Source: a virus. From it: 48,372 nt of DNA. Both the position numbers and the translations under genes were made by a program. Below are positions 1 through 48,372 of this stretch, one piece after another. The stretch's first letter is position 1. The number at the start of each line of letters is the position of its first letter. The notes beneath the pieces were generated by a model. It ran no database searches. It had not been told where the DNA came from and worked only from the letters and a program-made list of their open reading frames with translations. Location: IMG/VR virus record IMGVR_UViG_3300011432_000008, positions 1-48,372 of that record; one strand, 5' to 3'.

Positions 1-123
1 AGTTGTTTTGCATTTGGAAATTCGTCTCCTACCTTAAAGAATTGCTCAACAGTTGGAAAGTCTCCCCAAGTTAACTCACCTCTTTCCATTCTAAAATGAG
101 CAGCTCCACGAGCATGAACCTCA
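1..123. repeat. 123-bp direct repeat of window ends (copy 1), circular overlap
   Basis: Bases 1-123 are identical to 48250-48372. The giant minus-strand reading frame crosses the repeat in phase when the ends are joined (4100 + 48249 - 45444 + 1 = 6906 nt, divisible by 3). The repeat is therefore the overlap of a circular or circularly permuted genome of about 48,249 bp, not an internal duplication. Whether the virion carries physical terminal repeats cannot be told from this. Confidence 0.95.
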
Positions 124-3100
124 TATCCAAAAGTAGGTTCGTGCATAGTATCAGGTACTTCATGAGATGCAGTTTTCTTGAAATGCACGGTATTTTCTGG
201 GTCAGCATAGCCAATACCAGAAGGCAGAGTCTTATCTACAACAGACTCCTTAATATCGTACATGTCATCTTCCCATTTTTTATTTAATCTATCTACATGT
301 TCTTGAGCTGCTGCCTTATCATCAAACTGCCTTGTTACTCTGTTATTCCATCTCTTATCAACTACGTTATAGCTGATTCCTCGATTCTCTTCTGGAATCT
401 TACTTATTCTTTTTTCTTCACGAAGTGCTTTTCCAGACCTAGCAGCTTTCTTAATAGCCTCTAGAGTCTTTTCTCCAACTTTTTTACCTACTCTACTACC
501 AGATACCTTATCAGCTATCTTTTCATAGAATGGCTGAATACTACCAAAGCCTCCACCTATAGTAGTTCCTTTTTCAGCTCCCCATTCTCGACCTAATTTA
601 CCTGTATAGCCAAATCTTTTACCGATATCAGGAATAGAGAGGACACTCTTAAGATGCCTTAACTGTCTTGTCAGATAAATAGCATTAGCATAGCTTTCTT
701 CATACCTAGCTATATCTGCTGCATTTCCTCTATGTCTAGCATCTTTTAAGAGATTATCAAGTTTACTTTCAGCTGCTCCTGCTGCATTGAGTTCAGCATC
801 TAATTGAGAGTAATCATAATCTTCAAGAGGTGTTCCTATTCCACTATCCTTCTTATACGCCTCTGTAAAGGTAGGCTTATCAGAAGTAGACTTAAATTCA
901 ACAGGCTTCTCAACAGAAATCTGAGATTCTCGTCCAGATACCTTAGACTCTCTTTCATCAATAGCAGCTAGGAATCTACCCTTCCAAGTCTCTCCTGCTT
1001 TTAATGGGTCATTTCTGAGAATAGGAGGCATAGCTGCTCTAAATTCAGAGTCAGCAGCGCCTTCTAAATCATCTACTATTTCAGCCCATCTTCTAGCAGT
1101 TGCATCCTTTAATTGTGGACCATACTTCTCATAGAGGTCTTGAAGTCCTCCAAGGCCACTACCTAAAGTGGTTCCTTTAGACTCAAGCTCCCTCATTTGC
1201 TTTTTAAGACCCTCAGCTTCTGCCATTAATAGTTTTCTAGTAGTAGCAGAAGTAGACTCTAATCTAGCTTTATTAACAACCTCATTAAATCTACCCATGA
1301 GAGCTGATAATCTAGCTTGATTTCTGGCCTTAGGAGCAACAGGAGCATCAGGCCTATTTCTTTCTCGATAGCTTTGTTCTTGTGCCTCAATAGTTTCTAA
1401 TACTTTACCTCTCCAAGTTTGACCCCTATCTAATCTAGCTTTACGACCATAGGATACAATATTCCTATAAGCAGAATCAGGAGAACCAGCTCTATCTTTC
1501 TGAGCAACTAATTCAGCTAAGGTTCTAGCTGTAATATCTTGGAAACTATCAGGAGAAGGTAAATGACCCCTACCCTTAGGCGGAGGAACATTGGCTTTTC
1601 TAGCAACAGTAGGAGGAGCAGGAACAGATGGTCTATCAACCATGCTCCTAGGCTCTACTGGGTATTCTTCTGCTAAAGCAGCCTTCTTCTCATCTGACCT
1701 TACTTTCCTATCAGCTAATCTTTCCTTGTATCGAGCAGCTCTTTGTTCAGGAGTTAAAAATGGCTCAAGTTGAGGAGCTACATGAGGAGTGCCTGTCTCA
1801 TTATCCATTACTTGATAACGAGCAGCTCCAGCACCTAGATTCTCATTGATTCCTCTTGCATATATACGTGCTTCTGCAAGAGAAGGTCTACCGGCTATCG
1901 GGCGGCCGGTTTCAACGTCGATAATATGAAATCGAGCTTTACTTAACTTATCAGCGAGTTTCTTTCCATATTCAGTCTCCCGAAGCTTCTCGTAGAAGTC
2001 TTGGAGATTAAACATTCCTACATTAGTGCCCTTCTTATTAGCTTCATCAGCAGCTTGGGCAGCATCAATTCTACCTTGAGCAGTAGTGGTACTAGCTCTT
2101 TCCTTCTTTTTAGCTTCTGCTGCTGCCTTTCTTTCTTCTTTTATTGCAGCTGCGGCCGCGTCTCTTTTAGCCTTATCAAGAATTCTAACCCTTTCAAGGT
2201 CTTTAAGTCCTCGTAATACTCCCTCATCACCTTCAATATGAGGCATTCTTGCAGCAGCTTTGGCTCTATCTACTGCTGAGATATTCTGAAGGATTGTTTC
2301 GTTTTCAGCAGCTTCTTTAATAGCCTTTTCAGACCTAGACATCTCCTCTTCTAGTATCTGCTTATCTAGTCTTTCAAGAATAGCAGTTCTAGCAGGAGAA
2401 TCAGGTTGAGCTGCAATCTTATCTCTTAATGCAGCAGCCTCAACTGCACTTCTTTGTCTAGGAGTAGCTTCAGTTGGAGGTGTAGGTCTATCTAATTGAG
2501 CAGTTGGTAAATCTGCTACAGGTCTTTCTACAAGTCCTTCTGGTAACGGCCAATTATCTCCAACAACAGTTCGTCCAGCTTGTTGACCAGATGCCCTACG
2601 GAATATAGGTCTACCTTCTTTATCAAGAGCAGGTCTTGCTGGAACAGGTTTATCAGGAGTTCCACCTCTTGCTAATGGTCTTTCAGGAGTAGGAATTGTT
2701 GTTGTTGGCGGAACTCCTCTTTCTGGAGGTAATATTCCTCCGGGTCCAGCTTCAAATACTCCGGGCCTTCTTCCTCTCGGAGTTAAATCAAATGGAGAAG
2801 GTCTCATTTCTCCGCTTAAAAAGTCTCCGGGACCAAATGGTAATTCTGGTTGAACTCCGGGCAATTCAGAGAAATTAATAGCCTGAGGAGGCTGCCAATT
2901 ACGCTTCCTAACAGATGCCTCCATCTTAGTATTAAGAATTTCAGCATCAAGACTGGCAACTTTATCCCACTGTCCAGCTCTTGCAGCTTCTGACTTCTGC
3001 ATCTCAAATTCGTGAATTCTAGCTTGAGATTCAGCATCAATTCCTGCGTGTGCCCTAGCCTTCTGTTCTGGAATAGTTCCAGCATCTAGTGGAGTTCCAG

Positions 3101-4100
3101 TTCTTGGCTGTGACCAAGGATGTTCTTGGAAAGTTCTTGGAAGTGGAGAAGCTACTTCATCAAAAGGTAGAGGAACATCTGTAGGAGTTCTTGGACCTTC
3201 TGGAAGCATACGAGCAGGATTAGTTTCAGCAACAGTTGGGTCAAGTCCTCTAACTCCACGAATTACAGGAGGTGGTTCTACATTAGGTAAAGCAGCAGGT
3301 CTAATTGGGCGTGCTCCAGCTTTGCCAATTTCTCCTGCTGTTCTAATTGCTTTAGGAGCCAAAGCCATAGCAGTTGGAACAGTTATATCTCCTAATATAG
3401 CTCCAGCTCTCTTGAAGCTTGGGTCTTTTGCAAATTGATTAACGTCATATTCTGTTGTATCATAATCACCACCCATTACTCCAACAGTAGTTCGAGCTAT
3501 ATTTTCCTGAGCTCCTCTACCCGGCCCTCCGGCGTAGATATCCATTAGCTTTTCTTTCCAATTTTCTCCCTTTGGCTTGAGCCTCTCAGTATTAATTAAC
3601 TCTCCAAAAGGTTCAATAGCTCCTCGACCAATTTCTATTCTAGCTAACTGTTGTTCAGGAGTATTGCCGTAAGGAGAGATACCAGCAACTAGAACATTCT
3701 TAGCAAATTGTCCTAATCCCTCTAATCCGGGCTGAAGCCTAGAAAAGTATCCAGCATTAGGGTCTTCAACTTTATGTTCTGGAGGTGTAGCTTTAGTAAT
3801 CTTCCTTTCTTCTTCAGGAATATCACTATAGTAAGTCTTACCCATTTCTGGGCCAAGACTACCATAGCGAGTGCCTTCTGCTCGTCTACCTTCTAAAGCT
3901 GCAACAGGTCCACCAGCCTTAAAAGGCTGACCCTGTTGAGTATCAGGAGGAGGCTCAGGTTTATCTAATGTAGACAAATGAGAGATAATCTTCCTAAAAT
4001 CCTCATCTGTAGGTTCAGCTTCATCATTAGTCCAGTCAACCTTGTATTCCTTACCAGTCTTTGGACTTTTGAGAGTATAAGTTCTTTTCTGTGGAGGCAT
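1..4100 (-). CDS. giant internal virion / polyvalent-type protein, N-terminal part (gene continues at 48249)
   Basis: The ATG at 4100 opens a frame that runs without a stop to base 1 and, after joining the circle, ends at 45444: 2301 residues in total. The N-terminus (MPPQKRTYTLKSPKTGKEYK) is followed by Pro/Ala/Glu-rich linkers, a hydrophobic patch near residue 240 (GAILGDITVPTAMALAP) and long charged helices. A motif of the form KGT-x-hG..LQD(F/L)YEK occurs three times in this part (about residues 690, 975 and 1177) and twice in the other. The start follows the preceding gene by 6 nt, with an AGGTAGGG-type ribosome site. Size, its place as the last gene of the structural block, and adjacency to two Gly/Ala-rich virion proteins suggest a DNA-ejection protein (T7 gp16-like role) or a large polyvalent protein delivered with the DNA. 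That role is inferred; no catalytic motif was recognised. Confidence 0.85.
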   Translation of the reverse strand, partial: MPPQKRTYTLKSPKTGKEYKVDWTNDEAEPTDEDFRKIISHLSTLDKPEPPPDTQQGQPFKAGGPVAALEGRRAEGTRYGSLGPEMGKTYYSDIPEEERKITKATPPEHKVEDPNAGYFSRLQPGLEGLGQFAKNVLVAGISPYGNTPEQQLARIEIGRGAIEPFGELINTERLKPKGENWKEKLMDIYAGGPGRGAQENIARTTVGVMGGDYDTTEYDVNQFAKDPSFKRAGAILGDITVPTAMALAPKAIRTAGEIGKAGARPIRPAALPNVEPPPVIRGVRGLDPTVAETNPARMLPEGPRTPTDVPLPFDEVASPLPRTFQEHPWSQPRTGTPLDAGTIPEQKARAHAGIDAESQARIHEFEMQKSEAARAGQWDKVASLDAEILNTKMEASVRKRNWQPPQAINFSELPGVQPELPFGPGDFLSGEMRPSPFDLTPRGRRPGVFEAGPGGILPPERGVPPTTTIPTPERPLARGGTPDKPVPARPALDKEGRPIFRRASGQQAGRTVVGDNWPLPEGLVERPVADLPTAQLDRPTPPTEATPRQRSAVEAAALRDKIAAQPDSPARTAILERLDKQILEEEMSRSEKAIKEAAENETILQNISAVDRAKAAARMPHIEGDEGVLRGLKDLERVRILDKAKRDAAAAAIKEERKAAAEAKKKERASTTTAQGRIDAAQAADEANKKGTNVGMFNLQDFYEKLRETEYGKKLADKLSKARFHIIDVETGRPIAGRPSLAEARIYARGINENLGAGAARYQVMDNETGTPHVAPQLEPFLTPEQRAARYKERLADRKVRSDEKKAALAEEYPVEPRSMVDRPSVPAPPTVARKANVPPPKGRGHLPSPDSFQDITARTLAELVAQKDRAGSPDSAYRNIVSYGRKARLDRGQTWRGKVLETIEAQEQSYRERNRPDAPVAPKARNQARLSALMGRFNEVVNKARLESTSATTRKLLMAEAEGLKKQMRELESKGTTLGSGLGGLQDLYEKYGPQLKDATARRWAEIVDDLEGAADSEFRAAMPPILRNDPLKAGETWKGRFLAAIDERESKVSGRESQISVEKPVEFKSTSDKPTFTEAYKKDSGIGTPLEDYDYSQLDAELNAAGAAESKLDNLLKDARHRGNAADIARYEESYANAIYLTRQLRHLKSVLSIPDIGKRFGYTGKLGREWGAEKGTTIGGGFGSIQPFYEKIADKVSGSRVGKKVGEKTLEAIKKAARSGKALREEKRISKIPEENRGISYNVVDKRWNNRVTRQFDDKAAAQEHVDRLNKKWEDDMYDIKESVVDKTLPSGIGYADPENTVHFKKTASHEVPDTMHEPTFGYEVHARGAAHFRMERGELTWGDFPTVEQFFKVGDEFPNAKQ
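516..572 (-). repeat. giant-protein motif copy 3
   Basis: Encodes KGTTIGGGFGSIQPFYEK, the most divergent copy (IQP instead of LQD). Downstream is NVVDKRWNNRVTRQFDDK, which loosely follows the same small-domain pattern as after copies 1 and 5. Confidence 0.75.
1122..1179 (-). repeat. giant-protein motif copy 2
   Basis: Encodes KGTTLGSGLGGLQDLYEK. It keeps the GT-x-hG-x-G..LQD-x-YEK pattern. Confidence 0.8.
1983..2038 (-). repeat. giant-protein motif copy 1
   Basis: Encodes KKGTNVGMFNLQDFYEKL. It is followed about 20 residues later by a small domain starting FHIIDVETGRPIAG. Copy 5 has the same two-part arrangement, so the repeating unit is a module of about 80 residues rather than only the short motif. 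Confidence 0.8.
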
Positions 4101-4106
4101 TTGACC

Positions 4107-5363
4107 CTACCTAACAACCCAATTATCGATAGTTTTACCACCAGCAGCAGAAGGTTTATTACCTTCGTTTCCCATCCCACTCTTATACGTCTCTCCAAGT
4201 TTTGCTCTTAATTCTTCTTTAGCTTTTCTTACAGCAGGACTGTCTCCTGAGCCAAAATACTTTCCCGGCTCTTTATTAGGTTGAACAATAATACGATTAG
4301 TATTCTCATCTACATAATAAACCTTATCAGTATCATTATCGTCAATATCGTTAAGAGTGAGAATATCAGCTGCATCATTGTAAGCCTTTTGATTTACATC
4401 TCCGGGCTTTAGCTGCCTTGCTGCTGCTGCAAGTTTTCCGGCGGCCGTCTTAGCTCTAACATCAGCCCCATAATTCCTAGATTGGGCACCAATATTAGCA
4501 ATACTCTCATGGGATTTAGCAAGAGCAGCAGCAACATCTGCTTCTCTCTTAGTCTTTTCTTCACGAGATTCAGCAATCTTACCAAGCTCTTTACGTTCTC
4601 CTGTTACTGAATTCTCACCAATTCTCTTTCCAGTGGTTTCATCAGTATAGAAGTCCCATCCCTGAGCTTTGAGGGTATCTTCTCTATGCTTCTGATTGGC
4701 GTTGAATTCATCCTGCTTTTGCTTAAAGTCTCTTGTATCTCTTTCCTCACCACGCTCTAAATCAAAGCCTTTCAATCTCTGCTGAATATCTTCAGATTCC
4801 ATACCGGCTAAAGCTCCAACATTCTTGAGCTTATCTTGATATGTAGATTCGGCTTGATTGTATTTGTTATCTCGAATATCCCGTGCTACAGCTACACCTT
4901 TACCGGGGTCTCTAAATCCAGCAGAGAATCCACCTAAAGATGCAGCGATTCTATCAAATGCTCCGGGTTTGTAATCTTCACGTTTCGGAGCATTATTAAT
5001 CATATCCTCTAGAGCCTTCCTCTGAGGTCTATTCTGAATGATTTCATTGTATCTATCAAGAACTCCCGGTTTAGGAGCCACAGACGCAGTAGGCTCTCTA
5101 TAATCCGGCCCCGGCAGAGTATTAGCTATATCTCTAGCTTCGGGATTAAATGTCGGACGCGGATTAGCTCCACCCGGTTCAAATGGATTTTGCATTGGAT
5201 TCAGAGGCCCCTTTTGATTCATAAGGAGATTCTGACTCTGTAAAGGCATACCAGCAGGCTGAGCTTCAAAGGACGGAATAATAGGTTCACTAGCACCGCT
5301 AGTATATGGGTCATCTTCAAAGCCAAAAGTACGCTTAGGTGAAGGAGTGAATCTGGAATACAT
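4107..5363 (-). CDS. internal virion protein-like, 418 aa
   Basis: The start is set by GGAGG eight bases before the ATG at 5363 (MYSRFTPSPKRTF). The protein is Pro/Gly/Asn-rich for its first 130 residues, then has a long, highly charged helical/coiled-coil stretch rich in Lys, Glu, Gln and Ala (about 170-330). No enzymatic motif is visible. It sits between the Gly/Ala-rich 416-aa protein and the giant protein and is transcribed with them. This is the position and character of the three-protein ejection apparatus of podoviruses (T7 gp14-15-16 or P22 gp7-20-16). The role is inferred from position and composition only. Confidence 0.8.
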   Translation of the reverse strand: MYSRFTPSPKRTFGFEDDPYTSGASEPIIPSFEAQPAGMPLQSQNLLMNQKGPLNPMQNPFEPGGANPRPTFNPEARDIANTLPGPDYREPTASVAPKPGVLDRYNEIIQNRPQRKALEDMINNAPKREDYKPGAFDRIAASLGGFSAGFRDPGKGVAVARDIRDNKYNQAESTYQDKLKNVGALAGMESEDIQQRLKGFDLERGEERDTRDFKQKQDEFNANQKHREDTLKAQGWDFYTDETTGKRIGENSVTGERKELGKIAESREEKTKREADVAAALAKSHESIANIGAQSRNYGADVRAKTAAGKLAAAARQLKPGDVNQKAYNDAADILTLNDIDDNDTDKVYYVDENTNRIIVQPNKEPGKYFGSGDSPAVRKAKEELRAKLGETYKSGMGNEGNKPSAAGGKTIDNWVVR

Positions 5364-5365
5364 GA

Positions 5366-6616
5366 TTACCTCCACGCTCCCATATTACGTGCATAATTAG
5401 GATTATATCCAGCAGGCATTTGTGGGCCTTCCATTGGATTAAATCCACCTTGGAAATAATTTGCTTGTCCGCCTGTTGGAAGTGCCGTTGCAGCATTTCT
5501 ACCGGCAGAAGCAGCACCTGTTAAACCTTTCATTGCTCCACCAATAGCGCCCATTCCAGTCATTCCACCAGCAACTGCTCCAGTCATTCCAATGATATTT
5601 TCCATCATTCTAGAACGGTTAACTTCATCGTTCTGTAACTGGAGTCCTCTATTGGCCTGAGTAGACTTACTAGAATCTCCTACTGCACCCATCCAAGTCT
5701 TTTCAAAGTCAGATTGTGGAGCATATGTTGAACCATAAAGGTCCATCAAACCACCATATCCAGCAATCTGGCCTTTTTGTCTTAAGTCTTGGATGCTTCT
5801 TTCAGCATCAGCAGTAATGCCTCCGGCACCTAAGTTATATTGATTGTCTAAAGCTGCCTGTTCTAATGACTGACGACCTCTTTCAGTCTGAGTTCCCTCA
5901 AGACCTGTAATACCATATTTCTTACCTTCTCGCTGTGATTCAGCTAAGCCAATATTAGCTGCTAACTTATCTTGTGCAGAACCTTGTGCGGCACTTCTTG
6001 CCATTTTTAGGTCTAATCCTGCTCCAGCTCCAGCATTTGCACCCATTCTAGATGCAGCTAATCCTTGTTGCTCACGCAATGAATTGTAAAATGAAGGTGC
6101 AGAACGAGCAGCTTGTGCTCTAGTTCTTTGAATATCTCCAGCAGAATAACCACCTGTATCAGCAAAATCAGTATATCTCTTATCAACATCAGTAAAGTCA
6201 GAAAGATTAGCTGTAGCTTTGCTACCTAATGCTCCCTGATAACGAGCACGATAATCTTCAATTCCACCATCACCACCTAATCCACCAGTCTCCGCCATTC
6301 CTCGAAGACCTGAACGCATATAATCACGTTCTTCATCTCCTGATTTAATCAAGTCTTCATATCGAGAAGAATGAGTTAAACCACCTGCTGCATCTCTAGC
6401 TCCTGCTGTTCCTACAGGTTCTCCATCCATTCCGCCTCTTTTACCTAAAATAGAGCCAAAGGCTCCTTTTTTCGAGGCGGCCGTTCCGGGAACTACAGCA
6501 CTAGGAGTAGAGCTTCTTCCTAAGAATTGATTTAAGAAAGAGTCATACTCTCCTTGACTTCTTGCCTGTTCTCTTTCAGTAGCTTCACGCTCGTATTTCT
6601 GGTTGCCTTTAGCCAT
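5366..6616 (-). CDS. Gly/Ala-rich internal virion (ejection) protein, 416 aa
   Basis: The N-terminus is a charged helix (MAKGNQKYEREATEREQ). The body is Gly/Ala/Ser/Arg-rich, and there is a hydrophobic Gly-rich segment near residues 345-370 (MTGAVAGGMTGMGAIGGAM) that could insert in a membrane. Such a glycine-zipper hydrophobic region is typical of podovirus ejection proteins that form a channel during DNA entry. It overlaps the acetyltransferase stop by 8 bp and is followed 2 bp later by the next virion protein. The assignment rests on composition and location. Confidence 0.8.
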   Translation of the reverse strand: MAKGNQKYEREATEREQARSQGEYDSFLNQFLGRSSTPSAVVPGTAASKKGAFGSILGKRGGMDGEPVGTAGARDAAGGLTHSSRYEDLIKSGDEERDYMRSGLRGMAETGGLGGDGGIEDYRARYQGALGSKATANLSDFTDVDKRYTDFADTGGYSAGDIQRTRAQAARSAPSFYNSLREQQGLAASRMGANAGAGAGLDLKMARSAAQGSAQDKLAANIGLAESQREGKKYGITGLEGTQTERGRQSLEQAALDNQYNLGAGGITADAERSIQDLRQKGQIAGYGGLMDLYGSTYAPQSDFEKTWMGAVGDSSKSTQANRGLQLQNDEVNRSRMMENIIGMTGAVAGGMTGMGAIGGAMKGLTGAASAGRNAATALPTGGQANYFQGGFNPMEGPQMPAGYNPNYARNMGAWR

Positions 6617-6992
6617 CGGAATCCTCTATATTCAATACTTGACTTCGACCAATAATATCTTCGAAGCCAAAGTGTTTGATAAGTATGTCTCCGTACTCGT
6701 GAGGCATACTAAATACATGAACTTGCTTGAATCTCTGCTCTTTAACATCTTCAAGCATTCGCTCATATATTAATTTAAGCGATGCACCTATATCTTTCTT
6801 TGACTCTTTGCTAGGTGCAAATACTGCTTCCGCAAGCAGTCTTACATATCCGAAGGCTATGACTTTACCATCTTTAACAACGACTCGGAACGAAACTAAG
6901 TTACTAAGGTCAGGAAAGGGATAATCTTGTTCTTTAGATATTCGAACAATATCATCCCAATCCTCTGGAGTTCCTGCACGAACAGAAATCAT
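6609..6992 (-). CDS. GNAT-family N-acetyltransferase-like protein, 127 aa
   Basis: The N-terminus (MISVRAGTPEDWDDIVRISK) matches the first strand and helix of GNAT folds. It is followed by a FRVVVKDGKVIAFGYVR hairpin, a central helix (SLKLIYERML) and a late VHVF/HFGFE segment where GNAT proteins have the last strands. Family proteins transfer acetyl from acetyl-CoA to an amine; the substrate is unknown. Acyltransferases of this size occur among structural genes of several phages. It overlaps the 114-aa gene upstream by 1 nt and the virion protein downstream by 8 nt, so it is co-translated with structural proteins. Confidence 0.7.
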   Translation of the reverse strand: MISVRAGTPEDWDDIVRISKEQDYPFPDLSNLVSFRVVVKDGKVIAFGYVRLLAEAVFAPSKESKKDIGASLKLIYERMLEDVKEQRFKQVHVFSMPHEYGDILIKHFGFEDIIGRSQVLNIEDSDG

Positions 6993-7336
6993 TACAGACT
7001 CGAAAGCCAGTCAATAATCTTAACTGCATCACGACCTGACCTACCAGTAGACCAAGGAACAATAGAAATGTAGTTAATAAGCATATCAAGTTCTGGCTTC
7101 TCAAGTTCAACTTCTCCACCAATAAGTTCTCTTGAGACTTCATCATTGACAATCTTCTTACCACACTCACAATCCTTACTGATAGCGTGCAGTTTATCGA
7201 GAAGCCCAATCTCTCGACGTAATGCAACTATACCTTTAGTCTGAGTAAGTGCTCCACCAATGATGAATCCATTGTAGACATACTCAAAAGCCTTTTCATC
7301 TTCCTTATTACCTAACTCAAACTTTAACTTTGTCAC
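6992..7336 (-). CDS. hypothetical 114-aa protein
   Basis: Not recognised. It begins MTKLKFELGNKEDEKAFEYV and contains a CEC motif (DCECGKKI) near the middle. It is mostly helical, with no membrane segment or signal. It lies between the tail needle/collar protein and the GNAT gene in the structural operon, starting 2 nt after the fibre stop. Confidence 0.75.
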   Translation of the reverse strand: MTKLKFELGNKEDEKAFEYVYNGFIIGGALTQTKGIVALRREIGLLDKLHAISKDCECGKKIVNDEVSRELIGGEVELEKPELDMLINYISIVPWSTGRSGRDAVKIIDWLSSL

Positions 7337-7338
7337 AA

Positions 7339-8298
7339 CTAATCCTTTCGACAGAGTGAGAAGTCAATAGATGGAAGCCAGCCACCACCTTGACCTGTAG
7401 TTCCTGTATGACCCGGAAATCCCGGAACATTAAAATTATGAACATGACCAATAGTATGAGTATGATTATTACTATCATTTGGAAGCCAACCAGAAAAAGA
7501 ACTGCCAGAGTCAAAACTCCTAAACTGTCCATTCAAAGCCGTTGGTCCAGAAGTTTCACCAATAGCAGGACCACTATTTATAGCTCCACCACCTCCAGCA
7601 GGAACATCAAATCCATGGTCATGATTAAGGCTTCCATGCTGAAGTCCATTACCACCACTCCAAGACCTAACCATTCTTTCATGAGAACCTGCTACGAAGG
7701 TCCATCCAGCAGGACAGGCTCCACTAAAGTAGGCCATTAATCCTGTTGGAATACTAGCTGGTGGAGTAGCAGATAATGGAACTCCATTGATAAGAAGTGA
7801 TTGAGCATTAAGAGTTCCGGGACCAAAATTACCACCTGTAGCAGAACCTAGAAAAACTCCACCCCCATAAATTTGAAAGTATTGAGCATTAAGATTGAGT
7901 CCTAATGGTAAAGTAGTAAGAGTCCAAGTTCCTCCTAATGGCATTCTTGCCATTGGCATATTACCACTAAGTAGAGCATCAGCATTAAGAGCAACGCCGG
8001 ACATTGTTCCGCCAGTAATTGCTACAGCATTGGCATTCTGAAATGCCATTGTTCCTAATGGAGTTCCAGAACTAGCACCAGTTCCGCCTCCGGCAATAGA
8101 TAAGATTAGATTATTCCAAGCGGCTCCATCCCAACTCTGAAAAGTATTGGTCGGTGCATTCCATCTCTTAGCCCCTACAGGAAGATTAGTTCCTACAACA
8201 GAATTAAAAGTTATAGCATCTACGTCTCTTGCCTTGAGGTCAGCAAGAACATCGGTATAGAGAGATGTGAGTACAGGATTATTCCAATTAGCTGCCAT
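7339..8298 (-). CDS. tail fibre / needle protein with tail-collar domain, 319 aa
   Basis: The N-terminal half is beta-rich and Gly/Ala/Asn-rich (IAGGGTGASSGTPLGTM...), as in trimeric fibre shafts. The C-terminal third begins PTGLMAYFSGACPAGWTFV, a typical entry into a phage tail collar domain, and carries several HxH motifs (NHDHGF, HTHTIGHVHNF). In T4 gp12 and related receptor-binding tips such histidines coordinate metal along the trimer axis. It is probably a receptor-binding component. The ATG at 8298 overlaps the upstream stop. Confidence 0.85.
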   Translation of the reverse strand: MAANWNNPVLTSLYTDVLADLKARDVDAITFNSVVGTNLPVGAKRWNAPTNTFQSWDGAAWNNLILSIAGGGTGASSGTPLGTMAFQNANAVAITGGTMSGVALNADALLSGNMPMARMPLGGTWTLTTLPLGLNLNAQYFQIYGGGVFLGSATGGNFGPGTLNAQSLLINGVPLSATPPASIPTGLMAYFSGACPAGWTFVAGSHERMVRSWSGGNGLQHGSLNHDHGFDVPAGGGGAINSGPAIGETSGPTALNGQFRSFDSGSSFSGWLPNDSNNHTHTIGHVHNFNVPGFPGHTGTTGQGGGWLPSIDFSLCRKD

Positions 8299-8861
8299 TA
8301 TACCAACTCACAGACTAAGTTAAAAATGACGGCCGCGCCATTAGTTACCACGGCCCAATTAGCACTATCTCTTTTCTTAAATTCAAGGAAGTTACCGGAG
8401 GCTCTAGAGATAGACTGACCTATATCTTGAGTTGCAAATCCATTATCTGTAACAACAGCCATTCCGAAACTATCTACTGGACCAAATGTTAATCCGGGAA
8501 CTGCTACTCTTAATCCACTTGAAGGTGTCCCAGAAATCGTAGTTGCTACAATAGAACCCTTAATAAAAACTACCTTACCAATTCTAAGATACTTAAAGTA
8601 AGCAACGTCTGCTGCATCAACAGTCCAAATCATTGAACCTGAAGCTGAAAAGACTAAATTAGCATGAGGAACAGAAGTCCATACTAAGTTATTATAGTTT
8701 GGAATAGCTGCATCACCAGCATCTACATACTGTTTATTCGCAATATCTAATGGCAAAGTAGGATTAGCAACTGGAAGATGATTAAAGAGCGTAGCTGGAC
8801 TCTCAGGAGATACTGCAATCTCCCAGATTTGAGTATTTTGGTTCCAACGAACGAATGACAT
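8298..8861 (-). CDS. tail fibre-associated protein, 187 aa
   Basis: Starts MSFVRWNQNTQIWEIA, with phage-fibre-like beta-strand repeats, then LPLDIANKQYVDAGDA, a pattern found at the head of many trimeric tail-fibre shafts. The rest is a beta-rich domain with Gly/Ser turns. Lying between the FN3-like protein and the collar protein, and overlapping both starts, it is likely an adaptor or short fibre. Exact role not established. Confidence 0.7.
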   Translation of the reverse strand: MSFVRWNQNTQIWEIAVSPESPATLFNHLPVANPTLPLDIANKQYVDAGDAAIPNYNNLVWTSVPHANLVFSASGSMIWTVDAADVAYFKYLRIGKVVFIKGSIVATTISGTPSSGLRVAVPGLTFGPVDSFGMAVVTDNGFATQDIGQSISRASGNFLEFKKRDSANWAVVTNGAAVIFNLVCELV

Positions 8862-10279
8862 TAAACTACTCCTCTAACTTTCCAAGAGAAGTTACAAGAA
8901 ATTCTATTACCTGCTGAATCGTATGCAAACACCTTGAACGAAACTCCAGTTACCTCATCAAAAACTAACGTAACAGGCTGAACAGTATCCGAGGTCATTG
9001 TAACTGAATTGACTCCTTTGAACACCTTATTTAGATTAATAAGAGTTCCAGTTACATCTGTTGCAACCGCTACTCCTGCTCCAGAATCTAACACTAACTG
9101 AGTAGAAATAGATACCTTAAGAGCAGTAAGGAATCCTAAATCTGCAGTATTAACATTAGTAAAAGTCCACCTAACCTTTACATACCTAACTGCTGTCGCA
9201 AGAACAGCGGGGCCGGGAGCAAAAGGTGTATAAGTAACATCATCAGTAGAATAAGCAATCTCAGTTCCAAATAGAGTATTTCCAATTATATTAAAAGATG
9301 AGAATGCTGCAACAATCGTTACGTTATTAAAGATAGAACCGAAGTTAAACTTCTCTTCATAATAGCCATCTGATACAGTTGGCTGAAGATAGTATGGGAA
9401 TCCAGCATTAAGCTGGTCTTGAATTGTATTCCAACCTTGTGATGTAAAGTGGGTCTGCCAAGTCTTAACATCATCAATAGGTCCAAGCACTCCCTCTGTT
9501 GCGTTATAGAATCCTCTTTTTGTTCTTACATAGATTCCATTGTAATTCGCAAAGAATGAGTTAATGAAGAATAAGTCAATCGGGTCATCTAACTCTAGTT
9601 CAATGCTTGCAGATAAGTCGCTTAAATTACCTACAATGTCCTGAGCTTGAACTTGAAAACTATAAGTTCCTCCAATTAAGACTGACGCTACTAGAAAGTT
9701 AGAGTCAATCTGAGCAATCTGAACTCCATCTTGAAAGACGTTATAGAATCTAATTCTCCAAGTAGAGAGTGGGACGGCCCAGCTTAAAAGAGCACTATTA
9801 CCGATAACTGTTCCCGTTAGAATTGGACCGGGAATAATTGGAACAACTAATACCGCGACGGCCGCGTTGACTGACTCCTCACCACTAAAATTAATACCTT
9901 TGATTAAGAATGTATGGCTTCCGATTGTTAAGTCTAATACAATCGGGTCCATATTCGCTACTAATGTAGCTGTCGATAAGACGAAATCAGCTGTTAACCA
10001 ACTAGTTCCTTTTCTTATCTCATAACCTACTGCATTCTCAGCAGGAAGCCATCTAGCTTGAAGATTAGTAGGGAATGCCTCTAATGTAAATCCAATTACA
10101 TCAGCTGGAACTCCTCTTTGAAACTCATCTAATCCAGCATCAATTCCACCGGGAGGAAATACTTCTCCATAAACTTCATATAAATCATCAACCAAAAGTT
10201 GTAGGGCTGCATACAACTTTGGGTCGTTCTGACTAACAGAACGGATTAAATTGCTAATCGTGCCTTGATTCTTATTCAA
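8861..10279 (-). CDS. tail/fibre protein with fibronectin-III-like domains, 472 aa
   Basis: Residues 1-50 are a helical anchor (NDPKLYAALQLLVDDLYEVY). Two Ig/FN3-like beta-sandwich stretches follow (VGYEIRKGTSWL and ALLSWAVPLSTWRIRFYNV), then a discoidin-like segment (YSTDDVTYTPF ... VRYVKVRWTF) that resembles carbohydrate-binding domains. The protein overlaps the nozzle gene by 8 nt and is probably attached to the tail, helping in host adhesion. Domain names are by pattern recognition, not by search. Confidence 0.7.
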   Translation of the reverse strand: MNKNQGTISNLIRSVSQNDPKLYAALQLLVDDLYEVYGEVFPPGGIDAGLDEFQRGVPADVIGFTLEAFPTNLQARWLPAENAVGYEIRKGTSWLTADFVLSTATLVANMDPIVLDLTIGSHTFLIKGINFSGEESVNAAVAVLVVPIIPGPILTGTVIGNSALLSWAVPLSTWRIRFYNVFQDGVQIAQIDSNFLVASVLIGGTYSFQVQAQDIVGNLSDLSASIELELDDPIDLFFINSFFANYNGIYVRTKRGFYNATEGVLGPIDDVKTWQTHFTSQGWNTIQDQLNAGFPYYLQPTVSDGYYEEKFNFGSIFNNVTIVAAFSSFNIIGNTLFGTEIAYSTDDVTYTPFAPGPAVLATAVRYVKVRWTFTNVNTADLGFLTALKVSISTQLVLDSGAGVAVATDVTGTLINLNKVFKGVNSVTMTSDTVQPVTLVFDEVTGVSFKVFAYDSAGNRISCNFSWKVRGVV

Positions 10280-12149
10280 CGCGCGATTTCCATTTCGGCT
10301 TCATCTCTACAATTAAAGAGAAAAGAGTGAAATGGTCTCCAGCATTATTGACTGTTCCAATACGGACAGTCATCTTCTCATTCATAAAATTAATCTTACG
10401 AGAGAACTCCCTTCCGGGAAGGATACCTAATGTAAACGCATTAGCAATAGATTGAGGTAATGTTCCATCCTCTCCCGCAATAAAAAGGTCTAATGCACCA
10501 GTTCCCCAAATTCGGAAATGTAGCTTTGCAAAATGATGAACCCATCCGGGCATTAATTGCATCGGGCCGAAATGGACAAATGAGTTAATTACAAATCCAT
10601 TATCAAGATACTGGAATGGAACCTGTTCGTGAACATCACCGTCTAATGAGCCATATTTAAAGGTAGCTCTTCCACCTAAATCAACATCTACTAGAATTGA
10701 CGATGGACGTTGTTGGAAGGTATTGATTGTCCATCTGACTTTTTTGGCGTCAATAAGGGCGTAATTCGATGTTGCATCGCTGAAATATCCTGCCAGCAAA
10801 TGAGAAACTTCTGTAGCTCCGTCAAGAGGTACCGCAGCATAAAGCACCTGATTTTCTACGTCTAAAGCTAACTGAACCTTATTAAATGCAGTTCGGGTAA
10901 CTCTCTTCCAAATATCTGCGATGTTATAAGTGAATTCGTTTCTCTTATAAACAGCAGACTCAAATAGAAAGATACCAGAGCCGTCCGCCTGAAAGAATCG
11001 CTCAGTCGTTCCACCTTTTGAGTCAATCCATTGTGCAATACCAAAACACTGGGTTCCTATTCCGGGGTCCAATGAATCAACAGGCCAATCAGATGGATTT
11101 TCGAGTATTCCTTGAGCAATATAGCTCCTATTACCCTTCGTAATTATCATTGAATTACGAAATTGAAGACCATTAGTACAGCCACTCTGTGCATCAGAGG
11201 GGTCGATGATTAGTCTAGAAAGAGTTGTATCGAATGATTCGTAATCTCTTTGCTTAGAAGAAAGAACAGAGTGAGCTGGATTATCAAATCCACCTAATGT
11301 CAATCTGTCTTGATAAGAGAAGATAAAAGTCCCAGCAGGAATCGTTGACATGAGGTCGAATAAATAATCTGCTGAGACGTATAATTCTGAATCATAGAAA
11401 TCTACTTCTACTGAAGTAGTAACATTATCAGGAATCCTTTGAGCGAAGAAATACTCTGGACTTAATTGATTTCCATCAAAATCTGGCTGAACTTGAGTAG
11501 CAATAACCCAACGGGCTACTGTTCCAGCTGGACCAATCGGAATATTACTTACAACTGCTTTGAAGTCTCCGGGAGCTTCATAGACTGTGAATATTTCTGG
11601 TCCCGGAGCAGTAATGAATCCTGTGTTCGTCTCAAAAGAGATTGCAAATAAATGAGTTCCTGCTTCGATATGTCCTGCGTTCGCCGATGTGACAACAGAA
11701 AGGACGAAAGCTGATGGTGGAGTTCCCGCAGCGAGTCGTATGGTTCCATCACCCTGATAGACATAAACACTTCCAATTCCCTTCACTCTATCGTGAAAGG
11801 TAATATAAGCTCTATTGTTAATATTGACTACTGAAAAATCTTCGAAAGCAACATTGGTAATAAGAGGTATTGCAAAAAGGCTATCAAAGAAATTACCAGC
11901 AGTATCAAGAACCAAGTACCTGCTTGTTTCATTCAGTCTCTTATAGAAGAAAGTTCTCCGAATATTCGGTTTTACGTAGATAGAGTCCATTCCAAAACGA
12001 GTAAAAATCTCGTCTGAACTAGGAATAGCTACATTTAGACAGTCCTGCATATATCCTTGAGGAACGGTATCGTGCTTACCATTCGCCCAAAGACCTTTGA
12101 ACTCTTTAATCTCTACAGGAGTGTGAATTTCTAAGCTAGTTTTTGGCAT
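10272..12149 (-). CDS. tail hub / nozzle protein, 625 aa
   Basis: The N-terminus (TPVEIKEFKGLWANGKHDTVP) and the repeated beta-blade pattern resemble the propeller-like tail hub proteins of podoviruses (T7 gp12 / P22 gp10 type), which close the portal channel and hold DNA. Phrases such as GDFKAVVSNIPIGPAG, YQDRLTLGG and RDYESF are characteristic of these long beta-propellers. It sits two genes after a gp4-like adaptor, as expected for the tail stack. The function is inferred from fold type and order. Confidence 0.7.
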   Translation of the reverse strand: MPKTSLEIHTPVEIKEFKGLWANGKHDTVPQGYMQDCLNVAIPSSDEIFTRFGMDSIYVKPNIRRTFFYKRLNETSRYLVLDTAGNFFDSLFAIPLITNVAFEDFSVVNINNRAYITFHDRVKGIGSVYVYQGDGTIRLAAGTPPSAFVLSVVTSANAGHIEAGTHLFAISFETNTGFITAPGPEIFTVYEAPGDFKAVVSNIPIGPAGTVARWVIATQVQPDFDGNQLSPEYFFAQRIPDNVTTSVEVDFYDSELYVSADYLFDLMSTIPAGTFIFSYQDRLTLGGFDNPAHSVLSSKQRDYESFDTTLSRLIIDPSDAQSGCTNGLQFRNSMIITKGNRSYIAQGILENPSDWPVDSLDPGIGTQCFGIAQWIDSKGGTTERFFQADGSGIFLFESAVYKRNEFTYNIADIWKRVTRTAFNKVQLALDVENQVLYAAVPLDGATEVSHLLAGYFSDATSNYALIDAKKVRWTINTFQQRPSSILVDVDLGGRATFKYGSLDGDVHEQVPFQYLDNGFVINSFVHFGPMQLMPGWVHHFAKLHFRIWGTGALDLFIAGEDGTLPQSIANAFTLGILPGREFSRKINFMNEKMTVRIGTVNNAGDHFTLFSLIVEMKPKWKSRVE

Positions 12150-12187
12150 TTAAGTAAGAGGGTTAGTAACTTCCCCTCTCCTAAAAA

Positions 12188-12391
12188 CTAGGTAATTTCA
12201 ACCCACGTTGGATTGTCAGATGTTCCTGTATTCTTATACAGGTTTCCGGTGTTGTGATTGGTATAGAGACAACCCTTACCAGCCACTCCCTTTCCAGTAG
12301 TTCCATTGATAGGAACAATGGGACCAACTAGATGGAAAACTCCAAACGCTGCTGCTGCTCTTAATGCTCCCCAAACACTACCTTTTGCCAT
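12188..12391 (-). CDS. small hydrophobic structural protein, 67 aa
   Basis: The ATG at 12391 is chosen because AAAGGA lies six bases upstream (an in-frame TTG at 12397 is the alternative). An Ala/Val-rich helix (residues 6-28) could be membrane-associated. The C-terminus (GCLYTNHNTGNLYKNTG) has the Tyr/Asn/Gly repeat pattern of phage fibre or decoration proteins. Short hairpins flank the gene (GAGGG/CCCTC at 12157-12178), which may separate it from the hub gene. Confidence 0.65.
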   Translation of the reverse strand: MAKGSVWGALRAAAAFGVFHLVGPIVPINGTTGKGVAGKGCLYTNHNTGNLYKNTGTSDNPTWVEIT

Positions 12392-12430
12392 AACCAATCC
12401 TTTGGAAAGTGACTCTTTCGAATCACAAGG

Positions 12431-13093
12431 TTAATAGTAACGGGACATGAACGGTAATCGAAACGGCCGCCGACGACCTCTATGTGCTTGGTTCTTCCTC
12501 ACTCCAATCTGAAGCAAATTATCTCTGAATCGGATTGCTTCCAAATCTAACTCATTAGCTTTTACTGGATTCTCTCCGATATGTCTTGCTCCTAATGCAC
12601 CTGTTCTAAATCCAAGAAAGTTAGTAGAGCCAATAACTTCGACTTGACTATTTTCATCAACAATATCGGCTAGAAGTCTATTGTAGTCAAGTCGAACCAT
12701 TCTAGGAGTAGTAGCTCCAATGAATAGAACTTTTTGGTCTCTCCAAACCCAAACATGAAGAGCGGTAGTTTGAGGAACATTGGGGTCCCAAACTTTCTCG
12801 TTCATTTTATCATAATCTGAATTCGGTGCTCCTTGCGCTTTCTCATAAAGCGTAATTGGATTTACAAGGTCACTAGGAATATCTAGCTCAGTTATTCCTG
12901 CTGGAACTAAAATATCCTTAACTACCTGCTTTTGGACAGTGACGCCATTAGTAATGAGATAATCTCCAAGCTCATCGTTAGCAATCTTAACAAGAGGTAA
13001 TAATGCTCCATTATTGTAGATAGTTCCACCTAAAACAAGGGTGTCGTTAAGAACTGCACGAGCTTTATCGAACACATCACCAATGGCGGCCAT
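12431..13093 (-). CDS. head-to-tail adaptor-like protein, 220 aa
   Basis: Begins MAAIGDVFDKARAVLNDTLV, with the helical start common to tail tubular protein A / gp4-type adaptors of podoviruses, followed by a beta-rich core (LHVWVWRDQKVLFIG, RMVRLDYNRLL) and an Arg-rich tail. It lies between a zinc-ribbon structural protein and the nozzle, the expected place of an adaptor that joins the portal ring to the tail. Confidence 0.65.
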   Translation of the reverse strand: MAAIGDVFDKARAVLNDTLVLGGTIYNNGALLPLVKIANDELGDYLITNGVTVQKQVVKDILVPAGITELDIPSDLVNPITLYEKAQGAPNSDYDKMNEKVWDPNVPQTTALHVWVWRDQKVLFIGATTPRMVRLDYNRLLADIVDENSQVEVIGSTNFLGFRTGALGARHIGENPVKANELDLEAIRFRDNLLQIGVRKNQAHRGRRRPFRLPFMSRYY

Positions 13094-13094
13094 G

Positions 13095-13778
13095 TTATAC
13101 CTTTGTCTTAGGCTCTGGAGAGGTAGGAGAAGCTGCCTTTGCTACTTGATTCTGAATAGCCGCAGGCGGAACTGAAGCTAATCCTTTAGCAAATTCAATC
13201 TGATTAGTCTTACAAGTCGGGCAAATGATAGCTAATGCGTGCATTGGAGAGTAGCAAGCCGCACAACGCTTATCAGCTGCATCCGTAGCAGTAAATGTCC
13301 AATCCTTCGTAAGTCCGAGCTTCCTAGCAGCGTATCTCTGCGTATCTGAGATATAACGATGCTGCTTAGATTTAGCCCAATCATCGTCAGCTAACTTAAC
13401 CAGATGCTCAAACCAATTATTCTGGAGTCGGTTAGCTTCTTCAATTTCCTTCTGAAAATTAAACTTTGCTTCTTCTCTAGAGTAAGTTCCCTCTACAAAG
13501 AAAAGGCCGGGCTTTGCTTCTGGACTATAATAAAGCTGTCCAGTATTCCTATCTTCGACGATAGCTCTTGCAACCGTCATAGCTGGAATAGACATATCAA
13601 TAGTGTTTCCCATTACAGGAACGCGCATACGAGAGACTACATTAGTTCCAATGTTTAGAACTTGAACTTCTCCATCTTTAGCAGCATCAACATGGAAATT
13701 AGACGGAATGATACCCGGCTTAAATTCATCAATCGGAAATGGACAGATAGAGATAATCGTTGCACCGTGCTGATTCAT
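13095..13778 (-). CDS. structural-region protein with C-terminal zinc ribbon, 227 aa
   Basis: Not assigned to a known family. The first 90 residues are beta-rich (IISICPFPIDEFKPG...), the middle is a charged helix (EEANRLQNNWFEHLVKLADD), and residues 170-190 contain CAAC ... CPTC, a four-cysteine zinc ribbon. The end is Ala/Pro-rich. ATGA-type coupling to the 174-aa gene upstream indicates co-translation of head-completion factors. Confidence 0.7.
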   Translation of the reverse strand: MNQHGATIISICPFPIDEFKPGIIPSNFHVDAAKDGEVQVLNIGTNVVSRMRVPVMGNTIDMSIPAMTVARAIVEDRNTGQLYYSPEAKPGLFFVEGTYSREEAKFNFQKEIEEANRLQNNWFEHLVKLADDDWAKSKQHRYISDTQRYAARKLGLTKDWTFTATDAADKRCAACYSPMHALAIICPTCKTNQIEFAKGLASVPPAAIQNQVAKAASPTSPEPKTKV

Positions 13779-14299
13779 TTAACTTCTCCCTCTTTTACGT
13801 AAACTGAATCCTTAAACGTAGGTTGTTCCTTCGGGTCTTCTTCCTCTAGAATATCACGACAAATCTTAACGTCTTCAATTTCTTTCTTAGCTACAACTTC
13901 AGGATATGTAGCTAAGTGCGTCCGCTCAGCTTCTGCCCAAACCTTTAATAAGAACTCAATCGGTGCCCAAGCAAGTGGCAAAGGATTGTTATTCTTATCT
14001 AAGAAAGCATAGACAAGTTCGTAAGTGTAGGGCATATTTACTTCACTATGTATGCCCTTAGCCTGAACGTGTTGAATACGCTCTAAGGCCCAACATGGTT
14101 TAAGATACCAGTACTTTTTATGTTCCCTGATACCGGTCTTGGTTCCCAAGTATATACCAGAAGGTGTAATATCTTCATAAGTAGAATACCTTTTAATGGT
14201 CTCTAAATCAGACCACACTAATCTCCAAACAGGCACTTCATAGACAGTATCGTGCCCATGAAGCCGAATGAGTTTAGCGTTAATATCGAATGCGTCCAT
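13775..14299 (-). CDS. hypothetical structural-region protein, 174 aa
   Basis: Not recognised. It is aromatic-rich (VWRLVWSD, KKYWYLKPCWALERI), ends in an acidic helix (CRDILEEEDPKEQ), and has no membrane segment. It overlaps its neighbours by 4 nt and 1 nt, so it belongs to the head-completion segment. Confidence 0.7.
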   Translation of the reverse strand: MDAFDINAKLIRLHGHDTVYEVPVWRLVWSDLETIKRYSTYEDITPSGIYLGTKTGIREHKKYWYLKPCWALERIQHVQAKGIHSEVNMPYTYELVYAFLDKNNNPLPLAWAPIEFLLKVWAEAERTHLATYPEVVAKKEIEDVKICRDILEEEDPKEQPTFKDSVYVKEGEVK

Positions 14300-14661
14300 T
14301 ATCTTTTCTTCTTATTTAGTGGGCGACCGGAACCAAAAGGAAGTCTTGGAACCCCTTTCATTTGACTAGGATAATGAAGTGGTGATTTAACAGTTACTTG
14401 ATTCCACTTCATATGCTTAGCATCTTCTTCTGCCCAATCTTTATCTCGAATAGCATCTAATTGAACCTGAAGATGGGGATGAAGACCTCCAGCTTTATCT
14501 CTTTTTTCTCTGTATGTTTCTCTTTCCGGAATCTTCTTATCTCCGGGTAATTTTAATTTAATCTCAGGAGAGACATTTTCTGACTCAATCCCAAGAGCTT
14601 TCTGGAAAGAATCGTAATCGACTTCTCTCCTTAAATCTATTCTTTTTTTCTTATGAGACAT
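14299..14661 (-). CDS. basic structural-region protein, 120 aa
   Basis: Lys/Arg-rich at both ends (MSHKKKRIDLRREV; GSGRPLNKKKR), with an acidic middle (IRDKDWAEEDAKHMKW). No known fold recognised. It is the first gene after a GC-rich hairpin that follows the decoration gene. It could bind DNA or RNA; this is a guess from charge. Confidence 0.7.
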   Translation of the reverse strand: MSHKKKRIDLRREVDYDSFQKALGIESENVSPEIKLKLPGDKKIPERETYREKRDKAGGLHPHLQVQLDAIRDKDWAEEDAKHMKWNQVTVKSPLHYPSQMKGVPRLPFGSGRPLNKKKR

Positions 14662-14669
14662 GAAAGTTA

Positions 14670-14693
14670 GGAGGGAGTATTTCTACCCCCTCC
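14670..14693 (-). terminator. GC-rich hairpin between decoration gene and next gene
   Basis: In minus-strand sense GGAGGG pairs with CCCTCC around an eight-to-twelve-base loop, just after the stop at 14702. No strong U-run follows, so it may act as an attenuator or mRNA stabiliser rather than a full terminator. Confidence 0.5.
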
Positions 14694-14701
14694 TTCCTTT
14701 A

Positions 14702-15046
14702 CTAGATGCTTGGGTGCCACATACCTGACGCACTAGAATACGTCAGAGCTAAAGCCTGCCCAACAACAGCTGTGAAAGCCTTTGCGATTGGCTTATTCAC
14801 AGCAGTTGCAACACCTCCGGTAGCTCCCGTAAAAGCTCCCGTAGGAATAAATACGATAGTTCCACTAAATCCCGGCCACGGCAATGGAATTAAAGTCATT
14901 GCCAATGCACCACTTACAGTTGTGATGTAACCAGTCGGAACAGGCTGCAAACCTGCTGCTGATGGAACTACGTTCATGTTTTCATTCGACGGCCACTTCG
15001 CGGGTGAACCCGGCGATTGAAATGCTAAGTAATCCTGTTCGGGCAT
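14702..15046 (-). CDS. capsid decoration / head fibre-like protein, 114 aa
   Basis: A small Ala/Gly/Thr/Val-rich protein directly downstream of the MCP gene. The core (GTIVFIPTGAFTGATGG; FTAVVGQALALTYSSASG) consists of short beta-strands with Gly/Thr turns, like small capsid decoration proteins. The N-terminus (MPEQDYLAFQSPG) is Pro-rich. Gene order (portal, scaffold, MCP, this) supports a decoration role; the sequence alone does not prove it. GC-rich hairpins flank it on both sides, giving it its own attenuated segment. Confidence 0.65.
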   Translation of the reverse strand: MPEQDYLAFQSPGSPAKWPSNENMNVVPSAAGLQPVPTGYITTVSGALAMTLIPLPWPGFSGTIVFIPTGAFTGATGGVATAVNKPIAKAFTAVVGQALALTYSSASGMWHPSI

Positions 15047-15073
15047 CGTTTTCTCCTAAAAGAGTTAGAAAGA

Positions 15074-15096
15074 AGGGGGCGTTATTCTGCCCCCCA
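15074..15096 (-). terminator. hairpin with T-rich tail after the MCP gene
   Basis: Minus-strand GGGGGC pairs with GCCCCC across an eight-base loop, followed by TTCTTTC. Its position just downstream of the MCP stop suggests partial termination that lowers expression of later genes relative to capsid protein. Confidence 0.6.
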
Positions 15097-15100
15097 CTAA

Positions 15101-16363
15101 CTACGCAGGAATATAACCTGTTGGAACCGCGAGATTATAGATGTAGCTCTGCGCGGCCGGGTTATCGGTATAGAGATTCCACGAAGCCACAATGTAGAAG
15201 ATTTGGCTCGTAGCAACTCCGCCTGATGCACCACGCATCTCAAAGATACGTCGTCCATCTACCTCATAGAATCCTGCTGGATGTAACTCAGCACGACCCC
15301 ATGTTTCCATCTTCATAATGTCGATGCGCTTTTTGTCGTTCGAATAATCCTGCTTAACAGGCGCACCAGCCATCCGGATGTTATCCGAGAAGTAAAGGTT
15401 CAGAGCTTCATCTGATGCCTGCTTCTGGATAATAGAAACGAGCTGACCCAAATCTTCATACGCCTGCACCTGACAAGGGTGCATACGTGCCTGAAGTTTA
15501 GTGCGTTCATTGATACCAACCCTATCACCGATAAGGTTAATAGCAAGACGCGGGAAAGGAAGTGCAAGTGCAGCACCACCAGCGTCAACACCGTTTGCAC
15601 GAATTTCCGGAGTAGTTGCTCGGTCGTAACCAAGCCACAGACCGACGGATGAATTAGAGATGTGATAGGGAATACCGAATAAGCCAGTAGGCGTTGGGCC
15701 ATTCAGACCTTCCGGAACAATCACATCACCACCAACCAAGCCTGCTACTGCGGGGAGAATACGAATAATAGCTGTATTCACATCGTAGTAGACAATCTTG
15801 GACGGATTTACCGTCTTCTGAGTTGCCATTGTGGAATTGTAGAAATTCACACGCTGACCAAACCTAAGCAGACGGATTTCGTATCCATCTGTATTAAGCT
15901 TTAACTCAGTAGTTCCACCCGGACCGGCGCCGGAAGTAGAAACAACGCCGATAACTCCGTTACCAGCAGTATGACACTGATTGTCACTCTGCTTACGGAA
16001 CTCTGGCATTGCTTTACTCATCAGCTCGCGGAAGGTGTTAATTACCGCTTTCTGAGTAGAATCAGTTCCCCATTCGGCTTTCTTGGTCCACTGAATACCA
16101 ATCTTAAAGTGATTAGTATTAATGACACCCTTCTGCCAATCTGGGCCAGAACCAACACCTAAATCTCCACCATCCGGCTCGTAATAGCCGAAATAGCCTC
16201 CCGGACGGAGATTCATTGGGATACGCATATCGCGTTCTGAAATAACTTCGACAGGACGCTTTTCAATTTCTGTATAGAAAAGGTCGTCTAAGTCATAGAG
16301 AACAGGCACCTTCTTGGTGACTTTCTCCATTTCAGTCGCGAGAACCGACTGTGAATTAACCAT
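15101..16363 (-). CDS. major capsid protein, 420 aa
   Basis: Identified by size, position after the scaffold-like gene and before the decoration-like gene, and its HK97-like pattern of a helical N-arm, extended loop (GGYFGYYEPDGGDLGVG) and long beta-rich body. Codons are richer in C/G endings than neighbours (for example CGC, ACC), fitting high expression. Residues 24-53 (DLDDLFYTEIEKRPVEV... MRIPMNLR) are closely matched by the C-terminus of the small Tat-signal protein at 44940. A hairpin terminator follows. Confidence 0.85.
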   Translation of the reverse strand: MVNSQSVLATEMEKVTKKVPVLYDLDDLFYTEIEKRPVEVISERDMRIPMNLRPGGYFGYYEPDGGDLGVGSGPDWQKGVINTNHFKIGIQWTKKAEWGTDSTQKAVINTFRELMSKAMPEFRKQSDNQCHTAGNGVIGVVSTSGAGPGGTTELKLNTDGYEIRLLRFGQRVNFYNSTMATQKTVNPSKIVYYDVNTAIIRILPAVAGLVGGDVIVPEGLNGPTPTGLFGIPYHISNSSVGLWLGYDRATTPEIRANGVDAGGAALALPFPRLAINLIGDRVGINERTKLQARMHPCQVQAYEDLGQLVSIIQKQASDEALNLYFSDNIRMAGAPVKQDYSNDKKRIDIMKMETWGRAELHPAGFYEVDGRRIFEMRGASGGVATSQIFYIVASWNLYTDNPAAQSYIYNLAVPTGYIPA

Positions 16364-16367
16364 TTAC

Positions 16368-17615
16368 CTATTTCCCCTTTTTGAATGTGATTTTGCCGTC
16401 TAAGATATCTCTGTCGGTTGTCTTAGAACGGTCAATATCTTTAGCATTCAAACTATGGTGAGTTTGAGTGGATAGATTAGTCGGAACTAATCGCTTCTTT
16501 TCTTGAGGCGCTTGTCTCCGACCAGTGGCTTCCTCTATAACTTTTTTCTTGGCAATAGGTAATACAGCTCTGGCTCGTGCTAGGTACGAGGATATGATTC
16601 TAGCTTTCCAATCGCTGGTATACTTAGCCGAACTTGCTTGATTGTAGAGACTTCGAGCACTTGCCTGATATCTTGCATCAGCAGCCATGATATTGTTGAC
16701 TTCGTTCTCAATGTCACGGGCGACATTCTTTCGTTTGTAACCGTCGAATTCATACTGCTCTAGTGTAGCAGAAATTTCTTTGTTGAGTTTGAATCGTAGC
16801 GATTCGATAACGCTATCATTAAATTCGCCGCGGATTCTTTCAGCGTGTTCGTCTCTCTCACGCTCAAGGCGCTCAACTTCTGGGTCTTTCTCTTTGGACT
16901 TCTTGGGGGCAGTATTAAGTTTCGGGTCATTACCAATTCCGTCACCCTCGAAGAAGAAATCATCCAAATAGAGAGCAGAGTTCATCAGGTTGTTATTACC
17001 GTTCTTCTTCGCCTGAATGTATGCCTGCTGTATAGCCCTCTTAATAGGAAGTGCAATGACTTCCGTGTATAGTTCCTTATTCTGTTCTAATAGTGCAGGT
17101 AATATGTTATGAGCGAGCTTTCCTAAAGAAGCCTTATCTGTTGCTTCAACAGCCTTAAGTAACTCAGCAGGATTACCTTCTAGGATATCCTGTTCTAACT
17201 TTCCGAAAGTATCGTTACGTTCTTTTGCAACTTCAGCTTCCTCTACTGTCGGATAGATAGTAGTATATCTCTGTTCCCTGAAGATAGTAGCTTTTAGCTC
17301 AGGGTATTTCTTGAATAACTCTGGATTTCCTTTCTTAATTGCCTGATAAAGCGAAATGTCGCCAGTTTCGCTATCATCGGAATCGTCCTCGGAATCCTCT
17401 CCAGATTCTTCATCATCAGAATCCGGCTCATCAATCTCGTCGGTTTCTTCCTCGCTGGCGGATTCATCTACTTCCTCGTTTTCTTCTTTGTCACCTTCAA
17501 AGGTTTCAACATCACCTTCGGGTTTATCATCAGCATTAAGAATGTCCATTTCGGCCGCGCCGGTAGGACGAGAAGTATCAATATTAGTTCCTGACGGAGT
17601 AGTAGTATCAGCCAT
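16368..17615 (-). CDS. acidic scaffold-like protein, 415 aa
   Basis: The first 90 residues are extremely acidic and Ser-rich (EENEEVDESASEEETDEID). The rest is helical, with a coiled-coil region (PEVERLERERDEHAERI) and a basic C-terminus (KITFKKGK). Scaffolding proteins between portal and MCP typically have an acidic disordered region, a helical core and a basic C-terminal capsid-binding end. It overlaps the portal gene by 8 nt and ends 4 nt before the MCP start. Confidence 0.7.
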   Translation of the reverse strand: MADTTTPSGTNIDTSRPTGAAEMDILNADDKPEGDVETFEGDKEENEEVDESASEEETDEIDEPDSDDEESGEDSEDDSDDSETGDISLYQAIKKGNPELFKKYPELKATIFREQRYTTIYPTVEEAEVAKERNDTFGKLEQDILEGNPAELLKAVEATDKASLGKLAHNILPALLEQNKELYTEVIALPIKRAIQQAYIQAKKNGNNNLMNSALYLDDFFFEGDGIGNDPKLNTAPKKSKEKDPEVERLERERDEHAERIRGEFNDSVIESLRFKLNKEISATLEQYEFDGYKRKNVARDIENEVNNIMAADARYQASARSLYNQASSAKYTSDWKARIISSYLARARAVLPIAKKKVIEEATGRRQAPQEKKRLVPTNLSTQTHHSLNAKDIDRSKTTDRDILDGKITFKKGK

Positions 17616-19926
17616 TTGCTTGTTCCTTTTCCTTTGGTTTCTCTTCGCCTTCTTCTGTTTCTTCGGGGGCCGGCATCATCATCTGATGTGCTTCAAAGTG
17701 CAACATACAGTTCTGATAACCAGCGGGATTCTCTGCCTTTAGCTTCTGACCTCTTGGACTATTTAGAATTGCAGATAGAATCTGCATATGAACCATATGA
17801 TTATCAATAGGTTCAGGCATAACAGATGGTTGCATCTGAATGCCAAGACTTGCAGGGTCTACTCCGGGCGGAAGTAAAGTCATCGGGTCAACGCCGGGAG
17901 GTAATTGCTGCTGTATTTCGGGCGGAATCATTGGCATTGGCTGAGCTTGACTTAACTGAATAAACTCAGAGTATTGCTTAGTTCTATCCTCCTCACCCGG
18001 AATATAAAGGTCGTGAAGTCCTACTGCCTTTTTCATCAACTGAGCATTATTAGCATCAAATAGGACGGCATTAATCTCAGGAGAGTTCATCTGCATCAGG
18101 TTAGTAACAACCTGATTGATTTGCTCCCAAGTTACTGGAAGTTGGTCACTTAATTCAGGTTCAGCTCGATTGACTTTACCAGTGTCAAGAGCCTTTTTAC
18201 TAATGTTGACGTTCTTGAATCCAGAGCCTTCTTTGGCGGTGAATCTTTCATCACCTTCCATAAAAGAAATGAACTCAGAAGTGGAACGAGTAATAACATC
18301 ACACCAAAACTCAGCAATAACCTTCCAAGTGATACCAAGACGTTGAAGGGCGTTGGCATTTGATTTTTTGTATTCGTAAGCAGTTCCACCTCCACCTTCA
18401 AGCGAGCCTCCATAGATTGAAGGGAAAGAACCTGTTACGAACTGTGCTCTTTGTGTAATATCTTTATTGTAAACTTCAATCTCTGAAGAGAGCGTAGCAG
18501 TCTTAGTTTGAAAGAAGCCCTCTCCAAGAGATTTACCGGGGTCGCTTCCTTTAGTTAAGGTAACTGAGCCCGGCCGCGCCATACTCTTATTATATTCGTC
18601 TAAGTCTAAGACTTCAGGCTTGACGAATGTTTCAGGAATACCGTGCTCAACAGTCTGGAGTCTTAATTCATCAATCTCTGCTTGTATATCTTGGGCTGTG
18701 GCAAGGTTAGTTCCAAGTGGTTCTCCATGTATAAAGGATGATAGAGGACTAATCGAGATTGTCCAGTGCTCATCCAACGCTTCTTTTGTAATATATTTAA
18801 GTTCATCATTAATGAAGATGCAATAACAGCCTTCGGGATAAAGAGCGAGAAGTTCGTTAATTTCTTTTTCTTTTCCGTCACCAAGAATATGAAACTGCCA
18901 AGGACGAAGCCAAAGACATTTGACTGAGGCGACGTTTTCAGGTGCGGCTCCAAAATAGTTTGTAGAGTTGCGTGCCCAATCCATCGAATCCTGATTGGTG
19001 TATGTGCCAATCTTATTGTCACGAAAAGATGACCGAACATAAGCAACGTTCTGAGAGAAGTTAAGTAAGAGGTAGCCACAATTAACTTGCTCTTTTGCAT
19101 AGATGCTCACTTTAACTGAACGAGGGTCGAATACGTCGATTAGAACTCTACCTTTATTAACTTTCTCAACTCCAGTTTGAACTTCCATTTCGGCCATTAC
19201 AGGCTGAGAAACTGGAGGAGCAACCTGACCACACTGGTCACAAGGAAGTGGCTCTAAAATAGGTTCAGGAGTTTGTCCATATTCATAGTCGCAAACTGGA
19301 CAGGTATTAGAAAACTCAGGAATCTGAATAGTTTCAATCTTCGGCTTATGAATGATTCCGTATTTCTCGTCAGTTCTATAATAGTTATATGCGAAGATAG
19401 TGCCGTGATTGAAAAATACAGCTAAAGCCCGCATGAAAATCATTGGGGCTTTAATATGCTTCTGAATTAATGCTGAAACTTGCGAGTGTGCGTCGGCCGC
19501 TTCAATATCGAGCGGATTCTCTGCATCATCTGGAAAGAATACAACCGAAGGGACAGTTGTTGATAAAGCAGCAATAATGGCTTCAGCGTGTGCTCTATAT
19601 ATAGCGATAATACGAGGAGGAATATTAAGGTCGTCATCGTTTTCCAATGAATCCCAGTCGGGAATTCTCCACCCACCAAGTCCTCCTCCCATTCCAGCAT
19701 CCCAGAATAAGGCAATAATGTTATTGAAATAATACTCTAATCTGGCCCATTTCTGAATCATGGCCCAGTAAACGCCTTGGTCTTCTCTTTCGCAAATCCT
19801 TAAGATTTGTAGAACTTCTCCTTGTAACTCCTCAGAGATAGGAAGATTAGGGTCTTGCTTATCTTCAAGACCTACAGGGTCAACTGGAGGATTAGGAGTA
19901 GATGGAGCTACAGTTAAGTCTTCCAT
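17608..19926 (-). CDS. portal protein, 772 aa
   Basis: Follows large terminase and precedes scaffold and MCP. The N-terminal part (ARLEYYFNNIIALFWDAG) and later ITQRAQFVTGSFPSIYGG, with a long helical C-terminus ending in Met/Pro/Gln-rich sequence (PPEIQQQLPPGVDPMTLLPP), fit large podovirus portal proteins (P22-type portals exceed 700 residues). Unusually, residues about 185-225 carry CPVC ... CDQC, a zinc-ribbon insertion. It forms the dodecameric DNA gate at one capsid vertex. Confidence 0.8.
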   Translation of the reverse strand: MEDLTVAPSTPNPPVDPVGLEDKQDPNLPISEELQGEVLQILRICEREDQGVYWAMIQKWARLEYYFNNIIALFWDAGMGGGLGGWRIPDWDSLENDDDLNIPPRIIAIYRAHAEAIIAALSTTVPSVVFFPDDAENPLDIEAADAHSQVSALIQKHIKAPMIFMRALAVFFNHGTIFAYNYYRTDEKYGIIHKPKIETIQIPEFSNTCPVCDYEYGQTPEPILEPLPCDQCGQVAPPVSQPVMAEMEVQTGVEKVNKGRVLIDVFDPRSVKVSIYAKEQVNCGYLLLNFSQNVAYVRSSFRDNKIGTYTNQDSMDWARNSTNYFGAAPENVASVKCLWLRPWQFHILGDGKEKEINELLALYPEGCYCIFINDELKYITKEALDEHWTISISPLSSFIHGEPLGTNLATAQDIQAEIDELRLQTVEHGIPETFVKPEVLDLDEYNKSMARPGSVTLTKGSDPGKSLGEGFFQTKTATLSSEIEVYNKDITQRAQFVTGSFPSIYGGSLEGGGGTAYEYKKSNANALQRLGITWKVIAEFWCDVITRSTSEFISFMEGDERFTAKEGSGFKNVNISKKALDTGKVNRAEPELSDQLPVTWEQINQVVTNLMQMNSPEINAVLFDANNAQLMKKAVGLHDLYIPGEEDRTKQYSEFIQLSQAQPMPMIPPEIQQQLPPGVDPMTLLPPGVDPASLGIQMQPSVMPEPIDNHMVHMQILSAILNSPRGQKLKAENPAGYQNCMLHFEAHQMMMPAPEETEEGEEKPKEKEQANG

Positions 19927-20255
19927 TACTCAACTTCCGTTGGAGCTTCAAATTCTTTATGCACTTTATGTGCTCTTTTCGCAAGACCAGCTTGAACTTC
20001 CTTCCAAGACGGCCGCTTGAAACTCTTAAAAGGCTGCTCTACTTTATTCTCTTGCACCGCAGGTGGTTCTAAAAGTAAACTCTTAAGATAATGATTCTCA
20101 GCCTTTAATTCTTCATTCCACTTATTAGTGACGACGCATGTGGGACACTGAGAAACGGCGTCTACGAGTCGTCGAAACGCGACGAGACTTCGCCTCAAGA
20201 TGTTCCAGCTTCCTATACATGCTCGTAATATCAGTTGTCTGAGAAATTGCAGCAT
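19926..20255 (-). CDS. hypothetical 109-aa protein overlapping terminase
   Basis: The start at ATG 20255 is supported by AAAGGA five bases upstream, although the gene then overlaps the terminase 3' end by 131 nt in another frame. It has CPTC near residue 38, a helical segment (NEELKAENHYLKSLLLE) and a basic region. Its stop overlaps the portal ATG by one base. An alternative is a shorter product starting near 20200 at a TTG. Function unknown. Confidence 0.6.
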   Translation of the reverse strand: MLQFLRQLILRACIGSWNILRRSLVAFRRLVDAVSQCPTCVVTNKWNEELKAENHYLKSLLLEPPAVQENKVEQPFKSFKRPSWKEVQAGLAKRAHKVHKEFEAPTEVE

Positions 20256-21753
20256 CAACTTCCTTTAACCTTTCCATTTCAGCAGCGTCTTTGATTAGAT
20301 ATTCTTTTACTCCAGAGAGTAAAATTCGTAAACCATCATAAGGGTCGTCACCAGCGAATTCAGCTACGTCTTCAGTATTAACTTGGTCGTAAATGCAATC
20401 AGGGACTGTATTAATTAACTTTTGACAAGTGTTAAAGACTTGCAATTTAGGTATATTCGTTTCTGGTTCTTGTGGCTTATAAGCACTTGCGTAATTCTCA
20501 TAAGCCTTAGTTCCTTTGTTTCTAAAGAGGTGGTCAGCGAATTCTGCATCATAAGGTTCTAAGTACTGTTGTATATCTGCTTTCGGCCGCCACCGTAAAT
20601 ATTCATGAACTAAAAGCTTACCTGCTACACGAGCCTTTTCTCCAAGAACTACTCCACACTTGAAATGATTAGCGTTACAAGCCTTCTGTAACTGAGATTG
20701 AATAGTTTGCATTTCTCCGCGTTGCTGAGTTGCCGAGTGGCATATTCTAATTCCCTTAACTTCCTGTGCGTGCTCCCCGGTCAAGTTAATGAAATCATTT
20801 ATCCACTCGGCAGTCTTCTTTTCTTTCTCCGCATATTCTTGGTATACAAATGTGCGGCCTTTTGGAGATAGGGCCGCCCAACCAACCCAAGTATATGCTT
20901 TGAACCCCCAATCAATTCCGACAATCTTCGGCCACCAGTTCGGAATCTCGAATGGTTCAATAACATGTCTTGCATTATCTGGCTCATCAGAGAGCGGCTC
21001 AAGTCGCCATTCATTAAAGACCTGCCCCTGATAAGTGTACCAATCTCCGAGGAGCTTAGCTCGCTTTTCTGCTTCAGGTAATGATTCGAGCTGTTGTATA
21101 TAAGTAGGATTGGCTTTAAGAATATGAGGATTATCAGTAATCCTTGCTTGGATGAATATTCTTTTCTTGCCAGTCCTAGAATCTACTAATATCTTTCCTC
21201 CGAGCCTACATGGGTCAACGAATCTCTGACGGAAATAAGTGTGACCTACGTTACCGGGGTTAGTCGCACTCCGAATAATTGCCGGCAAATCTGTTGTTCT
21301 GCTTCTTGCTCGGGACATTGAAAGGTATTCATATTGGAATCCAGTAAATGAAGTAGATTCGTCCCAAGCGATGTAATTGTACTGAGCCGTATCATATTTT
21401 CTAACGTCTTGCTCTTTATCGGCGTGTCCGAATTTAATAAGCGCACCTGATGGAAATGTCCATTGCCTTTTGGATTCGTTATAAACTCCACCGACAGAGG
21501 GATACCATTCTTTACTGCGGAGAATAATTTCGGATTCAAGTTCCGGAAATGTTCTTCGAAGAATAAGTCCTTTAAAAAGAGGATGTTCATAAAATCCATA
21601 TATAAGGGGAAGAACTAAAAGTATCTCACTTTTACCACTTCCTGCTGAACCACCGTATAAACCCTCGAAGATAGTGAAAGGAAGTGCTATGAACTCTTGC
21701 TGCTTCTTAGTCGGAGTCCATTCTTTCTCAATTCCCGACGTTACTTCAATCAT
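20125..21753 (-). CDS. terL: terminase large subunit, 542 aa
   Basis: The packaging motor ATPase and nuclease. Walker A is GGSAGSGKS (about residues 35-43), the Walker B-like strand ends in IAWDEST (about 128-134), and the RNase H-like nuclease begins KIVGIDWGFKAYTWVGW (about 270), with the first catalytic Asp in GIDWG. Length is normal for TerL. It overlaps the lipoprotein gene upstream (ATGA) and the 109-aa gene downstream. It cuts concatemers and drives DNA into the prohead through the portal. Confidence 0.93.
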   Translation of the reverse strand: MIEVTSGIEKEWTPTKKQQEFIALPFTIFEGLYGGSAGSGKSEILLVLPLIYGFYEHPLFKGLILRRTFPELESEIILRSKEWYPSVGGVYNESKRQWTFPSGALIKFGHADKEQDVRKYDTAQYNYIAWDESTSFTGFQYEYLSMSRARSRTTDLPAIIRSATNPGNVGHTYFRQRFVDPCRLGGKILVDSRTGKKRIFIQARITDNPHILKANPTYIQQLESLPEAEKRAKLLGDWYTYQGQVFNEWRLEPLSDEPDNARHVIEPFEIPNWWPKIVGIDWGFKAYTWVGWAALSPKGRTFVYQEYAEKEKKTAEWINDFINLTGEHAQEVKGIRICHSATQQRGEMQTIQSQLQKACNANHFKCGVVLGEKARVAGKLLVHEYLRWRPKADIQQYLEPYDAEFADHLFRNKGTKAYENYASAYKPQEPETNIPKLQVFNTCQKLINTVPDCIYDQVNTEDVAEFAGDDPYDGLRILLSGVKEYLIKDAAEMERLKEVDAAISQTTDITSMYRKLEHLEAKSRRVSTTRRRRFSVSHMRRH

Positions 21754-22103
21754 CGAACTGTAACGGTTACTGTCCTAACTACAGTCTGTGAGTTAGAAGA
21801 ACAACTTAATGTATACGTCGTAGTGAACGTAGGAGTAATCGGAGTGTTACCAGTATTAGGAACATCGCCAACAGTTGGCTCGATTCTACAAACTCCACTT
21901 GCAGACCAACGTAACGTAGTTGACTGAGTTAATGTAATGAAAGCATTATCGGTCGTGAAAGAATTAATAACCGCTGGCGCGGGATTAGTTGGTGTAACTG
22001 GGTTATTATTCTGGCCGTCCGGACCATTTCCATTAATCCTTACCTCGCATGAGGCTGCTGTGCAGAGAGCCGCACACAATAGAATAAATAAACATTTTCG
22101 CAC
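21750..22103 (-). CDS. secreted lipoprotein with Ig-like domain, 117 aa
   Basis: A GTG start at 22103 with AAGGAG upstream. The signal peptide (MRKCLFILLCAALCTAASC) ends in a lipobox-like AASC, predicting signal peptidase II cleavage before a lipid-anchored Cys. A Pro/Asn linker leads to one beta-sandwich (SFTTDNAFITLTQSTTLRW ... TVVRTVTVTV). Phage lipoproteins of this size can block superinfection by acting on receptors or the envelope; that is family-level inference. It lies inside the packaging cluster, directly before terL. Confidence 0.75.
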   Translation of the reverse strand: MRKCLFILLCAALCTAASCEVRINGNGPDGQNNNPVTPTNPAPAVINSFTTDNAFITLTQSTTLRWSASGVCRIEPTVGDVPNTGNTPITPTFTTTYTLSCSSNSQTVVRTVTVTVR

Positions 22104-22117
22104 TTTGACTCCTTTAA

Positions 22118-22498
22118 CTAGGGTTCAACAACAATATTGGCAGAAACTCCAGAAGGAAATCTTGCACGTAAACGATACTTACCAGCAGCGTTCTTATCTA
22201 CGTAGACTAGAACTCTGTCGAGTAAAGGTGCAGGAGGAGAGCTAAGAGCGAGAGAAAGGAGAGATTGAGCGCCACCTGCTACAGCTTTTTTAGCAATAAC
22301 TATTGAGGAAGCAGTTGGACAACGAATAAAAGCTGCGGCTGTGGTAGCCTCATTAGCTAGAGCTGTCCAAACCGTTCCATTTACAGAGACTTCACAAGCT
22401 ACCGTAGCTGCAATTTGACAAAGAGCAGCAGGTAAAGCAAAGACTTCATTCTGTAGAATGGAAGTAGGGTCGCCTAATTGTAAAGCTCGAAGGGCCAT
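22118..22498 (-). CDS. hypothetical Ala-rich beta protein, 126 aa
   Basis: Not recognised. Ala/Val/Ser-rich with alternating strands (ACEVSVNGTVWTALANEATT; DRVLVYVDKNAAGKYRLRAR). No signal peptide. It resembles small virion surface/decoration proteins in composition. It overlaps the 63-aa gene upstream by 1 nt. Confidence 0.7.
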   Translation of the reverse strand: MALRALQLGDPTSILQNEVFALPAALCQIAATVACEVSVNGTVWTALANEATTAAAFIRCPTASSIVIAKKAVAGGAQSLLSLALSSPPAPLLDRVLVYVDKNAAGKYRLRARFPSGVSANIVVEP

Positions 22499-22689
22499 TA
22501 GTTGGCTCCTATTAGCTTCATCATACGAGAGTTAGTAACAGGAGATAATGATTTATCTTTATTCTTATTACCTTTCTTGGTAGCTTTCCCTTTTCCGGGA
22601 CCTATACCAAGTTTATATCTTTCTTCCTTCTTTTTAGTCTTGGAATCTCCAAGAGTCTCTTTTTGAAGAGCATCAACTAAAGATTTCAT
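22498..22689 (-). CDS. small basic protein, 63 aa
   Basis: About one third Lys/Arg (KKKEERYKLGIGPGKGK), probably disordered in the middle. ATGA overlap with the upstream HTH protein. Might assist packaging or bind nucleic acid; unproven. Confidence 0.65.
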   Translation of the reverse strand: MKSLVDALQKETLGDSKTKKKEERYKLGIGPGKGKATKKGNKNKDKSLSPVTNSRMMKLIGAN

Positions 22690-23186
22690 CGGATGGCCTC
22701 TACTTCAATGGCATCGTAATCAGATTCATCTTTCTGCTTAGAGCCATGAATGTTAATTAGAATTTTAGGAGCGAATCCTTCTCCTTTACGTCCGTCCGGA
22801 GAGAATTCGCTAACTATCGCAGCCATATTACGGGCAATAGAGGAGGCTTCCTTTGCAGTTTCTTTATCTACTTTTCTATCAACTACTTCGAGGGAGGTCA
22901 TTAAAATGTCGAGGGCTTTAGTGGAGATTTCTTTCTTGATGGGCCGGGCGGCCGCATCTATATCAGAAGATAATTCTTGATTATTAACTATGTTACTTAT
23001 ATTAGCTTGACTCGTACCAAATGCTTTAGCAACATTTTGTTGCGAGTCTACTTGTGCAAGAGCTCCAGCTAGAACCTTCATCTCTCTTGGAAGCTCAGGT
23101 CTTTTTCCTAGACCTTCTCGCCTCTTCAATTCGAGGTTCGACTGTCCTGAGAGTCTAGCTTTAAGTTGTTCAGGTGAGATATACAT
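22686..23186 (-). CDS. putative terminase small subunit (HTH protein), 166 aa
   Basis: Contains a helix-turn-helix (NVAKAFGTSQANISNIV, about residues 53-69) followed by a helical oligomerisation region (ALDILMTSLEVVDRKVDKE). First gene of the packaging/structural operon. The frame is open to an ATG at 23237, but that codon lies between the -35 and -10 boxes of the operon promoter, so it cannot be in the transcript; the ATG at 23186 (MYISPEQL) is preferred, about 35 nt after the predicted transcription start and without an obvious ribosome site. A transcriptional regulator is the main alternative. Confidence 0.65.
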   Translation of the reverse strand: MYISPEQLKARLSGQSNLELKRREGLGKRPELPREMKVLAGALAQVDSQQNVAKAFGTSQANISNIVNNQELSSDIDAAARPIKKEISTKALDILMTSLEVVDRKVDKETAKEASSIARNMAAIVSEFSPDGRKGEGFAPKILINIHGSKQKDESDYDAIEVEAIR

Positions 23187-23227
23187 GTTATTAAGATAAA
23201 GTGTTAAAATTCCCTCACGCACGCGCG

Positions 23228-23256
23228 ATTGTCTCATACCTTTACTAGCTTGTCAA
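23228..23256 (-). promoter_or_regulatory. sigma70-like promoter of the structural operon
   Basis: In minus-strand sense TTGACA (23256-23251), a 17-base spacer, then GACAAT (23233-23228). It faces the terminase/structural block, and transcription would begin near 23221. Confidence 0.75.
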
Positions 23257-23780
23257 ATCGGCGAAATTACTCAGTAAATTCGCTATTTTTGGGCCACACG
23301 AAGTGAGGACAATTTAGGGACTGTTCTAAACCCTTTATTCAGTTTATTTTTGGATTAATAGTTCCTTTTGATTGTAGCTTAAAAGTATATATTTGTTCAT
23401 ATTTGTTAGTGCTTTCACGCATCCCCTCAGGAAGGTCAGATGAGACTCTCTGCGTCGGGTATATGGGGTATGATGCTCATGTTCAAGCAAGTAGTTGTTG
23501 CTTGAATGTGATGACAGACTAATCATTCTGATTACTGTGGTGTCCTACCACTCTGTTACTGTCATCATTTGGCTACCCTTAGCCTTTCTCTCACTACCGA
23601 TAGGTGTGTCGTGTCGTCCGGGGACTATTCCGGTTCCATTACACTCCTGAGAATTGAATACCTGAAACGCCAGAAGGTCACTACTTTTGGGTGTCTAAGA
23701 CCGGCCTACAATCCGGTAGCTACAGAAAAGTGAAACAGTAGCAGCGCCCACTTTATGAGAACCTAGCGTAGTAAGAAAAA
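23238..23780 (+). other. non-coding, densely folded leader region
   Basis: About 540 bases without a credible gene, between the divergent arms. Visible hairpins in plus sense: TTCAAGCAA/TTGCTTGAA (23482-23506), a three-way junction (23509-23567), ACCGG/CCGGT near 23700-23718 and GCTAC/GTAGC near 23718-23745. No good -35/-10 pair was found for the rightward early genes, though an AT-rich stretch lies at 23340-23400. Confidence 0.6.
23509..23567 (+). ncRNA. three-way-junction RNA element
   Basis: The outer stem TGATGACAG/CTGTCATCA (23509-23517 with 23559-23567) encloses hairpin AATCA-TTC-TGATT (23521-23533) and hairpin GTGGT-GTCCT-ACCAC (23537-23551). All three stems pair perfectly. It lies in the leader of the first rightward gene, next to another 9-bp hairpin at 23482-23506. 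Confidence 0.5.
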
Positions 23781-23810
23781 ACTGGCCGTCTTTCTTGACG
23801 CTTGTCTGTC
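23781..23810 (+). repeat. cassette A inverted repeat, 5' arm
   Basis: Thirty bases, ACTGGCCGTC ... GTCTGTC, that match the complement of 24336-24365 at 27 of 30 positions, with one more position a G-U wobble. The arm ends just before the AGGAGA ribosome site of the enclosed gene. Confidence 0.8.
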
Positions 23811-23832
23811 TCATTCAAATCAGGAGACAGAA

Positions 23833-24297
23833 ATGGCCGAAATACTGAAGACTCTCTCAGTGGTCTTGAACAAGTTCACGTTCAAGCGCAAGAAGACCGG
23901 CGGATTGTATGACGCAATGCAATTCGCTACTCCGGTTGCCAAAAAGACCCGCAAGGGCACTCTGGTAATCAAGCAGGACGTGTCGGAATATCTCAAGCTG
24001 ACGGAGCGTGAAATTGATGCGCTTCTCAAGAAGCATGAGATTGACACAAAGGTTGCGAAGATTTACGGTGCAAACCGTATCCTTCGTCAGCGTGCCGCTG
24101 GTTCTGGAATGGTGGACGATATCATTTCCAGACTGCACGAAAACAACGTGCAGATTCCCGGCGTCACAGACGGTGAAAAGATTGCATCAGGTTATCGTGC
24201 AATCGCCACCAGCATCCTCACCCTTTACCGTGACAAACAGCGTCTCGGAAAAAAGGATTGGACCATCGACAAGTGCTACTCGACTGTCGTCGACTAG
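23833..24297 (+). CDS. hypothetical early protein enclosed by inverted repeats (cassette A), 154 aa
   Basis: Not recognised. Basic at the N-terminus (FTFKRKKTGG), helical in the middle (YLKLTEREIDALLKKHEID). AGGAGA precedes the ATG by about 6 bases. The codons are richer in C/G third positions than neighbouring early genes (AAG, CTC, ATC, GAC), pointing to high expression or different ancestry. It is the first rightward gene, with a long folded leader and a 30-bp enclosing inverted repeat, so it is probably an abundant early product. Confidence 0.75.
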   Translation: MAEILKTLSVVLNKFTFKRKKTGGLYDAMQFATPVAKKTRKGTLVIKQDVSEYLKLTEREIDALLKKHEIDTKVAKIYGANRILRQRAAGSGMVDDIISRLHENNVQIPGVTDGEKIASGYRAIATSILTLYRDKQRLGKKDWTIDKCYSTVVD

Positions 24298-24304
24298 TAA
24301 CAAA

Positions 24305-24332
24305 TCGTGGTTATCAATACCGATAATCACGA
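24305..24332 (+). other. 11-bp hairpin after cassette A gene
   Basis: TCGTGGTTATC pairs with GATAATCACGA across the loop AATACC, one pair being G-U. It lies between the stop codon and the 3' arm of the enclosing repeat. No T-run follows, so it is not a classical terminator; 3'-end protection or RNase III processing are possible roles. Confidence 0.6.
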
Positions 24333-24335
24333 ATC

Positions 24336-24365
24336 GACAGACTAGCGTCAAGATGGACGGCCAGT
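24336..24365 (+). repeat. cassette A inverted repeat, 3' arm
   Basis: Pairs with 23781-23810. The next cassette's 5' arm begins two bases later. Confidence 0.8.
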
Positions 24366-24366
24366 A

Positions 24367-24391
24367 GAATTGAGTGATTAGTTAGTGGCCT
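24367..24391 (+). repeat. cassette B inverted repeat, 5' arm
   Basis: Twenty-five bases, GAATTGAGTGATTA ... GTGGCCT. Pairs with 24587-24611 at 23 of 25 positions plus one wobble. Confidence 0.8.
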
Positions 24392-24407
24392 AGAATAGCA
24401 GGTCATT

Positions 24408-24578
24408 ATGTTCACAGAAAACGTGCGTGTCTGGACTGTAGTATCAGCAGACCACAAACAAACTCACTCTATCTTCTTCTTTAGAGAAGATGCTGTTGCC
24501 TGTGCGAAAGAAATGGGCAACGGAACCTACGTTAACGACAGACTCGTTTGGCACAAATTCACTCCCGAAGTTAAGTAG
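24408..24578 (+). CDS. small protein enclosed by inverted repeats (cassette B), 56 aa
   Basis: MFTENVRVWTVVSADHK... reads as a compact alpha/beta mini-protein with aromatic-rich strands (SIFFFREDAVACAKEM, RLVWHKF). No known family. The ATG follows a weak AGG site. The whole gene lies inside a 25-bp inverted repeat, so its mRNA could close into a loop. Confidence 0.6.
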   Translation: MFTENVRVWTVVSADHKQTHSIFFFREDAVACAKEMGNGTYVNDRLVWHKFTPEVK

Positions 24579-24586
24579 CATCTTTC

Positions 24587-24611
24587 AGGCCACTTATTAA
24601 TCACTCAATTC
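24587..24611 (+). repeat. cassette B inverted repeat, 3' arm
   Basis: AGGCCACTTATTAATCACTC..., the partner of 24367-24391. The 5' arm of cassette C starts after one base. Confidence 0.8.
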
Positions 24612-24612
24612 A

Positions 24613-24636
24613 GATTGTGGGTTCTGTTAGTGGCCT
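24613..24636 (+). repeat. cassette C inverted repeat, 5' arm
   Basis: Twenty-four bases, GATTGTGGGTTCTG ... GTGGCCT. Pairs with 24867-24890 at 21 of 24 positions plus two wobbles. The inner TTAGTGGCCT is shared with cassette B; the outer half is different. Confidence 0.8.
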
Positions 24637-24653
24637 AGAAAGAATAGGTAACT

Positions 24654-24857
24654 ATGCTTATCTGGCGTCTAATCAGAACCATCGGTATCAACAGACAGCA
24701 TGAAACTGTTATTCTGTCTGGAATGTATGATACCTCTACTCCTGACGGAGATACAGAATACGAAAACTTCCGTCTAATAGCAGCGATGCTGAACGCTGTT
24801 CGTGCAAACAAATTCGAGAAAATCGAATTCGCTGTTTCTTCAGGTCACACTCTCTAA
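24654..24857 (+). CDS. small protein enclosed by inverted repeats (cassette C), 67 aa
   Basis: MLIWRLIRTIGINRQHETVI...: strand-turn-strand, then a helix (ENFRLIAAMLNAVRANK) and a last strand (KIEFAVSSG). Not recognised. A weak AGG ribosome site lies about 8 bases upstream. Enclosed by a 24-bp inverted repeat like its upstream neighbour, although the proteins are not obviously homologous. Confidence 0.65.
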   Translation: MLIWRLIRTIGINRQHETVILSGMYDTSTPDGDTEYENFRLIAAMLNAVRANKFEKIEFAVSSGHTL

Positions 24858-24866
24858 CTCTCTATC

Positions 24867-24890
24867 AGGCCACTTATAGAATCCACAATC
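24867..24890 (+). repeat. cassette C inverted repeat, 3' arm
   Basis: AGGCCACTTATAGAATCCAC..., the partner of 24613-24636. It shares AGGCCACTTAT with the 3' arm of cassette B. Confidence 0.8.
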
Positions 24891-24918
24891 GGCTTCGCCT
24901 AATAAAAGAGAGGTGTAG

Positions 24919-25092
24919 ATGTATCAGGGAATGAATGAGTATGAAATCCGCGCAATGATTTATTGGAGAGCGTGGGTTTCAATGGGACAAATGAAAGACT
25001 TGTTCTCATATCTCTTCTGGAGAGATGCGAATGAGTTTGGAAAACCATATGCACAACGGGTGCATTTGGGAATGAAAGTTAAGGACTCTTAG
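24919..25092 (+). CDS. small protein, 57 aa
   Basis: MYQGMNEYEIRAMIYWRAW..., aromatic and Met-rich, mostly helical; no match recognised. AGAGAGGTG precedes the ATG. Its stop codon lies in the loop of the following terminator hairpin, so this is the last gene of the first early transcript. Confidence 0.6.
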   Translation: MYQGMNEYEIRAMIYWRAWVSMGQMKDLFSYLFWRDANEFGKPYAQRVHLGMKVKDS

Positions 25093-25108
25093 TCCTTTTC
25101 TTTTTTTT
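25081..25108 (+). terminator. rho-independent terminator
   Basis: AAGGACT-CTT-AGTCCTT, a perfect 7-bp stem, followed by TTCTTTTTTTT. It overlaps the end of the 57-aa gene. Confidence 0.85.
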
Positions 25109-25179
25109 GTTTTTCTTATAGGTGTGTTTATTTGTAATCTGACTAAAAACACGTATAAGACGGACAAAACGTCTTAGAA

Positions 25180-25334
25180 AGGAGTGTTGTGAGATTAATC
25201 GGCAGGGCCGATATCACTATTTACCGAAAGGTAAACGGTGACTGGGTAGCTTCATTTGAGCATCATATCGCTACTTCTAATAGTAGACAAGATGCTTTTA
25301 ACTCACTAGTCGCTATCTTGAAATCTCACAACAC
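25180..25334 (+). repeat. 15-bp inverted repeat spanning a gene start
   Basis: AGTGTTGTGAGATT at the ribosome site/start codon of the next gene is the reverse complement of AATCTCACAACACT near 25320-25334, inside the same gene. Pairing would bury the GTG start in a long-range helix, so it could control translation. Confidence 0.6.
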
Positions 25335-25398
25335 TTGTTTCTTTAGTGTGAGACATTTCAAGTTTGGCTCTTCGCGCAATAGAAAGGAGCGTGAATGA
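25189..25398 (+). CDS. hypothetical protein, 69 aa
   Basis: A GTG start with AAAGGAG eight bases upstream. MRLIGRADITIYRKVNGDW...: beta strands and a helix (RQDAFNSLVAILKSH), ending basic (KFGSSRNRKERE). Not recognised. A TAAGACG/CGTCTTA hairpin lies just before it, and its start is inside an inverted repeat, suggesting regulated translation. Confidence 0.6.
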   Translation: MRLIGRADITIYRKVNGDWVASFEHHIATSNSRQDAFNSLVAILKSHNTCFFSVRHFKFGSSRNRKERE

Positions 25399-25580
25399 AG
25401 ATTCAGAAACCGTGGAATGATGTTCTCGTTCCTAATCTTAAGGAAGATGAAATGGACATTCTTCCTAAGTGGTTTCGTGATTGCGTTTCAAACAATCATG
25501 AGACTGAGTTCGTTGACAATGAAATCGGTTGTGCAACATGTAACCGATTCGAGACACTTAAAAGAAAGGAGGGTAATTAA
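25395..25580 (+). CDS. hypothetical protein with CxxC, 61 aa
   Basis: The ATGA-coupled start (AGAAAGGAG upstream) overlaps the previous stop. MKIQKPWNDVLVPNLKED..., with CATC near residue 48 and a single distal Cys, perhaps half a zinc site. Function unknown. Last gene before the presumed origin. Confidence 0.6.
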   Translation: MKIQKPWNDVLVPNLKEDEMDILPKWFRDCVSNNHETEFVDNEIGCATCNRFETLKRKEGN

Positions 25581-25633
25581 TCGGCTCATAATTAGCACTT
25601 AAGCAAACCAGACTATATTAGGACACCCGATTT

Positions 25634-25688
25634 TTATTTGTGCCTAATTTGTGTAAGGTTTGTGTTCTATTTGTGCTCAATTTGTGCC
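25634..25688 (+). repeat. iteron array 1: five 11-bp repeats
   Basis: Five contiguous 11-base units: TTATTTGTGCC, TAATTTGTGTA, AGGTTTGTGTT, CTATTTGTGCT, CAATTTGTGCC. The core is TTTGTG at exactly one helical turn. This is the layout of initiator-protein iterons. Array 2 carries the same core in the opposite orientation. Confidence 0.8.
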
Positions 25689-25708
25689 GTTTCTAAAGCA
25701 CACGAATC

Positions 25709-25746
25709 CCCGTAACTCGTTGAAAACAAAGGACTTACGGGTTTTT
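25709..25746 (+). terminator. stem-loop with T-run between the iteron arrays
   Basis: CCCGTAA pairs with TTACGGG over a 19-base loop, followed by TTTTT. It fits a terminator that keeps upstream transcription out of the AT-rich region. A related CCCGTAA...CCGTTGCAA sequence follows the promoter at 25906. Confidence 0.6.
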
Positions 25747-25862
25747 CACACTCTTACCCTCCCCCTCCCCTATCTATATATACTAATAATATATATATAT
25801 AAATAAAGAGAGGAAAAGAAAGTGAGAAAAAGGTGTTGTGGTGATACCCAATGAGGACAGTA

Positions 25863-25891
25863 TTGACAGTGACGGGGGGATAGGGTACAAT
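25863..25891 (+). promoter_or_regulatory. sigma70-like promoter in the origin region
   Basis: TTGACA (25863-25868), 17-base spacer, TACAAT (25886-25891). GGTGAT upstream and ATCACC downstream form a short inverted repeat around it. It would transcribe through array 2 into the 26117 gene. Confidence 0.85.
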
Positions 25892-25953
25892 AGCCCATCA
25901 CCCGTAAACCGTTGCAAACACTAGGGTTACACGATTTCGGGAGCTGAGAAAAA

Positions 25954-26008
25954 GGCACAAAAACAACGCAAAAACAGCACAAAGACTACATAAAAACGGC
26001 ATAAAGAT
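25954..26008 (+). repeat. iteron array 2: five 11-bp repeats, inverted
   Basis: GGCACAAAAAC, AACGCAAAAAC, AGCACAAAGAC, TACATAAAAAC, GGCATAAAGAT, contiguous at 11-base spacing. The complement GTTTTTGTGCC shares TTTGTGCC with array 1. Confidence 0.8.
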
Positions 26009-26116
26009 TTAGTGGTCTGCCGTTAAAAGTAGTTGAATTGAAGAATTAGTAATTGTTTTCGACTCTCATTAATAGTGAGAATCGAAATGAGTTACTAACT
26101 CAGAAAGGAGTAAAGC

Positions 26117-26398
26117 ATGATAAAGAAAGGCGCGTTCGTTGAATTCACTGATTTGTGGTATCAAAGTTATCCTCCTGCTAACGCGGCCGTAATCAAATAC
26201 GGCATTTGCATGGAAGATACCGAACGTGAACTTAATCGGCCCGTGAAAGTAATGCGTGGAGATAAGAGTATTGAATATGCTCATTTCATTCACGCTCATT
26301 CATGGGCAGGATGGTGTCCGCCAGAACTCGAAAAACTCTTTGAGGATGATTTCCCAGAGAATGACTACGATGATTGTGAAGATTACCCAATCGAGTAG
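26117..26398 (+). CDS. hypothetical acidic protein, 93 aa
   Basis: GAAAGGAG lies seven bases before the ATG. MIKKGAFVEFTDLWYQSYPP...; beta-rich N-terminal half, conserved-looking HAHSWAGWCPPEL, strongly acidic C-terminus (FEDDFPENDYDDCEDYPIE). Not recognised. A hairpin TTCGACTCTCA/TGAGAATCGAA at about 26059-26087 precedes it. Transcribed from the origin-region promoter. Confidence 0.65.
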   Translation: MIKKGAFVEFTDLWYQSYPPANAAVIKYGICMEDTERELNRPVKVMRGDKSIEYAHFIHAHSWAGWCPPELEKLFEDDFPENDYDDCEDYPIE

Positions 26399-26414
26399 TT
26401 AGTAGTTAGTTAGT

Positions 26415-26437
26415 TTCTAAAGAAAGGAGGTTTAGAA
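26415..26437 (+). promoter_or_regulatory. ribosome site displayed in a hairpin loop
   Basis: TTCTAAA pairs with TTTAGAA (7 bp), and the nine-base loop is exactly GAAAGGAGG, the Shine-Dalgarno sequence of the next gene. The last stem base is the A of the start ATG. The arrangement keeps the site single-stranded and exposed. Confidence 0.6.
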
Positions 26438-27021
26438 TGGTTAAGAAGCGAGTCGCTAAGATATTCAAGCTGAAAGATGAGTATGGATACATTAGTCCGT
26501 ATCAACTCGAAAAGAGAGCCAAGTCTAAACTTCCTACCTTTAGATTCAGGAATCGATTGCATGAACTGAGAGCAATCGAAGGAGTGTATGAAAATACACG
26601 ATATCCTGATTATCCAATTCACATTTCGTGTCTCTATAACGATATTCTTCGTGCTAGTGACACTCATCATTTCTATTCATGCTTTCACGCTGATAGAAGT
26701 GAGAATATCCAGCCCTTTCTACGGTGTGTTCATCCGGACTGGGCTGTAATCTTTGTTACCGACAAGTCTGGTAAATTCATGGGTAGAACTTGGTTAAGGT
26801 TCAATCGAAGAAGTCACGTTGATTGGACTAGTAAGACTGAGGAAGCCTTTGAAATCTTCAAGATGTATGGTAACAAATTGGAGGAACGTGATGTTAAGAC
26901 TCTACTTGAGTATTTAATTAAGTCACGCCTCAACGCTAACATAGTTGAGGATAATGGAACTGGCCGTCAAATTCGGATAAAAGGAGGATTATCCGACGAC
27001 TACTTATCATTCCTTGACTGA
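26437..27021 (+). CDS. hypothetical protein, 194 aa
   Basis: The largest gene near the origin; family not recognised. A basic N-terminus (MVKKRVAKIFKLKDEYG) is followed by an alpha/beta region with HHFYSCFHADRSENIQPFL and WAVIFVTDKSGKFMGRTWLRF, patterns of a compact enzyme-like core. The C-terminus is helical, then KGGLSDDYLSFLD. Position next to the iterons makes a replication-initiation role possible, but no helix-turn-helix or primase motif is visible. Confidence 0.65.
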   Translation: MVKKRVAKIFKLKDEYGYISPYQLEKRAKSKLPTFRFRNRLHELRAIEGVYENTRYPDYPIHISCLYNDILRASDTHHFYSCFHADRSENIQPFLRCVHPDWAVIFVTDKSGKFMGRTWLRFNRRSHVDWTSKTEEAFEIFKMYGNKLEERDVKTLLEYLIKSRLNANIVEDNGTGRQIRIKGGLSDDYLSFLD

Positions 27022-27036
27022 AGTTATGTGTCATGT

Positions 27037-27300
27037 TTAGAGCGATTGCTCTAATGAATAACTGAGGAACGAGGAAGAAATAAGTAAACCAAGTACTTCT
27101 AACACCCTTTTGTGTAGTAGGGGTTCATAAGGAGTCGAGGCCAAATTATTAAATTTTATTATAAAAAACTACACAGTTTGTATCGCAATCCTAGAGACCG
27201 ATACAGACCATCTAATCTACGGGCCTGAGAAACCTTTAGATTGGAGTAATGTTGAAGTAACGGGTGAAAATACCCAATCTACCTTCAACATCCACATTCT
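27037..27300 (+). ncRNA. structured leader/ncRNA with at least five stems
   Basis: No gene fits in 27022-27327. Stems seen: TTAGAGC/GCTCTAA (27037-27054), TGTGTAGT/ACTACACA (27111-27118 with 27168-27175), TGTATCG/CGATACA (27179-27205), CTAATCT/AGATTGG (27212-27244), ATGTTGAA/TTCAACAT enclosing GGGT/ACCC (27249-27291). The series sits directly before a 54-aa gene with a strong ribosome site, so a riboswitch-like leader or stable RNA is likely. Known families were not recognised. Confidence 0.5.
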
Positions 27301-27327
27301 TATTAGTAAGCAAGAAGGGAGGATTAC

Positions 27328-27492
27328 ATGGTCATTTCAACAGTTTGTTCAGCGGACGATTTGGAATCAACAATCGCCACTGAAAAGAGACTTGGAAAGA
27401 AGATTCTGGCAGTTGCACCGGCACAGCTGAAAAAGCTTTCCACTCGCTCACTTGAGTTCACAGTGACTCATTACGTAGTAGTCACTCAGTAG
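27328..27492 (+). CDS. small protein, 54 aa
   Basis: GGGAGG precedes the ATG. MVISTVCSADDLESTIATEK... ; helical Lys/Leu-rich middle (KKILAVAPAQLKKLST) and Val/Thr-rich end. Not recognised. A CGTAGT/ACTACG stem spans its stop codon, and a GATAGCTTT/AAAGCTATC hairpin (about 27509-27532) and a GTTTCACT/AGTGAAAC hairpin (about 27543-27570) follow. This small gene therefore has folded RNA on both sides. Confidence 0.6.
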   Translation: MVISTVCSADDLESTIATEKRLGKKILAVAPAQLKKLSTRSLEFTVTHYVVVTQ

Positions 27493-27587
27493 ACTACGGT
27501 AGGTTTCTGATAGCTTTGTCCATAAAAGCTATCCCTTTACTTGGTTTCACTTAAAATGAGTTGAGTGAAACGAAACGAAGGAGAGTG

Positions 27588-27767
27588 ATGGAGAAATTCA
27601 AAATCGGCCGCGATGAAAGAGGATTCTTTGTTTATGAGAACTTCGATGAAGGTGCAGTTATCTACACCGGAACTCATGAACAGTGTGAATTAGTAGTGTC
27701 TGCATTGACTACGTTTCCAGACGCTACTATCAACGAACTCAAGATGAAGTTCCCAGAACTTCGATAG
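27588..27767 (+). CDS. hypothetical protein, 59 aa
   Basis: ATG 27588 chosen because GAAGGAGAG lies five bases upstream. MEKFKIGRDERGFFVYENF...; beta strands, then a helix (HEQCELVVSALTTFP). Not recognised. Contains a CGGCCG site. First of a run of about 20 closely packed mini-genes. Confidence 0.65.
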   Translation: MEKFKIGRDERGFFVYENFDEGAVIYTGTHEQCELVVSALTTFPDATINELKMKFPELR

Positions 27768-27784
27768 TTAGTAAAGGAGAGAAC

Positions 27785-27892
27785 ATGAATCTTTCACAGC
27801 AGGACTTCATCGAAGATGAAATCGATGAGATTGATGAAGAGATTACTGACGATGAGTCAGAAGAAGATGAAGAGGATGAAGATGAGGAATAA
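27785..27892 (+). CDS. very acidic mini-protein, 35 aa
   Basis: MNLSQQDFIEDEIDEIDEEI..., more than half Asp/Glu. AAAGGAGAGAAC precedes the ATG. Short acidic peptides of phages can mimic DNA or bind host enzymes; no specific target is suggested by the sequence. The next start lies inside its last codons. Confidence 0.55.
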   Translation: MNLSQQDFIEDEIDEIDEEITDDESEEDEEDEDEE

Positions 27893-27977
27893 ATACGTAG
27901 ACGGAATAATCACCGTCGGATTCCTCGTCATCTGCTGCATCTGTCTCTTTGTAATTGCAGCTCTTTCAGTAGAGTAA
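27882..27977 (+). CDS. single-TM mini-protein, 31 aa
   Basis: MRNKYVDGIITVGFLVICCI... has one membrane helix over almost its whole length with a short charged N-terminus. It overlaps the acidic mini-gene by 11 nt, with AGAGGATGAAG as ribosome site. Confidence 0.55.
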   Translation: MRNKYVDGIITVGFLVICCICLFVIAALSVE

Positions 27978-27980
27978 TGA

Positions 27981-28016
27981 TATTACTGAGTAGGTTGTCA
28001 ACTTACTCAGTAATTA
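27981..28016 (+). other. perfect 11-bp inverted repeat
   Basis: ATTACTGAGTA / TACTCAGTAAT around an 11-base centre (about 27981-28013). There is no T-run; it could be an operator or RNA hairpin. TACTCAGTAAAT also occurs near 23271 beside the structural promoter, so a shared binding site is possible. Confidence 0.5.
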
Positions 28017-28036
28017 CTTATTTGAAGGAGTATTCA

Positions 28037-28144
28037 ATGAGAGAAGAGGAAGCACCTCCAGAATTCACTGAGATTGTTATGTCTTTTCTAATAATCTCTA
28101 TCATTCTATTTGGAGTATTCTCAGGATTGTTTGGAAAGGGATAA
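28037..28144 (+). CDS. single-TM mini-protein, 35 aa
   Basis: MREEEAPPEFTEIVMSFLII... : acidic N-terminus, then one membrane helix and a Lys/Gly end. GAAGGAG lies eight bases upstream. Probably an inner-membrane protein of unknown role. Confidence 0.55.
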   Translation: MREEEAPPEFTEIVMSFLIISIILFGVFSGLFGKG

Positions 28145-28255
28145 ATGAAAGGACTTGGAAAGATAATTAAGAGTCTTGCTTCGATACGGCCGCCGAAAGG
28201 CTCCGTTATTGTAGTAATCAACAAGCAAGACACTCACGTAACCAAAGTGAAATGA
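28145..28255 (+). CDS. small basic protein, 36 aa
   Basis: MKGLGKIIKSLASIRPPKGS..., amphipathic basic N-terminus and a short strand (VIVVINKQ). It starts directly after the previous stop (TAAATG) and is ATGA-coupled to the next gene. Contains CGGCCG. Function unknown. Confidence 0.5.
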   Translation: MKGLGKIIKSLASIRPPKGSVIVVINKQDTHVTKVK

Positions 28256-28458
28256 GAGTAAGAATGTTCACAATCACTATTTACGATAGTCGCTCTAAAA
28301 AGGACATCGTTCTATTCACTCTCAACAGAGCAAAGGTTGAGGAAGTCTGTAATATGCTCGTTCCTAAGATTGACGATGATGTAGTAATCAAATCACCGGG
28401 TTCTCAAGGAAAGAGTAGACTTGCAATAGAACAATTCATTGAGGAAATCAAGAAATGA
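28252..28458 (+). CDS. hypothetical protein, 68 aa
   Basis: MRVRMFTITIYDSRSKKDIV...: beta hairpin, helix (RAKVEEVCNMLVPKI), then a strand and C-terminal helix (LAIEQFIEEIKK). No family recognised. ATGA overlaps at both ends show translational coupling. Confidence 0.6.
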   Translation: MRVRMFTITIYDSRSKKDIVLFTLNRAKVEEVCNMLVPKIDDDVVIKSPGSQGKSRLAIEQFIEEIKK

Positions 28459-28613
28459 AACTAAGAGCATCGCAAGTTCACGAAGTCTATCTTGCATCTA
28501 GCAAGAGTAATTACATTGCTAGAACTGAATACAAGAAAGGGTTCCGAAAGGGACTCTTTCTTGGATTTCTCTATTCCATTCTCATTGTAATTCTTATCAT
28601 CGCACTTCAATGA
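28455..28613 (+). CDS. C-terminal-anchored membrane protein, 52 aa
   Basis: A charged N-terminal 32 residues (MKLRASQVHEVYLASSKSNY...) are followed by a membrane helix (LFLGFLYSILIVILIIALQ) that ends the protein. ATGA overlaps on both sides. Confidence 0.55.
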   Translation: MKLRASQVHEVYLASSKSNYIARTEYKKGFRKGLFLGFLYSILIVILIIALQ

Positions 28614-28816
28614 TTAAAGAATTAAGGCACTTCGAGGTCGTTTGTCAGTCTTGTAATACACACTATTACATTGACTTCAGGCTACCTCGTGGCGTCTATA
28701 ATTTCAATCTCCAGAAGTATGGAAATAAGATAATCATGCGATTTGGTTCGTCTGATTGTCCTTTCTGTATTTTCGATGAGGACTTTGCCAAAGAAATGGA
28801 GGAAAAAGATAAATGA
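28610..28816 (+). CDS. zinc-ribbon mini-protein, 68 aa
   Basis: CQSC near residue 13 and CPFC near residue 50 form a probable four-Cys zinc site within a beta-rich fold. MIKELRHFEVVCQSCNTHYY... Function unknown; coupled by ATGA overlaps to both neighbours. Confidence 0.65.
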   Translation: MIKELRHFEVVCQSCNTHYYIDFRLPRGVYNFNLQKYGNKIIMRFGSSDCPFCIFDEDFAKEMEEKDK

Positions 28817-29016
28817 GTGCAGAAATGATTAAGAAGTTCTGGCTCTATCCGAATCTTAGACAACAGATTCCTAACATGATTGATAATGCTAGGAAAAAGT
28901 TCTTTAAGTTGCAAGATGCTACTTACAGAGCTGAGAATGACTGGCATGAAATGGAAAGAGAATACAGTCATCTCTTAGCAGTAGAAGCAAGAGAAGCTCG
29001 TGAACGGAAAATGTAA
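28813..29016 (+). CDS. hypothetical coiled-coil protein, 67 aa
   Basis: MSAEMIKKFWLYPNLRQQIP... continues as one long charged helix (NARKKFFKLQDATYRAENDW; EAREARERKM). Not recognised. Its end overlaps the GTG start of the next gene by 17 nt. Confidence 0.6.
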   Translation: MSAEMIKKFWLYPNLRQQIPNMIDNARKKFFKLQDATYRAENDWHEMEREYSHLLAVEAREARERKM

Positions 29017-29599
29017 ATTCTGCAATGCAGAAACGGAAGATATTTACTACATCTTCTGTGATATGCAATGTCAGGAATATCATTTCGTAGGAGTGGAGAG
29101 AAAAATGAAAAGTGAGAGGATAAATCTTCCAGAAGAACTCTATAAGAGTTGGCTGGAAGATGAAACAAACAGAGTTGATGCTCTGTCTACTGAACAAGTA
29201 GGAGAACGTATCATGGATTTGGAGAAACTAATCTTCGAATCTAAGACTCGTCTTTCTATAGCGTACCAAAGAAAGATTAAACTCCAAGGTGCTGATTGGG
29301 CAGAGAATAGTAAATCAATCTCCGCTCCAGACTTTAGAGTTAATTACGAGAAAGATCAAAGAAATAGAGAACCAAGAGTCAAACAGACTAAGGAAGAGAA
29401 AGCAGCAAAGCAAACAGAAGCAGCAGGAATTGACCCACAGAAGCTGAAAGAGCTAATTAAGCAGAAGATGCTTGAAAGAGCTAAGAAGCCAATGGTTGCT
29501 CCTGTAGTAGAAAAGAAAGAAGAAGTAGTAGAAGATAAACCTAAGTCCGCGACAGCGGTCATTCCCATTCTAATGAGTGATGATGACGATTTTGACTAA
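29000..29599 (+). CDS. zinc-finger/coiled-coil protein, 199 aa
   Basis: A GTG start. Residues 5-24 carry CKFC ... CDMQC (zinc finger), followed by a helical region (EQVGERIMDLEKLIFESKTR) and a Lys/Glu/Ala-rich disordered tail that ends in the acidic SDDDDFD. Acidic tails of this type are common on phage single-strand DNA-binding or helicase-loading proteins, and the next gene is a helicase; this link is inference. The only GATC of the genome lies here (29354). Confidence 0.65.
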   Translation: MNGKCKFCNAETEDIYYIFCDMQCQEYHFVGVERKMKSERINLPEELYKSWLEDETNRVDALSTEQVGERIMDLEKLIFESKTRLSIAYQRKIKLQGADWAENSKSISAPDFRVNYEKDQRNREPRVKQTKEEKAAKQTEAAGIDPQKLKELIKQKMLERAKKPMVAPVVEKKEEVVEDKPKSATAVIPILMSDDDDFD

Positions 29600-29613
29600 A
29601 GAAAGGAGGAAAG

Positions 29614-31359
29614 ATGATTTGTCCGAAGTGTAATCAAGAAGTAACAATCAAGAGTCAGGTATTGAGTATTGTAACTCTTAGTTGCAATCACTCAGTTCCC
29701 AAGAGTAAACTTCCTGTAGATAGACAGGAGTATCTTGATGAAGTTGACAATCTAGTAGAAGTAATTGAGAGGAATAGAGGACTAGAGATAGTTGATTTCG
29801 CTCCTGAGATTCCTAAAGTAGTGATTCCTGAAGTAGTAGAGGAAAAACTAGGAGCGGGAGAAGTATCTCAAATTGAATTCAAGTCTATGGACGGCCGCGT
29901 TCCATACGAATTTCAGAGAGATGGAATTAAGTTCATTCGTGATTCAGGATTTAGATGCCTGATTGCTGATGAAATGGGACTTGGAAAGACTATTCAAGCT
30001 CTCGGTTCATTGAAATACAATAGAGAAGAAACTCTACCAGCGTTGTTGGTAGTTAAGTCTTCTCTAAAGCTCCAGTGGTTTAGTGAGGCAGTAAGATGGT
30101 TGGGAGTTAAAGGGTTTCTCTGTCAAGTTATTACTGATGGTAAGACAGAGCCAGTTCCCGGTATCTTTCAACTGTATATCGTTTCATATGATGTATTGAG
30201 ACGGTTTACTAAGAAGAGTAAGGTAAAGACTACAACTAAGTATGGAATGGAGAAGGAAGAAGATAAGTTCGAGAATCCTTTCTATACTTTCCCGTTCAAG
30301 ACTATTATTCTTGACGAAGCTCAGTCGATTAAGAACATCAAATCTACTAGAACAGGTGAGATTTTCAGGATTTGCGAGACTGTTCCTAACATTATCGCAC
30401 TCTCTGGAACTCCTTTCAAGAATAACATCTTGGAATACTATCCAATCCTCCATCTACTCAGACCAGATATCTTCTATTCAGAAGAGTCATTTGAGAAGCA
30501 GCATGTTAAGTATGGTTGGATTGGTTCCTCTTATAAACCAGTTGGATTAAGAGACCCTAAGTATTTCAAAGAACTCACTGAGTCTTTCATCATCAGAAGG
30601 GAAAGGAAAGAAGTTCTTCCTCAACTTCCTGAGATTAATCGAGTGTTTCATCATGTAGACTTCGAAACAGAGAAGATGAAACGCGACTACTACTCAGCAG
30701 AAGATGAATTGATTAGGAAGTATGAGGAGAATGCAAAATCTAAATCTCCTCAAGAAATCCTTGGAATCATGGCAGTCTGTAGACATATCGTTGGATTGAC
30801 AAAGGTTAAGCCAACGGTAGAGAAGATTACAGAGTTTCTATTAGAGACTGATAGAAAACTAGTAGTCTTTGCTCATCATCAAGATGTAATGGAACTAATA
30901 CATCTTCTAACTACAAACTGGTGTTTGGATGGAGGACTAGAGCTACCTCTGAAATTCCATTCAGGATTAGGGGCTGAAGAAAGAAACGACATGATTACGA
31001 AGTTTCGAGAAGGTAATTCTCGAATCATGATTGCTTCTACTCTAGCCGCCGGCGAGGGACTTAATCTACAGTTCTGTAGTGACTGTATCATTGTTGAGAG
31101 ACAATGGAATCCAGCTAATGAAGAACAGGCAGAAGGAAGATTCATTAGAATAGGTCAGGAACGCAATCAGGTAAACGCTATTTACATGATTGTTTCAGGA
31201 ACTATCGATGAATGGTTCACTGAGATTGTAGAAGAGAAACGAAGAGCTTTCAAATCTACAATGTTAGGCAAGGAAGTTACTGAAACAGGAAGTCTCTTGC
31301 AGGAACTGATGAATGTTCTACTTAGCAAGGGCCGAAACAGAACGATTCGAGGATTCTAA
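29614..31359 (+). CDS. SNF2-family helicase/translocase, 581 aa
   Basis: An N-terminal zinc motif (CPKC ... CNHS) precedes a superfamily 2 motor. Motif I is ADEMGLGKT (about residues 118-126), motif II DEAQ in IILDEAQSIKN (about 235), motif III LSGTPF (about 264), and the C-terminal lobe holds ASTLAAGEGLNLQFC (motif V) and ERQWNPANEEQAEGRFIRIGQ (motif VI, Arg fingers). The order and the DEAQ/GEGLNLQ signatures fit the SNF2/Swi2 group that moves along duplex DNA. In phages such proteins act in replication, recombination or removal of bound proteins. GAAAGGAGG precedes the ATG. Confidence 0.9.
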   Translation: MICPKCNQEVTIKSQVLSIVTLSCNHSVPKSKLPVDRQEYLDEVDNLVEVIERNRGLEIVDFAPEIPKVVIPEVVEEKLGAGEVSQIEFKSMDGRVPYEFQRDGIKFIRDSGFRCLIADEMGLGKTIQALGSLKYNREETLPALLVVKSSLKLQWFSEAVRWLGVKGFLCQVITDGKTEPVPGIFQLYIVSYDVLRRFTKKSKVKTTTKYGMEKEEDKFENPFYTFPFKTIILDEAQSIKNIKSTRTGEIFRICETVPNIIALSGTPFKNNILEYYPILHLLRPDIFYSEESFEKQHVKYGWIGSSYKPVGLRDPKYFKELTESFIIRRERKEVLPQLPEINRVFHHVDFETEKMKRDYYSAEDELIRKYEENAKSKSPQEILGIMAVCRHIVGLTKVKPTVEKITEFLLETDRKLVVFAHHQDVMELIHLLTTNWCLDGGLELPLKFHSGLGAEERNDMITKFREGNSRIMIASTLAAGEGLNLQFCSDCIIVERQWNPANEEQAEGRFIRIGQERNQVNAIYMIVSGTIDEWFTEIVEEKRRAFKSTMLGKEVTETGSLLQELMNVLLSKGRNRTIRGF

Positions 31360-31463
31360 TGAGTGAATATCAATTCCACTGGCTATTAGCTGCATTAGGA
31401 GCAATCGTTGGTGGACAGATAGTAACTAACTATCATCTTCATCAGTTAAGGAGAAAGAAATGA
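31359..31463 (+). CDS. single-TM mini-protein, 34 aa
   Basis: MSEYQFHWLLAALGAIVGGQ...: one membrane helix and a basic His/Arg/Lys tail. Start overlaps the helicase stop (TAATG). Unknown role. Confidence 0.5.
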   Translation: MSEYQFHWLLAALGAIVGGQIVTNYHLHQLRRKK

Positions 31464-31588
31464 GAAAAGCAAAACTCCGTAAGCAAGAGCGTAAGAAGAA
31501 CCATTTGAAGAACGTAAAGATTAATCAGGCTAAGAAGGCTGCAAGAAAGGCAGAAAGAGAGAGGATTAAGTATGGTCCGCAAGATTAA
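31460..31588 (+). CDS. highly basic mini-protein, 42 aa
   Basis: About half Lys/Arg (MRKAKLRKQERKKNHLKNVK...), a likely nucleic-acid-binding helix. ATGA overlap upstream; overlaps the next gene by 17 nt. Confidence 0.5.
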   Translation: MRKAKLRKQERKKNHLKNVKINQAKKAARKAERERIKYGPQD

Positions 31589-31778
31589 GTGGAAAGGGGA
31601 GGATTTCCTCCTCGTTTCTCTTAGTAAGAATACTCTAGAAGGTGCTATCACTACTAGAGAATTATATAACAATTTCGATGAGAGTATTGCTCATCTTTAT
31701 GAGGATGGAGAGATTTGTCAGCACGGCCGCGTCATAGGCAACATTAAAGAAATAGAGTTCTTAGGAGAAGAAAAATGA
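31572..31778 (+). CDS. hypothetical protein, 68 aa
   Basis: MVRKIKWKGEDFLLVSLSKN..., alpha/beta with helix (TRELYNNFDESIAHLYEDG). Contains a GGCCGC site encoding Gly-Arg. ATGA coupling to the next gene. Not recognised. Confidence 0.6.
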   Translation: MVRKIKWKGEDFLLVSLSKNTLEGAITTRELYNNFDESIAHLYEDGEICQHGRVIGNIKEIEFLGEEK

Positions 31779-31972
31779 AGGAGATATCAATTAATCTCCA
31801 TCTCATTATGAATCTCTCCAATGATGCTCATTGGCACAAGAAAGAGTGTGCAGAACCTCATTGTAACGTATCTCTATATCTTCTAAGAGAAGCAGCTAAA
31901 CATATCTATCTCAGTATTCCAGAACGTGAAAAAGAAGAAGCTGAGAAGATAATTGAGGAGATGCCAGACTAA
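31775..31972 (+). CDS. hypothetical protein, 65 aa
   Basis: MKEISINLHLIMNLSNDAHW...; contains HWHKKECAEPHC, a His/Cys cluster that could bind metal, then two amphipathic helices. Not recognised. TAATG junction with the next gene. Confidence 0.6.
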   Translation: MKEISINLHLIMNLSNDAHWHKKECAEPHCNVSLYLLREAAKHIYLSIPEREKEEAEKIIEEMPD

Positions 31973-32166
31973 TGAATCACGAATTAGCAGAGAAGAAAGC
32001 AAGTGAACTACAGTCTCTGATGGGAGTAATTAACAATCGTTTTCTGTTACTCTCCAGTGAAGATTTCAAGATGCTATCTGTTGACCCAGTTCTCTGGGCA
32101 ATAGTATCTGGACAGTTACAGGACGCTTCTAAGATAGCTAGAGAAATCTCTAAACTCTGTACGTAA
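31972..32166 (+). CDS. hypothetical helical protein, 64 aa
   Basis: MNHELAEKKASELQSLMGVI...; predicted as two or three helices (DPVLWAIVSGQLQDASKIAR). No motif. Starts on the last base of the previous stop. Confidence 0.6.
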   Translation: MNHELAEKKASELQSLMGVINNRFLLLSSEDFKMLSVDPVLWAIVSGQLQDASKIAREISKLCT

Positions 32167-32181
32167 AAGAAAGAAAGGCCA

Positions 32182-32490
32182 ATGACTAAGAAAAAGATTA
32201 CTCGAATAGTCGAGATACATCTACATCGTTCAAAGAAGCAACCTAGTCTTTGTCACGTAGTAGCTGTACTTTTTCCGTGTACTCATCACAAGTATTTAGG
32301 AATTACCAAAACTCCTGAAGGAATGGAGGGTGATTTCCGTCGAGCTGATACAGTTAAGATTTGGAATCCCACATACTATTCGGTCAGCGACCGAGAAGGA
32401 TGTTTCTCTTGTCCAAGTAACGAAGGAATGTGGCTTCATGACCTTCCTCGTTTGGATGAATTAAAAGAGATAGAAGAGGAGGTTGATTGA
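32182..32490 (+). CDS. hypothetical Cys/His-rich protein, 102 aa
   Basis: MTKKKITRIVEIHLHRSKKQ...; CHVVAVLFPCTHHKYLG and CFSCPSNEGMW give a possible zinc-binding set. The end is acidic (ELKEIEEEVD). AAAGGCC is the ribosome site. The TTG start of the homing endonuclease overlaps its stop. Confidence 0.6.
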   Translation: MTKKKITRIVEIHLHRSKKQPSLCHVVAVLFPCTHHKYLGITKTPEGMEGDFRRADTVKIWNPTYYSVSDREGCFSCPSNEGMWLHDLPRLDELKEIEEEVD

Positions 32491-32891
32491 AAACCATCTT
32501 CGTTAGACATAAGAAAAAGAAAATACTCATCAAGAAAGATAGAACAGTCAAAGAGATTGCTTGGTTAGCAGGGATTCTAGAAGGAGAGGGTTGTTTTGAT
32601 TTCGCAAACGGCCATCCCAGAATCAAAGTAAAAATGACTGACGAAGATATCGTTACTAGAGTCGCTAAACTATTTAACCGTGTTCATAACGGTGGTGCCT
32701 ACAATACTAAGAGCTGGCACAAAATAGTTTACGAAACATCTTGTCGTGGTCCGTGGGCTATAGGTTGGATGCAAACCATTTACCCTTTTATGGGTAATAG
32801 AAGAAGGGAGAAGATAAGGAGTATCATATACAGATACTCAAACAGAGACATCGCCCCTGTCCTCGATTTAGGTCAGTCGAGCTTTAGTTGA
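32487..32891 (+). CDS. LAGLIDADG homing endonuclease-like protein, 134 aa
   Basis: A TTG start coupled to the previous stop, with AGAGGAGG upstream. The LAGLIDADG helix is seen as IAWLAGILEGEGCFDF (about residues 24-39), with the catalytic Glu at the end of the helix, then KVKMTDEDIVTRVAKLF and GPWAIGWMQTIYPFMG as in single-motif enzymes that act as dimers. No intron or intein was found around it, so it is free-standing. Its stop overlaps the -35 box of the next promoter. It may promote its own spread or exclude related phages by cutting their DNA. Confidence 0.85.
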   Translation: MKTIFVRHKKKKILIKKDRTVKEIAWLAGILEGEGCFDFANGHPRIKVKMTDEDIVTRVAKLFNRVHNGGAYNTKSWHKIVYETSCRGPWAIGWMQTIYPFMGNRRREKIRSIIYRYSNRDIAPVLDLGQSSFS

Positions 32892-32916
32892 CAAGTGGTG
32901 ACGGTTGTGATACAAT
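32888..32916 (+). promoter_or_regulatory. consensus sigma70 promoter
   Basis: TTGACA (32888-32893), 17-base spacer, TACAAT (32911-32916), with TGTGA just before the -10. A leader hairpin follows at 32923-32950: GGGCGGG/CCCGTCC, extended by TAGT/ACTA. Drives the 153-aa gene. Confidence 0.9.
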
Positions 32917-32986
32917 GGTCTTAGTAGGGCGGGGTGTTCCCGTCCACTAATTCGGTGAAATGAGAAAAAGGTAAAAGGAAAAAGAA

Positions 32987-33448
32987 ATGTCTATTGAACT
33001 CGTACAGATGTCGAAGAATACCCGTGGTAAGGATTCGCGCACTATTACTTTCATGGGTATCGGACGCCCAGTTGAACGTACTATTGCTCGCGAAACAGAT
33101 GAAGAGGGAAAGCCTCTCGGTAAAGACGCTGCTGGTAATCAGATTACCCGCGATGAAGTAGTTACAGAGATGACTCATGTTGGAGTAGTTACTTCACTTG
33201 AAGATGCTCTGGAACTCGTTGGTGGAGATACACAGCGTTTTCTGGATGATTTTGCATTCGGATTCAATCGTGAAGCTTATCAGAACGAAGCTGATAAGGA
33301 TGAATTGGACCCGTATGTTGAAGGTCTGGACCCGAAGGCTGCAAAAGCACGAAAGACTGTCATTCGTGGACTTGCAAAGACTCTCAACATGGGAGTTTTG
33401 GATGCAGCAGAGATTGTCAAGGCTGCTGCTGTCGAAGCTGCTGCGTAA
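32987..33448 (+). CDS. hypothetical abundant protein, 153 aa
   Basis: MSIELVQMSKNTRGKDSRTI...; a beta-rich first half, then helices (LEDALELVGGDTQRFLDDFA) and an Ala-rich helical C-terminus (AAEIVKAAAVEAAA). It has its own consensus promoter and terminator and uses C-ending codons more than its neighbours, so it is likely made in quantity. No family recognised; a nucleoid-like or DNA-binding role is possible but unsupported by motifs. Confidence 0.7.
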   Translation: MSIELVQMSKNTRGKDSRTITFMGIGRPVERTIARETDEEGKPLGKDAAGNQITRDEVVTEMTHVGVVTSLEDALELVGGDTQRFLDDFAFGFNREAYQNEADKDELDPYVEGLDPKAAKARKTVIRGLAKTLNMGVLDAAEIVKAAAVEAAA

Positions 33449-33459
33449 TAGAGCTAAAG

Positions 33460-33501
33460 ATTGGGAGGGACAGAATATCGTCCCTCTCAATATCTTTTTT
33501 T
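33460..33501 (+). terminator. rho-independent terminator
   Basis: ATTGGGAGGGAC pairs with GTCCCTCTCAAT (one G-U), followed by ATCTTTTTTT. The descending arm and tail (CTCTCAATATCTTTTT) recur in the terminator at 33885. Confidence 0.9.
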
Positions 33502-33553
33502 GTTTTAGTTATAGTTAAAGTTCACGCTAATTGAAACAAATAAGGAGCAAACA

Positions 33554-33871
33554 GTGACTCAGAAACGTGCAGATACCTACGAAGAGTTCTTCAAAGGTTG
33601 TAACGATAACCAGCGTGCTTTAGTAGAAAGAATGCTAGGTGATGCTGGTGTTCTCGGTATTCCTGCTGAAGAAGTCAAGAAGTTAGTTGTCGAAGCAGTT
33701 AAGATTGAAGTGAAAGAAGAACTTGGTGAAAAGCATCGCGAAGAAAAGCGTGAAGATGAACGTCGTGATGCAAGACGCGATGGTGAACGTGGAGAAAAGC
33801 CTACGAATGATTTACCGGGTTCGGTGAATCGTCCAAGTCAGGGTATTCCACCTGCACAGCCAAAGAAGTAA
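33554..33871 (+). CDS. hypothetical charged protein, 105 aa
   Basis: GTG start, GGAGCAAACA upstream. Helical N-terminus (TYEEFFKGCNDNQRALVERM), then a very charged Arg/Glu/Asp stretch (HREEKREDERRDARRDGERG) and a Pro-rich tail. Not recognised. A single-gene segment ending in its own terminator. Confidence 0.65.
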   Translation: MTQKRADTYEEFFKGCNDNQRALVERMLGDAGVLGIPAEEVKKLVVEAVKIEVKEELGEKHREEKREDERRDARRDGERGEKPTNDLPGSVNRPSQGIPPAQPKK

Positions 33872-33884
33872 GTAGTTAAAGTTT

Positions 33885-33927
33885 GATATTGAGAGAGACT
33901 GCAACTAGTTTCTCTCAATATCTTTTT
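33885..33927 (+). terminator. rho-independent terminator
   Basis: GATATTGAGAGA pairs with TCTCTCAATATC, then TTTTTC. It shares its right arm and tail with the terminator at 33460, suggesting an ancient duplication. Confidence 0.9.
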
Positions 33928-34069
33928 CTAAAGACATAGAACCGTTGTCAACGCTTCTCGTACCCGGAATGAGTAATTGTACCAGAACCTTATACTGTCT
34001 TTACCACGGTCGATTAAAACCGTTGCAACGCTATCCTAGAGGGTAGTCTAAAGAGGACAGAGGGAGTCA
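33928..34069 (+). promoter_or_regulatory. intergenic region, weak promoter candidates
   Basis: No gene. Contains two related motifs, AACCGTTGTCAACGC (about 33951) and AACCGTTGCAACGC (about 34019), and a TATACT box at 33991 without a well-spaced -35. AACCGTTGCAA also occurs downstream of the origin-region promoter (about 25907), so this may be a shared regulator or host-factor site. Confidence 0.4.
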
Positions 34070-34252
34070 GTGACAAGACGAAATAAAGGTAGAAGAAATT
34101 TCGGTACTATAAACTGCAAAGAGTGCAAGACAGAAATAGAGAAGAGGAGAAAGAATCAGGAATTCTGTAGTGACAAGTGCAGAGTTAAGTACTGGATGAA
34201 AGAACATCCAAGAGTTGTGATTACTCTACATAAGGAGAAGAAAGGAAGTTAA
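34070..34252 (+). CDS. zinc-ribbon mini-protein, 60 aa
   Basis: GTG start, AGGGAG upstream. CKEC and CSDKC form a treble-clef-like zinc site (NCKECKTEIE ... FCSDKCRVKYW) in a Lys/Arg-rich protein. Likely binds nucleic acid. Not assigned. Confidence 0.6.
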   Translation: MTRRNKGRRNFGTINCKECKTEIEKRRKNQEFCSDKCRVKYWMKEHPRVVITLHKEKKGS

Positions 34253-34253
34253 A

Positions 34254-34511
34254 GTGTACTATCAGAAGCCGACTCGCGGCGGCCGTCGTAAACTCTATTC
34301 TGGCGTAGATAAACAAGTAGAACGCAGAGTAGAACAGGATGCTATCAGATATAACTGTAGCAAATCCTTTGTTTCTAATACCATTCTCGCACGTTACTAT
34401 CACATAGTCATTGAGGAGAACTATGACAGAATCAATAGACCTTCAGAAACTCGCGTACTTCGGGGCAAGAGAAAAAATCAAGTCTCTCCTAAAGGAAAAA
34501 AGAGAGATTGA
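34254..34511 (+). CDS. hypothetical basic protein, possible ribbon-helix-helix, 85 aa
   Basis: GTG start with GAAAGGAAG upstream. The segment QVERRVEQDAIRYNCSKSF... resembles the two helices of ribbon-helix-helix DNA-binding proteins. The tail is very basic (RGKRKNQVSPKGKKRD) and overlaps the next gene by 89 nt. Possible repressor; uncertain. Confidence 0.5.
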   Translation: MYYQKPTRGGRRKLYSGVDKQVERRVEQDAIRYNCSKSFVSNTILARYYHIVIEENYDRINRPSETRVLRGKRKNQVSPKGKKRD

Positions 34512-34680
34512 TTCCGATATCAATGACTTGAAGAAGTTTCTCAGGTCAGGAAAGAAACAATTTGTTAATAAGGTGGCAAAGAAGTTCAAAAAGAGGAAGA
34601 TTTCAGCGGCTGCTCGAAAAATCTTCGCTCAAAATGCAGCAAAAGCAAGAGCAGCTAAGGCGGCAAAGAATGGTGATTAA
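34423..34680 (+). CDS. basic coiled-coil protein, 85 aa
   Basis: ATG 34423 has GAGGAG five bases upstream. A coiled-coil N-terminal half (REKIKSLLKEKREIDSDIND), then a Lys/Ala-rich tail (ARKIFAQNAAKARAAKAAKN) like H1-type DNA-binding tails. Probably nucleic-acid binding. Confidence 0.6.
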   Translation: MTESIDLQKLAYFGAREKIKSLLKEKREIDSDINDLKKFLRSGKKQFVNKVAKKFKKRKISAAARKIFAQNAAKARAAKAAKNGD

Positions 34681-34870
34681 CGATAAGAAAGAAATCAAAG
34701 GTGACGATACAGTATTGCTTGATATCTCTGATATTAAGAGAGCCTTCAGGCGATACTTAACAGCCACAGGACTCGGAAAGAAACACCATGCTACTGAATG
34801 GTATCGTTTCTGGTACGAGTTGAAAGAGAAGGTTACTGTAGTTCCGAAGGAGAAAAATGAAATTCCCTAA
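34670..34870 (+). CDS. hypothetical protein, 66 aa
   Basis: MVINDKKEIKGDDTVLLDIS...; helical with aromatic cluster (TEWYRFWYELKEKV). Start overlaps the previous gene by 11 nt; a GTG at 34673 is the alternative. Not recognised. Confidence 0.55.
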   Translation: MVINDKKEIKGDDTVLLDISDIKRAFRRYLTATGLGKKHHATEWYRFWYELKEKVTVVPKEKNEIP

Positions 34871-35048
34871 AGAAGAAGGTAGCCATCATCTTATCTACAA
34901 TATCTTCGATGATAAGAATGGTAATGTACACATTGGATATATTCGCCGGACCCTGAAAGGGGTCTGGCAACTCTATCTCAATGATGATTGTTCTCTTGAT
35001 ATCGAAGAAATGGAAGAAATCCTCAAGAAAATGAAGGACTTACAATAA
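34857..35048 (+). CDS. small alpha/beta protein of a three-member phage family, 63 aa
   Basis: CGAAGGAG upstream. The pattern is Y-x-I-x-D-x-x-G-x-x-x-IG-Y-I, strands, then an acidic helix ending ILKKMKDL. The same layout occurs in the products of 35048 and 37087, which suggests old duplications within this phage. Role unknown. Confidence 0.6.
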   Translation: MKFPKEEGSHHLIYNIFDDKNGNVHIGYIRRTLKGVWQLYLNDDCSLDIEEMEEILKKMKDLQ

Positions 35049-35302
35049 TGGATAAAAGAGTAGTTAGCGTTACGAAGTTTCTTATTTTCAATGAGGTAGT
35101 TAATCCTCCACCCTCTACATCCGGCCTCGCCGGGGACAATAACTACTTCATTGAGAATAAAAAAGGAGAGATTCTCGGCTATGTCAACTTCTATAAGCCG
35201 TGGAATAAGTACGTCTTTACTCCCAATATAACAATCACGACCATCTTCGATATTCAGTGTCTCCAAGCAATAACCTCTTTCATGAGAGACTTGAAAAAAT
35301 GA
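35048..35302 (+). CDS. small alpha/beta protein, family member 2, 84 aa
   Basis: MDKRVVSVTKFLIFNEVVNP... then YFIENKKGEILGYVNFY, strands and a terminal helix (CLQAITSFMRDLKK) matching the pattern of the 34857 and 37087 products. Begins on the last base of the previous stop; ATGA overlap with the next gene. Confidence 0.6.
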   Translation: MDKRVVSVTKFLIFNEVVNPPPSTSGLAGDNNYFIENKKGEILGYVNFYKPWNKYVFTPNITITTIFDIQCLQAITSFMRDLKK

Positions 35303-35580
35303 ACATCGAAAGAGTCAAGGCCGAAACAGAAAATATTAACTATCAGACAGCAGCTATGCTGACTCTAGTTAAAATCACTGATAATCTCATGAATAGTCTA
35401 TGTCCTGCAGTAGTCATGTATCTTATTCATGAGATTGCAGTTCTCAAGATTATCAAAACCGTCCCTGATGAATGGGAAGATAGAAAAGAGATTCAAGACT
35501 TTCTACTTGCAAGACTTCGTAAAGAGATTCAACAGATAGAGGATGAGATTCTTCAGAAGAGGATGAATGATGATGTTTAA
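35299..35580 (+). CDS. hypothetical helical protein, 93 aa
   Basis: MNIERVKAETENINYQTAAM..., nearly all helix; ends with Gln/Glu/Met-rich charged helix (EIQQIEDEILQKRMNDDV). ATG 35299 overlaps the previous stop (ATGA). Not recognised. Confidence 0.6.
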   Translation: MNIERVKAETENINYQTAAMLTLVKITDNLMNSLCPAVVMYLIHEIAVLKIIKTVPDEWEDRKEIQDFLLARLRKEIQQIEDEILQKRMNDDV

Positions 35581-35797
35581 GATTTATTTCAAGAACTTCA
35601 ATGGCGGAGAAAGTGAGAGGCATTTCGAGTTACTAGAAGAATGTTGCGTAGCATTCTTTCGTAATCTCGGCCCCTCAGTCCAGAGAATCGAACTACATGA
35701 AAAGACTGGAGAAGATTCTGAGAGATTAATCATTCAAGCCTATCGAATGGGTGAGAATGAACACTTTAAGATATCAAGAGTTTTCAACATCTTCTAA
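35567..35797 (+). CDS. hypothetical protein, 76 aa
   Basis: MMMFKIYFKNFNGGESERHF..., a beta-alpha-beta mini-domain with CC pair (EECCVAFFRNLGP). Several in-frame ATGs; the first is used here. No family recognised. Last gene before the replication promoter. Confidence 0.6.
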   Translation: MMMFKIYFKNFNGGESERHFELLEECCVAFFRNLGPSVQRIELHEKTGEDSERLIIQAYRMGENEHFKISRVFNIF

Positions 35798-35828
35798 TGA
35801 TGAGTGTCACCTAAACACTACAAAATCG

Positions 35829-35903
35829 AGATTTAAGGAGTGGCCCTTGACAGAAACAAGAAAGTGTGATACAATGTCTAGGTTGAGGTCTACCCTTAAA
35901 TCT
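35829..35903 (+). promoter_or_regulatory. promoter enclosed by a 10-bp inverted repeat
   Basis: TTGACA (35847-35852), 17-base spacer, TACAAT (35870-35875), preceded by TGTGA. AGATTTAAGG (35829-35838) and CCTTAAATCT (35894-35903) form a perfect inverted repeat around it. This is suited to a dimeric repressor that loops across the promoter, or to a duplex between two transcripts. Drives the recombination/replication genes from 35932. Confidence 0.8.
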
Positions 35904-35931
35904 CTTTATCTTGTATAAAAAGTAGAGCTAT

Positions 35932-36795
35932 ATGCCAACCGAAAAACGAGTCTTAGTAATAGACTCAACTATCCTCAATGCCCTACAGAAATGTCCTTAC
36001 TATACATTTCTTTCGTTCCATAAGAATCTTCGTACCCAAATCATCGCGGAGCCTCTAGAAAGAGGTGATTTAACTCACCATATTCTAGAACACTACTATC
36101 GTTCCATTAAGGATGGAGCGAAAGTAAATGATGCGCGAGACTTTGCGGCTGATAAAGGAAGAATCAAATATCCCACTCTTCATATGGAAGTGGCAGCTTG
36201 TGAATGGATTATCCAGTCATTCTTTCTCTACGTAGAGCGTTGGAGACAGGATGGAATGAAAGTGCTTGAAGTCGAAAAGCCTTTCATGATGAAGGTTTAT
36301 GAAGATTCAGAGCTAATCGTTTACTATGCTGGTAAGATTGATTTAGTGTGCGAATTGCCTATTATCGGCCGCACAGCTATGGACCACAAATCAAGAACAA
36401 GAAAGAACGACGAAACAGAACTTAACAACCAGTTCATTGGCTACGCTATCAATACAGACTCAAACGTAATCTACGTTAATGAATTCGGTTTGCAAACGTC
36501 TAAATCTCCAGAAGAAAAGTTTCGTCGGATGCCTCTCTCTTATACTGACGGAATGAAAGCTCATTGGATGAATAACATCCTGAGATATTGGATTCGTCAG
36601 TTAGACTATCATCTTCAAGAGAATGTTTGGCCCGAAGTCTGGAATCCGTGGCATTGTAAGAATTGTGTATTTGCTCCTGTTTGTAAGAGTTCTACAGAAG
36701 AAGAACGTGAACGTAAATTAAGAATGAACTATATAATCGGTGAACCGTGGGACGTTAGCGGTGCCTTAGAAGGTGAAACGAATGGTGAAAATTAA
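35932..36795 (+). CDS. RecB-like PD-(D/E)XK nuclease with Cys cluster, 287 aa
   Basis: The N-terminus (LVIDSTILNALQKCPYYTFL) and GDLTHHILEHYY match the start of RecB-like/Cas4-like nucleases (first Cys and conserved His). The active site is seen as YAGKIDLVCE and MDHKSRT (Asp ... D-x-K). The C-terminal CKNCVFAPVCK supplies three more cysteines, so with Cys-18 a 4Fe-4S cluster is likely. Such enzymes resect DNA ends; with the Sak4-like ATPase and the SSB-like protein nearby it probably forms the phage recombination module. Confidence 0.8.
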   Translation: MPTEKRVLVIDSTILNALQKCPYYTFLSFHKNLRTQIIAEPLERGDLTHHILEHYYRSIKDGAKVNDARDFAADKGRIKYPTLHMEVAACEWIIQSFFLYVERWRQDGMKVLEVEKPFMMKVYEDSELIVYYAGKIDLVCELPIIGRTAMDHKSRTRKNDETELNNQFIGYAINTDSNVIYVNEFGLQTSKSPEEKFRRMPLSYTDGMKAHWMNNILRYWIRQLDYHLQENVWPEVWNPWHCKNCVFAPVCKSSTEEERERKLRMNYIIGEPWDVSGALEGETNGEN

Positions 36796-37087
36796 GGAGA
36801 AAACATGTCCTCCTCATAAATACAGAAGGAGGAATCTTAGTAAGGATAAAGAGAATCCATATCTAGTATTTAAGTGCATGGATTGTCCGCATTACATTAA
36901 GACGGAAATGGCAGTAGGATTAGAAGCTCGATGTTTCAAGTGTAATGGTAAGTTCTTTATAACTGCGAAGCAAGCGAGTGTAATAGCTAAACCGACTTGT
37001 CCAAACTGTGTAAGTAAGAGTGATAAAGGTAAGGCTCTTGAGGAGCAGGTAGATAACATTCTAGATACAATCTTGAAAGGTATCTAA
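36782..37087 (+). CDS. multi-zinc-ribbon protein, 101 aa
   Basis: Cys/His pairs in order: CPPH, CMDCPHY, CFKC, CPNC, i.e. two zinc-ribbon units. ATG 36782 has GAAGGTG upstream; an in-frame GTG at 36773 is possible. Helical C-terminus (EEQVDNILDTILKG). Role unknown, perhaps DNA binding in recombination. Confidence 0.65.
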   Translation: MVKIKEKTCPPHKYRRRNLSKDKENPYLVFKCMDCPHYIKTEMAVGLEARCFKCNGKFFITAKQASVIAKPTCPNCVSKSDKGKALEEQVDNILDTILKGI

Positions 37088-37281
37088 TGCTTGAGTTTCG
37101 CAAAGAGAAGAATGGGGTTTATACTATTCACGATGGAAGTATGTATATTGGAGCTATTTCTAGGAACGGCCGCCAGTATACGTTCTTAGCAGTTCCATTC
37201 TTTCCGTTTGATAAAGACAAGTTAGAACAAGTCCTAAATAGGATAAAGGAATTAGAATACGATGCCCATAACCTTGGATAA
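37087..37281 (+). CDS. small alpha/beta protein, family member 3, 64 aa
   Basis: VYTIHDGSMYIGAISRNGRQ, strands, then KLEQVLNRIKEL: the same plan as the 34857 and 35048 proteins. Starts on the stop of the previous gene and overlaps the ATPase gene by 20 nt. Confidence 0.6.
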   Translation: MLEFRKEKNGVYTIHDGSMYIGAISRNGRQYTFLAVPFFPFDKDKLEQVLNRIKELEYDAHNLG

Positions 37282-38017
37282 AGTGCCGATTGATAAGAAC
37301 TTTCGCGCACTACTAATCGGCCCGACTGGTAGAGGAAAGACTATTGCCGCTGCTAGTTGGCCGGGAAAAACTCTTGTCATTGACTTCGACCATAGACATA
37401 AGCCAATTATTGATTGGTTTCCTGATAGACTCGGAGAGATTTCAGTAGAGGTTATCTACCCAAGTAATTATTGGGATGTATTCAAACCTCTCGTAGATAG
37501 TCTCGAATCAGGTAAGTTGAAGTTCGATAACGTAGTAGTCGATGGAATTACTACACTCTCTAACACAACCGTAGTCATGCAAATGATTGCGAAAGGTCAA
37601 GGACCAGAAAAGGGAAAGATTACTAAAGGTGGAGTAGCAGTTCCGTCTTGGGACGAATTCAATGGAGAGGCTATGTTAATCACACAGCTTCTTGAAACAT
37701 TGAAGTCCATTAGATGTAACTTGTTCGTTACAGCTCACCCAGTCTCTAAAACTCGAATCGAAGGTACTAAATCAATCAAAGAAACCTCAATCATTTCATT
37801 CGGGACAAAACTCGGCCCGATGATTCCGGCTTACTTTGACGAAGTTTATGCCTTCGATTACGAGTTCGATATCAACGCTGGTAAACCAGTCAAGAGATTA
37901 GTCTTTACTTCACCCACTTCAGACTATCCTGATGTAAAGACTGCGTTAAAGGGACTTCCTCCAAAGCTGGACATTACCGGAAAGAATCTTTACGACGTAA
38001 TGAAGGAGTATTTGTGA
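37262..38017 (+). CDS. Sak4-like RecA-fold ATPase, 251 aa
   Basis: Walker A GPTGRGKT (about residues 19-26), a Walker B-like strand FDNVVVDGITTL (about 90), LFVTAHPVSKTR later. Single-domain RecA-core ATPases of this kind (AAA_24 / Sak4) stimulate phage single-strand annealing and often lie beside an SSB. AAAGGA precedes the ATG. It is followed by a zinc-ribbon mini-gene through a GTGA overlap. Confidence 0.8.
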   Translation: MPITLDKVPIDKNFRALLIGPTGRGKTIAAASWPGKTLVIDFDHRHKPIIDWFPDRLGEISVEVIYPSNYWDVFKPLVDSLESGKLKFDNVVVDGITTLSNTTVVMQMIAKGQGPEKGKITKGGVAVPSWDEFNGEAMLITQLLETLKSIRCNLFVTAHPVSKTRIEGTKSIKETSIISFGTKLGPMIPAYFDEVYAFDYEFDINAGKPVKRLVFTSPTSDYPDVKTALKGLPPKLDITGKNLYDVMKEYL

Positions 38018-38145
38018 GATACTTCTGTTGGTTCTGTAAGAAGTCAGTTACTTCGGAATTACCAGATGATTCTGTTATTCGTGCAATTCTGGTCTGTCCA
38101 GAATGTATAGAACAGAAGAAAATCACAATCCCTGAGGAGGGATAA
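38014..38145 (+). CDS. zinc-ribbon mini-protein, 43 aa
   Basis: GTG start inside the previous stop (GTGA). MRYFCWFCKKSVTSELPDDS... with CWFC and CPEC, a minimal four-Cys ribbon. Ends TAATG with the next gene. Confidence 0.6.
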   Translation: MRYFCWFCKKSVTSELPDDSVIRAILVCPECIEQKKITIPEEG

Positions 38146-38333
38146 TGTTCACTACATTTATCGGTGTGATTCTCGCGTTGGCTTTAGTTGGGCTAGTTAT
38201 CTATCTAATCGAAACCTACATTCCCGGAGCTGCTGAGTTTAAGGTAGTAATCCGGGTGGTAGTGATTGTCATGTTAATCATTTGGATTGTTTACTACTTC
38301 GGTCCAAAGATTGACTCGATGCTTACGAGGTAA
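38145..38333 (+). CDS. two-TM membrane protein, holin candidate, 62 aa
   Basis: Two membrane helices (FIGVILALALVGLVIYLI, about residues 5-22, and VVIRVVVIVMLIIWIVYYF, about 34-52) joined by a short polar turn, with a charged C-terminus (KIDSMLTR). Size and topology fit small class II/III-type holins, but no endolysin or spanin was recognised nearby, so the lysis role is only a candidate. GAGGAGG upstream. Confidence 0.65.
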   Translation: MFTTFIGVILALALVGLVIYLIETYIPGAAEFKVVIRVVVIVMLIIWIVYYFGPKIDSMLTR

Positions 38334-38335
38334 AG

Positions 38336-38620
38336 ATGAACCTTGAAGAACAGGGAATTGTATCCACGATTGAGGAAGCTAATAGGAGATTTAACGAGCT
38401 TCTATTATTGGACCCAGAGACAGGTATGCCTCCAAAGCAAATTTGTTATGGGATTCATTTTCCTCAAGATACTAATAAGCAATTAATCCAGACTATTTGT
38501 GATACTTTTAAGCATAGTTATCAGTTCTACTCAGTAGATGGCTTAACAGTATTCGATATGAGGGATAAGGGTGCCACTGTTGGATACATGGTTTACCTGT
38601 TTAAGAAAAGTTTACTCTGA
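38336..38620 (+). CDS. hypothetical protein, 94 aa
   Basis: MNLEEQGIVSTIEEANRRFN...; helix, then PKQICYGIHFPQDTNKQLIQ and a beta-rich end (VDGLTVFDMRDKGATVGYMV). Not recognised. Starts two bases after the membrane protein's stop. Confidence 0.6.
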   Translation: MNLEEQGIVSTIEEANRRFNELLLLDPETGMPPKQICYGIHFPQDTNKQLIQTICDTFKHSYQFYSVDGLTVFDMRDKGATVGYMVYLFKKSLL

Positions 38621-38662
38621 TTGCTTAACCAGTTAGTCCCTGTCTGGGTAATTAGAGTGAAA

Positions 38663-38733
38663 ATGGATTCCTACGAATACACTCGGAATAAGTAGGTCGT
38701 GACAAGCACGAGGCCCGTCCATCGAGTTCTTTT
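38663..38733 (+). ncRNA. pseudoknotted RNA element, copy 1
   Basis: P1 ATGGAT/GTCCAT (38663-38668 with 38717-38722), P2 CCTAC/GTAGG (38670-38674 with 38692-38696), P3 TCGTG/CACGA (38697-38711). The P2 loop ACTCG (38681-38685) can pair with CGAGT (38723-38727) just 3' of P1, making a pseudoknot; TTCTTTTT follows. The P2 loop GAATAyACTCGGAATAA is almost identical in copy 2 while P3 differs. No known family recognised. Confidence 0.6.
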
Positions 38734-38898
38734 TGAGATTTACTCTTAGTAGGGTTCTAACTGAACAGAGTAAATAGTCAGACGGATACTGACTTAAAAC
38801 AAAGCAACGTCTTAATTTGTGGTGACTCGACGTTAAATAGTAACCACCGTGACTCATAATGTTGGATACGATAATACCAACAGGTTTATCAGATACCT
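38734..38898 (+). other. non-coding folded region
   Basis: Hairpins seen: TTTACTCT/AGAGTAAA (about 38738-38775), AGTCAG/CTGACT (about 38776-38795), AACGTC/GACGTT (about 38808-38836), GTGGT/ACCAC (about 38819-38848), TGTTGG/CCAACA just before the next gene. No promoter with good boxes was found. Confidence 0.45.
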
Positions 38899-39099
38899 AT
38901 GAGTGAAATTACTGATACGTGTCTTTGCGGCGTTGGGTTCTCACGTAAAATGAACTCACCACAATTTGGGTGTATTCACCCAAGATTGGTAGCTGTGCCG
39001 AAAGGGAGCGAACTACCAAACAATAGTTTCCTAGCCGGTTCTATGAATCAAAAACCGGTCTCTTTAACTAGGAGAGATAAAAATGATTACCGAATCTGA
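38899..39099 (+). CDS. hypothetical protein, 66 aa
   Basis: MSEITDTCLCGVGFSRKMNS...; CLC and a later Cys (FGCIHP) may bind metal. No clear ribosome site. Overlaps the Acb2-like gene by 17 nt. Perhaps part of the same anti-defence unit; no direct evidence. Confidence 0.5.
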   Translation: MSEITDTCLCGVGFSRKMNSPQFGCIHPRLVAVPKGSELPNNSFLAGSMNQKPVSLTRRDKNDYRI

Positions 39100-39295
39100 T
39101 TTAGATGTATGGTTCTCTTATCACGCACCAACCGAGGACCAAAAAGCTCGATATGTAGAGATTCGTGCTGCTGCAAAGAGTTTAGCTCAGTGTATCTTAG
39201 CTAATACTCCGAATAGTGCAGACCAATCAGCAGCTATTCGTAAAGTCCGCGAAGCTGTAATGACTGCTAATGCAGCAATCGCTTGCGGAGAGTAA
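39083..39295 (+). CDS. acb2: Acb2-type cyclic-nucleotide sponge (anti-CBASS), 70 aa
   Basis: The sequence shows the Acb2/Tad1-hairpin signature: FSYHAPTEDQKARYVEIR, then KSLAQCILANTP, then AIRKVREAVMTANAAIA at the C-terminus. Proteins of this family form hexamers that bind CBASS cyclic di- and trinucleotides (and some bind Thoeris signals), keeping them from defence effectors. Length is normal. AGGAGAG lies before the ATG. It is followed two bases later by a deoxyribosyltransferase-like gene, giving a small nucleotide-handling unit. Assignment is by motif memory. Confidence 0.85.
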   Translation: MITESDLDVWFSYHAPTEDQKARYVEIRAAAKSLAQCILANTPNSADQSAAIRKVREAVMTANAAIACGE

Positions 39296-39296
39296 G

Positions 39297-39674
39297 ATGA
39301 AAGTCTACATAGCAACCTCTTTTCACGATAAAGAATACGTCAAGCAAGTAGCTATGATTCTTGACGAAGCAGGACATACCATTACTTATCCGTGGTGGTA
39401 TTCCAAAGAAGCTACAACTCAGGAGGCTGAGAAAGACCTTCAAGCTATTGAGGATTGTAATATAGTTCTTGGTTTGTTCGAGAAGCCCTATATCTACAAA
39501 GGCTCAATCTTCGAGTTAGGAATTGCCTACGCAATTCATAGGCCGATTCTTATTATTGGTAACGAGTTAGATAGCATGGTCTTTATGCTTCTTCCCGGAG
39601 TTACCAAAGTAAAGAATCTCAAGCAAGCTCTCAAAGTTATGAAAGACAAGATTAAGCAGGATGAGCCTGTTTAA
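39297..39674 (+). CDS. nucleoside 2-deoxyribosyltransferase-like protein, 125 aa
   Basis: Start ATG 39297 with CGGAG upstream. MKVYIATSFHDKEYVKQVAM is the typical first strand and helix, followed by YPWWY, DCNIVLGLFE and KGSIFELGIAYAIHRPILII, where the Glu in FELG corresponds to the catalytic nucleophile. Family enzymes exchange or hydrolyse bases on 2'-deoxynucleosides or nucleotides. Being next to the Acb2-like sponge it could act in nucleotide salvage or against nucleotide-based defence. The latter is inference. Confidence 0.8.
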   Translation: MKVYIATSFHDKEYVKQVAMILDEAGHTITYPWWYSKEATTQEAEKDLQAIEDCNIVLGLFEKPYIYKGSIFELGIAYAIHRPILIIGNELDSMVFMLLPGVTKVKNLKQALKVMKDKIKQDEPV

Positions 39675-39714
39675 TAACCGTAAACGAAGAAAAAGAAACG
39701 AAAAGAGACAAAAG

Positions 39715-40095
39715 ATGAAGTGGAATGTTTCGCCAAGTGATGTTTCCCGTGGTAAGCTCATCCAGAAACCGGGTTGGTATACTCTGGAGATTGCTTCCTA
39801 CAATGAAGAGCAGGCCAAGAAGGGTGACTCTACAAATGCTGTGTTTGATTTCCGGGTAATTAGTGACGAACCGGGAGCCAACGGCATTGAAATCCGGGTT
39901 TGGTTCAACGAAAAAGCTCCCGGTGTTGCAGTTCCTTTCATGGTTGCTCTCGGTGCTGAGGAAAGAGAAGATGGTTCTCTCTCAGTTGAATTCGGGAAGC
40001 ATCTTGTAGGCAAGCGTGTTCAGGGCTTTATCAAGCGTGGCGAATGGGATGGAAAGCCCAAGAACGAAATCGCTGAATACGCTCCCCTGAGCTAG
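39715..40095 (+). CDS. putative single-strand DNA-binding protein (DUF669-like), 126 aa
   Basis: ATG 39715 chosen (MKWNVSPSDVSRGKLIQKPG); an in-frame start at 39661 would add a basic leader (RKRRKRNEKRQK) and overlap the previous gene. Beta-rich, OB-like sequence (WYTLEIASYNEEQAKKGDST; IEIRVWFNEKAPGVAVPFMV; VQGFIKRGEWDGKPKNEIAE). C/G-rich codons suggest high expression. Fits the SSB-like member expected in a RecB-nuclease/Sak4 replication module. Confidence 0.6.
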   Translation: MKWNVSPSDVSRGKLIQKPGWYTLEIASYNEEQAKKGDSTNAVFDFRVISDEPGANGIEIRVWFNEKAPGVAVPFMVALGAEEREDGSLSVEFGKHLVGKRVQGFIKRGEWDGKPKNEIAEYAPLS

Positions 40096-40166
40096 AAACA
40101 ATCTGGTTGGTCTTGGTAGTCCTCGGCCATTAAATGCTAGAAAGAGGTACTAGCAGCCAGAACTAA

Positions 40167-40238
40167 ATGGATGCCTACTGAATATACTCGGAATAAGTAG
40201 GGGCTTTTAACAGGGCTGGGAAGTCCATCGAGCTTTTT
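40167..40238 (+). ncRNA. pseudoknotted RNA element, copy 2, abutting the tRNA
   Basis: P1 ATGGAT/GTCCAT (40167-40172 with 40223-40228), P2 CCTAC/GTAGG (40174-40178 with 40197-40201), P2-loop ACTCG (40186-40190) complementary to CGAG (40229-40232), then CTTTTT. P3 is weaker than in copy 1. Only two bases separate its tail from the tRNA 5' end, so a role in tRNA processing or regulation is possible. A CTGGTTG/CAGCCAG stem enclosing TGCTAG/CTAGCA (40104-40161) lies upstream. Confidence 0.6.
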
Positions 40239-40240
40239 AT

Positions 40241-40324
40241 CCGGGGTTGGTGAAATAGGTAGACACGAGAGACTTAAAATCTCTTTCTCTCAGGAGAGTG
40301 TGGGTTCGACTCCCTCACCCCGGA
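40241..40324 (+). tRNA. tRNA-Leu (UAA)
   Basis: Acceptor CCGGGGT pairs with ACCCCGG (40241-40247 with 40317-40323), discriminator A40324. D arm TGGTGAAATAGGTAGACAC, anticodon stem AGAGA/TCTCT with loop CTTAAAA (anticodon TAA), long class II variable arm CTCTC-AGG-AGAG, T loop TTCGACT (one T-T mismatch in the T stem). CCA is not encoded. It decodes UUA. Confidence 0.93.
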
Positions 40325-40388
40325 CTTGGTAGGGAAAGTCGGAAGTAAACTTGTTAGAAACAACAGGCTGATTAATAGGGAGACAACA

Positions 40389-40565
40389 ATGAGAAACAGT
40401 TTTGAGACGCTCGAATATGTCCCGTACATCATGGTAGATGCAGGTGACGAAATCGTTGACGATGAAGATGACGACGATGACGATGACGAAAACACCGACG
40501 ACGATGATGACGATGATGACGACGAAGATTCCGACGAAGATGAAGAAAAGAAAGACGACAAGTAA
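40389..40565 (+). CDS. poly-aspartate acidic protein, 58 aa
   Basis: MRNSFETLEYVPYIMVDAGD... then an almost pure Asp/Glu run to a Lys-rich end. ATG 40389 is used; upstream in-frame starts lie over the tRNA end. Extreme acidity resembles DNA-mimic anti-restriction proteins such as Ocr in charge only; there is no sequence evidence for that fold. It may share the tRNA transcript. Confidence 0.6.
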   Translation: MRNSFETLEYVPYIMVDAGDEIVDDEDDDDDDDENTDDDDDDDDDEDSDEDEEKKDDK

Positions 40566-40572
40566 TTAATCC

Positions 40573-40607
40573 GGGGGAGTAGGTAGAAAGTTTATCTATC
40601 TACTCCC
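40573..40607 (+). other. 14-bp hairpin upstream of the HTH gene
   Basis: GGGGAGTAGGTAGA pairs with TCTATCTACTCCCC (one G-U) around loop AAGTTTA. It ends nine bases before the next ATG, which has no ribosome site of its own. It lacks a T-run. A termination/attenuation or translation-control role is possible. Confidence 0.65.
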
Positions 40608-40615
40608 CATTCCTT

Positions 40616-40849
40616 ATGGAAAAAATAGAGCATTGGACTAAGGAAGTCTTAGATACTGAGGAACTCTGGTATAAGTACGAAAAGCCCTCAGTACGTAAAC
40701 TTGCTAAGGTTATAGGTAAGTCTAAGTCTTGGGTAGATAAGTCTCTTAGATTAGCTATAGCCTTACGCATTAATCCTAAATTAAGAGAGCATAGAACAAG
40801 GCATACAGCCTATCGTTTCGCGTTAAAGAAAAGGAAGTTAAATAAATGA
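40616..40849 (+). CDS. HTH DNA-binding protein, 77 aa
   Basis: KPSVRKLAKVIGKSKSWVDKSLRL... gives a ParB/KorB-like helix-turn-helix (about residues 24-46), followed by a basic tail (HRTRHTAYRFALKKRKLNK). Probably a transcription regulator or origin-binding protein. No ribosome site; a strong hairpin stands just upstream. ATGA coupling to the SLOG-like gene. Confidence 0.65.
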   Translation: MEKIEHWTKEVLDTEELWYKYEKPSVRKLAKVIGKSKSWVDKSLRLAIALRINPKLREHRTRHTAYRFALKKRKLNK

Positions 40850-41274
40850 ACATATCAGTTCTTACTAATCCACGAGGCGCTAATTACCGTCAGCTGAACT
40901 CGTTGAAAAAGCTCATTTCTGAACTAAAGGATGGAGAAGTTGAGATTGGAACATTCGCGCATACGGGAGACAAACAGAACCAATCGATACACTCTGTTGG
41001 AAAGGCGGCCGGGTTTAGTATCGTTATTCATCCTACTAAGTCTCCTGATATTTCTGATGGCCGCGTGCTACCTTCTGTTTCAAATACTGAAAGGAATCGC
41101 GCTCTCGTAGACAACGCGGAAGTAGTAATTGCAATTCCAATGGTAGTCTTTGAGTATGAGGATAGCCCTCTATTCAAGACGGTGAATTACGCTATCTCTA
41201 GAGCTAAAGAAGTATACCTTCTCTCTCCGAGAGGGAATGTATATCAGGTCTGGTCTACTAAAGATTCTATCTAA
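40846..41274 (+). CDS. SLOG/DprA-like Rossmannoid protein, 142 aa
   Basis: MNISVLTNPRGANYRQLNSL starts a Rossmann strand-helix; GTFAHTGDKQNQSIHSVGKA, VLPSVSNTERNRALVDNAEV and FKTVNYAISRAKEVYLLSP follow the pattern of SLOG-superfamily proteins (nucleotide-binding, related to LOG and DprA). Such phage genes may sense or process nucleotides. The exact ligand is unknown. Confidence 0.6.
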   Translation: MNISVLTNPRGANYRQLNSLKKLISELKDGEVEIGTFAHTGDKQNQSIHSVGKAAGFSIVIHPTKSPDISDGRVLPSVSNTERNRALVDNAEVVIAIPMVVFEYEDSPLFKTVNYAISRAKEVYLLSPRGNVYQVWSTKDSI

Positions 41275-41288
41275 TAGAGTGAATTCAA

Positions 41289-43778
41289 GTGGATTACTGC
41301 CCCGGAACAGGGAATCTCCGTTCAAAAATCATGTTGATTGGCGATTGGGCCGGTCAATCTGAGATTAATCAAAAAGAATCTCTAGTAGGTGCTACTGGAG
41401 AGATTCTAGATAGAGTTTTCTCTGAAATAGGACAACCAGATTATCGTACTGAATTCTATTTCAGTAATGTCTACAAATATCATCCCGGTAATATCTACGG
41501 AGCATTAGATAAGAATGTATTAGCAGACTCTACCCGTAAGCTCTGGGCAGAGATACAAGAGGTAAATCCAAATGTAATAGTTACGTTAGGAGAACTTCCC
41601 CTAAACGTAGTATGCGGTGTAAAAAAGGTAATGACCTATCGTGGTACGGTATTACCTAACGATAAATTTGGCTATCTTCCTAAAGTAATTCCTACCATAC
41701 ATCCTTTGCATCTGGCAATGCCTACTAAGGCAAGCGGAGATTACTTCGAGACAAAGAAGCTATACAATGGAATATGGAGAACTATCCTTCAATTAGATTT
41801 AGCTAAAGCACTAGAAGAAGCCAAGACTAGAGAGTTCCATCCACCTGACAGATTACTAAGAGTTGCAACTAGTTCGTTAGATGTAATTAGGTTCTTTAGA
41901 GAAAACAAAGGAAGGACACCGTATGCTGACGTGGAAACTTATAGGAGTACTCTTTGTAGCTGTCTTGGCATTAGTTTTGATAAATACGAAGGACTCTCAA
42001 TCCCCCTCTTCCAAAAAGTAGGAGATATAAAGCTATGCGGAATACCACACTCAGACCTCGCAAGAATATGGCAAGAAATACAAGAGCTATTCAATCGAGT
42101 AAAGATAGCCGGCCAAAACCTGAAGTTCGACCAAGCAAAATTGGAACTATTAGGTTTCCGAATGGCAGTACTTTCAGATGTTATGTTGAAGGCACACACA
42201 GTCAATTCAGAGCTGCCTGCCTTCAGTCTAAGTTTTTTGTCATCCATCTGGACAAAGGAACCATACTACAAAGACGAGGGAAAGGAATTCAATCCAGCGA
42301 AACACGACATACGGCGATTATTTTTATATAACGCTAAAGACTGCGTTGTAACTGCCGAGATTGACGAAGCTCTTGAGCTTGAATTGAGGGAGCTTAGTGA
42401 TGAATACCATACTGATTTAGTAGGGTTCTATTACAACTATGTAGTTCCTCAGCATCAATTCTATTTTGACCTTGAAAAGGTCGGATTCAATATAGATGAT
42501 GGAATGAGGAATTATCTAGTTATGAAGTATGAGACTTGGAGAGATATTCTTCAAGTAAAGTTAGACACGGCCGCCCAGCGCAATATAAACATTAATTCTC
42601 CTAAGCAAGTAAACGAGTTTCTCTACGGAACCCTTAGATTACCTCCTTCTTACAATAAAAAGGGAAAGCTAAAGGGTGATGAGGATGCTATTGCCCAATT
42701 ATTAAAGAATCGAGTTCGTAATGAGTCAAAAAGAGAAATCCTCAACTCTATCCTCGAATTTAGAAGAGTTAGTAAAACCCTTTCTACCTACTTGCTTTGT
42801 AAAAGAGATTACGACGGAAGGATACGTAGTCAATATCGAATTATTGGTACGGAGACAGGACGTTCCAGCACTTCTATCCTTAGTGAACCAGTCAGGCCAG
42901 AAGACATTGGTCTTGCGTTTCAAACAATTACAAAACACGGAGACATTGGAAATGACGTCCGCTCTTATCTTGTCCCCAGACCCGGATACGATTTAGTTAA
43001 CGTAGATTTAGGTCAAGCAGAAGCGAGGGTAGTCTGTGTCCTCTGTAAAGATTGGGTCTTATTGGACGCTTTTGATTCGATTGACATTCATCGCAGGACT
43101 GCTTGGCTTGCTTTGGTATCTGGCATTCTTGACTTAAGTAAGGGAAAGCATGAATCTGATGCTTTAGGTAAGGATTCAGCAGAGCGATTTATAGGTAAAA
43201 AGACTCGTCACGCTGGAAACTATAACATGAAATGGCGAGAGTTTATGTCTAACGTCATTTCTGATTGTAGAAGGTTCGGAATAGATTTCACAATATCAAG
43301 GTTCCTAGCTGAAAAGATATTAGAGCGATTCCATGCAGCTTCACCTAAGATTAGGGAAGTATTCCATGCTGAAATTAAGGACGCTATTGATACGAGTCGC
43401 GCTCTGGTTACTCCGTATGGCCGTCTCAGGAGATTTTACGATAGGGCTTCAGATAGATTGTATGGAGAAGCATTTGCTGACATACCGCAAGATACTGTTA
43501 AGCAAAGACTTACTAGAGCTGGATTTAAGATTAAGCAAGAGGCGCCCTCCGTATTATTCTGTGGGGAAGCTCATGATTCTCTTACGATGCAAATACCGCG
43601 TGGAGAAGTAGTTGGGATTTGTAGGGAAGTAATAAGGCCCGCTCTAATGGAGCCTATTGACTTCAATAACTGCACGTTGAAACGGGACTTCAAGTTAGTT
43701 ATTCCATGTGATTTTGAGCATGGAGATAACTATAAAGATTTGGTCAAATTGGATGTCATGGATAAATCTGCTGCATGA
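41289..43778 (+). CDS. polA: family A DNA polymerase with UDG-like N-terminus, 829 aa
   Basis: GTG start. Residues 1-165 resemble a family 4/5 uracil-DNA glycosylase (SLVGATGEILDRVF, FYFSNVYKYHPGN, VIVTLGELPL, IPTIHPLHLA), but the first motif reads GDWAGQSE. A DnaQ-type 3'-5' exonuclease follows: ADVET (about 213), NLKFDQ (about 277), YNAKDC (about 345). The polymerase has motif A VDLGQAEAR (about 571), motif B KKTRHAGNYNMKWREF (about 638) and motif C AHDSL (about 760). No 5' nuclease domain. It is the replicative polymerase. The fused glycosylase-like domain could detect uracil or serve as a clamp-like part. Confidence 0.9.
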   Translation: MDYCPGTGNLRSKIMLIGDWAGQSEINQKESLVGATGEILDRVFSEIGQPDYRTEFYFSNVYKYHPGNIYGALDKNVLADSTRKLWAEIQEVNPNVIVTLGELPLNVVCGVKKVMTYRGTVLPNDKFGYLPKVIPTIHPLHLAMPTKASGDYFETKKLYNGIWRTILQLDLAKALEEAKTREFHPPDRLLRVATSSLDVIRFFRENKGRTPYADVETYRSTLCSCLGISFDKYEGLSIPLFQKVGDIKLCGIPHSDLARIWQEIQELFNRVKIAGQNLKFDQAKLELLGFRMAVLSDVMLKAHTVNSELPAFSLSFLSSIWTKEPYYKDEGKEFNPAKHDIRRLFLYNAKDCVVTAEIDEALELELRELSDEYHTDLVGFYYNYVVPQHQFYFDLEKVGFNIDDGMRNYLVMKYETWRDILQVKLDTAAQRNININSPKQVNEFLYGTLRLPPSYNKKGKLKGDEDAIAQLLKNRVRNESKREILNSILEFRRVSKTLSTYLLCKRDYDGRIRSQYRIIGTETGRSSTSILSEPVRPEDIGLAFQTITKHGDIGNDVRSYLVPRPGYDLVNVDLGQAEARVVCVLCKDWVLLDAFDSIDIHRRTAWLALVSGILDLSKGKHESDALGKDSAERFIGKKTRHAGNYNMKWREFMSNVISDCRRFGIDFTISRFLAEKILERFHAASPKIREVFHAEIKDAIDTSRALVTPYGRLRRFYDRASDRLYGEAFADIPQDTVKQRLTRAGFKIKQEAPSVLFCGEAHDSLTMQIPRGEVVGICREVIRPALMEPIDFNNCTLKRDFKLVIPCDFEHGDNYKDLVKLDVMDKSAA

Positions 43779-44943
43779 AGCAACCTTGGATGCAGAAACA
43801 CCAAGGTCATTTATTCTATGGAGTGGTATATGTTCAATTTCCGCGGTAGTTAGCCCAAACGTCTGGTTAAATAAGGCCGGAAAGTATCATTTATCTCCTA
43901 ATATCTACTGCTTACTAGTAGCTAAAAGTGGATTAGGCAAGAGTTTGCCTATTTCTATGGCTAAGAAACTAGTAACAATGGTAGGTAATACTCGCGTAAT
44001 CTCTGGAAGAAGCACTATTCAGAAGATTATCATGGACTTGAGTAAGAGTGAAACCGATGAAAAAACAGGAATTGCCAGATTCAAAGATGCTAGAGGGTTT
44101 ATTGTCTCGGGTGAGTTTTCTGTATCAATGCAATCCGACACCGATTTATTCACAATCCTCACAGATATTTATGATACTCACGCAAACGCTGACGGTTGGG
44201 TTAATTCTACTAAAGCAGGAGGAGCAGAGTACCTCAAAGCCCCTTGCGTCACTTTATTTTCAGGAAGTAGTCCCGAACACTTTGAGGAGTTTGTTCCAAA
44301 AGTCAATATTGCTGGAGGATTTATCGGACGAACTCTTCTTATATATGAAGAAAAACGATGGAGATTGAATCCTCTTGTAGATGAGGATATGGCCGATATT
44401 GACTTTGTTAAATTATCTTGTCATCTTAAAAAATTAAAGGATTTATCAGGTGGATTTAAGTGGACTCCTACAGCAAAGAAGGTTTATATAGATTGGTATG
44501 AAGATTTTAGACCTCGTGACCATGATGATAAAACAGGAACAGCAGAGAGATTTCCTGACCATATCTTAAAAGTAGCTATGTGCCTGAGTTTAAGTAAGGG
44601 AGTAGAGCTAATCTTACGAGAAGAGGACATTTCTGAGGCACTTAAATTATGCATGAAATTAAGGCACTCTGTTAAGGTATTAACTTCGAGTTCTGGTAAG
44701 TCTAATACGGCCGCCCAGACTCGCGCTGCATTAGAATTAATCTTAAAGTCACCTGAAGGGAAGATTTCTAGAGAATACCTGCTACAGAGAGGATTTGGAG
44801 ACTTCAATTCTACTGAATTAGACCAGATTGTAGAGACTCTAATTCAGTCAGGCTTTATACAACAGACCGGAACTAAAGTAATTGTTTATTCAATTAGTGA
44901 ACGTGGTAAACAGATATGGGAACAAGCTAAGGAGAAGTCATGA
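43720..44943 (+). CDS. DUF3987-type ATPase (primase-helicase-like), about 407 aa
   Basis: The N-terminal segment (LHEATLDAETPRSFILWSGI) and VWLNKAGKYHLSPNIYCLLV match DUF3987-type proteins, with Walker A AKSGLGKS. The C-terminus has a winged-helix look (REYLLQRGFGDFNSTELDQI). Starts at 43708 (GTG), 43720 or 43753 are possible, all overlapping the polymerase; none has a good ribosome site. DUF3987 proteins often act as replicative helicase-like ATPases in phages and plasmids. Ends by ATGA overlap with the Tat-signal gene. Confidence 0.75.
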   Translation: MEITIKIWSNWMSWINLLHEATLDAETPRSFILWSGICSISAVVSPNVWLNKAGKYHLSPNIYCLLVAKSGLGKSLPISMAKKLVTMVGNTRVISGRSTIQKIIMDLSKSETDEKTGIARFKDARGFIVSGEFSVSMQSDTDLFTILTDIYDTHANADGWVNSTKAGGAEYLKAPCVTLFSGSSPEHFEEFVPKVNIAGGFIGRTLLIYEEKRWRLNPLVDEDMADIDFVKLSCHLKKLKDLSGGFKWTPTAKKVYIDWYEDFRPRDHDDKTGTAERFPDHILKVAMCLSLSKGVELILREEDISEALKLCMKLRHSVKVLTSSSGKSNTAAQTRAALELILKSPEGKISREYLLQRGFGDFNSTELDQIVETLIQSGFIQQTGTKVIVYSISERGKQIWEQAKEKS

Positions 44944-45233
44944 TTCATCGTAGAAACTTCCTGAGACTCTTGGCGGCCGGATTGGTAGGCCATACTCTCG
45001 ATATTGATAAACTCCTATGGGTTCCGGGAGCTAAGACTTTCTTTCTTCCTTCTGCTAGACAGTTACTTCTTCATGATATTATAACTGATGAAGTAGGCAA
45101 ATACTATAGTCAATTAGACGGCAGTCTATTTGATAGAGATGAGGTATTTTATCATCAACTAATGCGTCGTGGAACAGAAGTAATCTCAGTAAGAGAAATG
45201 CGAATTCCGTTGAAAGTTAGAGGTGACAAGTGA
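44940..45233 (+). CDS. Tat-signal protein with MCP-like C-terminus, 97 aa
   Basis: Starts MIHRRNFLRLLAAGLVGHTL, a canonical twin-arginine (RRxFL) signal with hydrophobic core, then DIDKLLWVPGAKTFFLP. Residues 65-94 (DRDEVFYHQLMRRG ... VREMRIPLKVR) align without gaps to MCP residues 24-53, with 15 of 30 identical, including FY, EVIS and MRIP. It is not a recent DNA duplication, since the nucleotide sequences differ. It lies in the replication block, far from the capsid gene. Function unknown; it may recognise the MCP partner surface. Confidence 0.75.
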   Translation: MIHRRNFLRLLAAGLVGHTLDIDKLLWVPGAKTFFLPSARQLLLHDIITDEVGKYYSQLDGSLFDRDEVFYHQLMRRGTEVISVREMRIPLKVRGDK

Positions 45234-45454
45234 TTGGACAAGTGTCAAGAATTTTTCCGGGTAAAGGCTATGGATTTATTAAGACCGAAGAAAATGATGA
45301 GTTCTTCTTCCATATGAGCGCATTGAGAGGTATAGATTGGGATAAACTAGTTGAACTCTGTAACAACAAAGAGGGGCCAATAGTGTACTTCAAAGAAATG
45401 AAGCACAATAGAGGCCCCAGAGCGATTAACGTAGAGTTAGTTCCTAACGGTTAA
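45230..45454 (+). CDS. cold-shock-domain protein, 74 aa
   Basis: A GTG start in a GTGA overlap with the previous gene. MIGQVSRIFPGKGYGFIKTE... carries the RNP1 motif KGYGFI and RNP2 FFFHMSAL of cold-shock proteins, followed by a slightly longer loop and a last strand (PRAINVELVP). Binds single-stranded RNA or DNA. Last rightward gene; its 3' end overlaps the giant protein gene on the other strand by 11 bp. Confidence 0.88.
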   Translation: MIGQVSRIFPGKGYGFIKTEENDEFFFHMSALRGIDWDKLVELCNNKEGPIVYFKEMKHNRGPRAINVELVPNG

Positions 45455-48372
45455 ATATGGGTTTTGCGAAATCGAGAATATCCTCTCTAAAAGTCTGTTT
45501 ACGCTTCTTATCGTAACCAGTCAAACCCATTACATCTTCACCGAATGTAGAGCGTTTTCTATCTTTGTTATACACATTCAGTCCGGTAAACGATGGAAGT
45601 AAGAAGAGTAACCTCTTGAAATCTGGGTCGCTACTACTAAGGTCTTTCACAGCATCGATGAAGTTTTCTGCAAACATTGGAAGCATCGAGTTAATAGCTT
45701 CAGCAGGAATATTATACGGCTTACCTGTATAAGGATTCTCCTGCCTTACTAATTTAGCTATGAAGGCTGCCTTTGGACTGGCTTTATTCTCAAAGAAAGA
45801 GCCAATCAATTCAGTAGCAGATTGACCAAATTCACTACTATAAAGGTGATGAGTTTTACCCTTAGTATCCACAACCCTACCTGTAGCTAGTCTATATGCT
45901 AAGGTAATTGCAGAACCCATACCTGACGTAGTATCTATGATTTGGTCTTCAAACTCTACTTTACCAAAGTTTGAGGCGGCTAGGTCATAAGTAGGCTTTC
46001 CTCCTAATTGTCTCAATCCTTCCATTAAAGCAACAGAAGATACCATCCAAGTAGCTAGACTTCTTGCCCTCTGTTTTTGAGCAAATCTCTTTTCTTTAGC
46101 CCACTCTGATGGCATGAATAACTTACCGTAGTTAAACTTCTGAGCTGTAAGTCTTGGAGACCAAACTCCTAAACGTATGGTTTCTTCAGCCTTAACAAGA
46201 CCCTCAGTTAATGAACCATGACCTGCCATTTCATTAACAATAGCACCAATACTCTTAGCTACTTTCGGGTCTGCTAGATTATCTCCTCGTTTAATAGCAG
46301 CCTTAGCCAAAATCTCTGCATTCCTAAACTTAATGTCATTTAAGAGCGCAAGAGCACCTCTATGAAATGGAAGAACTAAAGGAGACTTCTCTAATGTAGG
46401 ATTACCATAGACCTTATTATTCTTTCTTCTTCTACCCGGTCTAAATTGGTCTAATCCTAGCAATTCTAAGTCACCAATATGGACACCCATATCTTCAGTG
46501 ATAATACTCCACCAAGGACTATCATATCTAGCCTTTTGCTGCCTATCAAACTCAGCTTGGTCAAACATAGCCTTTAGTGTCTTTAGGCGGGACTTATAGA
46601 ATGAGGCATGGCCCATAGAACCACGCCCCTGATTAAAGGCAAAGGACATATCTCCAGTTGCTTTAGCTATATCCATTGACCTCCAAGTCCACTTAGTTAA
46701 TTGGGCTAGAGTCTTATTGACAAACCCTTTAATCGGTGGTGCAAGCTCTGCTCCATACTGTTGAATATGCTCCCAAGGAATACCTGAGTACATATTCATT
46801 ATCTCTTTTCGATACTGCTCAGGGAACAGATTAGATAGTAGATTCCTAGGTTCAGGAGCGATATACTTTCCTGCATTTAAGTCTCGAATAGCTATTCCTG
46901 CTCTAATAGCTTTATTCTCATCCCGACCCGGACCTGTATTGTAATGCTTATCTGCTAAATCAATAAGCTGGTCAATCAGAGTTTGAGACATCTTTAGAGG
47001 CTTAAATGTAGGTGGAGCTTCAGCAGCACCTTTCATTATATTCAATTTTGCAAGAAGACCAGCTTCTCCAGTAGCCTCTACATTGTGCATTTCAGCTAAT
47101 TTATCAGCTCTCCATTCTCTTATACGAATCTCTCTAAGAGCTTCAGCAGACATATTATCTCTAAGTCTCTGCATGAACTGTCCGAGAGGCTGTTTCTTAT
47201 ATTCCTCACTAATTGGAACCTTACTTATTACTTCTCTTTCACCAACAACCTTTCCAGCTTCTTTCTCAGCACTGAATCTCTTAGATAAATCGTTGAATAT
47301 CTCTTTACCCTTGCTACCTAATCTATTAAGAATAGGCTCAAGAGGTTTAAGGTCGAATTGCTCTGCTACTGGAACTTCTGGCGCTCTTGTAGGAGCAACT
47401 CTTTCTGAAGTTTCAACATTAGGAACAACAGTAAACTGTGCATCCCCACCTCTAAGCTTAGTATAAGCAGCAGCCTTTGCTTCAGCTTCTTCTAAAGTAT
47501 TCTTTCCTGAGATTGGCACTCCATCATCATCAATTACATGATATGCTGCCTTCTTCAATTCATCTAAGAGTTTCCTGCCTTTTTCAGACTTAGCAAGTTT
47601 CTCATAGAAGTCTTGTAAACCACCGAAACCACTACCTATGGTTGTTCCGCCTTCGGCTTTCTTACCTTGAGTAAACTTTCTTTCTCCCTTATCAAAGGGA
47701 CCACCACCGTCTTTAATACCCTCAAAAAGTTCTTGTAATCTAATGATATTCTCTACTGTAGGTGATTCCTTTAATTCATCTGCAAGTCCATCAAGCTGAG
47801 AGACAACTCTCTTCATTTCAGCTAATTGACCGGGAACTGTATTGTAAGGATTCTTTTCAGCCCAACTTACAACACTCCTCAAATCTCGAACAATAGAATC
47901 TGCTCTTTGTGATGTAATTGCCTCTAAGAAATCCTTAGGAACATGGCCTGTATTGTGGAAATCATCACCAGTTAGGGTTCTGCCAATCTTATAACCGGCT
48001 TGTCTAACCGCAGTTCTAGCACCTTCACCTACTGGCCCCTTAGTTAAGTCAAAGACAGAATCGAGATTAGCTTCATCTACTGATTTTCTGTTCTTTGTAA
48101 CTGTATCTCTAGCCTTTTCATAGAGGTCTTGTAGGTTGAACATACCTACATTAGTCCCCTTCTTTTGAGGACCGCTATAGCCATCCTTCTTTCTTATAAC
48201 TTCTGGGCCATGTTTACCCTTTTGAACTATAAGCTCTTCACCATAATAGAGTTGTTTTGCATTTGGAAATTCGTCTCCTACCTTAAAGAATTGCTCAACA
48301 GTTGGAAAGTCTCCCCAAGTTAACTCACCTCTTTCCATTCTAAAATGAGCAGCTCCACGAGCATGAACCTCA
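45444..48372 (-). CDS. giant internal virion / polyvalent-type protein, C-terminal part
   Basis: Continuation of the frame that starts at 4100; base 48372 corresponds to base 123. This half holds motif copies four and five (about residues 1394 and 1568); copy five is followed by a small domain (AYHVIDDDGVPISGKNTLEE) that resembles one after copy one. The last 700 residues are helical, with basic stretches (RPGRRRKNNK) and a weakly hydrophobic segment (SLATWMVSSVALMEGLRQL), typical of large ejection proteins of podoviruses. The gene ends TAG at 45444 and overlaps the 3' end of the convergent cold-shock gene by 11 bp, with no terminator between them. Confidence 0.85.
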   Translation of the reverse strand, partial: EVHARGAAHFRMERGELTWGDFPTVEQFFKVGDEFPNAKQLYYGEELIVQKGKHGPEVIRKKDGYSGPQKKGTNVGMFNLQDLYEKARDTVTKNRKSVDEANLDSVFDLTKGPVGEGARTAVRQAGYKIGRTLTGDDFHNTGHVPKDFLEAITSQRADSIVRDLRSVVSWAEKNPYNTVPGQLAEMKRVVSQLDGLADELKESPTVENIIRLQELFEGIKDGGGPFDKGERKFTQGKKAEGGTTIGSGFGGLQDFYEKLAKSEKGRKLLDELKKAAYHVIDDDGVPISGKNTLEEAEAKAAAYTKLRGGDAQFTVVPNVETSERVAPTRAPEVPVAEQFDLKPLEPILNRLGSKGKEIFNDLSKRFSAEKEAGKVVGEREVISKVPISEEYKKQPLGQFMQRLRDNMSAEALREIRIREWRADKLAEMHNVEATGEAGLLAKLNIMKGAAEAPPTFKPLKMSQTLIDQLIDLADKHYNTGPGRDENKAIRAGIAIRDLNAGKYIAPEPRNLLSNLFPEQYRKEIMNMYSGIPWEHIQQYGAELAPPIKGFVNKTLAQLTKWTWRSMDIAKATGDMSFAFNQGRGSMGHASFYKSRLKTLKAMFDQAEFDRQQKARYDSPWWSIITEDMGVHIGDLELLGLDQFRPGRRRKNNKVYGNPTLEKSPLVLPFHRGALALLNDIKFRNAEILAKAAIKRGDNLADPKVAKSIGAIVNEMAGHGSLTEGLVKAEETIRLGVWSPRLTAQKFNYGKLFMPSEWAKEKRFAQKQRARSLATWMVSSVALMEGLRQLGGKPTYDLAASNFGKVEFEDQIIDTTSGMGSAITLAYRLATGRVVDTKGKTHHLYSSEFGQSATELIGSFFENKASPKAAFIAKLVRQENPYTGKPYNIPAEAINSMLPMFAENFIDAVKDLSSSDPDFKRLLFLLPSFTGLNVYNKDRKRSTFGEDVMGLTGYDKKRKQTFREDILDFAKPIFNR
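47591..47647 (-). repeat. giant-protein motif copy 5
   Basis: Encodes GTTIGSGFGGLQDFYEKL, followed by a helix and the small domain AYHVIDDDGVPISG, parallel to copy 1. Confidence 0.8.
48113..48168 (-). repeat. giant-protein motif copy 4
   Basis: Encodes KKGTNVGMFNLQDLYEK, nearly identical to copy 1 although about 700 residues away. Confidence 0.8.
48250..48372. repeat. 123-bp direct repeat of window ends (copy 2)
   Basis: Exact copy of 1-123. It lies inside the giant virion protein gene, an unlikely place for a natural packaging terminus, so it is best read as assembly overlap of a circular map. Confidence 0.95.

Follow-up and report, generated by a model that had tools for sequence, protein, structure and literature searches.

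Three neighbouring small genes of this phage are each enclosed by a long RNA helix kept by compensatory mutations, the layout bacteria use to bracket ribosomal RNA. The same layout recurs in many unrelated phages, which suggests that phages borrowed the rRNA maturation scheme for their messenger RNAs. The genes lie in a 48,372-nt stretch of viral DNA (IMG/VR record IMGVR_UViG_3300011432_000008), which is referred to here as the window. A first-pass annotation of the sequence had noted three abutting inverted repeats around complete genes and proposed selection on RNA pairing, so that each mRNA could close into a loop. Both the observation and this central claim were supported. The roles that it listed (RNase III processing, protection of the ends, a cassette-type mobile unit) are not settled, and its statement that no described system has this design needs qualification, as the layout is that of an rRNA operon, with leader-trailer helices and, in most relatives, a canonical or near-canonical boxA, which it did not see.

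Inverted repeats A (30 nt, 90%) and B (25 nt, 92%) were returned by a repeat finder. One base (24366, 24612) separates neighbouring repeats and each loop holds one complete ORF with its start and stop codons. Coordinates are collected below.

Features of the enclosed genes and of their surroundings (window coordinates; distances are from 5′ arm to start codon and from stop codon to 3′ arm)
Feature	Coordinates	Strand	Remarks
Leader hairpin	23478-23510		loop AAGTAGTTGTT
boxA-like element	23645-23660	+	TCCTGAGAATTGAATA, degenerate
Cassette A	23781-24365	+	27/30 Watson-Crick pairs
Cassette A, 5′ arm	23781-23816	+	core 23781-23810
Gene A	23833-24297	+	154 aa, unknown function; 22 and 38 nt
Cassette A, 3′ arm	24331-24365	+	core 24336-24365
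Cassette B	24367-24611	+	23/25 Watson-Crick pairs
Cassette B, 5′ arm	24367-24395	+	core 24367-24391; contains GTTAGTGGCC
Gene B	24408-24578	+	56 aa; 16 and 8 nt
Cassette B, 3′ arm	24584-24611	+	core 24587-24611
Cassette C	24613-24890	+	21 Watson-Crick pairs of 24, plus 2 G.U
Cassette C, 5′ arm	24613-24643	+	core 24613-24636; contains GTTAGTGGCC
Gene C	24654-24857	+	67 aa; 17 and 9 nt
Cassette C, 3′ arm	24861-24890	+	core 24867-24890
Gene D	24919-25092	+	57 aa, not enclosed by a helix
Intrinsic-terminator-like hairpin with T run	25081-25104	+	at the end of gene D, likely end of the operon
21-nt inverted repeat	25176-25196 and 25322-25342		covers the ribosome site and start of the gene at 25189
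Long imperfect hairpin	25637-26005		TTTGTGC-type repeats and their complements, with a CCCGTAA/TTACGGG element
Uracil-DNA glycosylase domain fused in front of a family A DNA polymerase	41289-43778

Scored with G.U allowed, A, B and C (64, 54 and 53) were the three best + strand helices in the whole window. Four whole-window shuffles had maxima of 42.5-50.5 and 30 shuffles of the local 5.2-kb region reached at most 52. RNA folding of 24360-24900 gave z = -7.9 and contained both the B and C stems, and the MFE structure of 23770-24900 contained all three stems (28, 27 and 28 pairs). B and C share the core GTTAGTGGCCT/AGGCCACTTAT but have different outer halves. The shared core also contains an unpaired U.U that is invariant, together with its neighbours, in the four B/C-type stems compared, which suggests a recognised site.

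Gene A matched no Pfam or PHROG family, gave only a low-confidence predicted fold (pLDDT 65) and had no relative in phage genomes or in the genome collection searched. Genes A-C have no known function. A search of 22900-26500 against Rfam gave no rRNA match and no other relevant match. The terminase and polymerase place the phage far from any cultured phage (<60% identity), so the host is unknown.

IMG/VR was found to hold about a dozen contigs of the same phage group (contigs and loci are given here by L numbers). L006 is nearly identical to the window, but gene B is replaced by an unrelated 50-aa gene between unchanged arms, with 30 identical bases on one side and 38 on the other. In L006 the 3′ arm of the 21-nt inverted repeat downstream of gene D changes while pairing is largely kept. 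L009 (gene A 75% identical) has two cassettes with other arm sequences. L014 and L015 (gene A 38%) have three consecutive cassettes with 35/39, 33/34 and 33/35 pairs and unrelated B and C genes. L017 has one cassette (29/30) and L020 one (18/18) around a divergent gene. L038 (terminase 52% identical) has two abutting cassettes, and L177 has two abutting cassettes, the second with the same GTTAGTGG core. Homologues of gene A are enclosed in L009, L017 and L014. The long imperfect hairpin is conserved in position in relatives (L014 13115-13486, L017 5798-6178 in gene-A orientation) and is possibly an origin or regulatory site. L014 has a leader hairpin of different stem sequence with the same loop motif as the window, so the leader may hold another conserved RNA element.

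Selection on RNA pairing is indicated by the way the arms change. Four B/C-type stems were aligned column by column. 96% of cells paired, 11 of 25 pairs had changed on both sides, none of 500 shuffles did as well, and sliding one strand dropped pairing to 31-44%. With a scoring that treats G.U and A.C alike, the + strand showed G.U:A.C = 16:1 in the window group (p = 3e-4) and 11:2 in other loci. Stem sequences are not independent because of shared ancestry and the p-values are optimistic, but the direction is the one expected for RNA of the transcribed strand, not for a DNA palindrome.

The closest known design is the rRNA operon. The leaders of L009, L017, L020 and L038 carry GTTCTTTGANAAYTGAATA or close to it just before or at the first arm, and L177 carries the A variant; this sequence appears to be the boxA of Bacillota-type rRNA operons. 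In the window the boxA-like element was the only match, on both strands, to CTTTGANAAYT or TGAGAAYTNAATA, and L014 has CTGAGAACTAAATA in the same place. The window and L014 keep only a degenerate boxA (CTGAGAAYTRAATA) 110-120 nt upstream of stem A (about 120 nt in the window), which is the weak point for the window itself. As a yardstick, two rRNA operons were examined. In Peribacillus (L158) and Paenibacillus (L159) boxA lies inside the 5′ strand of the helix that brackets 16S, with 31/33 and 30/31 pairs. Published work describes the 25-40 bp covarying leader-trailer helix of pre-16S, with boxC and the RNase III site in it, and the model in which boxA stays anchored at RNA polymerase while the RNA loops out until the trailer pairs (PMC10250234). 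The resemblance of GTTAGTGGGC to rRNA boxC (UCUGUGUGGG, PMC10250234) was too weak to claim. In L177 and L009 the boxA tail itself forms an outer helix (14-15 and 12 bp) around both cassettes; no outer helix enclosing the whole operon was found in the window, L014 or L038.

The association was then measured across IMG/VR. Among 71 distinct boxA sites, 15 were followed within 45 nt by the 5′ arm of a strong helix (score 42 or more) with its partner 120-1400 nt on, versus 11 of 852 random sites in the same loci. With a second boxA variant and the same criteria, 8 of 41 sites versus 5 of 492 were followed by such a helix (p = 6e-7). About 80% of boxA sites in the scans have no strong helix by these criteria. 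Many loops are 88-96% filled by a single sense ORF, for example in L177, L219, L179, L107, L070, L054, L101 and L065. A few are non-coding: in L207 (boxA at 6303-6321, − strand) and L234 (3228-3246, − strand) boxA lies inside helices of 37 pairs that enclose 259-nt and 618-nt stretches without a good ORF or Rfam match, and these are candidate unknown phage non-coding RNAs. Few of the loci share DNA, and the number of lineages is estimated at about 20.

Named Streptococcus phages Javan326, MissE1 and Javan252 have boxA plus a 15-18 bp closing helix and are candidate test systems. LN34-type phages and Tn916 have boxA but no enclosing helix within the DNA examined; in Tn916 (L164, Streptococcus IPP61) the rRNA-type boxA lies at 3001-3021, between regulatory genes and xis. 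No boxA was found in Leuconostoc phages 1-A4 and LN04, or in a Paraclostridium phage-plasmid relative of locus L079. In L183 (9940-9958) and L169 (3001-3019) boxA lies inside or just before phage tRNA arrays, which suggests that phages also use boxA for tRNA operons. In L213 two type-II hammerhead ribozymes (5149-5216 and 5523-5595; Rfam, above gathering score) lie about 370 nt apart on the same strand downstream of a boxA cassette.

The preferred reading, held at a probability of roughly 0.6, is that the early operon of this phage is laid out like an rRNA operon, with a leader carrying a boxA(-like) element followed by protein genes, each bracketed by a leader-trailer helix of 24-35 bp where an rRNA operon has 16S and 23S. 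In the proposed working, host NusB/S10 and the other Nus factors bind boxA and hold the leader near the RNA exit channel, the gene loops out as it is transcribed, and the 3′ arm pairs with the waiting 5′ arm when it emerges. Consecutive helices abut, so each gene becomes its own closed domain with the ribosome site and stop codon inside the loop. The arms lie just outside the translated part, so closure and translation could coexist. Host RNase III then probably cuts the helices, as in pre-rRNA, releasing single-gene mRNAs. The terminator-like hairpin suggests that A-D form one transcript. While the helices, their position around genes, the selection for pairing, the recurrence with boxA and the exchange of a loop gene are evident from sequence, Nus binding, co-transcriptional closure, RNase III cleavage and the benefit (processivity, uniform or stable monocistronic mRNAs) are inferred without transcript data.

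A less likely possibility is that the helices act only as mRNA insulators or stabilisers, closing the 5′ and 3′ ends of each gene against exonucleases and separating translation units, without RNase III cutting and without a functional boxA in this phage. The well-supported pairing, arms that ribosomes need not open and the degenerate boxA of the window would fit this. However, near-perfect duplexes of more than 20 bp are typically RNase III substrates, and most relatives and many unrelated phages pair the helix with boxA as in rRNA operons. It is doubtful that the repeats are DNA-level gene cassettes, with RNA pairing incidental. The gene exchange in L006 is consistent with cassettes, as is the 23-26 bp boxA-containing stem shared by related contigs L039, L070 and L107 around different genes, a second example of exchange inside a fixed stem. 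Against this, the A, B and C arms differ from each other, compensatory changes retain pairing, the G.U excess is strand-specific, the repeats are always oriented with transcription and often joined to boxA, and no recombinase was seen nearby. Exchange is explained by homologous recombination in shared arms.

A regulatory switch, in which pairing of the arms controls termination, attenuation or translation of the next gene, is also unlikely. The arms of neighbours abut, and in L014 the base of the A 5′ arm can also pair 11 bp with a site beyond C, so alternative pairings exist, but they are weak or unique to one relative. The SD and start codons lie in the loop and not in the arms, and no terminator-like site was found inside A-C. 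B and C may descend from one duplication, as they share a core, but chance or tandem duplication of a repeat with no function is refuted by the covariation and recurrence in divergent phages, and the scores exceed those of whole-window shuffles.

Compared with rRNA operons, the covarying helix that brackets the product and the consecutive bracketed units are shared, and most relatives also have a canonical or near-canonical boxA next to the first helix, but the bracketed RNA is a protein gene and not rRNA, the units are several, short and abutting, they are phage-encoded, and the window boxA is degenerate. The arrangement is therefore not a member of that family by its defining feature, although it may work like it. 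Lambdoid nut sites (boxA-boxB, N antitermination) also place boxA in a phage early leader, but nut has no enclosing helix and the boxA here appears to be of the Bacillota rRNA type; no boxB or N-like gene was identified here, although neither was specifically tested for. T7 early-region RNase III sites are duplexes between early genes that could likewise yield single-gene mRNAs, but are local hairpins, while here partner arms lie on opposite sides of each gene, 195-525 nt apart. The hok-type mRNAs appear to share long-range pairing of the two ends of one small mRNA, but seem to differ as a short regulatory fold-back of a toxin mRNA with antisense control, without boxA or tandem units. Integron gene cassettes are also small exchangeable genes with imperfect inverted repeats, but attC folds on itself 3′ of the gene, while here each 3′ arm pairs across its gene, the core GTTAGTGG does not fit GTTRRRY and no integrase was seen. 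Literature searches for mRNAs with leader-trailer helices, or for phage boxA with processing stems, returned only rRNA and Nus papers or nothing relevant among openly accessible papers. The parts are known from rRNA operons; the arrangement around protein genes is considered new in kind, with the caution that its function is inferred.

A broader reading, about as likely as not, is that many phages of Bacillota and of unknown hosts independently use the host's rRNA maturation scheme, a boxA-bound Nus complex plus leader-trailer helix plus RNase III, to produce individually closed and excised mRNAs, and that in the phage family of the window this has grown into tandem arrays of exchangeable gene loops. 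The layout would then offer a way to insulate genes in synthetic operons and give a sequence signature for finding such operons. It would give a simple genetic system to test what boxA-anchored leader-trailer closure does apart from ribosome assembly, a question that work on E. coli pre-16S left open (PMC10250234). If true, a maturation scheme thought to serve rRNA also serves messenger RNA, in phages of many lineages, and phage dependence on host Nus factors and RNase III is predicted.

Follow-up and report, generated by a model that had tools for sequence, protein, structure and literature searches.

Small phage genes that join a Tat-type N-terminal module to copied segments of the major capsid protein

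Introduction

What is a small protein that begins like an export signal and ends like the phage's own major capsid protein (MCP) doing among the replication genes? The question is raised by a gene in a window of 48,372 nucleotides, the whole stretch of viral DNA analysed here (IMG/VR record IMGVR_UViG_3300011432_000008). The MCP is both a common trigger of bacterial immunity and a target of capsid-hijacking satellites. A sequence-only reading of the window had proposed a capsid-arm mimic with an export signal; the comparisons below support this description at the sequence level, and extend it far beyond the window phage to a family of homologues.

Results

The mini-protein gene and the MCP in the window

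The open reading frame at 44,940–45,233 on the plus strand encodes a mini-protein of 97 amino acids (MIHRRNFLRLLAAGLVGHTLDIDKLLWVPGAKTFFLPSARQLLLHDIITDEVGKYYSQLDGSLFDRDEVFYHQLMRRGTEVISVREMRIPLKVRGDK), with exactly the coordinates first assigned to it, and is backed by IMG/VR homologues and their alignment. Its N-terminal module (N-module; MIHRRNFLRLLAAGLVGHTLDIDKLLWVPG; 44,940–45,029, plus strand) consists of a twin arginine, a short hydrophobic stretch, and a DxDKLLWVPG motif, and is followed by a capsid-mimic tail, residues 46–94 (45,075–45,221, plus strand). The gene stands between replication genes in the replication arm of the genome and overlaps both neighbours by 4 bp. The stop codon of the upstream DUF3987/primase-helicase-like gene (43,708–44,943, plus strand; Pfam PF13148, phrog_14296) overlaps its start in ATGA, and the start codon of the downstream cold-shock-domain gene (45,230–45,454, plus strand; Pfam PF00313) overlaps its stop in GTGA, an arrangement that looks, from the sequence, as in a translationally coupled operon. 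Further upstream on the same strand, a single protein (41,289–43,778) combines a family A DNA polymerase with an N-terminal uracil-DNA-glycosylase-superfamily domain and an exonuclease domain (PF03167, PF01612, PF00476), and a nucleoside 2-deoxyribosyltransferase-like protein (39,270–39,674) is also weakly TIR-like (PF05014, PF13676). The mini-protein has no significant family match in PHROGs, Pfam, or NCBIfam, and its predicted structure contains three helices only, at low confidence (pLDDT 61, pTM 0.27).

The 420-residue protein encoded at 15,101–16,363 on the minus strand is, on its predicted fold, an HK97-fold MCP, because its model matches this fold, a relative matches phrog_14242 ("major head protein"), and the late cluster that holds its gene also includes a terminase. 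The AlphaFold model (pLDDT only 61) is matched by Foldseek to the shells of SU10, phiRSA1, and HK97 with a probability of 1.00 and low TM-scores of 0.3–0.4. The protein belongs to a conserved family, of which 17 members were aligned.

The tail and the N-arm of the MCP

Residues 63–94 of the mini-protein (45,126–45,221, plus strand), the strongest ungapped part of the tail, align with MCP residues 22–53 (16,205–16,300, minus strand) at 16 identical positions out of 32 (BLASTP, E = 5e-10). The alignment originally claimed, 15 of 30 identical residues over MCP 24–53, was therefore correct and even understated. When the whole contig was searched, the mini-protein matched itself and the MCP arm only (E = 5e-7). 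The observed score of the tail against the arm was 89, the best shuffled tail scored 38, and none of the 200,000 shuffles reached the observed value. An HMM-HMM comparison of the two segments, a check that the sequence-only reading had proposed, was highly significant, with the tail aligned to MCP 1–56 over 56 columns (hhalign probability 99.1, E = 5.4e-19). Chance similarity is thus ruled out by the shuffles, the E-values, the profile comparison, and the 14 of 14 matches to the contig's own MCP described below. At the DNA level, the two segments are only 55% identical, and the same codon is used at five of the 16 shared residues; hence the likeness is old and not a recent copy, and recent gene conversion as the source of the tail is ruled out by the nucleotide identity. 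With this evidence, it is nearly certain that the mini-protein is an N-module joined to a copy of a capsid segment.

The same reading had pointed to homologues without the MRIP region as evidence against the match. Five of the 18 aligned N-arm versions do stop before MRIP, but those five retain the first half of the arm. The N-arm is, moreover, merely one of several mimicked segments, because other homologues copy quite different pieces of the MCP.

The Tat-like N-module

The module consensus is RRx[FL][LF], a hydrophobic stretch, and DxEKLLWVPGxKTIFLPP. The twin arginine is present in 65/65 distinct N-modules, though RR was absent from the search patterns, and F or L occupies the two positions after RRx in most of them. 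Across the 18 aligned N-arm versions, the invariant residues are R4, R5, D21, D23, L25, L26, W27, P29, G30, K32, and F35 in the front part and I47, E51, F64, D67, F70, and Y71 in the tail. The N-module had been called a textbook twin-arginine signal; the RR motif stands, but the word "textbook" does not, as the window protein reaches 13.7 bits against the Pfam Tat model, whose cut-off is 22.7, and has no match in NCBIfam. Among ten proteins run against the Tat models, two relatives just reach TIGR01409 and none reaches the Pfam cut-off. The module thus shares RRx[FL][LF] and a short hydrophobic stretch with Tat signal peptides (PF10518, TIGR01409), but it differs from them in falling mostly below the model cut-offs, in the conserved DxEKLLWVPGxKTIFLPP that follows, and in having no evident cleavage site. 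An AxA-type signal-peptidase site was seen in one of the 65 modules, in a single examined register that was probably off by one. To our knowledge, no host Tat substrate carries DxEKLLWVPGxKTIFLPP. The association of the Tat-like start with MCP mimicry is strong (Fisher 6e-89) though partly circular, since most of the contigs had been collected through the LLWxPG motif.

Homologues in uncultured phages

All homologue sequences are metagenomic, and the N-module motif was the means of finding most of the contigs. The first homologues, two from an IMG/VR protein search and a third from records holding MCP relatives, each have their own arm. Approximately 70 contigs were then retrieved with DNA patterns for D[IV][DE]KLLW[VI]PG and looser forms, and script checks on them showed the mini-protein layout of RRxFL, hydrophobic stretch, and DxEKLLWVPGxKTIFLPP followed by a variable tail. 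The homologues occur in dozens of other uncultured phages, and the mini-protein is shown by these sequence comparisons to belong to a large unnamed family of small accessory phage proteins, with a putative Tat-type peptide and an interchangeable tail. A tblastn search of the cultured phages in INPHARED with four queries gave no match, and neither such proteins nor phage-encoded MCP decoys were described in the open-access papers searched. The family is thus unmatched in the databases and open-access papers searched. The same N-module (MDRRGFLQNAMLAAAALAMDPERLLWTPGKQTIFIPP) is also found at 578–1,126 (plus strand) of L180, a single real, unannotated contig from a genome scan that is binned to a Terrimicrobiaceae MAG, a possible clue to the host.

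Whether phages with this MCP type always carry the gene had been posed as a further check. They do not: G005 and G007, of 46–47 kb and with the same MCP family, are without any, and the mini-protein genes are accessory, not universal. In the contigs with the window's type of MCP (family 1), the gene and the MCP are on opposite strands in 14/14 cases. On contigs with P22-like capsids, it lies on the MCP strand in eight of nine, so early expression is not general.

Purifying selection acts on the mini-protein tails. In the G029/G037 pair, the N-module differs by nine synonymous changes and no amino-acid change, and the tail has dN 0.035 and dS 0.38 (dN/dS ~0.09); other gene pairs also have dN/dS below 0.5. 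In several pairs, the N-module is more alike than the tail at silent sites, with a divergence of 0.13 against 0.66 in G046/G050, which suggests, at the level of sequence, that tails are swapped behind a shared N-module by recombination. The difference is large in G046/G050, G058/CL204, and G049/G051.

Tails copy different segments of the phage's own MCP

Within each contig, the tail was matched against every large ORF, with shuffled tails as the background. The MCP was the tail's best match in all 14 family-1 contigs with both genes (p <= 1.2e-6). The N-arm is copied in 11 of these 14, and a segment at ~224–263 in the other three (G004, G019, and G053; for example, SLYGIPYHHSNATTHVWLGFERQ against SLFGVPYHNNNASTGTWLGFDR). 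In nine further contigs with P22-like capsids, the tail matches its own MCP at p < 1e-3, the copied piece being the N-arm, a mid segment (GDVITLSGVFAVNPMTGE..QQFVIT), or a C-terminal segment (GISMRLVKDWDI...). The winning ORF is one of MCP size in each contig, and those that are annotated, a subset, are major head proteins; in the P22-like contigs they belong to phrog_283, a family with a PDB alignment to the gene 5 coat protein. G034 provides the one case of copying from a third capsid family, phrog_371. The copied pieces have 25–60 residues and reside in separate, diverged genes. The tail of G026 copies two separate MCP segments, and long versions in CL214 and CL114 join the Tat-type start and MCP 6–140 to ~355–401. 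Approximately half of the tails have no significant match to their own MCP, and some contigs lack a recognisable MCP; some of the unmatched tails may copy something other than the MCP. The N-modules of L084/L071, L077, L079, L101, and G035/G038 carry tails without a match among the capsid proteins found here; these tails may copy other proteins or unrecognised capsids.

Tails are as close to the MCPs of relatives as to their own, which is not the best match in most cases, and the preference for own over relative amounts to a lineage signal only (p = 0.008). Strict self-specificity was not supported, the own MCP being first or tied first in two of 11 cases with a mean normalised rank of 0.30.

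To control for specificity, 15 window proteins were turned into profiles and run against all ORFs shorter than 250 residues in 77 contigs. The MCP profile found more than 30 small distant ORFs, confined to windows 4–61, 224–297, and 331–397, and a more sensitive run added window 389–417. The profiles of portal, terminase, scaffold, polymerase, DUF3987, SNF2, exonuclease, and ATPase found no more than edge or adjacent fragments in the 77 contigs. General shuffling of structural genes is ruled out by the 14 control profiles, which returned only ordinary tail-domain paralogues and contig-edge fragments; one tail protein in the control shares its C-terminal domain with ordinary tail genes. The C-terminal domain of the window's tail gene at 10,272–12,149 (minus strand) recurs as a separate gene of ~100 residues in G009, G011, G014, and G045–G054. 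The copied MCP windows are more conserved than the remainder of the protein, with 0/419 circular shifts as extreme. That the mimicked segments are the AlphaFold-disordered parts of the MCP was not significant in the same kind of test (90/419).

Several mimics in one phage

Different capsid pieces occur in neighbouring genes in G045, G053, G054, G056, G033, and G041. Genes found by the MCP profile only, without the LLWVPG motif, often have a Tat-like start too and tend to adjoin a standard mini-protein. Mimics of this kind with a Tat-type start copy MCP 389–417 in G045 (3,772–4,206), G053 (15,717–15,929), and G056 (8,361–8,588) and MCP 229–297 in G054 (27,077–27,424); those with a Tat-like start also include one mimic in G034 (8,659–9,234), one in G033 (1,573–2,199), and two in G041 (16,364–17,176 and 18,322–19,158). 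The stretch at 15,820–19,158 (minus strand) of G041, which includes locus L174, holds five consecutive small genes with Tat-like starts (15,820, 16,364, 16,980, 17,781, and 18,322), of which at least two have P22-like capsid pieces.

A second design without a Tat-type start joins GGDLG (MCP 60–72) to FYEVDGxxLFEMRGASGG (363–396), in one order in G053 (15,218–15,544) and G021 (11,100–11,429) and in the other order in G004 (38,554–38,919). In the window, a protein of 94 residues (38,336–38,620, plus strand) contains FYSVDGLTVFDMR, which resembles FYEVDGRRIFEMR at MCP ~364–377. It is the best window match after the mini-protein (hmmsearch E = 0.048 at a search size of roughly the small ORFs of one genome), and the same MCP segment is copied significantly in G004, G021, and G053. 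The resemblance is suggestive only of a second, weaker capsid mimic on the same operon side of the genome.

Discussion

Our preferred reading, held tentatively and at somewhat less than even chances, is that the mini-protein acts as a capsid decoy or competitor, whose Tat-type peptide may hold or export a bound partner at the inner membrane. A protein that usually recognises the MCP would be offered a capsid element by the tail and, through the Tat-type peptide, be kept or exported at the membrane, away from the cytoplasmic assembly sites. The likeliest partners would be host capsid-sensing defence proteins or capsid-hijacking satellite factors, with the capsid protein of related phages next in line. 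Both CapRel (PMC9712102) and Thoeris (PMC11312562) are known to be triggered by the MCP, and the staphylococcal Thoeris senses the MCP hexamer (PMC11312562); Tat can transport bound partners (PMC4273604). We favour a decoy because the tail is a piece of the phage's own MCP in the 14 family-1 and nine P22-like contigs, because the copying is MCP-specific, draws on conserved windows, and is maintained by purifying selection, because the genes are accessory, lie opposite the MCP in family 1, and set several differing mimics side by side, and because the Tat-type start recurs even in mimics without LLWVPG. On the other side, short linear pieces may lose the epitope read by a sensor, and an exported tail would leave the compartment of capsid proteins and sensors unless it were tethered or served as a carrier. 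The equal closeness of the tails to relatives' MCPs and the position of the P22-like genes, mostly on the MCP strand (8/9), also speak against a decoy.

The strongest alternative, possible but rated below the decoy, is that these are dominant-negative peptides, the tail binding the MCP at a putative inter-subunit contact that it copies and blocking or diverting the assembly of superinfecting or co-infecting relatives, while the Tat-type peptide pulls MCP to the membrane. The conservation of the copied segments across the family and the weak preference for the own MCP, through which relatives would be affected, both suit such a capsid poison; the long versions in CL214 and CL114 amount to an internally deleted capsid protein, and precedents exist in Ty1 p22 (PMC4599808, PMC8458377), Ccm (PMC8569155), and the prophage protein Tab (PMC10884400). 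However, the phage's own assembly should be poisoned too, and low model confidence over the copied segments, taken as a sign of contact elements, was not significant (90/419 shifts). The decoy is slightly favoured over the poison because an early poison harms its owner and no immunity partner was identified.

A role in the phage's own assembly, with the mini-protein as a membrane-bound nucleator or chaperone whose capsid-like contacts initiate or position procapsids, is improbable in our estimate. The tail resembles elements of the phage's own MCP, the start would, from its sequence, target the membrane, and the P22-like genes are often found on the strand of the head genes, a few kb upstream of them; but G005 and G007 have the same MCP without the gene, the copied segments vary between phages, and the family-1 genes lie on the strand opposite the MCP. 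The sequence-only reading had suggested that the protein could compete in capsid assembly, tether capsids to the membrane, or act in immunity or exclusion; exclusion, or counter-defence, suits the accessory spread, the opposite strand in family 1, and the window gene's place in the replication arm better than an assembly cofactor does. Slightly less probable still is a regulatory or other use of the capsid element with no binding competition, such as periplasmic or vesicle display, which would suit the export-type signal but leaves MCP elements outside the cytoplasm, where they have no known partner. Functionless, decaying fragments of a duplicated capsid gene would account for the varying lengths of the pieces and for those that are joined or permuted (CL214, CL114, CL109, and G026), but are highly improbable given the strong purifying selection (dN/dS), the invariant N-module, the gene-sized ORFs in operons, and the confinement of copied windows to conserved MCP parts.

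In general terms, and with marginally less confidence than for the mini-protein itself, phages may encode modular, export-tagged capsid mimics, in which a Tat-type module repeatedly captures conserved elements of the phage's own MCP as membrane-dragging decoys against defence, hijacking, or rival capsids. A widespread family that copies conserved MCP elements, one per gene and membrane-tagged, would point to an unrecognised layer of phage conflict, and its tails would be ready-made peptides for finding the capsid elements that are recognised and their recognisers. Many small "hypothetical" phage genes can be read by comparison with the structural proteins of their own genome.

Capsid-derived interfering factors are known from other elements. 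The p22 protein of Ty1, encoded by the element itself, is a fragment of Gag that prevents particles from assembling (PMC4599808, PMC8458377), and, like this p22/p18 copy-number-control factor, the mini-proteins are separate products with sequence derived from the capsid protein of the element that encodes them. However, p22 is approximately half of Gag, arises from an internal transcript, and is identical in sequence, with inhibition shown, whereas the mini-proteins carry pieces of 25–60 residues in separate diverged genes behind a Tat-type peptide. The Ccm protein of SaPIbov5 is a satellite-encoded capsid-protein homologue that redirects assembly and forms the pentamers of a small shell (PMC8569155); here, too, a mobile element encodes a relative of a phage capsid protein, but the mini-proteins are short mimics encoded by the phage itself. 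The prophage protein Tab blocks tail assembly by targeting the tail tape measure protein (PMC10884400). Like the mini-protein, it is a small phage-encoded protein that could act on the virion assembly of other phages, although the abstract describing it reports neither capsid mimicry nor a Tat signal. CapRel (PMC9712102) and Thoeris (PMC11312562) recognise the MCP and are plausible targets of a decoy; they are host sensors, whereas the mini-proteins are encoded by phages, and if the decoy reading is true, this would be the first known phage use of capsid mimicry against capsid recognition.
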